Shown here: in pieces, positions 1 to 21,961 of the stretch | How the letters are laid out: every line of letters begins with the position of its first letter | How positions within the stretch are numbered: the first letter of the stretch is position 1 | IMG/VR virus record: IMGVR_UViG_3300025632_000095 | Coordinates: 1-21,961 of that record | Direction: 5' to 3' (one strand) | DNA from: a virus | DNA length: 21,961 bases | Notes under the pieces: model-generated | Told to the model about the DNA's origin: nothing | The model's input: only the letters and a program-made list of their open reading frames with translations | Databases searched by the model: none | Translations under genes and position numbers: made by a program

Positions 1-725
1 GCATCAGCAGATGTTGGATTTGGTGTAGCAGTATATCTTTGTTCTCTCTTAGGAGCTGCACTTGGCATATCTGTATATTGGTCAACCTGTACAGTCTTAA
101 TAACTTTACTAGATGTGACAGGACCATATAGATAAAACTTAGTAGTAAAATCTAAAGTATAAATGATAGCTCTTCTTTCTGCATAATCACCACGATAATT
201 ATCTTCATAGTTAATACTGTTTAATACAATAGGAATATCTCTCGCAATACCCATATCTTCCATGTCTTTAATTGTTAAAGTATAATCTGGTTGAAAATAT
301 GGTAATACTTGTTCTACTATTTGTAACGCATCATCTGATTGTTTTGCCATTGCAAATAATTGTATATTTAAATTATATGGAACAGGCATATATTGTGAAT
401 CCATTTTATTAGCATCACTTGCACTTGATTTTACTTTTTTAAATTTCTGTACACGATTTAATTTTCTTGCAGGGTCATATGTCAAGTCTTGTATTTCAAA
501 ACCTAATCTAGGTAATGTAAGTGCAACCTTACTGTCTAGTCCAGCATCTTGGTCAAGTCTTGTTAACCATTTTTGTTTTGGCCCATATGCCAAAGGCACT
601 TTCATGGATTGTGTAATCACACCACTATTGTTTTTACGAACCACATGTATATCATTAAATAGAGTACCAAACCCTACTATAATACTTCTAACTGTTTCGT
701 GATAAAATTGTCTATTTCCTAACAT
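1..725 (-). CDS. 15: gp15-like tail sheath stabiliser/tail completion protein (3' end cut by window)
   Basis: In T4, gp15 caps the tail tube and sheath and joins the finished tail to the head-neck; it acts in the virion. Here the reading frame is open from ATG at 725 to the window edge, about 241 residues. The start reads MLGNRQFYHETVRSIIVGFG, followed by LFNDIHVVRK and a PLAYGPKQKWLTRLDQ segment. A stretch with QIVEQVLPYFQPDYTLTIKD matches the T4 gp15 signature QIVEQILPYFQPHFN closely, and this is the strongest evidence. The start codon overlaps the stop of gene 14 (TAATG), so translation is probably coupled. T4 gp15 is about 270 residues, so only a short C-terminal piece is missing. Confidence 0.92.
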   Translation of the reverse strand, partial: MLGNRQFYHETVRSIIVGFGTLFNDIHVVRKNNSGVITQSMKVPLAYGPKQKWLTRLDQDAGLDSKVALTLPRLGFEIQDLTYDPARKLNRVQKFKKVKSSASDANKMDSQYMPVPYNLNIQLFAMAKQSDDALQIVEQVLPYFQPDYTLTIKDMEDMGIARDIPIVLNSINYEDNYRGDYAERRAIIYTLDFTTKFYLYGPVTSSKVIKTVQVDQYTDMPSAAPKREQRYTATPNPTSAD

Positions 726-1741
726 TATGCAAATACTCCAGCATCACCAAATGGATTAGATTCTGAGAAGTCTAATACATTATCATCTAGTGAATCAAAT
801 AATTCATTCTGTGCAGTTTTATCTTGCACATAATCCCCTACTATATAGTCTTCTGTTAATAGATATGAATCATCACCTGAATCAGCAGCATTCTCTAATA
901 GAATACTTGTACCTACTGATGTTTCATCATCTTCACCAATTATATTATCGCCATCAGTTTCTTCAAGTAGTAAACCAAAATTACTTCTTGCATGTTGTAT
1001 ATTTATTTCTTCATTCTGAGCTGTTGATTGTTCTAATGTAAATTCATAATCTCTTGTGTTTCTACTTTCAGTATCTTCTATAGAATCAATAGTTGTAATA
1101 CCTGTATCAAGAGCTTCAGATGAATATTCAAACTGTTTACAATTTAATTTATAAATTGGATTATTATCTAATTGATGAAAGGGTTCATCATGGTCTACAA
1201 AACTTATTTCAAATATCTTACCTAGTATGGGATGATAAACTAAATCACCCTCATAAGGTCTGTCTGTACTTACTGCATCTGTTTCTGTAAGTAAATAAAA
1301 ATCACTTCCTGTTGTTACAGTTTCTAAAACAGATGAATCACTTGTTTGGTCGATTGTACCAGATTCTAATAATATAGAACCACCTGTAGTATCTGTATCA
1401 CTTTCTATTTGTATTTGTTTTGTTAAATCTTGAAATCTTTCTTTGTGTACTACTAAGGTTAATTCGTTTCTATTTTCTAATCCGAATTGTGACATTAATT
1501 CTTTTTCGCCTTGATAACCACCCTCAGCATCTTCTACATACATTTCAATAGGAACTTGTGTAGTAAATTTACTAAGTGAATCTTCACCTAAAACATTATC
1601 AATGGCAACAGTTGTTCTGTCTATGTAATAAACATCATGACCAAAAATTTGTATTGCTTCTTTTACTAAGTCACTATACAGATTTTTTTCTGATGTAATA
1701 GCCGTACTATTATTTGTATGAAAGGCCTTGTTAACTGCCAT
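725..1741 (-). CDS. 14: gp14-like neck protein
   Basis: In T4, gp13 and gp14 form the head-neck complex that closes the filled capsid and receives the tail. Segments matching T4 gp14 are HDVYYIDR (residues 35-42), VLGEDSLSKFT (50-60), the GYQG/FGLENRNELTL region (75-96), and PYEGDLVYHPILGKIFEISF (162-181) followed by a PFHQL/NPIYKLN/FEYSSEAL stretch (187-211). The protein is 338 residues against 256 in T4. The extra length is mainly acidic, Ser/Thr-rich inserts carrying repeated short motifs such as SILLE, YLLTE and LLLEE, at about 115-160 and 255-300. The C-terminus ends SNPFGDAGVFA. An AAGG ribosome-binding site lies just before the ATG, and gene 13 ends four bases upstream, so it belongs to the 13-14-15 late operon. 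Confidence 0.93.
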   Translation of the reverse strand: MAVNKAFHTNNSTAITSEKNLYSDLVKEAIQIFGHDVYYIDRTTVAIDNVLGEDSLSKFTTQVPIEMYVEDAEGGYQGEKELMSQFGLENRNELTLVVHKERFQDLTKQIQIESDTDTTGGSILLESGTIDQTSDSSVLETVTTGSDFYLLTETDAVSTDRPYEGDLVYHPILGKIFEISFVDHDEPFHQLDNNPIYKLNCKQFEYSSEALDTGITTIDSIEDTESRNTRDYEFTLEQSTAQNEEINIQHARSNFGLLLEETDGDNIIGEDDETSVGTSILLENAADSGDDSYLLTEDYIVGDYVQDKTAQNELFDSLDDNVLDFSESNPFGDAGVFA

Positions 1742-1745
1742 AACC

Positions 1746-2558
1746 TTATCCTATCATGTAGTCTATAGGTGTTTCGAAAGATAATTGAATTTGTTCTTCT
1801 AGTCTTTGTATTTCTTCGATTGCTTGAGAATAAATTTGTTCACCATTCATTGTTACCCCACCTAAAGTTGCTACTCCGTTAAATTTAGAGAGGTTTGCTC
1901 CCCATTGTCTTTTGATTAATGCTGTTGCATATCTTTTTAAATAGATATCATCATAGATATCTGTATATGTATCTGGGTCTATTTTACGATAACATTCTAT
2001 AATTAAATATTCATCTGCTGTCATTTGTTCCCAATCCATATCTAAGTATAATCTATTTTGATGTTGATTAAAACGAATTGGAACTTCACCTACCAATACA
2101 TGAGATAGTAAATCTAATTGTTGCATTGTCATTTGATAATGAATTATAGATGTAGATGAAAAATCATACAAATCATTTAATCTTAATTGATAACGAATAT
2201 CAAACATATTTTGTTGTACAGCATTTGTAAAATCAAATATATTAGATACTGAAACTACAGCAGATGGCATAGGAATAAAATTATTGCCTTCTTCAAAACT
2301 TGCAGTTACAGAACTGTCTACTGTGTCTGTAGATGTTGTTGTAGTATTAGCACGAGCTCTTGTAATATCTGCTTCGGTAATCTTATATTTTAGATACATC
2401 TTTTCAATACCATCATAATGATACTGAGCAAAATATTGTAATGCCTCATCTATTCTGTCATCTGCTTGGTCATCTGATACATTAATATCAATGACGCCGA
2501 ATCCTAGAGCTCTAAGACAATATGATTTAAATGTTGATTTACTTGTTGGTATCGCCAT
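1746..2558 (-). CDS. 13: gp13-like neck protein
   Basis: This is the partner of gp14 in the T4-type neck, which completes the DNA-filled head. The 270-residue protein starts MAIPTSKSTFKSYCLRALGF, the start seen in marine T4-like gp13 proteins. It continues with a DDQADDRIDEALQYFAQYHYDG segment (about 24-45), the most characteristic part of the family. The YLIIECYRKIDPDTYTDIYDD region (about 184-205) and the Gln/Glu-rich end around EEIQRLEEQIQLSFETP also fit. A Thr/Ser-rich insert (about 71-86) is probably a surface loop. The ATG has an AGGAT ribosome-binding site about eight bases upstream and an exact late promoter 23-30 bases upstream, so it is the first gene of the 13-14-15 operon. Confidence 0.93.
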   Translation of the reverse strand: MAIPTSKSTFKSYCLRALGFGVIDINVSDDQADDRIDEALQYFAQYHYDGIEKMYLKYKITEADITRARANTTTTSTDTVDSSVTASFEEGNNFIPMPSAVVSVSNIFDFTNAVQQNMFDIRYQLRLNDLYDFSSTSIIHYQMTMQQLDLLSHVLVGEVPIRFNQHQNRLYLDMDWEQMTADEYLIIECYRKIDPDTYTDIYDDIYLKRYATALIKRQWGANLSKFNGVATLGGVTMNGEQIYSQAIEEIQRLEEQIQLSFETPIDYMIG

Positions 2559-2580
2559 ACTAATTATCCTGTTTTTCTAG

Positions 2581-2588
2581 TATTTATA
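2581..2588 (-). promoter_or_regulatory. T4-type late promoter for genes 13-14-15
   Basis: The minus strand reads TATAAATA, an exact match to the T4 late promoter element recognised by the gp55 sigma factor. It ends 22 bases before the gp13 ATG, with an AGGAT ribosome-binding site between. Four other exact copies in this window stand at similar distances (22-28 bases) from start codons. Confidence 0.85.
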
Positions 2589-2743
2589 ATAATACTCAAT
2601 CAACTATAATATTTTAAAAAATTGATTCCATATATACACCTTAAAGAGTTTTTAAGACTTTAAGTCATACAATCATATCAGAAAGATATAAAACTTTAAA
2701 TATTGGACATTAGACCCCTTTAAATGGGTGTGAGGGCATTTAG
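2589..2743. other. Intergenic gap between oxygenase I and the gene 13 promoter
   Basis: With the promoter and leader of gene 13 this is the longest non-coding stretch in the window (185 bases). It has no credible ORF. Two dyads are visible: CTTAAAG at 2640-2646 pairs with CTTTAAG at 2658-2664 across an 11-base loop, and ACCC at 2714-2717 pairs with GGGT at 2726-2729. Neither is followed by a T-run on the minus strand, so neither is a classic intrinsic terminator. The gap may hold an mRNA end or processing site after the oxygenase operon. Confidence 0.4.
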
Positions 2744-3256
2744 TTACTTAAATGTAAACACTAATACATATCTTCCACCAATTTTGGGGTAATAGTGATA
2801 ATGTTCTATTTTACCGAAAGATACTCCTCTATACTTTTTAGGAGCTATCTTAGTTTCATCTTTATTTAGTATTACTGTAAACGATTGTCTATCCATTGGT
2901 TGATTCAAATATACTATTAATTGACTATGTTCAAATTCATGGTCAACATGCACAGGTGATATATCTCTCACCCCATTACAAAAAGTAAAGTTTACACATA
3001 TCCTTAATACTTCACTATAACTTATATTGTTCTTATCACAAAACTCATCTAACATTTTTACAAAGATATCATGGTGTTCATGTTTCTCAGTAAAATCTTT
3101 CATTTCAGGTCTTGCCAAAACCACATGATTTAAAAAAGGTGTTTCATCATCTACAACAGATTCACCTTGCATGTAAAGAGGGAAGTGTCTAGTTAATATA
3201 TAACTTTCTATAAACTCTTTACTGTCACTTGATAAAAAATTGTCATCTATAATCAT
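2744..3256 (-). CDS. Oxygenase I: putative Fe(II)/2OG-dependent oxygenase (HxD type)
   Basis: This is the last of nine tandem oxygenase-like genes and encodes 170 residues. The double-stranded beta-helix signature is seen as H103-V-D105 in SPVHVDHEFEHSQLIVYLN, then a distal histidine (H152 or H154 in KIEHYHYYP) and R162 in GGRYVLVF, spaced as expected for 2-oxoglutarate binding. The spacing is prolyl-4-hydroxylase-like, but no substrate can be named. The N-terminus MIIDDNFLSSDSKEF is typical of phage 2OG enzymes, which often open with an (I/Y)IDDNFL-type strand. Its ATG overlaps the TGA of gene H (ATGA) and no ribosome-binding site is visible, so translation is probably coupled. It is shorter than most of the array, and lacks little apart from N-terminal helices. 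Confidence 0.75.
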   Translation of the reverse strand: MIIDDNFLSSDSKEFIESYILTRHFPLYMQGESVVDDETPFLNHVVLARPEMKDFTEKHEHHDIFVKMLDEFCDKNNISYSEVLRICVNFTFCNGVRDISPVHVDHEFEHSQLIVYLNQPMDRQSFTVILNKDETKIAPKKYRGVSFGKIEHYHYYPKIGGRYVLVFTFK

Positions 3257-3750
3257 ATGAATTTAATATTACCACTAACTACTTTTCTAACATTATCATT
3301 ATTAGGTCTAACCTCATGAGGAATACCACCTTTAAATATTACACATCTACCTTTTTTAGCAACAACATGAATTGGTTCTTCCATAACATAAGGATGGCCT
3401 GGGGTATAAAATGTAGTAGGTGATGAATCCTTAGTACAATCTATAAAATATATAAATGAATAGTCTGTAGGATTATGTACATGTACTTGGTGCCAATCAT
3501 GATTATCATATTTTTGCACCCATGTATGTAATAAGTCATAACGAGTTTTATTTAATCTCTCACATACACTATTAAATATATTTTCTAATTCCACATTCAC
3601 CAATTTATTAAACTCAGTGCTTGATTCATTAAAATTATTTAATTGTTCAAAATCTCTTTCTAATTTTATACTGTTAACATAATTGTTAAACTTATTACTC
3701 AGTTCTTTATCTTCAATAAATATAGTATGTGTAAAATTTAATTCTTTCAT
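3253..3750 (-). CDS. Oxygenase H: putative 2OG-oxygenase-fold protein (HxH type)
   Basis: The product has 165 residues. In place of HxD it carries H90-V-H92 in DWHQVHVHNPTDYSFIYFID, followed by GRCVIFKGGIPHEV (distal H145) and R155 in VRKVVSGNIKF. The HxH-P-x-S-x-YFI pattern plus the FPH-like distal motif resembles the 2OG-FeII_Oxy_5-like proteins common in marine phages. Those would bind metal with three histidines. The N-terminal 80 residues are helical and Asn/Glu-rich, without recognisable motifs. It overlaps gene G by ATGA at 3747-3750 and gene I at its end, with no clear ribosome-binding site. Substrate unknown. Confidence 0.68.
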   Translation of the reverse strand: MKELNFTHTIFIEDKELSNKFNNYVNSIKLERDFEQLNNFNESSTEFNKLVNVELENIFNSVCERLNKTRYDLLHTWVQKYDNHDWHQVHVHNPTDYSFIYFIDCTKDSSPTTFYTPGHPYVMEEPIHVVAKKGRCVIFKGGIPHEVRPNNDNVRKVVSGNIKFI

Positions 3751-4364
3751 TTTAAATGTAACTTAGTACACCATCTATCATCACCAATTTCACCTCGTAT
3801 CCATGTATTAAAAGATAATGTTATTCTTGTTTCATCATTCATATTAATTGGAGCCTGATGATAGACTGATGACGGAAATAATATCATTTGATTTTTTTCT
3901 GATTGCACATTTATTTGGTCTGTGTTAAATATGTTTCTTTCAGTATAATTTAAATCCCAATTTAATAAATTATCTCTTGCAAAAAATGTCGTTGTAAATA
4001 TATCACTACCATCAATGTAAAATACACCACTTATAAAACTATTAGAATGATTATGTCTAATGTGTGTTGTGTGCTTATCATTATAGTTAACCCACGAATT
4101 AGTCATGTATATTTCTATATTTTGATTTACTTTTAATACATTATAAGCAAACTCTCTAGTATGTTGCATAATATATTTTTTAAAATAATACTGTGATTTA
4201 TGTTCTAATACATAACAGTCTTTAGAATATAAAGTACAACCAGTAGTTTGATACAAGTCTTCATGATTTATTAAGAAGTTTTTTTCTTCCTCATTTAAAT
4301 TATAAGATTCTGTTATATTAACAACAGGTGTAGAAAATAATAAATTTAATTTAGAACTAGTCAT
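3747..4364 (-). CDS. Oxygenase G: putative 2OG-FeII_Oxy_5-like protein (HxH type)
   Basis: I place the start at ATG 4364, giving 205 residues. An upstream TTG at 4373 is possible, but AAAGG lies at the right distance for the ATG and the ATG sits just after the TGA of gene F. The core is NSWVNYN, then a THIRHNHSNSFISGVFYID segment with H104-N-H106, QMILFPSSVYHQAP with distal H169, and R180 in ETRITLSFNTW. This W-V-N...HxH...SGV(F/Y)Y...LFPS...H...R(I)S-F-N order is the hallmark of the 2OG-FeII_Oxy_5 (TIGR02466-like) family, and this is the clearest member of the four HxH proteins. The N-terminus, NLLFSTPVVNI, also fits that family. Substrate unknown. Confidence 0.8.
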   Translation of the reverse strand: MTSSKLNLLFSTPVVNITESYNLNEEEKNFLINHEDLYQTTGCTLYSKDCYVLEHKSQYYFKKYIMQHTREFAYNVLKVNQNIEIYMTNSWVNYNDKHTTHIRHNHSNSFISGVFYIDGSDIFTTTFFARDNLLNWDLNYTERNIFNTDQINVQSEKNQMILFPSSVYHQAPINMNDETRITLSFNTWIRGEIGDDRWCTKLHLK

Positions 4365-4369
4365 ACATG

Positions 4370-4999
4370 TCAACCTTTAAAAAAGAACACTTGATTTTTT
4401 CTATACTTTTTATTAAAATAAAAATCATTAGATATATCCATGCCATGAGGAAATTCTAAACCATCAAATAAAACTAATCTATTATATTTTGGTTTTATCT
4501 TCTTTAATACTTTATATTTGTTTTTTGGCCGCCACGGCATAAAGTGTTCGTTAAAATGTTTTTTATCATCTGAGGTATTTGATGAGTATAAATTAGTACC
4601 ACATTTATCATTAAAATAAATGATACCATTATATCCAGCATCTGTGTGTGGCCACCAAACACTATTTTTATAATCATTAAATATATTTTTATTAAATCTT
4701 GTCATGTTTGTAATAATATAGTAATCATCATCATATATTTTTTGTTTACATAAATTACTTAAAAATAAATATACCTCTTTTAGTCTTTTATCTTTTTTAA
4801 TTAATCTTCTATCAAAAAAATGACTACCATTAAATGATGGTTCTTCTGCACTTTTCCACAAAGGTGTGTGTTCATCAAAAATAAAATTATCTACTTTATC
4901 TGGGTGCTCGTAAAAATTATCAATGTAATATATGTTATGACCTTGAATACTTTCAGTCTTAATTTTTATATCAGAATTTATTTTAAATATATTAGTCAC
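4370..4999 (-). CDS. Oxygenase F: putative Fe(II)/2OG-dependent oxygenase (HxD type), GTG start
   Basis: The signature is H118-T-D120 in WWPHTDAGYNGIIYFND, GTNLYS, then NRLVLFDGLEFPHGM (distal H185) and R200 in YRKNQVFFF, ending at the C-terminus. The frame is open further upstream, but only by running through the C-terminal codons of gene E. I prefer GTG at 4999, which overlaps the gene E stop by eight bases. It gives 209 residues, in line with the 205-216 of most neighbours, and the protein then begins just before the GHNIYYIDNFYEHPD strand usual at the start of this type. A purine-rich GAGGGGG lies 12 bases upstream, a somewhat long spacing. The alternative ATG at 5038 gives 222 residues. 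Gene A has a related layout (G-I/V-IYL...GT-L). Confidence 0.75.
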   Translation of the reverse strand: MTNIFKINSDIKIKTESIQGHNIYYIDNFYEHPDKVDNFIFDEHTPLWKSAEEPSFNGSHFFDRRLIKKDKRLKEVYLFLSNLCKQKIYDDDYYIITNMTRFNKNIFNDYKNSVWWPHTDAGYNGIIYFNDKCGTNLYSSNTSDDKKHFNEHFMPWRPKNKYKVLKKIKPKYNRLVLFDGLEFPHGMDISNDFYFNKKYRKNQVFFFKG

Positions 5000-5666
5000 A
5001 GGTAATTCTTGCCCCCTCTGAATTAAACTCTTTATCATACTCTGGTAATTCAGTATAAGCAAAATTACCTGATACAGATATTCTTGTTGCTTTAGATTGG
5101 AAAGGAAATACCCAATGGCAAAGTCTTGTAGGGAATATAAAAAAATCACCTGCTTCAGGCATTACATTTACAGAATTAATACAATCTCTTTTACTTGCAA
5201 TTTCATTTGTACCCCAATTAAATGATAACGCTCCAGGTCCTAAACTTGAACCATTATATTTTTGATTTTCTTTTTTTATTACATTTGGAACATCAACAAA
5301 TAAAACAAAAGTAACATCACCATCATGAATATGGGGTGGATTAAAATCTCCAGCCGTCATGTGATTTACCCAAAGTTGTTGAGGTTTCAATGTTACTTTT
5401 GTTTTCCAACCATAAAAATCTATTCCTACTTCTGCCCAAGCATCAAAATAAGGTTCTACTGATTTGTAAAACCAAAGTCTATCTTTAGGATTAATTAAAT
5501 CTTGATGACCATTTGGAAATACACCAGCCAACTCACCACTCCAATCTTCATGACCTTTTGTTTTTTTACATATTTTTTTTAATTTAGTAATATCTTTTTT
5601 AGGATATTTAAAATGAAGTAAAAGAGGCCCCCACGCATAATTTATAAATTCTATATTATCTTTCAT
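4992..5666 (-). CDS. Oxygenase E: putative 2OG-oxygenase-fold protein (HxH type)
   Basis: The product has 224 residues. The core motifs are LWVNHMTAGDFNPPHIHDGD (H112-I-H114) followed by VTFVLFVDVP, then GDFFIFPTRLCHWVFPF (distal H184) and R195 in ATRISVSGNFAY. The W-V-N...PHxH...FP...LxH...RISVSGN order places it with the 2OG-FeII_Oxy_5-like proteins, with HxH in place of HxD. An aspartate follows H114 (HDGD), so an alternative ligand arrangement cannot be excluded. AAGGA lies seven bases before the ATG, a good ribosome-binding site. The start overlaps the end of gene D by 11 bases. A charged C-terminal tail of about 20 residues follows the core. Confidence 0.77.
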   Translation of the reverse strand: MKDNIEFINYAWGPLLLHFKYPKKDITKLKKICKKTKGHEDWSGELAGVFPNGHQDLINPKDRLWFYKSVEPYFDAWAEVGIDFYGWKTKVTLKPQQLWVNHMTAGDFNPPHIHDGDVTFVLFVDVPNVIKKENQKYNGSSLGPGALSFNWGTNEIASKRDCINSVNVMPEAGDFFIFPTRLCHWVFPFQSKATRISVSGNFAYTELPEYDKEFNSEGARITCD

Positions 5667-6276
5667 AATTTTTTCCTTTAAACCACTTAGGAAGACCTAA
5701 ATGTATTCTACCATCAAATTTGTTTATTTTATTTTTTTTATTTTGTATATTGTAATGTAAAAATACTTGTGAACAGTAGTTACCTTTAAATGGGTTTCTC
5801 CAATGTTCTAGTTCACAACCTGAATACAATAACATATCGCCAGGTTTTAATTTTACCTCAACATCTTTTCCTTTTTTATCTGTTAAATATATTGACCACA
5901 TATCACCACCCAGATTTAATGTTGTAGATACCTCACAACTTTTTCTATCTGTATGTTTCTCTAATGTATGTCCTTTTTTGTAAACTCTTGTGTATGCATA
6001 TGTTGGCCATAATTTTAAATTAGTTTCTTTTTCAACAAGTGGTAAACAATTTAATAGTAATGTTTCCATAGCAATATCTGCATATTGAGAATATGCATTC
6101 CAACATTGTCGGTCTTCTCTAGTTCCCCAATCATCTGAAAAGGGTATTATATATCTACTATCTTTTAATGTATCATGTACTTGTTCTTTTAATAAAATAT
6201 AGTTATTAACAAAATCAACAATATCTTTTGATACTGCCTTTCTTATAATTTTATATTTTTCTTTTTTAAATGTCAT
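5656..6276 (-). CDS. Oxygenase D: putative 2OG-Fe(II) oxygenase superfamily protein (HxD type, Arg replaced)
   Basis: This 206-residue protein belongs to a type I recognise from marine T4-like phages. Its motifs are PTYAYTRVYKKGHTLEKHTD (H108-T-D110), RKSCEVSTTLNLGGD, KPGDMLLYSGCELEHWRNPF (distal H158) and CSQVFLHYN. At the usual 2-oxoglutarate arginine position, about 12 residues past the distal histidine, there is Q170; relatives I recall also have QVFLHYN here, so this looks like a family trait rather than decay. Either R160 or another residue must hold the cosubstrate, or the enzyme is atypical. A basic tail of about 30 residues follows the core. The ATG overlaps the stop of gene C (ATGA). 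Confidence 0.82.
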   Translation of the reverse strand: MTFKKEKYKIIRKAVSKDIVDFVNNYILLKEQVHDTLKDSRYIIPFSDDWGTREDRQCWNAYSQYADIAMETLLLNCLPLVEKETNLKLWPTYAYTRVYKKGHTLEKHTDRKSCEVSTTLNLGGDMWSIYLTDKKGKDVEVKLKPGDMLLYSGCELEHWRNPFKGNYCSQVFLHYNIQNKKNKINKFDGRIHLGLPKWFKGKNYER

Positions 6277-6899
6277 ATTGCTTGTAAATTAAAATGTATA
6301 AATCTAAATGGTTCTATGCCAGGGTCTACTGCAAACTGATGTGGTAAGTAAGAATTAAATAACATTAAAGTGCCTGGTTTAGGTTTGTAATATATTTTAT
6401 TTGATGATAAAGTTACATCACCTATATTTGCTTCAGATAAATCTGTCATTACCTTACCAGGCCTAGGGTCTTCAAACATTGGATAAGATGTATTTTCAGA
6501 ACATTTTAAAAAGTAAAAACCAGACATGTGAGCATTTGAATGAACATGATATGATTGATGTCCACCACCTAATTTTGAAAACTCTTGAACCCAATAATCA
6601 TTTAGTTTTACTTTTTTTCTAGATAAGTCATACCCTTGTTGTATCAATATATCTCTAGACACACCAATTATAAAATCTGCTAAAACAGAAAAGTTATTAT
6701 CACCTATTAAAGTATAAGAACAATGTGAACCACCAAAATCTTTTTTACCACCTTTTAAATTTTCTTTTCTAACTTCTCTAATATATTTGTTAGAGTGTTT
6801 GTTTAAATCTTTTAACCATGATGGTATATATGCACTATAAACACCACTAGTAAAATAACTATCCATTCTAACTTCAAAATTATTATTATCTATTGCCAT
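6273..6899 (-). CDS. Oxygenase C: putative 2OG-FeII_Oxy_5-like protein (HxH type)
   Basis: The product has 208 residues. The core reads YWVQEFSKLGGGHQSYHVHS (H118-V-H120), HMSGFYFLKC, FEDPRPGK (142-149), then YYKPKPGTLMLFNSYLPHQF (distal H187) and R199 in EPFRFIHFNL, at the very end. The SG-(F/Y)-YFL and (F)EDPRPG motifs with a KPxPGTL-LF-S-LPH distal strand are characteristic of 2OG-FeII_Oxy_5 proteins. The function is presumably oxidation of an unknown substrate. An AGGT sequence five bases before the ATG may serve as ribosome-binding site. The start overlaps the end of gene B by 10 bases. Confidence 0.8.
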   Translation of the reverse strand: MAIDNNNFEVRMDSYFTSGVYSAYIPSWLKDLNKHSNKYIREVRKENLKGGKKDFGGSHCSYTLIGDNNFSVLADFIIGVSRDILIQQGYDLSRKKVKLNDYWVQEFSKLGGGHQSYHVHSNAHMSGFYFLKCSENTSYPMFEDPRPGKVMTDLSEANIGDVTLSSNKIYYKPKPGTLMLFNSYLPHQFAVDPGIEPFRFIHFNLQAI

Positions 6900-7540
6900 G
6901 GTTTACCTAACGACCAACAAACTAATGAGTTTCTTTCGCCCCTTGTTACTTTTTTAATTCTATGATATAAAAAACTAGGAAATATTACTATACTACCTCT
7001 TGGTTTAAATTCTTTACATATTCTCGTTACTTGTTTTTTATCTGGTCTACTATCTGGGAAACAAAACTCTAATTCACCACCACTGTATTTTTTAGGGTCT
7101 GTTAACTGTATTATACTTGATAACTTTCTAATCTTACCTACATAGTTTTTATTATATGTAGATAGGTTACTGTCTGGGTCTTTATCTTTGTCTTTGTATG
7201 GGCTACCCCAATCATCCCAATGCCAATTATAAAACTGTCCTTTTTTATAATGTGTAAACTGTGCTACCTCACTCCAATCCCATTGATAGTTCCAATTTGC
7301 ATTTTTATTTGCTATTTGAATATAAGGATTTAATATTTGATATATCCATGGCTCATCTATCCAATTTACATCAGAGTTTCTTTGATTAACTATGTCTTGA
7401 TATTTTTCTTTTGCATAAGTACCTAAACCTATTTTTGCTCTTACTTTTTCTCTTGTTGATTTTACATATTCAATAATATCATCACATTGCTTATCAGATA
7501 AAACAGAATCAAAATACCAATAATAGTTTTTTAAGTTCAT
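6890..7540 (-). CDS. Oxygenase B: PKHD/prolyl-4-hydroxylase-like 2OG-Fe(II) oxygenase (HxD type)
   Basis: The product has 216 residues. It has AQFTHYKKGQFYNWHWDD (H107-W-D109), SSIIQLTDPKKYSGGELEF (141-159), PRGSIVIFPSFLYHRI (distal H193), and R203 in GERNSLVCWSLGKPW. The Y-xx-GQFY-WHxD, SGGELEF, G-(S/A)-xx-(I/V)FPSFLxHRV and R-(S/N)-LV-W-GP order is that of PKHD-type hydroxylases (prolyl/lysyl hydroxylase-like). A Lys/Asp-rich loop (about 112-125) is inserted after the HxD. Of the nine, this is the best candidate for a protein hydroxylase. It has a strong ribosome-binding site (AGGTGA, six-base spacing) and an exact late promoter upstream, inside the end of gene A, so it heads an eight-gene transcript. 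Confidence 0.86.
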   Translation of the reverse strand: MNLKNYYWYFDSVLSDKQCDDIIEYVKSTREKVRAKIGLGTYAKEKYQDIVNQRNSDVNWIDEPWIYQILNPYIQIANKNANWNYQWDWSEVAQFTHYKKGQFYNWHWDDWGSPYKDKDKDPDSNLSTYNKNYVGKIRKLSSIIQLTDPKKYSGGELEFCFPDSRPDKKQVTRICKEFKPRGSIVIFPSFLYHRIKKVTRGERNSLVCWSLGKPWQ

Positions 7541-7557
7541 AACAAATCACCTGTAAA

Positions 7558-8178
7558 TTATATACAATTATTTATAACATATTTTTTATCTATATTTTCT
7601 GATTCCTCATCTTTAAATACAAATAATGTTTGAATAAATCTAGATTCAAGATTCATATCAAATCCTGCTTGATGAAAAGTATCGGCAGGATATAATATAC
7701 ATCTATTATATACTGAACCAACCTGTATGTCTTGTTCAAATTGTGGTGCAATATTATTTCTAGTAAATAGTCTAGTGCCTGAATCAAAAGAATATTTTTT
7801 ATCTAGATAAATTACACCAGCATAACTAAACTCACCACCATCATCATGAGCTACTCCTTTGCCATCTTTACACACACTTTTTAATAACTCATCTTTATAT
7901 ATTTTTCTAAAAAAAGTTCTGAATTTTTTAATGTCAGGTAATAAATTATTTTTTAATTTGTTAAATAAATTAGTATAGATAAGACTATTTTCGTTTACCT
8001 CATATGTTTCATGACAAGGATACGCTTGAAATCTACTTGAATAAAAATCTCTACCAAAGTGTGGTTGACAAGTAGGGGAAAATTCTAATTGATTTGTACG
8101 AGTGGATATCTCTTTAAATAAAGTATTTAATTCTTCATCAGTATAGAAATCATCAATTATTTCAATCGGTCTTTTCAT
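7558..8178 (-). CDS. Oxygenase A: putative Fe(II)/2OG-dependent oxygenase (HxD type)
   Basis: This is the first of the nine oxygenase-like genes and encodes 206 residues. The start MKRPIEIIDDFYTDEELNTL is a typical opening. The signature is H111-D-D113 in KGVAHDDGGEFSYAGVIYLD, then SGTRLFTR (133-140), NRCILYPADTFHQAGF (distal H169) and R180 in ESRFIQTLFVF. The layout is close to that of oxygenase F. No ribosome-binding site precedes the ATG, and a near-consensus late promoter (CATAAATA) lies only 10 bases upstream, so a transcript from it would have an extremely short leader. Read-through from the glycine-rich gene upstream is the other likely source of its mRNA. Its last codons contain the late promoter for gene B. 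Confidence 0.77.
   Translation of the reverse strand: MKRPIEIIDDFYTDEELNTLFKEISTRTNQLEFSPTCQPHFGRDFYSSRFQAYPCHETYEVNENSLIYTNLFNKLKNNLLPDIKKFRTFFRKIYKDELLKSVCKDGKGVAHDDGGEFSYAGVIYLDKKYSFDSGTRLFTRNNIAPQFEQDIQVGSVYNRCILYPADTFHQAGFDMNLESRFIQTLFVFKDEESENIDKKYVINNCI
7569..7576 (-). promoter_or_regulatory. T4-type late promoter for the oxygenase operon (genes B-I)
   Basis: The minus strand reads exactly TATAAATA, inside the last codons of gene A (coding Ile-Asn-Asn). It ends 28 bases before the gene B ATG, with AGGTGA between, which is the same geometry as the other late promoters here. It would drive eight oxygenase genes with few or no other signals before 2744. Confidence 0.75.
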
Positions 8179-8188
8179 AATATAATAT

Positions 8189-8196
8189 TATTTATG
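8189..8196 (-). promoter_or_regulatory. Possible degenerate late promoter before oxygenase A
   Basis: The minus strand reads CATAAATA, one mismatch from the late consensus, in the 20-base gap between the glycine-rich gene and gene A. It is only 10 bases from the gene A ATG, compared with 22-28 for the exact copies, which would leave a leader of about five bases. It may be a weak promoter or chance in AT-rich DNA. Confidence 0.35.
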
Positions 8197-8198
8197 TA

Positions 8199-9311
8199 TT
8201 AAGAATTAGGCCATGTGTCTGCAGCTCTAGCTTCTAATTGGTCAGTTAAATCAAATATACCAGAAGCACTAGCAGCTACACATATTGCTGGTTGTTTTAT
8301 TTTTACAAAACCAGAACCTCCAGCTGCACCACTAAAACCTTGACCTGTTAGAAATCCACTTCCACCAGCTCCACCAGCTCCACCACCTTTATTTGCAGCA
8401 CCAGCTTGAGCTCCAATCGTTCCATGATAGGCTCCACCTCTGCCACCGCCAGGGCCACAAGCAGGTTGTGTGTAACAGTTACCAAAAGCACCTCCAGAAC
8501 CGCAACGGCCTGGGCTACCACATGGGGTGTTTTGATATCCACCGCCGCCTCCACCACCACCGAATAATACGGTGCCAGTTAAAGGTGATGCTTTTCCTTT
8601 TCCACCATCACCAGTTTCACCATAAAGATTAGGGTTTGGGCCACCACCTTCAGGTGCTTGTGGACTTACAGGAGCACATTTATAACCTTGACCAATACCA
8701 TCTGTACCTGTACATGCTCCACCGCCACCACGACCAGAAGAATTATTTCCTTGTGGGCCACCTTTAGCACTTGGAGCAGGGGGTGTATTTCCTACATTAC
8801 CAGCAGTGCCTGGATTGTATCCACCACCAGCAGAACCACCTGGTCCACCATTTGCTAGTCTGTGTCCATATCCACCACCTGTTGCTGTGACATTACATAT
8901 ACCTGGGCCTGTAATACTAGAATCTCCACCTCGACCTGTACAACTATCTCCTGTTGATGCCGAACCACCAGCACCTACAGTAATTGTTAAATCTGTGCCA
9001 CCTGTTACAGGGAAACAAGCTTTAGTGAGTAATCCCCCACCACCACCGCCACCTGAGCCAGGGTGTTGTTGAGAACTTGAACAACAAGAACCACCACCAC
9101 CAGCAACAATTAAGTATTCTATTACTGTTGTTGCACAAGCTAGTGTTACTGTACCTGATGATGTAAATGTAGATACTACTTCATCTTCTGATGATGCTGC
9201 TTGAATTGTCGCACCACCTCTAGTAATTGAGGCAGGGTCTCTGTCAATAAATCTTTGACTAACCAAAGTTCCTACAAATCCACCTCTACCTTTTGAATAT
9301 CCTCTTGCCAT
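8199..9311 (-). CDS. Glycine- and cysteine-rich adhesin-like (tail fibre tip) protein
   Basis: The product has 370 residues. A short N-terminal part (MARGYSKGRGGFVG..., about 1-60) leads into TTVIEYLIVAGGGGSCC, the usual opening of the marine phage glycine-rich domain. About 260 residues of glycine-dominated sequence follow, with runs of up to eight glycines. It closes with GGSGFVKIKQP and a short tail, IFDLTDQLEARAADTWP, found at the end of other marine phage structural proteins. Polyglycine helix bundles form the receptor-binding tips of some T4-like phage adhesins, so a host-recognition role is likely but inferred. Unusually, there are 13 cysteines spread through the protein. The ATG overlaps the preceding stop (TAATG). 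Confidence 0.75.
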   Translation of the reverse strand: MARGYSKGRGGFVGTLVSQRFIDRDPASITRGGATIQAASSEDEVVSTFTSSGTVTLACATTVIEYLIVAGGGGSCCSSSQQHPGSGGGGGGGLLTKACFPVTGGTDLTITVGAGGSASTGDSCTGRGGDSSITGPGICNVTATGGGYGHRLANGGPGGSAGGGYNPGTAGNVGNTPPAPSAKGGPQGNNSSGRGGGGACTGTDGIGQGYKCAPVSPQAPEGGGPNPNLYGETGDGGKGKASPLTGTVLFGGGGGGGGYQNTPCGSPGRCGSGGAFGNCYTQPACGPGGGRGGAYHGTIGAQAGAANKGGGAGGAGGSGFLTGQGFSGAAGGSGFVKIKQPAICVAASASGIFDLTDQLEARAADTWPNS

Positions 9312-9847
9312 TAATATTTAACCCAATTATCTGTTGTATTATCCCAATAGTATTTATCACCATCCCAATCATCTGGTATTTCCAATCCCTTTGCTAAAAC
9401 ACTATATTGTTGCTCACCTATGGTAGTTTTAACATCTGATAAATTTTTACAAATCCATGTGTTTCTAGATGTATCCCATTCTGGTCTATGATACTTACCA
9501 TCTTCGGCAGCATCTTCTACACTTATTGTGTAATCAAAAGGAGCATTCCATTTGTTATTATCTGAATCAAATACCCAATTTGGATATGGGCATGGTGGAC
9601 TAAATCTATTGTTATCAGCATCCCAAGTACAACCTATGCCAGGAAATATACCTCTTTGAGTGGCATTGTATGAACATTGTTTCCAATAAGTACCACCAGT
9701 TACACTAGTGTTACCTAAAAGATTTCGTACAAACACTTCAGCATCAGAGGAATAGTCACCACCATTGGAATTTACATCATCATTAGAGATAACTACTACT
9801 CTTAATACTTTGTTGTCTGTGTTCTTAACTTCAGCAAAGTGCGCCAT
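9311..9847 (-). CDS. Conserved marine phage structural-region protein of unknown function
   Basis: The product has 178 residues. The start MAHFAEVKNTDNKVLRVVVI and the later GGTYWKQCSYN, GIGCTWDADNNRFSPPCPYP-NWVF and D-x-W-...-KYYWD pieces match a protein type common in marine T4-like phages and encoded near fibre genes. The repeated (W/Y)-x-x-D-xx-(T/N)-xxW elements suggest small aromatic beta repeats. Its role is not known; a virion or fibre-associated protein fits the neighbourhood. It has four cysteines where I would not expect them, as in the adjacent glycine-rich protein. A strong AGGAGT ribosome-binding site lies eight bases before the ATG. Confidence 0.75.
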   Translation of the reverse strand: MAHFAEVKNTDNKVLRVVVISNDDVNSNGGDYSSDAEVFVRNLLGNTSVTGGTYWKQCSYNATQRGIFPGIGCTWDADNNRFSPPCPYPNWVFDSDNNKWNAPFDYTISVEDAAEDGKYHRPEWDTSRNTWICKNLSDVKTTIGEQQYSVLAKGLEIPDDWDGDKYYWDNTTDNWVKY

Positions 9848-9862
9848 AAGATATTACTCCTA

Positions 9863-10255
9863 TTAAGCATCATCCATTATATCAAATGATACAAACAAAT
9901 CTAAATCACTGGCTGCGTTTGCGCCACCTTTTAGAATATCACCTTCCATTAAATATATGGGTGTATCTAAAACCACTAGTGTAGAATCTGCTGGAACTGA
10001 AACAGTTTTTGCAATATAAACAGTGGCATCAGCACCTGTAGTAGTTACACCTGTTGAACCCGAACCCATACCATCTACAAACAAGTCTAATGTTGCAGCA
10101 TTGGTGCCATCAACATTTGCACAAGTAATTCTATTAATTTTTACAAGTTTATCGGATGCAACTGTAATTAGTGTGGCAGTTGCTGTAGCAGTCAAGTTAA
10201 ATCCAGCATTTGCACCAAGTACAGAAGATACATTTATTAAATTTGGATTTGCCAT
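9863..10255 (-). CDS. Small beta-rich virion structural protein, function unknown
   Basis: The product has 130 residues, starting MANPNLINVSSVLGANAGFN. It is rich in Thr, Ala, Val and Asp, with alternating patterns (LVKINRITCANV, AATLDLFVDG, PADSTLVVLDTPIYLMEGD) that suggest one compact beta-sandwich domain. There are no signal peptide, membrane segment or catalytic motifs. Proteins of this length and style occur among structural genes of marine phages, so a decoration, fibre-base or fibre-cap role is plausible but not shown. It has its own exact late promoter and a good GAGGAAAT ribosome-binding site, and heads a short transcript with 9311-9847 and 8199-9311. Confidence 0.7.
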   Translation of the reverse strand: MANPNLINVSSVLGANAGFNLTATATATLITVASDKLVKINRITCANVDGTNAATLDLFVDGMGSGSTGVTTTGADATVYIAKTVSVPADSTLVVLDTPIYLMEGDILKGGANAASDLDLFVSFDIMDDA

Positions 10256-10282
10256 TTTATATTTCCTCTATAAGTTTCCTTT

Positions 10283-10290
10283 TATTTATA
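10283..10290 (-). promoter_or_regulatory. T4-type late promoter for the 9863-10255 gene and the adhesin module
   Basis: An exact TATAAATA on the minus strand, ending 27 bases before the ATG at 10255, with a GAGGAAAT ribosome-binding site between. It lies in the short gap after the repetitive fibre gene. Confidence 0.85.
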
Positions 10291-10296
10291 ATTGTT

Positions 10297-12654
10297 TTAA
10301 TTACCAAATATCATAGCTAAAGTTATTACTTTTCCTACTGATACTCCGAATCCATTTGCAGTACCACTATTAGTTATAGTCGCACCCGAATCTACTGTTA
10401 GTGTCGAACCTGATAAGACATTAAAATTATTGGCAGTAAATCTAAAGTCATCTGCACCAGCAATACGAATATCAATCGTATCATCTGTATCAGCAGTGAT
10501 ACTTGTATCAGCATCTGCATCTAAAATTAATTCTTTACCATTTAAATCCATACCATTATTTGGTAATAACTTACCAGCATCAGAACCATCTATTGTTAAG
10601 AATGTTGTATCAGCAGAACCATCTGTTCCTTTAAAGATAATATCTGAATCATTTGCTGTAGCATCTATTGTAATGTTACCAGAAGATGTTGATATAACAA
10701 CTTCAGCATCACCGACACTTAAATTATCACAAGCAAGGTCACTCACACTAGCTGCAGCAAAAGTTAATGCTCCATTACCATCTGTTTTTAAGAAGTGCCC
10801 ATTTGAACCATCAGTTGCTGTAAGTGAATATGCAGTACCACCTGATGTTAGAAATAAATTACTTCCGTCAGAAGATACTGATTCGTTAGCATCATGTAAT
10901 TGTAATGTTGGTGTTCCACCTGAGTCTGTTAATAGTAAACCTGTGTTGTGTACATGAGTTAAAGCTATCTCATCATTAGCACCAAAAGATAGTATCGCAC
11001 CATCATGTTGTAATTCTAAATCTTGTGTTAAAGTAATGTCACCATCTGAACCTATTGTAATAGCATCTACATCTGAAGCAGAACCAATAGTCTTCCCATC
11101 ACCTATGATTATATCATCAGTAAAGGTTGCAATACCTGTCACGCCTAAAGTTCCAGACACAGTAGCATTACCTACCACTTCAATGAGTGTAGCAGTTAAT
11201 TCTATTTCATCTGTAGCTGCAATATCAAGAACAGTTGCACTTGCACCTTGTATAAATTGACTAGCATCATTAAACATTAGTTTATTTGTTGAGTTAAGTG
11301 TTAGTCCACTACCATCTGTATGTGTTAATATTGTATCTTGGTCATTACCAAATTGAATTGTACCACCATCTGCAAGGAATAAATCTGACCATTCTAGAGA
11401 TGCAGAACCTAATGCTTGTCCATCTGCACTTGTTGGGGTATTTGCACTAGCAGTTACGAATGATAATGTTCCACTACCATCTGTTTTTATAACTTGACCA
11501 GCAGTACCATCTGCATTTGGAAAATTAAATGCAACACTATTAGATGTTAATATTAATTTACTACCATCAGAAGATAATGATTCGCCTGCATCATGTAATT
11601 GTAATGTTGGACTTCCACCTGAATCTGTTAATAATAATCCTGTGTTATGTACATGTGTTAATGCAATCTCATCATTAGCACCAAAAGATAATATAGCACC
11701 GTCATGCTGTAATTCTAAATCTTGTGTTAATGTTATATCACCATCTGAACCTATTGCAATGGCATCTGTATCTGAAGCAGAACCTATATTACCAGCATCT
11801 GGTATGATTAGATTACCACTTAGAGTAGTAACCTGTGATGCATTAAATGTAGCAGCTGTACTTCCACCAGTTGCAATCGTAATTACATCTGAACCTGAGA
11901 ATGTGATTGAACTATCTGTATCACCATCTCCAGCAATACTATCTAATTGTAAACTACCAACATTAGTAAAGTTTGAATCACTTAGGTCAAGTGTTCCTGT
12001 AACATCTAAATTACCACCTACTGATAAATTACCAGACACTTCTGCTCTACCTACTATGTCAATAAGTGTTGCAGTTAATTCTATTTCATCTGTTGCAGCT
12101 ATATCTAATACTGTTGCACTAGCACCTTGTATAAATTGACTAGCATCATTGAACATCAATTTGTTTGTTGAGTTAAGTGTTAGTCCACTACCATCTGTGT
12201 GTGTTAGTGTTGTGTCATCATCAGCACCAAAAGATAATATAGCACCGTCATGTTGTAATTCTAAATCTTGTGTTAGTGTTATATCACCATCAGCTCCGAT
12301 TGCAATTGCATTTGTATCAGATGCAGAACCTATAGTACCAGCATCTGGTATTGTAATATTTCCACCAGAGGTATGCACTGTACCTGTTTCATTTGGGAAT
12401 GTAATTGTTCTGTCAGCAGTAGGGTCTACAACTGTTAATGTGGTTTCAAAACCATCATCTGTGGCACCTTCGAATACGATAGTACCATCTTCTTTTACAT
12501 TTAATGTTGTAGCATTTGTTGTTGTAGTATTAAGGGTTGTATAAGAAATACTACCGCCTTCAATAGCAGTCACATCTGTAACTAAATTATTAAATTGTGT
12601 TCTTAACTCATTTAGAGTACTTGAACTTGCTATACTTGATGCCGATATTGCCAT
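10297..12654 (-). CDS. Repetitive tail-fibre-like structural protein
   Basis: The product has 785 residues. The N-terminal 30 residues (MAISASSIASSSTLNELRTQ..., ending TDVTAIEGG) form a short helical region typical of marine phage fibre-like proteins. The rest is low-complexity, Asp/Gly/Ser/Thr-rich beta repeats such as IGSASDTDAIAIGSDGDITL and LTQDLELQHDGAILSFGA. These resemble trimeric fibre shafts with repeated 'gold-standard' phage motifs such as LEVTGNLSVGGNLDVTG. Large internal duplications are visible (see repeat entries). The end, GKVITLAMIFGN, shows no S74-type chaperone domain. An exact late promoter and an AGGAAAA ribosome-binding site precede the ATG. It probably takes part in host attachment, but which fibre it forms cannot be told. 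Confidence 0.8.
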   Translation of the reverse strand: MAISASSIASSSTLNELRTQFNNLVTDVTAIEGGSISYTTLNTTTTNATTLNVKEDGTIVFEGATDDGFETTLTVVDPTADRTITFPNETGTVHTSGGNITIPDAGTIGSASDTNAIAIGADGDITLTQDLELQHDGAILSFGADDDTTLTHTDGSGLTLNSTNKLMFNDASQFIQGASATVLDIAATDEIELTATLIDIVGRAEVSGNLSVGGNLDVTGTLDLSDSNFTNVGSLQLDSIAGDGDTDSSITFSGSDVITIATGGSTAATFNASQVTTLSGNLIIPDAGNIGSASDTDAIAIGSDGDITLTQDLELQHDGAILSFGANDEIALTHVHNTGLLLTDSGGSPTLQLHDAGESLSSDGSKLILTSNSVAFNFPNADGTAGQVIKTDGSGTLSFVTASANTPTSADGQALGSASLEWSDLFLADGGTIQFGNDQDTILTHTDGSGLTLNSTNKLMFNDASQFIQGASATVLDIAATDEIELTATLIEVVGNATVSGTLGVTGIATFTDDIIIGDGKTIGSASDVDAITIGSDGDITLTQDLELQHDGAILSFGANDEIALTHVHNTGLLLTDSGGTPTLQLHDANESVSSDGSNLFLTSGGTAYSLTATDGSNGHFLKTDGNGALTFAAASVSDLACDNLSVGDAEVVISTSSGNITIDATANDSDIIFKGTDGSADTTFLTIDGSDAGKLLPNNGMDLNGKELILDADADTSITADTDDTIDIRIAGADDFRFTANNFNVLSGSTLTVDSGATITNSGTANGFGVSVGKVITLAMIFGN
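10861..11109 (-). repeat. Long repeat B, second copy, inside the fibre gene
   Basis: It encodes fibre residues 516-598 and closely matches 11560-11808 (residues 283-365) at both DNA and protein level. Shared segments include GSDGDITLTQDLELQHDGAI and the following LSFGANDEIALTHVHNTGLL. A few amino acids differ, for example SPTLQLHDAGES against TPTLQLHDANES. Confidence 0.85.
11179..11334 (-). repeat. Long repeat A, second copy, inside the fibre gene
   Basis: It encodes residues 441-492. Residues 444-491 are identical to residues 151-198 encoded at 12058-12213, 48 residues in all, beginning THTDGSGLTLNSTNKLMFND. DNA identity is also high, with scattered third-position changes. Confidence 0.85.
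11560..11808 (-). repeat. Long repeat B, first copy, inside the fibre gene
   Basis: It encodes residues 283-365 and is the partner of 10861-11109. A shorter third copy covering only the first half lies at 12220-12351 (residues 102-145). Confidence 0.85.
12058..12213 (-). repeat. Long repeat A, first copy, inside the fibre gene
   Basis: It encodes residues 148-199 and is the partner of 11179-11334, with a 48-residue identical core. Repeats A and B alternate (partial B, A, B, A, B), so the gene looks as if it grew by duplication of a composite unit. Confidence 0.85.
12220..12351 (-). repeat. Partial third copy of repeat B inside the fibre gene
   Basis: It encodes residues 102-145 and shares the IGSASDT-AIAIG-DGDITL and LTQDLELQHDGAILSFGA segments with both full copies. 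It diverges after that point and runs straight into repeat A. Confidence 0.8.
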
Positions 12655-12676
12655 TTAATTTTCCTATCTTTTCCTT

Positions 12677-12684
12677 TATTTATA
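12677..12684 (-). promoter_or_regulatory. T4-type late promoter for the fibre gene
   Basis: An exact TATAAATA on the minus strand, ending 22 bases before the fibre ATG at 12654. It sits a few bases beyond the stop of the 12688-13368 gene, with AGGAAAA downstream. Confidence 0.85.
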
Positions 12685-12687
12685 ATG

Positions 12688-13368
12688 TTAACTGAAAGAG
12701 TATGTACCTACTTCATCAGTAAATTCTAATTTCCCTGTTGTAGAGTTATACTTTAAGAACTTACCATTTCCTAAAGAACTAATATCTACATCATCATTAT
12801 CTAATATTCTAGTACTACCACCACCACCGAGTGATGATAATTGCATTTGAACTAATTGTCTAAACTGTCCAAACTCCTCTTTGAGTTTTACTAACTCTGA
12901 TTTTTCTTCTGGTAACATTTGTCCTTTGTGAACTAAACTCATAGCCTCTGCTAATCTTTCTGGTACACTAGGTCCTTTTTCTACCTCTACAATTTTTTCT
13001 ACTATTACTTCTTTTTCTACAATCTTTTCAACAGGCACTTCTACAATTCTTTCTACAACTTCTGGTTGTTTATCAGAAGCTTGTATTGCAGTATCTAAAC
13101 TATTTTCAAAGTTAGACATTTGTTCAAAGAAAGAAGACAATACTTCTAACTGTTGAACTTCCTGTTTTGTTTCTTTTGGTAATGCATCTACTTTTTTCTT
13201 TGTAGACATTACACTAAAAAACTCACTTAAATCATTTAACCCCACATCCACTTGTGGTTCTAATCTTTGTTTTCTATCTTCTTCTATTCTAATTCTTTCA
13301 GACTTTTCAAACTCTGCCTGTTTTTTGCCTTCTGAGATTATACCAAAAAGACTTGATAACTCACTCAT
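12688..13368 (-). CDS. Coiled-coil virion structural protein with triplicated LSxFF motif
   Basis: The product has 226 residues. Three copies of a short motif appear in the first 90 residues: ELSSLFGIISEGKK (3-16), DLSEFFSVMSTKKK (46-59) and VLSSFFEQMSNFEN (76-89). A Val/Glu/Lys heptad-like stretch (about 103-131, PEVVERIVEVPVEKIVEKEV...) suggests a coiled coil. The C-terminus has GGGG followed by STRILDNDDVDISSLGNGKF and LKYNSTTGKLEF, a short domain I recognise from other marine phage structural proteins where it ends fibre-like chains. A virion linker or fibre-attachment role is likely but unproven. GGAGAAG lies before the ATG, and the preceding stop is one base upstream. Confidence 0.75.
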   Translation of the reverse strand: MSELSSLFGIISEGKKQAEFEKSERIRIEEDRKQRLEPQVDVGLNDLSEFFSVMSTKKKVDALPKETKQEVQQLEVLSSFFEQMSNFENSLDTAIQASDKQPEVVERIVEVPVEKIVEKEVIVEKIVEVEKGPSVPERLAEAMSLVHKGQMLPEEKSELVKLKEEFGQFRQLVQMQLSSLGGGGSTRILDNDDVDISSLGNGKFLKYNSTTGKLEFTDEVGTYSFS

Positions 13369-13369
13369 G

Positions 13370-13591
13370 TTACTTCTCCAATAACTGAGTTAACATGTTT
13401 TTAATATCATGCATCTCGCATTTTATTTCGTTTACCTCTCTAGTAACATCTCTAAGATTATCTCTTTCTTTCTGAGCTTCTTTCGCTCTTTTCTTTGCCA
13501 TCTCATATGCAGACTTATTAGTATTCACTATTGCATTAGATTTCATATCTCTTTCTAAATCTTTTCTTTCTTCTACTTTTACTCTATCCAT
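13370..13591 (-). CDS. Small coiled-coil protein, function unknown
   Basis: The product has 73 residues and is highly charged: MDRVKVEERKDLERDMKSNA, then KKRAKEAQKERDNLRDVTRE and a C-terminal heptad-like NEIKCEMHDIKNMLTQLLEK. It would be almost entirely helical and probably oligomeric. The ATG follows the stop of the giant gene by one base, without a clear ribosome-binding site, so coupled translation is likely. Position and style suggest a virion or assembly cofactor for the neighbouring 226-residue protein, which also has heptads; that pairing is a guess. Confidence 0.65.
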   Translation of the reverse strand: MDRVKVEERKDLERDMKSNAIVNTNKSAYEMAKKRAKEAQKERDNLRDVTREVNEIKCEMHDIKNMLTQLLEK

Positions 13592-13592
13592 T

Positions 13593-16500
13593 TTATGTTG
13601 CCAGTGCTATTGCTCGTAAGTCTTTTATTCTTACAGGTTTAGCAGCATCTGTTCCTTGCATAATTATTTTTATTTGAAATTGTATAAACTCATCTAATGG
13701 AGCTCCAACACCATCATCATTTACACCAGCAGTATAAACATACTCTTGAAAATCTGTTTTGACAAGAGAGTTTGGAACTGTGTTGTCTGGTGAACCATCT
13801 GTGTTAAAGTATTCATATCCTATATCATCAAAGTCTGAACTATCAGATGTTCTTAATGTTTTAAACATTACTTGTATTTCTGAAGTATTTTGTTTGTGTG
13901 CAGAAAATACAACTCTGATTGCTGATGCACTTTGTTCTAATGTCACTGCCTTAGTTAAATAGATAGCAGAGTTTTGGTCGCCATCTGGTTCTGTTGGAGC
14001 AACATAATCTGTTGTTGGGAATACATCACTAGAACTATCTACATTATTAATTCTATTTCCTATCGCAATAAACGACCTTCTATCTAAATCTATCACTGGT
14101 GATAAATTAGAATTTTGAGAAGTCATGACTATTGGCATCTCTAATGATTTACTACCAGACATTTCGTTTGTTTCATTAATACCTGAAGCAACCATAGATG
14201 ATGTTGTCATATCAAAGTTTTCGTTTAATGGAATTGTTGTATTTGATGTTGATTGACCAAATGATGTTTCTGTACCATCTGGGCTTGTAGCATTCGTTGT
14301 TTTAATTGATGCAGTCATTGTAGTGCCAGGTAATTCCATAGCACCTATTAATGTTTTGACTGTTTCGTATCTATAATTTTCTGTAGCATAAACAGAGATT
14401 CCACCAACTTGTGCTGTTGTGGATGCTCCACTAATTGATGCACTTGTAGTAGATGCAACTGTATAAGAATCTATTCCTATGTTTGCAATTGCAGTATGTG
14501 TTTTATTAATCTCTGTTAATGGTACTGAACTAATCATGTACAATTCTACTGTTGCTGTATTTGAGTGAGCAACTGCTGTTGTACTTCCTTGACCTCTAGT
14601 AATACTAGAAATGGTTGAACCAGAAATCGTACCAGACATAATCTCATTGTCTATCTTAATATGAACTGTGCCACTTGATGGGAAGTTAGTATTAGATGTT
14701 AATGTTACACTTGTACCTGATGCTGTAATTGCACCATTCAATGTTGTTGATATACCAGAAGAAACTCCTGTGATTGTAACATTGTTTGATGTACTATACA
14801 TGCCATGGTCAGCGTGGTTAACTCTTACGACTGTTGAACCATTTGTTAATACGATTGGATTACTTTTTAGTCTTTGTCCATAAACTGTTGTACTACCATC
14901 TTCTGCTGTTACAGAATCACCTATGTTATCATTTTGTAAAGTGACTGTACCTGAACCAGATGTGAAGTTACATTTTTTCATAGTAAATTTCAAGTCTTCT
15001 GATTGTACTGCACTCCATGTAGTATTGTTTTGTGATTTAAATAATGAACCTAAATGTGGTTGTGTAGAAATAATTCTATTTGAACCAGATACATCTTGTT
15101 CACCTAAACCAGCAATCCACACTTTATAATTTAAACTGTTAGTCATAGCAACTAAACAATATTCAACTCCCTCTTTTAAATATACAGGTGAATCAAATTT
15201 AAAGTTAGTAGCAGTACTACCTGTAGTAGCATCTACATTTACATCATTTGGATTTAAAACTTTTCTACCAAATGGAACTAGTGTTGGGCCTGGGTATCCA
15301 TTTATTACTTCTCTTAACTCAACCCATACAGGTAAGTTAGTATCTTTTTCTGAGAAGAATAAATCAACAGATGGTATAAAACATCCACCTGTTTCAGTTA
15401 TTCTAAATGTTTGTGCTAATGGGTCAACACCTGTTCTCCCTACAATAATATGCGATTCTACTGAACTAGTGATTGATTGTGTTTGAGTTACAGTATCTTG
15501 AACAACTGTAGCATTTCTTGTTGATTCTATTGTTTGTTGTGTTGTATTTACAATACCTTTAGCAGCATAGTTTACTGCACCTACTGTTGAAGGTGCTGGA
15601 ACTTTAACATTTGTAGAACTTGATGTTAATCTAAATCCTACATCACCTGATTTAAATTTTGGAACATTTTGTTGTCCAGCAAATCTATACTCTGGTATTC
15701 TAAATGAAAATTCTACTTTACCTTGTGTGTCTGTTACTAATGGACTACCCTCTACTAATGTAGTGTCTGTTGAATAACTTGTTGATGATGGTGTAACATA
15801 TACATTAACATCTGTGTTATCAAAGAAAGCATATAGTCTTGTGTTTGGTCTGAAACATTCACCTACACCTGTAATTGTTCTAGGTCTAACAAAAGGAACA
15901 GCAGCCTGTGATATTACTCTATTACTTATTACTTGATTTTCTACTTGTTCAACGATACGAGTTCTCGTACCTGTTCTTTCTTGGTCAGTCCTTACAGTAT
16001 TAATTTGTCTTCTAAATAAACTACCGAGATTATTATTTTCTATTCTACCCAATTCACCTCTAACAACTACACCTGACCATTGTGTTTCCCATGCATTCCA
16101 AACTGTGCCTAATTGATTTTGGCTTGCAGATGTTACTGCATCAAAATTACCATCAACATTTATAATTAATGCTGGAGCAACTTCTGTTTCAAACCATTCA
16201 TCACTACCTGGCGTTAAAGTAATCTTACCGACATATTCATAGATTAATGCTGACTGAATATTTTCTGGTCTTGTTGCATATGGTTGTGTTATAAAATCTT
16301 TTTCTGTATATGGTAATGTTAGTAAGTCACCAGTCTTTTGATATCCTGCTGTTGTTCTTGCACTATCTGTTGTAACTTTCTCTACTAACTTAGCAGCCTT
16401 CATTACACACTTAGGTCTTAACTCTCTATTTTCCATATCAATAGCAATCTTATAATCTGGGTGTAATGTATCACCAACTCTATGTCCAGCAAAGTTATCT

Positions 16501-19500
16501 ACTACAAACCCAGATTTAAATCTGTTTAATCCATTCACATCTGATATTTGTAAACTCTCTGCATCTCTTTCTAATAAATTTAATGAAGTGTAATATTCTA
16601 AATTTTCAATTCTATCTTGTAGTTTACCAATATCTCTCATGGTAAATCTTTGTGTCTGTTCTCTTTTTATTATTACATCATCTGGTGTAAATGTATAAGC
16701 AGGAACACTAATTGTAGCAAGCTTCATTGCGTTATCTAAATCTGTTGGTAATTGTGGGTCTTCAGCAGGAACACCATCTACAATTTTAAATTCACCATCT
16801 GTTCCAATATACAATACAGACCTTCTAGGTAAGTAATGTTCAAAGTCACAAGTCAATGCATTATTGATTTTTGGTGTATCTATTGCAATAGCACCTGTAC
16901 CATCAAACTGTCTGTTTGTAAAGTCAAAGGAACTTGCAGTTGCAGTAATTGTATCTACTGCTGTTAATGTATCTGATGCACCTGTAATATTTTCTGCAGT
17001 AGGTCTAAAGTCTAGACAATCTCTTAAAGGAAATACACCTGATGGTTTAGGGTCATCTGGGTCAATCTTTGTAGCACTGTATGTTGGTATATCATCATAC
17101 TCCATTTGACCACCAACAGCACTATAAGAATCTACACTAAAGAAATCTCCTGTACTATGTGAGAAGAAATCAAATACTACTAGTAATCTACCTAATGGTT
17201 TTTCTGCATTAGACTTTCTTACAATTCTTGCAATGTCATAGAAGTTATCTCTTTGTCCTGTGTCTAATGTAAAGTTAGATGTTACTACTTTACTTCCAGC
17301 AGTTACTGTGGATACTGTAGATGTTGCACTTGATGATTCACCTGTAATTGTATCAGAGGTTGTAAAGTCTGTTGCACCAAATCCAGCTGTAAGTACATAT
17401 TGTATTGGACTTGTTGTTGTAATAATTCTTGCCTCTGCACCAGAAGATGAACCTGTAATTTTTTCACCTCTTACGAATGTTCCTGTAACTGTTCCTAATG
17501 TTAATGTTGGAGCAGTCGCATCTGAACTTGTATCCTCTGAATCAAATACTGCTTGTAATCTAAATGCATCTGCACGACCTAAAGATATTTCTTTGTCTGT
17601 TGCTCTACATCCATAAGCACCATCTGCATCACTAGCAACTACTTTAACTTGTTTTGATAAATTCGTTGTTTTAAGTTTTGATGCAACACTTGACTTAACG
17701 ATTGTTGCTATAACTTTTACTTTAGCAGCATCACCTAAAATAGTATCATCTGTAATTGTAATACTTGCTGTACCTGTACCAGATATCTTACCAGAAATAG
17801 GTACTAAATCTCCTTGTACACCTGTACCATCTCCAGCAGTTAATATAGACATTACATAATCTGCTTCAGCAAATCCACCAAAGACTTCATTACTTCCAGC
17901 ACTTAATGTTACAACACCAGAACTGTTTGATGTGGCAACAAATTGTCTTCTGATTGTGTATGATGTATCACTTGAATTATTATTTGAATCTGTTAATAAA
18001 GTTTTAACTACAGTCTTAGGTAGTTTATATATTGCAACATTTTTTTCTGGTGATACTAATACTGCTTCTTTGATAGGTTCGATACCTAATTCAGTAGTAC
18101 CATCTTCTTCTAATAGAATGTTATCGTTTGCATTTGCAAGACTAGCATCTGTGGCATTCAATGCAATTAAATCTGCATCTCTTACTTTTGTTAATTCAAT
18201 ATCTGCTGTAAAGTCTTGACCACTATCAGCATCATCCATAAACATTTGTCTTGTTTCTGAAAATGCTCTTGTAGTAACTAAAGTAACTGTTAAATCTGTG
18301 TTACCAGAATTTTCTATAAGTCCACTTGTTTCAGCTGAATCTGATGCAATTAATTTTTCACCAGATTGAAATGTTCCTACAACATTTGTTAAACGAACTC
18401 GATGGCCGTCAGCAGAACTTGTATCTGTATCAAAAAGTAAACCTGTTGCTCCTGATGTATTACCTGTTATTTTTACACCTGTTGAATGTGTTGCAGTTAA
18501 TAATGGACTTGGTGTATCACTTAAAGTTAAAACTGTAAATGTACGAACATCAAATAAGAATGCTTTATAAACAGCACTCGTAGTACCAGATACACCTGAA
18601 TCATATTCTAATGCTCTTACACGAGCAACACCTACAGGTTCTTCTGAAGATACTGTTCCTCTAGTAACTGTTGCACCAGAGAATAATTTAACTTGTTTGT
18701 ATGGTGTTGTTTCACCACTTACACTACCAATGTCTGGTGTGTTATATAAGTTTGTAATTCTAACAAAGTTACCTAACTCTAAGTTAGTAACTCCAGCATT
18801 AATTGTTTTAACATCTCTTGCTTTATTTAAATCTTTAAATGTTGTTCCTAAAGTTTCGTATTCATATCCTCTAACATATGCCTTACCAGCAGAACATGAT
18901 AGTGCAAGTAAATCTTCTGAAGCAGTTCCACCATCATCGGTAGTTGCTCCACTTGTATATGCACCTGTAAATTTTTTACCTTGTACTGTATTAGTTATAC
19001 TTTCTCTTACACCAAATAAAAATGGTTTAACTGTATAGTCACCTGATTCATCATGTGTTCTTCTTGCAAGCACATCTCCTAATACAGAATATTCTGTTGT
19101 TCTTGCTTTAGAAACTAAAGTACCACTATCTATTCTCATCATTTCTATGAATGAAGAATCCTCAGTAGATGTTGTTGCAAGTTTAGCAAGTGTTAAACTA
19201 ATTTTTAATCTGTGTGCTCCTTTAGCAGCATAGTTAGATGAACCTCTAGAGTTATCTGTAAGTGAACCATCTACCTCTGGTGTGACTAAAGTTTCTGTAA
19301 TTGTTAGTCCTACTCTTGTTGTTTCTGTAGAAGAATTTGAACTTAGTAATAATGTTTGTTTATTTACTTTTACAAATTGTCCTCTTATATAAATGACACC
19401 ATCTTCTATCGTTGCAGATGAACCTGTTTGAGATGCATCTGTAGCAAATGTAGTTGCCGATGCCACACCACTTGCATATCCTGTAGTATGTGTAATTGCT

Positions 19501-19958
19501 TTATCAGCAGTTATGTTTTCACCATCACTAAAAACTGTTGATGAATTATCTGAACCTGTTTTATAATAGTTAAGATATAGTATAGGTTGTGTTGTTGCAG
19601 TTGCAGCTTGATATCCTATAACATATGCTTTAACACCAGATGTAACTCCTGTAATTGTTACAGGATTTGTTGAATCATAAAATTGACTTGGGTCTATTTC
19701 TTCATCTGCAAATGATGATGCAAGTTGTAATGTTGGGAATGCATTCGAATAACTTAACTGGCCAGGTATAACAATACTACCCTCTTTGAACATGTGATTA
19801 CCATGTCGTTCTACTTGGTTTTGTAAAATAGATTGTAGTTGAGTTAACTCTCTTGCTTGAATTGCAAAGCCTGGTCTAAAGAGTACCTTATGAAAATTAT
19901 CTGCCTCATCAAAGTCATCATAATATGGTGAAACATTTAAATCTGTTATTTGTGCCAT
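13593..19958 (-). CDS. Giant DUF4815-type tail/baseplate structural protein (2121 residues)
   Basis: The N-terminus (residues 1-70: NVSPYYDDFDEADNFHKVLF, then RPGFAIQARELTQLQSILQN and FKEGSIVIPGQ) is characteristic of DUF4815, found in large structural proteins of marine T4-like phages. Repeats of the form F-xx-GE-x-ITG-x-(S/T)SGAxA occur near residues 106, 503-533 and 836-868. A conserved central region (about 900-1250) has an LPRRSVLYIG segment and a helical RFTMRDIGKLQDRIENLEYY (about 1103-1122). A later conserved block (about 1350-1600) includes DPLAQTFRITETGGCFIPSV. It lies between gp8 and the fibre gene, where T4 keeps genes 9-12, so it probably forms a baseplate periphery or fibre attachment. 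The start lies three bases past the gp8 stop. Confidence 0.85.
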   Translation of the reverse strand: MAQITDLNVSPYYDDFDEADNFHKVLFRPGFAIQARELTQLQSILQNQVERHGNHMFKEGSIVIPGQLSYSNAFPTLQLASSFADEEIDPSQFYDSTNPVTITGVTSGVKAYVIGYQAATATTQPILYLNYYKTGSDNSSTVFSDGENITADKAITHTTGYASGVASATTFATDASQTGSSATIEDGVIYIRGQFVKVNKQTLLLSSNSSTETTRVGLTITETLVTPEVDGSLTDNSRGSSNYAAKGAHRLKISLTLAKLATTSTEDSSFIEMMRIDSGTLVSKARTTEYSVLGDVLARRTHDESGDYTVKPFLFGVRESITNTVQGKKFTGAYTSGATTDDGGTASEDLLALSCSAGKAYVRGYEYETLGTTFKDLNKARDVKTINAGVTNLELGNFVRITNLYNTPDIGSVSGETTPYKQVKLFSGATVTRGTVSSEEPVGVARVRALEYDSGVSGTTSAVYKAFLFDVRTFTVLTLSDTPSPLLTATHSTGVKITGNTSGATGLLFDTDTSSADGHRVRLTNVVGTFQSGEKLIASDSAETSGLIENSGNTDLTVTLVTTRAFSETRQMFMDDADSGQDFTADIELTKVRDADLIALNATDASLANANDNILLEEDGTTELGIEPIKEAVLVSPEKNVAIYKLPKTVVKTLLTDSNNNSSDTSYTIRRQFVATSNSSGVVTLSAGSNEVFGGFAEADYVMSILTAGDGTGVQGDLVPISGKISGTGTASITITDDTILGDAAKVKVIATIVKSSVASKLKTTNLSKQVKVVASDADGAYGCRATDKEISLGRADAFRLQAVFDSEDTSSDATAPTLTLGTVTGTFVRGEKITGSSSGAEARIITTTSPIQYVLTAGFGATDFTTSDTITGESSSATSTVSTVTAGSKVVTSNFTLDTGQRDNFYDIARIVRKSNAEKPLGRLLVVFDFFSHSTGDFFSVDSYSAVGGQMEYDDIPTYSATKIDPDDPKPSGVFPLRDCLDFRPTAENITGASDTLTAVDTITATASSFDFTNRQFDGTGAIAIDTPKINNALTCDFEHYLPRRSVLYIGTDGEFKIVDGVPAEDPQLPTDLDNAMKLATISVPAYTFTPDDVIIKREQTQRFTMRDIGKLQDRIENLEYYTSLNLLERDAESLQISDVNGLNRFKSGFVVDNFAGHRVGDTLHPDYKIAIDMENRELRPKCVMKAAKLVEKVTTDSARTTAGYQKTGDLLTLPYTEKDFITQPYATRPENIQSALIYEYVGKITLTPGSDEWFETEVAPALIINVDGNFDAVTSASQNQLGTVWNAWETQWSGVVVRGELGRIENNNLGSLFRRQINTVRTDQERTGTRTRIVEQVENQVISNRVISQAAVPFVRPRTITGVGECFRPNTRLYAFFDNTDVNVYVTPSSTSYSTDTTLVEGSPLVTDTQGKVEFSFRIPEYRFAGQQNVPKFKSGDVGFRLTSSSTNVKVPAPSTVGAVNYAAKGIVNTTQQTIESTRNATVVQDTVTQTQSITSSVESHIIVGRTGVDPLAQTFRITETGGCFIPSVDLFFSEKDTNLPVWVELREVINGYPGPTLVPFGRKVLNPNDVNVDATTGSTATNFKFDSPVYLKEGVEYCLVAMTNSLNYKVWIAGLGEQDVSGSNRIISTQPHLGSLFKSQNNTTWSAVQSEDLKFTMKKCNFTSGSGTVTLQNDNIGDSVTAEDGSTTVYGQRLKSNPIVLTNGSTVVRVNHADHGMYSTSNNVTITGVSSGISTTLNGAITASGTSVTLTSNTNFPSSGTVHIKIDNEIMSGTISGSTISSITRGQGSTTAVAHSNTATVELYMISSVPLTEINKTHTAIANIGIDSYTVASTTSASISGASTTAQVGGISVYATENYRYETVKTLIGAMELPGTTMTASIKTTNATSPDGTETSFGQSTSNTTIPLNENFDMTTSSMVASGINETNEMSGSKSLEMPIVMTSQNSNLSPVIDLDRRSFIAIGNRINNVDSSSDVFPTTDYVAPTEPDGDQNSAIYLTKAVTLEQSASAIRVVFSAHKQNTSEIQVMFKTLRTSDSSDFDDIGYEYFNTDGSPDNTVPNSLVKTDFQEYVYTAGVNDDGVGAPLDEFIQFQIKIIMQGTDAAKPVRIKDLRAIALAT

Positions 19959-19961
19959 ATT

Positions 19962-21458
19962 CTAAAACTCTATGATTAATTTAATATCTTCTGTTTGGTC
20001 AGAATCCCTTTGTATTGGTTTTCTATTTTCTAAGTATACAATGTTACCACTATCTGGTTGTAACTCTGGGTTAGTATAACCTGTTGTTGTAGACAATGTA
20101 TTATTGTTTGCAAGAGTGATTGTTTCTGAATCAGTTGATGGTGTTAATGTTGCAGATGATGTTGCACCTGTAATTACATTAGCTCCTGTGAATACACTAT
20201 GGTCACCAGTTGTACTGTTTGTTCCATAATCACCAAATCTTTCTTGTTGGAAATATAATAGACTTAGTGTAGAATCCCATTCTACTACTTTACCTACAGC
20301 ACCTGTTGTTGCTTGTGTAATTTTTTCATCTACTTCAAATGTGCCAGTATTTGATGCGGCCTTGACTACGAAAGTTTGTCTTCGTGTAGATGCAGTTGCA
20401 ACAGTTGATGTTCCATAATTGGTTGGGTCAACAATAAGTCCTACTTGTCTAAAATCATTTTCAGTTGTGATATCATCACCCTCTGCTTGTGTTAATGTTG
20501 TAGCAGACATTACATAGTGTCCACCTAGTTCAACAATTGCACTATTACCATGACCATTCTTAGGTGAGATAACTACTTCAATAGCTCCACCAGAACCACC
20601 GATTGCAGATGCACTTGTTAAAGCAGCATCAGAGAATGTGTAACCAGAACCTAGATTTACTGTACCAAAAGTATATCCTGCTCCACCAGCATGAATTGTT
20701 GTATCTGTACCAGCAGTCAATCCGAATGATTGTATTGCATTACCTGATACTGTAATTCTAACTATCGCACCAGAGGATGTTCCAGCACTTGTGCCGTCAC
20801 CATAGACAGCGGCGTAATAAGTTCCGTCTGTATAACCTGTTCCTGCTGTAACTTTTAATGATTCAATCTTACCATCTACTGCTGCAGCACTTACTGTACT
20901 ATCATCAGATACAGGTATAAAATCACTTGTTAAATATTTTGCAGCTTCAGATGTTGTAATTTGATACATGTATTTTAATACATATCCACCTAACTCGAAT
21001 GGGGATGTTGAAGTAGATGTGGGTTCAGCACCAGAATATGCTGTTCCAGCATTATTATCTAAAACTTTATAAACTCTATAATCAGATGTCATGAAATAAA
21101 ATGATGAATCATATAGATTGGATGCACCTGATGTTGTTGTATTTGATGAAGATATATTATCATCATACATATCGTAGGTTGTTCCATTGGCCCAATTTCT
21201 TCTTGGTATTGCATATGTAATATCAGATGATGTTACATTCTTTGCAGCCAACATGGAATCCCATGCATAAAATTCTGTGTCTGTCGGACTATCACTAGGT
21301 GTTGGTGGTGAAGAATCACTACCCCCTGTTGTTCCTGATGTGTATGCAGTTGCCTTTCCTACAAATAGATAGTATGTAGATTTGGATGCCTCTGAAAAGC
21401 TCTCAAAGAATTGAGTAGCATTGTGTTGTCTAAATTTTTCTGTTATGATTGCTGACAT
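19962..21458 (-). CDS. 8: gp8-like baseplate wedge protein
   Basis: In T4, gp8 is part of the baseplate wedge. The matches to T4 gp8 are clear: ITEKFR near the start (5-10), SDITYAIPRRNWANGTTYD (78-96, T4 has AVIPRRDWGDTRYP), an EL-GGYVLKYMYQI segment, FRQVGLIVDP, and the C-terminal VYLENRKPIQRDSDQTEDIK-LIIEF (474-498, T4 has IYMENRPPIIMAMDQTEEIN). The protein is 498 residues against 334 in T4. The extra length is two inserts: a Gly/Thr-rich repeat region at about 205-300 (GTGYTDGTYYAAVYGDGTSA...) and F-x-x-x-E-x-IT-x-(T/S)GA repeats at about 370-445, shared in style with the giant protein downstream. A late promoter lies 25 bases upstream, and a weak GGGA precedes the ATG. Confidence 0.93.
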   Translation of the reverse strand: MSAIITEKFRQHNATQFFESFSEASKSTYYLFVGKATAYTSGTTGGSDSSPPTPSDSPTDTEFYAWDSMLAAKNVTSSDITYAIPRRNWANGTTYDMYDDNISSSNTTTSGASNLYDSSFYFMTSDYRVYKVLDNNAGTAYSGAEPTSTSTSPFELGGYVLKYMYQITTSEAAKYLTSDFIPVSDDSTVSAAAVDGKIESLKVTAGTGYTDGTYYAAVYGDGTSAGTSSGAIVRITVSGNAIQSFGLTAGTDTTIHAGGAGYTFGTVNLGSGYTFSDAALTSASAIGGSGGAIEVVISPKNGHGNSAIVELGGHYVMSATTLTQAEGDDITTENDFRQVGLIVDPTNYGTSTVATASTRRQTFVVKAASNTGTFEVDEKITQATTGAVGKVVEWDSTLSLLYFQQERFGDYGTNSTTGDHSVFTGANVITGATSSATLTPSTDSETITLANNNTLSTTTGYTNPELQPDSGNIVYLENRKPIQRDSDQTEDIKLIIEF

Positions 21459-21482
21459 TTTTTAAATTCCCATTCTTTCATT

Positions 21483-21490
21483 TATTTATA
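21483..21490 (-). promoter_or_regulatory. T4-type late promoter for gene 8
   Basis: An exact TATAAATA on the minus strand, ending 24 bases before the gp8 ATG. It would drive gp8, the DUF4815 protein and the two coiled-coil genes, since no other exact late promoter occurs before 12684. Confidence 0.85.
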
Positions 21491-21501
21491 CAAGTTATAT
21501 C

Positions 21502-21521
21502 TAACATTATTTAAAATGTTA
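21502..21521 (-). other. AT-rich hairpin across the stop codon of the upstream gene
   Basis: TAACATT (21502-21508) pairs with AATGTTA (21515-21521) around a six-base loop, and the stop codon (21511-21513) falls in the loop. It has no G+C-rich stem or T-run, so it is at best a weak terminator or processing signal before the gp8 promoter. Confidence 0.3.
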
Positions 21522-21961
21522 TGCCTGTTGCTCCTTCTAAATCTATATTATCTCCAGCATGTGCTGCCGTGTCTAACACTAGAAAACCATGTGTATCATC
21601 TGTTGCATCTTCAAGAGCAATATCACCAGTAGAACGAACAGTTATTTCTGCCGGCATAACGATTGGTGTATACCCATATTTAGACTTATAGCTTGTGTCA
21701 TTTTGAGAACTTAGTCTAAAGTTTTCTTGTGGTGTTTGTCCTTTACTTCCTATTATATTATATGTTTCCATAGCAAGAAGTGGTTGGTCTCTTAATTCTG
21801 ATTCGAATGTCACAGCAAATCCAGCATCCTCATCATATGGTGTGATTGGGTCTCCTGCTATGTCTGTAGATAATGTGACACCACTACCATCCATAAGAAT
21901 GACACCATCACCATACTCTAATTTAATTCTATCATTTGCTGTTGTGGCAAATATATCTTCC
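21511..21961 (-). CDS. C-terminal part of a structural protein (5' end outside window)
   Basis: The frame is open from the window edge (EDIFATTANDRIKLEYGDGV...) to a TAA at 21511. There is an internal ATG at 21894, but no ribosome-binding site marks it as a start and the open frame continues upstream, so I treat this as the last 149 or so residues of a longer gene. The visible part is acidic and beta-rich, with short repeats of the style DRIKLEYGDGVILMDGSG, DIALEDA, GFLVLDT and DNIDLEGATGITF. A DQPLLAMETYNIIGSKGQTP segment is also present. Its place directly before gene 8 corresponds to genes 6/7 in T4, so a baseplate or associated structural protein is likely, but no specific homology is claimed. 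Confidence 0.6.
   Translation of the reverse strand, partial: EDIFATTANDRIKLEYGDGVILMDGSGVTLSTDIAGDPITPYDEDAGFAVTFESELRDQPLLAMETYNIIGSKGQTPQENFRLSSQNDTSYKSKYGYTPIVMPAEITVRSTGDIALEDATDDTHGFLVLDTAAHAGDNIDLEGATGITF

Follow-up and report, generated by a model that had tools for sequence, protein, structure and literature searches.

Among the 'auxiliary' genes often carried by marine phages are those for 2-oxoglutarate (2OG) oxygenases. To date, we have found no literature that names a substrate for these phage enzymes. Fe(II) oxygenases occur among the genes of metaviromic islands, where they were grouped with host recognition (PMC3909814), and PHD-like proteins of PHROG 61 have already been reported in marine phages with Phold (PMC12774648). 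The family phrog2954, named 'ferrochelatase', was reported to be seasonally enriched (PMC11561400), and the phage 'ferrochelatase' to be always adjacent to a 2OG oxygenase (PMC9599517).

Rows of such genes are found in several described genomes. Five- to seven-gene runs are common in the marine phages that we surveyed, and the S-SCSM1 genome carries 24 2OG oxygenase genes. Nine 2OG genes lie within about eleven genes of the tail-fibre region in both of the T4-like cyanophages S-RSM4 (SRSM4_132-142) and S-SM1 (SSM1_051-061), while the pelagimyophages HTVC008M and Mosig EXVC030M have, respectively, five and six consecutive 2OG genes in that region, directly before gp13. HTVC008M has more 2OG genes away from its adhesins, where the neighbors are curli genes, the baseplate hub and a gene for a NolO-like carbamoyltransferase. 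Arrays were counted with iterated profiles of the nine families described below, with a Pfam and PHROG check for S-RSM4 only and a Pfam check for Mosig.

In this report, we analyzed a stretch of 21,961 nucleotides (the window) that comes from a marine T4-like phage, probably one infecting SAR11 bacteria. The original prediction placed in it an unbroken row of nine Fe(II)/2OG oxygenase-fold genes, running from position 8178 down to 2744. Our main finding is that this row is real, as judged from Pfam, PHROG, AF2 models of two of the proteins and profile comparison for two others.

Layout of the array and its relatives

The nine genes, designated g1 to g9, are all minus-strand ORFs at the positions originally predicted, and from g2 to g9 adjacent genes share 4-11 bases at each junction. 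For g6, the start used is a GTG at 4999, which overlaps g5, rather than the mechanical ORF start at 5149. The array lies, as had been proposed, between the adhesin module and the neck genes, with adhesin/fibre genes on one side and gp13/gp14 on the other. Its 5' neighbor on the same strand (8199-9311) encodes a glycine-rich adhesin-like protein of 370 aa and 28% glycine (Gly_rich_2, Pfam PF21722, 46 bits), itself preceded by a gene for a small Trp/Asp/Asn-rich, phrog_7759-like protein (9311-9847, minus strand). On the 3' side, the array is bounded by gp13, the neck protein or head-tail adaptor Ad2 (1746-2558, minus strand; phrog_211), which is 67% identical to its HTVC008M counterpart (59-67% when both HTVC008M and Mosig are considered).

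The window shares with S-RSM4 and S-SM1 the families PHROG 61, 81, 274, 2297 and 2954, and the position of the array in the same region after a glycine-rich gene. In these two phages, however, two small or unrelated genes interrupt the run, which in S-RSM4 stops two genes short of gp13, whereas the row in the window is unbroken and differs in order and membership. The placement directly before gp13 is that of HTVC008M and Mosig, but HTVC008M carries its array on the other strand, and in Mosig the two genes that immediately precede gp13 are those of a heme oxygenase and of a bilin reductase, unlike in the window. This kind of array is not new, similar and usually shorter rows being common in marine phages. 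The expectation that a run of nine is unusual was largely contradicted by the nine genes of S-RSM4 and of S-SM1; what stands is that nine genes without interruption form the longest such run in our survey.

No DNA-level match to the array was found among isolate phages. The g2-g3-g4 trio recurs in the same order, at 44-59% identity and adjoining structural genes, in HTVC023P-type pelagipodophages, whose podophage backbone is unrelated to that of the window phage. The trio is nearer to these than to HTVC008M or Mosig, implying transfer between phage families. Recent tandem duplication was rejected as the origin of the array, as the nine proteins share little or no blastp similarity (32% over 87 aa at best). 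The array genes are under constraint, with dN/dS values of 0.09-0.51 in 11 pairs.

Fold and family membership

Five of the nine proteins match 2OG families by sequence. Membership is directly supported for the four that exceed the Pfam cut-off: g2 (6890-7540, 216 aa; 2OG-FeII_Oxy_3, PiuC/PKHD-like, PHROG 61; 47.5 bits for a cut-off of 27), g3 (6273-6899, 208 aa; 2OG-FeII_Oxy_5, 52.6 bits, and above the cut-off of TIGR02466), g5 (4992-5666, 224 aa; 2OG-FeII_Oxy_5, 51.4 bits) and g7 (3747-4373, 208 aa; 2OG-FeII_Oxy_5 and TIGR02466, 63.4 bits). The g7 profile also matches the solved structures 3bvc (E 7e-24) and 2rg4 (E 3e-23). The fifth, g8 (3253-3750, 165 aa), is just below the Pfam cut-off (Oxy_5, 25.8 bits against 27) and matches the 2OG oxygenase family phrog_81 with an E-value of 4.6e-23.

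The two most doubtful proteins, g4 (5656-6276, 206 aa; phrog_2954) and g9 (2744-3256, 170 aa; phrog_274), were chosen for modelling. Their AF2 models (pLDDT 87.4 and 91.7) are confidently predicted to adopt the 2OG-type double-stranded beta-helix; the original prediction would have failed had several proteins lacked this fold, and it was present in both genes modelled. The top PDB match of g4 is the P. putida prolyl-4-hydroxylase (E 3.9e-10), and those of g9 are PHD from Dictyostelium (E 4.5e-7) and PHD2 from human (E 1.4e-6), at about 11-18% identity for these fold matches. The fold neighbors are for the most part protein prolyl hydroxylases, but this likeness does not fix the substrate; 2OG enzymes that act on small molecules give good scores for g4 too.

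For g1 (7558-8178, 206 aa; phrog_1644-like) and g6 (4370-4999, 209 aa; phrog_1644), a PDB sequence search with their profile gave no match, and the 2OG fold follows from profile-profile comparison linking both to g9: the g1 and g9 families align with an hhalign probability of 96% (E 4.5e-9). In addition, g1 matches g7 by blastp (E 4e-7).

Every protein had been reported to contain a proximal HxD or HxH, followed by a distal His, and all nine do. Five carry the 2-His-1-carboxylate triad HxD/E...H: g1 (111/113, H169), g2 (107/109, H193), g4 (H108, D110, H158), g6 (118/120, H185) and g9 (103/105, H152). The four others have HxH...H, a form that is also seen in the aligned g7 family and in its solved relative 3bvc: g3 (118/120, H187), g5 (112/114, H184), g7 (107/109, H172) and g8 (90/92, H145). 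The Arg announced beyond the distal His in eight proteins is indeed there, at +10 to +15 (R180 in g1, R203 in g2, R199 in g3, R195 in g5, R200 in g6, R183 in g7, R155 in g8 and R163 in g9). In g4 the invariant Arg, R160, is at +2, outside the +8 to +15 range usual for the 2OG-binding Arg or Lys of the superfamily. Metal-ligand positions are invariant within the g7 and g4 families. The motif is absent from 10 other proteins of the window (0/10), but it appears in 2-30% of composition shuffles, depending on the protein, and is too permissive to prove family membership by itself. The assignment of the nine genes is nevertheless settled, because the Pfam, AF2 and profile evidence is independent of this weak motif.

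Wrong PHROG names, among them 'ferrochelatase' (g4) and 'DNA endonuclease V' (g9), hide such 2OG rows, and this misnaming is a new observation; g1 and g6 bear the PHROG name 'minor coat protein'. A ferrochelatase identity of g4 was rejected: Pfam gave no hit to ferrochelatase at E<=5, and the listed PDB matches are to oxygenases of the 2OG type. So was a T4 endonuclease V identity of g9, as DenV is all-helical whereas the g9 model is mostly beta and matches prolyl hydroxylases, with no Pfam hit. Modelling thus indicates that the g4-type 'ferrochelatase' and the neighboring 2OG genes belong to one enzyme superfamily, present in arrays.

Late promoters and linkage to a glycine-rich adhesin gene

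The T4-type late promoter TATAAATA is present in five copies on the minus strand of the window and in none on the plus strand, each copy being 20-35 nt upstream of a gene start. The genes concerned are gp8, two genes of the fibre/adhesin module, g2 (7569-7576, 28 nt upstream of its ATG) and gp13 (2581-2588, inside the 185-bp gap after g9). This placement is directly supported, as that of the core ATAAATA before gene starts was equalled by none of 20,000 random position sets. Since g2 has its own late promoter, it need not share the adhesin transcript.

The adhesin linkage is likewise directly observed. A glycine-rich gene lies at most two genes 5' of the run in 19 of 27 dereplicated runs, against 7.4 expected, these runs being mutually related; on the 3' side, it was found in 0 of 32. 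Two thresholds were used, and a halogenase was counted as a run member: an earlier, stricter test gave 13/25 within three genes and missed the glycine-rich gene beside the window's own array type. The architecture is common to myophages, cyanophages and podophages, and several runs (L131, L134 and L136) enclose a flavin (tryptophan-type) halogenase gene. In S-CAM8, P-RSM4 and S-SSM5, the run adjoins a NolO-like gene and does not directly follow a glycine-rich gene. The phrog_7759-like gene was discarded as an unbiased marker of arrays; it is a tail component rather than diagnostic of them, because it occurs without adjacent annotated oxygenases in Bellamy, Greip and phiPsal1. The 5' linkage, the halogenase-enclosing runs, the late promoter before g2 and the closeness of the trio to unrelated podophages are all new.

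Possible roles of the array

Family and fold evidence, together with the gene neighbors, supports the proposal of an enzymatic 2OG cassette in the adhesin/tail region. Our preferred reading, to which we give a probability of about 0.4, is that the nine genes form a coupled, late cassette of the host-recognition module that oxidizes virion adhesin proteins; the 5' adhesin linkage and the late promoter back it circumstantially, and we infer catalytic activity, a protein substrate and the choice of adhesin. Nine diverged, translationally coupled enzymes would be transcribed late with the host-recognition module and would act on the glycine-rich protein, on the small phrog_7759-like protein (a candidate substrate or adhesin partner), or on both, these being produced when and where the enzymes are. 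Before assembly, each enzyme would hydroxylate particular side chains at the receptor-binding tip; in relatives that also encode a flavin halogenase, particular side chains would be halogenated by it. Different arrays beside different adhesins may be exchanged as one unit. Against this reading stand the 2OG genes that HTVC008M has apart from its adhesins, the runs of S-CAM8, P-RSM4 and S-SSM5 beside a NolO-like gene, the phages with a phrog_7759-like gene but no annotated oxygenase next to it, the good g4 scores of small-molecule enzymes and the separate late promoter of g2.

The main rival, which we regard as rather unlikely, is modification of the host envelope or surface glycans during infection, for example by lipid A or sugar hydroxylation, blocking superinfection or changing the receptor. 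It accounts equally well for the adhesin linkage, as cassette and adhesin would co-vary since both track one receptor, and it is favored by the NolO-like carbamoyltransferases within or near runs, by the outer membrane porin gene nearby in HTVC008M, and by the precedent of LpxO and KdoO, 2OG enzymes acting on lipid A/Kdo. Yet none of the nine proteins matches the LpxO or KdoO families in Pfam and TIGR-type profile searches, neither a glycosyltransferase nor a lipid enzyme was recognized in the window, and the strictly 5' position of the adhesin is left unexplained. The array also belongs to the late promoter class, whereas superinfection exclusion is usually early.

It is improbable that part of the set consists of double-stranded beta-helix proteins that are not enzymes and act as scaffolds, virion components or adhesin chaperones. 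HxH replaces HxD in four of nine, g4 is without an Arg at the usual position, and the PHROG name of g1 and g6 would fit, but HxH is common to solved relatives, and the metal ligands are conserved within the g7 and g4 families. The S-SCSM1 virion proteome, in which 13 detected proteins are of unknown function, also names no 2OG protein among the reported non-structural proteins. Least probable of all is an auxiliary metabolic role, as published for cyanophages (PMC3037559; PMC9602691), in which 2OG consumption or small-molecule oxidation would steer host carbon/nitrogen metabolism: it does not predict that the genes are expressed late alongside those of the virion, that there are nine enzymes, diverged and non-redundant, or that they are linked to an adhesin, and a 2OG drain needs one enzyme only.

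Oxidation of adhesins could be extended, tentatively and with less credence than for the window itself, to a transferable 'adhesin-tailoring' cassette in several marine phage families, with up to about ten 2OG oxygenases and sometimes a flavin halogenase decorating a glycine-rich receptor-binding protein during assembly. The 5' linkage and the halogenase of some arrays lead to a concrete substrate hypothesis, which would also suggest where to look for what phage flavin halogenases act on in nature. If true, the tail tip would be diversified by chemistry, akin to the action of RiPP tailoring enzymes on peptides.

Fold and family of the nine proteins

The nine consecutive ORFs of the original prediction (minus strand, g1 from position 8178 down to g9 ending at 2744) are real, and dN/dS values of 0.09-0.51 in eleven homologous pairs show that the array genes are under constraint. 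The predicted His/Asp/Arg pattern was found as described in the nine proteins, with the exception of the Arg position in g4; because this pattern also arises in 2-30% of shuffled sequences, independent support was required. In Pfam, g2 matched 2OG-FeII_Oxy_3 and g3, g5 and g7 each matched 2OG-FeII_Oxy_5 above the cut-off; g8 lay 1.2 bits under the cut-off and clearly matched PHROG 81, and NCBIfam TIGR02466 takes in both g3 and g7. The g7 profile matched two known structures, 3bvc and 2rg4 (E near 1e-23). Since 3bvc aligned to the g7 family carries the identical HxH, this motif appears to be a family feature rather than decay.

No 2OG family match was found in Pfam for g4 and g9, whose PHROG families are named 'ferrochelatase' and 'DNA endonuclease V', respectively. 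AlphaFold models from alignments of 19 (g4) and 24 (g9) relatives reached pLDDT values of 87.4 and 91.7. In Foldseek, the g4 model came closest to P. putida prolyl-4-hydroxylase (E 3.9e-10), whereas for g9 the best matches were Dictyostelium PHD (E 4.5e-7) and human PHD2. H108, D110 and H158 are invariant among g4 relatives. At the fold or family level, g2 to g5 and g7 to g9 are established as predicted 2OG enzymes. The putative enzymes g1 and g6, which share phrog_1644 ('minor coat protein'), very probably belong with them: their nine-member profile, with an invariant HxD, matched the g9 family (probability 96%, E 4.5e-9), and g1 matched g7 by blastp (E 4e-7).

An apparent late unit in a pelagimyophage-like fragment

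The 21,961-base IMG/VR virus record has a G+C content of 24-44% per kb, and all but a few of its genes lie on the minus strand. Their order is baseplate wedge gp8, a 2121-aa tail protein, fibre proteins, small tail proteins, a Gly-rich adhesin-like protein (8199-9311), the nine array genes, gp13 (1746-2558) and gp14. The single ORF of the 2121-aa tail/baseplate protein (13593-19958) takes up the 6.4 kb that separate gp8 from the fibre genes. As gp13 is 67% identical to that of Pelagibacter phage HTVC008M and 64% to that of Methylophilales phage Melnitz, the window is a Kyanoviridae-like pelagimyophage fragment, probably from a phage of SAR11 bacteria.

Intergenic distances from the Gly-rich gene through to gp13 are +20, +17, -10, -4, -11, -8, -4, -4, -4 and +185 bases, so that g2 to g9 overlap one another and the sole large gap follows g9. 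The window has five copies of the T4-type late promoter TATAAATA, all of them on the minus strand, and each stands 20-35 nt upstream of a gene (gp8, 10297-12654, 9863-10255, g2 and gp13). When the core ATAAATA was tested, a score of five was not attained in any of 20,000 sets of random positions. Near its start, g1 has only an imperfect CATAAATA. The copies before g2 and gp13 make g2 to g9 look like a late unit flanked by two late promoters.

The g2-g3-g4 trio is shared, in the same order, with HTVC023P-type podophages at 44-59% identity, compared with 35-44% for HTVC008M and Mosig, in which no g3 counterpart was found. This closer likeness indicates transfer between phage families.

Frequency and naming of comparable arrays

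Runs of 2OG genes like this one are not unique. Gene-by-gene checking of S-RSM4 revealed nine 2OG-family proteins among eleven successive genes that stop two genes short of gp13. Our profiles detect nine such genes in S-SM1, HTVC008M has five in a row, and Mosig has six, accompanied by genes for a true heme oxygenase and for a bilin reductase. Unbroken runs of 4-7 are frequent in the viral contigs compared, where an unbroken nine is confined to the window and the two near-identical contigs L004 and L095; the S-SCSM1 genome has 24 2OG genes (PMC9602691). Routine occurrence of arrays this long in the phage group was to count against the original prediction, and by that yardstick the finding is largely ordinary. 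The site is variable: of the 17 contigs that carry gp13 and have 6 kb or more of upstream sequence, 10 have any such gene and 4 have three or more.

Several neighbours deserve mention. The row of Pelagibacter phage Mosig EXVC030M ends before gp13 with the heme oxygenase (Pfam 73.7 bits) and the ferredoxin-dependent bilin reductase (64 bits; L084:12729-13965), an odd pair for a phage of a SAR11 host. The S-RSM4 row is broken by a 233-aa protein of unknown family (SRSM4_134, phrog_33749; L092:11185-11886) with weak 4Fe-4S ferredoxin-like matches. A second HTVC008M cluster, by the baseplate hub (L177:24214-28897), begins with two genes named 'DNA endonuclease V', one 2OG oxygenase gene and one named 'minor coat protein'. 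The present work or annotation makes all four 2OG-type, and after them come genes for a methyltransferase and for an outer membrane porin.

Families phrog_2954, phrog_274, phrog_2297 and phrog_1644 are 2OG-fold families under other names; phrog_2297 ('DNA endonuclease') of S-RSM4 scores 37.2 bits to 2OG-FeII_Oxy_3. The report that a ferrochelatase always neighbours an oxygenase (PMC9599517) and the one on seasonal enrichment of ferrochelatases (PMC11561400) were probably dealing with two members of a single array.

Adhesin linkage and candidate roles

A Gly-rich protein gene lies at most two genes 5' of the run in 19 of 27 dereplicated runs (7.4 expected; simulated P below 2e-5, an optimistic value as the runs are mutually related) and on the 3' side in none of 32. 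The 5' position holds in pelagimyophages, cyanophages and podophages. A PrnA-like flavin (tryptophan-type) halogenase gene lies inside or beside several 2OG arrays of marine phage contigs (L134:6645-8120, Pfam 355 bits; L131:3774-5249; L136:2419-3888; L145:6047-7519; L112:9152-10633). In L101:1-11439 (L102 and L105 near-identical), a stretch of 11.4 kb holds eleven 2OG-family genes with three halogenase genes scattered among them, and both strands are used. A NolO-like carbamoyltransferase gene repeatedly lies beside 2OG genes in cyanophages and HTVC008M (L160:5178-6788, L162:5158-6822, L163:5157-6821, L177:1306-2751).

Observations that speak against an adhesin model include the 2OG genes that HTVC008M has at a distance from adhesins, and the cyanophage 2OG runs that adjoin NolO-like genes. 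Modification of the host envelope would account for the co-variation with adhesins nearly as well as tailoring of the receptor-binding tip, and we regard it as the main, though less likely, alternative. That the array proteins are partly non-catalytic we rank as improbable, and a role in general 2OG metabolism as slightly more so.

PHD-like PHROG 61 proteins are already recorded in marine phages by Phold (PMC12774648), and metaviromic islands group Fe(II) oxygenases with host-recognition genes (PMC3909814). We found no paper in the openly accessible literature proposing adhesin modification by 2OG enzymes, though one may exist. Less ordinary here are the family mislabelling, the 5' Gly-rich position, the halogenase in several arrays and the apparent transfer of the trio. 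Late timing, adhesin adjacency, fold likeness to protein prolyl hydroxylases, the many diverged enzymes, the occasional halogenase and the published host-recognition grouping all fit our tentative candidate role (probability roughly 0.4), in which the 2OG enzymes would, late in infection, tailor the receptor-binding tip post-translationally.

Follow-up and report, generated by a model that had tools for sequence, protein, structure and literature searches.

Interleaved HxD and HxH oxygenase-like families in a nine-gene phage array behind a glycine-rich gene

In this study, we analysed a row of nine oxygenase-like open reading frames (A to I in transcription order), located on the minus strand at positions 2744–8178 of a marine phage fragment of 21,961 nucleotides, which is referred to as the window. 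Read from A to I, the metal-site motifs (HxD or HxH) in the ORF translations are of types D, D, H, D, H, D, H, H and D. This split is almost certainly a split between protein families, with C, E, G and H forming one old family, PF13759/phrog_81, and the two types are interleaved because the genes are members of different old protein families. The best reading of the array, to which we assign a probability of about 0.5, is that of co-expressed Fe/2OG-type oxygenases hydroxylating the neighbouring fibre. Coordinates and type order given in the original prediction proved correct upon re-reading of the ORFs, with the starts of F and G amended.

The family assignment of the HxH genes rests on profile scores. 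Against PF13759 (cut-off 27 bits), C (6273–6899, 208 aa; HVH, H118xH120...H187) reaches 52.6 bits, E (4992–5666, 224 aa; HIH, H112xH114...H184) 51.4 bits and G (3747–4364; HNH...H) 63.4 bits, all three also belonging to phrog_81. H (3253–3750, 165 aa; HVH, H90xH92...H145), likewise a phrog_81 member, is borderline with 25.8 bits alone and 27.7 bits if in-frame neighbouring matches are included. TIGR02466, with a cut-off of 62.5 bits, is matched by C (65.8) and G (64.9), with E and H at 35.9 and 26.4 bits. The start of G is probably ATG 4364, yielding 205 aa; in a 208-aa numbering its metal-site histidines are H107, H109 and H172. In a sample of 299 genomes from a single phylum, 53 contain a match to the PF13759 family.

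Among the HxD genes, B (6890–7540, 216 aa; HWD, H107xD109...H193) is a PKHD(PiuC)-like member of PF13640 (2OG-FeII_Oxy_3, 47.5 bits at a cut-off of 27) and phrog_61, with H107, D109 and H193 invariant in 28/28 aligned rows, and A, D, F and I belong to other phage families according to Pfam and PHROG. A (7558–8178, 206 aa; HDD...H169...R180) and F (4370–4999; HTD...H) are assigned to phrog_1644, which carries a 'minor coat protein' label, and A additionally shows a weak match to DUF6445. The mechanical start of F at 5149 would create a 158-base overlap with E; GTG 4999 behind AGAGGGGG, near the start of the phrog_1644 match (residue 53), is the likelier start and gives about 209 aa. D (5656–6276, 206 aa; HTD, H108xD110...H158) belongs to phrog_2954, labelled 'ferrochelatase', and its homologues retain HxD..H in 44/44 rows. 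We rejected the ferrochelatase label, since no ferrochelatase Pfam match was obtained at E values up to 1 and fold search with the AF2 model (pLDDT 94.0) returned a 2OG-oxygenase-type fold resembling prolyl 4-hydroxylases. For I (2744–3256, 170 aa; HVD, H103xD105...H152...R162, invariant in 7/7), profile comparisons with B and C were not significant (probability 4% and 6%), and its assignment therefore rests on the motif and the match to phrog_274, whose 'DNA endonuclease V' label looks wrong.

Of 145 viral rows in the alignment, 141 retain HxH..H (one sequence below 150 aa, out of 226 distinct ones, was left out), which indicates that the HxH motif is no chance occurrence. The four exceptions comprise three HxD-type cross-matches (L011, L140, L092) and a row truncated where its contig ends (L020). 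The motif is further present in 80/80 close cellular rows and in 65 of the 70 broader cellular matches examined, 9 weak or duplicate rows out of 79 having been left out. The expectation of three conserved histidines with no Asp or Glu in place of the carboxylate was borne out by the viral and cellular alignments, in which C, E, G and H lack the 2-His-1-carboxylate triad. A nearby acidic residue completing such a triad was looked for, and no conserved acidic column was found; the sole one common to cellular and most viral rows, column 133, holds D in C, G in E, R in G and T in H. Profile alignment of C with B (probability 95.9%, E 5.9e-9) prints the pairs H118–H107, H120–D109 and H187–H193, and C also aligns with D (82.2%, E 1e-5). 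In these alignments, the second histidine of HxH occupies the position of the metal-binding Asp of HxD. At the expected 2OG-binding position, R or K is found in 144/145 viral and 80/80 cellular rows. The HxH members are predicted, with considerable confidence, to have a three-His metal site, and 2OG-dependent activity appears more likely than not. The proposed 'SG-x-YY/FPS' motif of the four proteins is common to them only loosely: SG is present in C and G, being replaced by TF in E and SF in H, and FPS occurs in G only, with FNS in C, FPT in E and FKG in H.

The AF2 model of C (pLDDT 94.8) adopts a double-stranded beta-helix fold, and its nearest folds are 3bvc and 2rg4 (VIA Z 21.2 and 20.8), with PHD2 (16.1) and the chlorella-virus collagen prolyl hydroxylase 5c5t (15.9) among those ranked lower. 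In aliphatic halogenases, the carboxylate is lost to Ala or Gly and halide is bound at that place. The halogenase-like comparison put forward in the original prediction is not supported, as a histidine rather than the Ala or Gly of the SyrB2 type stands at the carboxylate position; here imidazole replaces the carboxylate, and the nearest folds are 3bvc and 2rg4, followed by prolyl-hydroxylase types. The cupin family of three-His thiol dioxygenases (cysteine dioxygenase) gave no Pfam match and was absent among the 50 structural matches listed, an absence that does not count against such a relationship.

Seven of the eight array junctions overlap or leave a gap of at most 5 bases, the A–B gap being 17 bases, and a promoter/terminator scan found sites no more numerous than in shuffles. 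An identical nine-gene order occurs in two further IMG/VR contigs (L007 and L086) and portions of it in L008, L093 and L176, which shows that the array is no assembly accident. It is followed by a head-tail adaptor/neck protein gene (1746–2558, minus strand; phrog_211) and a T4 neck protein gene (725–1741, minus strand; PF11649/phrog_460).

Recent tandem duplication within this phage could account for neighbouring genes with a single fold. However, C, E, G and H share only 18–24% pairwise identity, and a single clade for them is rejected by the AU test (p 0.00017), in line with the earlier view that the proteins are too divergent for such an origin. All array genes but A find a better match in other fetched phages than within the array; A shows a weak match to G instead. 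We rejected recent tandem duplication for the four HxH genes and give it next to no credence as the origin of the array, and a phylogeny in which all nine are close paralogues was looked for and not found. That the array was assembled from different lineages holds as far as families and lineages are concerned, but 'assembled' needs qualification, as B-C-D and G-H-I are older blocks within the array, which may contain more than these two. B directly precedes and D directly follows the C-class gene in 61/94 cases, B-C-D recurring in other phages, and G-H-I was found again in L177. Both families are present in 78/78 runs of at least three genes, a sampling biased by the queries, and mixing of HxD and HxH is usual in the cassettes of these phages. 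The three loci sets each consist of the best-scoring 80 of a longer list, and cassette counts leave out L085, L174, L175 and the window, which are the same or nearly the same contigs as L007 and L086.

Twenty bases upstream of A lies a glycine-rich ORF (8199–9311, minus strand; 370 aa, 28% Gly, PF21722 Gly_rich_2) of tail-fibre-like character. With a threshold of 20% Gly, such an ORF is found directly upstream of the cassette in 58 of 77 cases and on the downstream side in 1 of 55, and control genes stand behind one in 2/130 (same loci) and 6/385 cases (other loci). This cassette-centred test with controls was done after a smaller one, restricted to neck-gene loci, had given a non-significant result (3/10 versus 2/25, p 0.13). 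An easier threshold of 14% yields 72/86 loci with a glycine-rich neighbour. One first-gene group holds 46 of the 77 cassettes, and the linkage owes part to shared ancestry; with first genes grouped at 60% identity, the neighbour (again at 20% Gly) is present in 12 of 22 groups. The isolate S-SSM5 carries a mixed oxygenase set behind a 34%-Gly ORF. In several cyanophages, the D homologue is located away from fibre genes, in S-RIM14 by the sliding clamp and in ACG-2014f after NAD synthetase. New here is the placement of mixed cassettes directly downstream of a glycine-rich gene, and this fixed position provides a concrete candidate substrate for unexplained phage genes.

In the model that we propose, the nine oxygenase-like genes, all of the double-stranded beta-helix type, form one cassette in the late region of a T4-like marine phage. 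The enzymes would be produced together with the virion proteins, and the HxH members would bind Fe(II) via three histidines and use 2-oxoglutarate, held by the retained Arg. The adjacent glycine-rich fibre protein, whose residues each enzyme may hydroxylate with its own specificity, is in our view a plausible if slightly less than even candidate for the substrate. More tentatively, PF13759 might represent a natural, abundant three-His class of Fe(II)/2OG oxygenase, which marine phages would join with ordinary HxD enzymes in co-transcribed sets hydroxylating several residue types of glycine-rich tail fibres. Among the titles listed in searches of open-licence PMC papers, none describes a glycine-rich fibre as substrate or the metal chemistry of PF13759; if true, fibre hydroxylation by mixed sets would be a virion-protein modification without an account there.

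The enzymes might instead have small molecules or host metabolism as their target, or steer nitrogen-stress signalling by drawing down 2OG. 2OG modulation, along with DNA repair, is proposed for cyanophages in a passage of Sullivan 2010 (PMC3037559), and homologues exist outside fibre regions too, but burning 2OG would not call for nine enzymes that all differ and yet keep their active sites, and the cassette position is tied to the glycine-rich gene, which renders this explanation unlikely. Modification of DNA or nucleotides in an AlkB- or TET-like manner, suggested by the DNA endonuclease V label (phrog_274) on some genes and by human ABH8 as the 50th fold match of the D model, is very unlikely, given that the labels look wrong, the genes lie among structural genes and the top fold matches go to small-molecule oxygenases and to prolyl hydroxylases of proteins. 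The HxH members could also be catalytically dead scaffolds paired with HxD enzymes, as the position of C between B and D in the 61/94 cases would allow. An excerpt of PMC2767507 describes the activity of the engineered three-His variant D414H of human prolyl 4-hydroxylase as undetectable, so the HxH members may lack activity or serve another function. The exchange of Asp for His kills the human enzyme, yet PF13759 retains this His across phages and bacteria, and the three histidines and Arg/Lys are near-invariant in viral and cellular rows, where drift would be expected of dead copies; we hence regard dead scaffolds as quite unlikely.

The array can be compared with several known systems. Phage 2OG-Fe(II) oxygenase clusters are already in print: the HTVC023P-type pelagiphage clusters, as described in passages of Wittmers et al. 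2022 (PMC9599517), likewise feature several non-orthologous oxygenase genes close by and an adjacent 'ferrochelatase' gene, and those passages contain no mention of HxH versus HxD or of a glycine-rich neighbour. The adjacent 'ferrochelatase' of these clusters resembles HxD oxygenases, and HTVC023P itself has B-C-D; in contrast to these clusters, the nine genes of the window are contiguous. 3bvc and 2rg4 (PF13759/TIGR02466) share HxH...H...R, fold and family scores with the HxH genes of the array; they are bacterial proteins titled 'uncharacterized', whereas the window holds four family copies in one phage operon. A similar replacement of the metal Asp by His is seen in the HxHxnH-type motif of the JFP6 proteins, which, unlike the array, are a JmjC family found when the genomes of animals and further eukaryotes were surveyed, and whose activity is left open by the authors in the part of PMC2453528 considered here.

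A viral protein hydroxylase is also at hand in vCPH, the chlorella-virus collagen prolyl hydroxylase (5c5t/5c5u), an HxD enzyme which matches C in fold and B weakly in sequence (E 0.0045), although its substrate is collagen-like and the glycine-rich fibres here differ. The isolates HTVC008M, Mosig EXVC030M and S-SSM5 mix HxD and HxH families as well, the first two near fibre or neck genes, in cassettes of five to six genes whose orders differ from that of the array.

The two metal-site types of the nine oxygenase-like genes A to I (2744–8178, minus strand) were found to follow family membership. The HxH genes C, E, G and H, which carry histidine where the metal-binding aspartate stands elsewhere, matched phrog_81 and PF13759 (H only borderline), while the HxD genes matched other families, namely phrog_1644 for A (7558–8178) and F (4370–4999), phrog_61/PF13640 for B, phrog_2954 for D (5656–6276) and phrog_274 for I (2744–3256). 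Motif interleaving is therefore family interleaving. The interleaved types of the original prediction are confirmed, and its interpretation is supported in part.

Within the PF13759/phrog_81 alignment, HxH..H was kept in 141 of 145 distinct viral rows, the exceptions being two HxD..H proteins, one HxD protein misaligned as AxH and one sequence cut by a contig end. The same site was observed in 80/80 close alphaproteobacterial rows and in 65 of 70 family matches from a phylum-wide sample, the remaining five comprising four weak matches and one HxH protein whose distal part is absent from the fetched reading frame. A basic residue occupies the expected 2OG-binding position in 144/145 viral and 80/80 cellular rows. 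The second histidine aligns with the aspartates of B and D in the profile alignment, and no acidic column common to C, E, G and H is kept that could supply the nearby Asp or Glu of a normal triad. Modelled with AlphaFold (pLDDT 94.8), C forms a double-stranded beta-helix closest to 3bvc and 2rg4, bacterial structures of PF13759/TIGR02466 type, followed by SnoN, the prolyl hydroxylase PHD2 and other 2OG oxygenases. Conservation of the site suggests that PF13759 proteins use their predicted metal site. However, in the available text of PMC2767507, D414H rendered the activity of human prolyl 4-hydroxylase undetectable and exchange for Ala or Gly gave no halogenase; by analogy, the D414H result warns that PF13759 members need not be hydroxylases of the usual sort. 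The JmjC subgroup JFP6 shares an HxH-type motif with PF13759, its activity being left open by the authors in the excerpt available (PMC2453528).

The array genes had been considered too divergent for recent tandem duplication, which is borne out: G shares 19, 18 and 24% identity with C, E and H, respectively, and a single clade of C, E, G and H is rejected (p 0.00017). In an 85-row tree, C lies inside a supported 25-row group and G inside a supported 16-row group, neither containing another window gene, and E and H belong to no supported small group. Best matches outside the array reach 49% (B), 53% (C) and 60% (D) identity. B-C-D constitutes a block, since 61 of the 94 C-class genes are preceded by B and followed by D, and is also present in the isolates HTVC023P and HTVC033P, phages with genomes of another kind (53–61 kb); G-H-I was found again in viral locus L177 at 77, 83 and 85% identity. 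Both families were mixed in 78/78 runs of at least three genes, which is not an unbiased rate, since two of the four queries were of C-type and D-type. The longest of 144 runs seen has nine genes, and both nine-gene runs stem from the window's own phage type. Gene sets of this kind are already known, and the array is a large example.

The window, an IMG/VR virus record of 21,961 bases, has a T4-like layout: its minus strand runs from a gp8-like baseplate wedge (PF09215) through a DUF4815 protein of 2121 aa and tail-fibre-like ORFs to a glycine-rich protein, the array and then neck genes. Its relatives include Kyanoviridae pelagiphages. The array ORFs overlap or almost touch, with gaps of 17, -10, -4, -11, -8, 5, -4 and -4 bases at the preferred starts of F (4999) and G (4364). 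Directly upstream of A lies the glycine-rich protein (8199–9311, minus strand; 28% glycine, PF21722). Its approximately 13 cysteines in 370 residues (3.5%) look unusual for a phage fibre.

Among fetched viral loci with sufficient upstream sequence, an ORF of at least 20% glycine was located within three genes upstream of 58/77 cassettes (rows of adjacent oxygenase-like genes), a figure inflated by kinship because 46 cassettes share a single first-gene group; by first-gene groups, the count is 12/22. Downstream, such an ORF occurred in 1/55, and control genes had one in 2/130 cases at the same loci and 6/385 at others. The linkage was not significant on neck-gene loci, and some cyanophage homologues sit in replication or metabolic regions, which counts against it. 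In its favour are S-SSM5, where a 34%-glycine ORF and a carbamoyltransferase precede six oxygenases of both kinds, and viral locus L333, where two glycine-rich ORFs precede I, B, C and D. One S-SSM5 cassette gene (L347:7251–7769) is annotated 'leprecan-like 1 isoform 2', which we take to be the name of a collagen prolyl hydroxylase. From linkage and fold, with protein hydroxylases including a viral collagen prolyl hydroxylase among the fold neighbours of C, we propose that the nine-gene set would hydroxylate the glycine-rich fibre in late infection. Cyanophage 2OG oxygenases have already been proposed, in the available part of PMC3037559, to modulate 2OG or repair DNA. Candidate three-histidine chemistry and the glycine-rich linkage make the array worth following.

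Several HxD family labels appear doubtful. HTVC023P-type phages are described, in the accessible text of Wittmers et al. (PMC9599517), as carrying eight non-orthologous 2OG oxygenases with an adjoining 'ferrochelatase'. The D family phrog_2954, which bears this label, keeps HxD..H in 44/44 rows (homologues e.g. L002:9035–9721 and L347:4845–5435), and the AlphaFold model of D matches prolyl 4-hydroxylases; the label looks wrong, and model and motif indicate that the partner is an oxygenase-type protein itself. Judged by H103, D105, H152 and R162, kept in 7/7 sequences of alignment A7, phrog_274 ('DNA endonuclease V') looks like an HxD oxygenase; the profile comparison of I was not significant. 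F and A show HxD...H motifs and weak DUF6445 matches, and the 'minor coat protein' label of phrog_1644 is doubtful. In Synechococcus phage ACG-2014f, one 362-aa ORF (L346:4974–6062) is hit by the profiles of D and of B and carries two HxD motifs, an apparent fusion.
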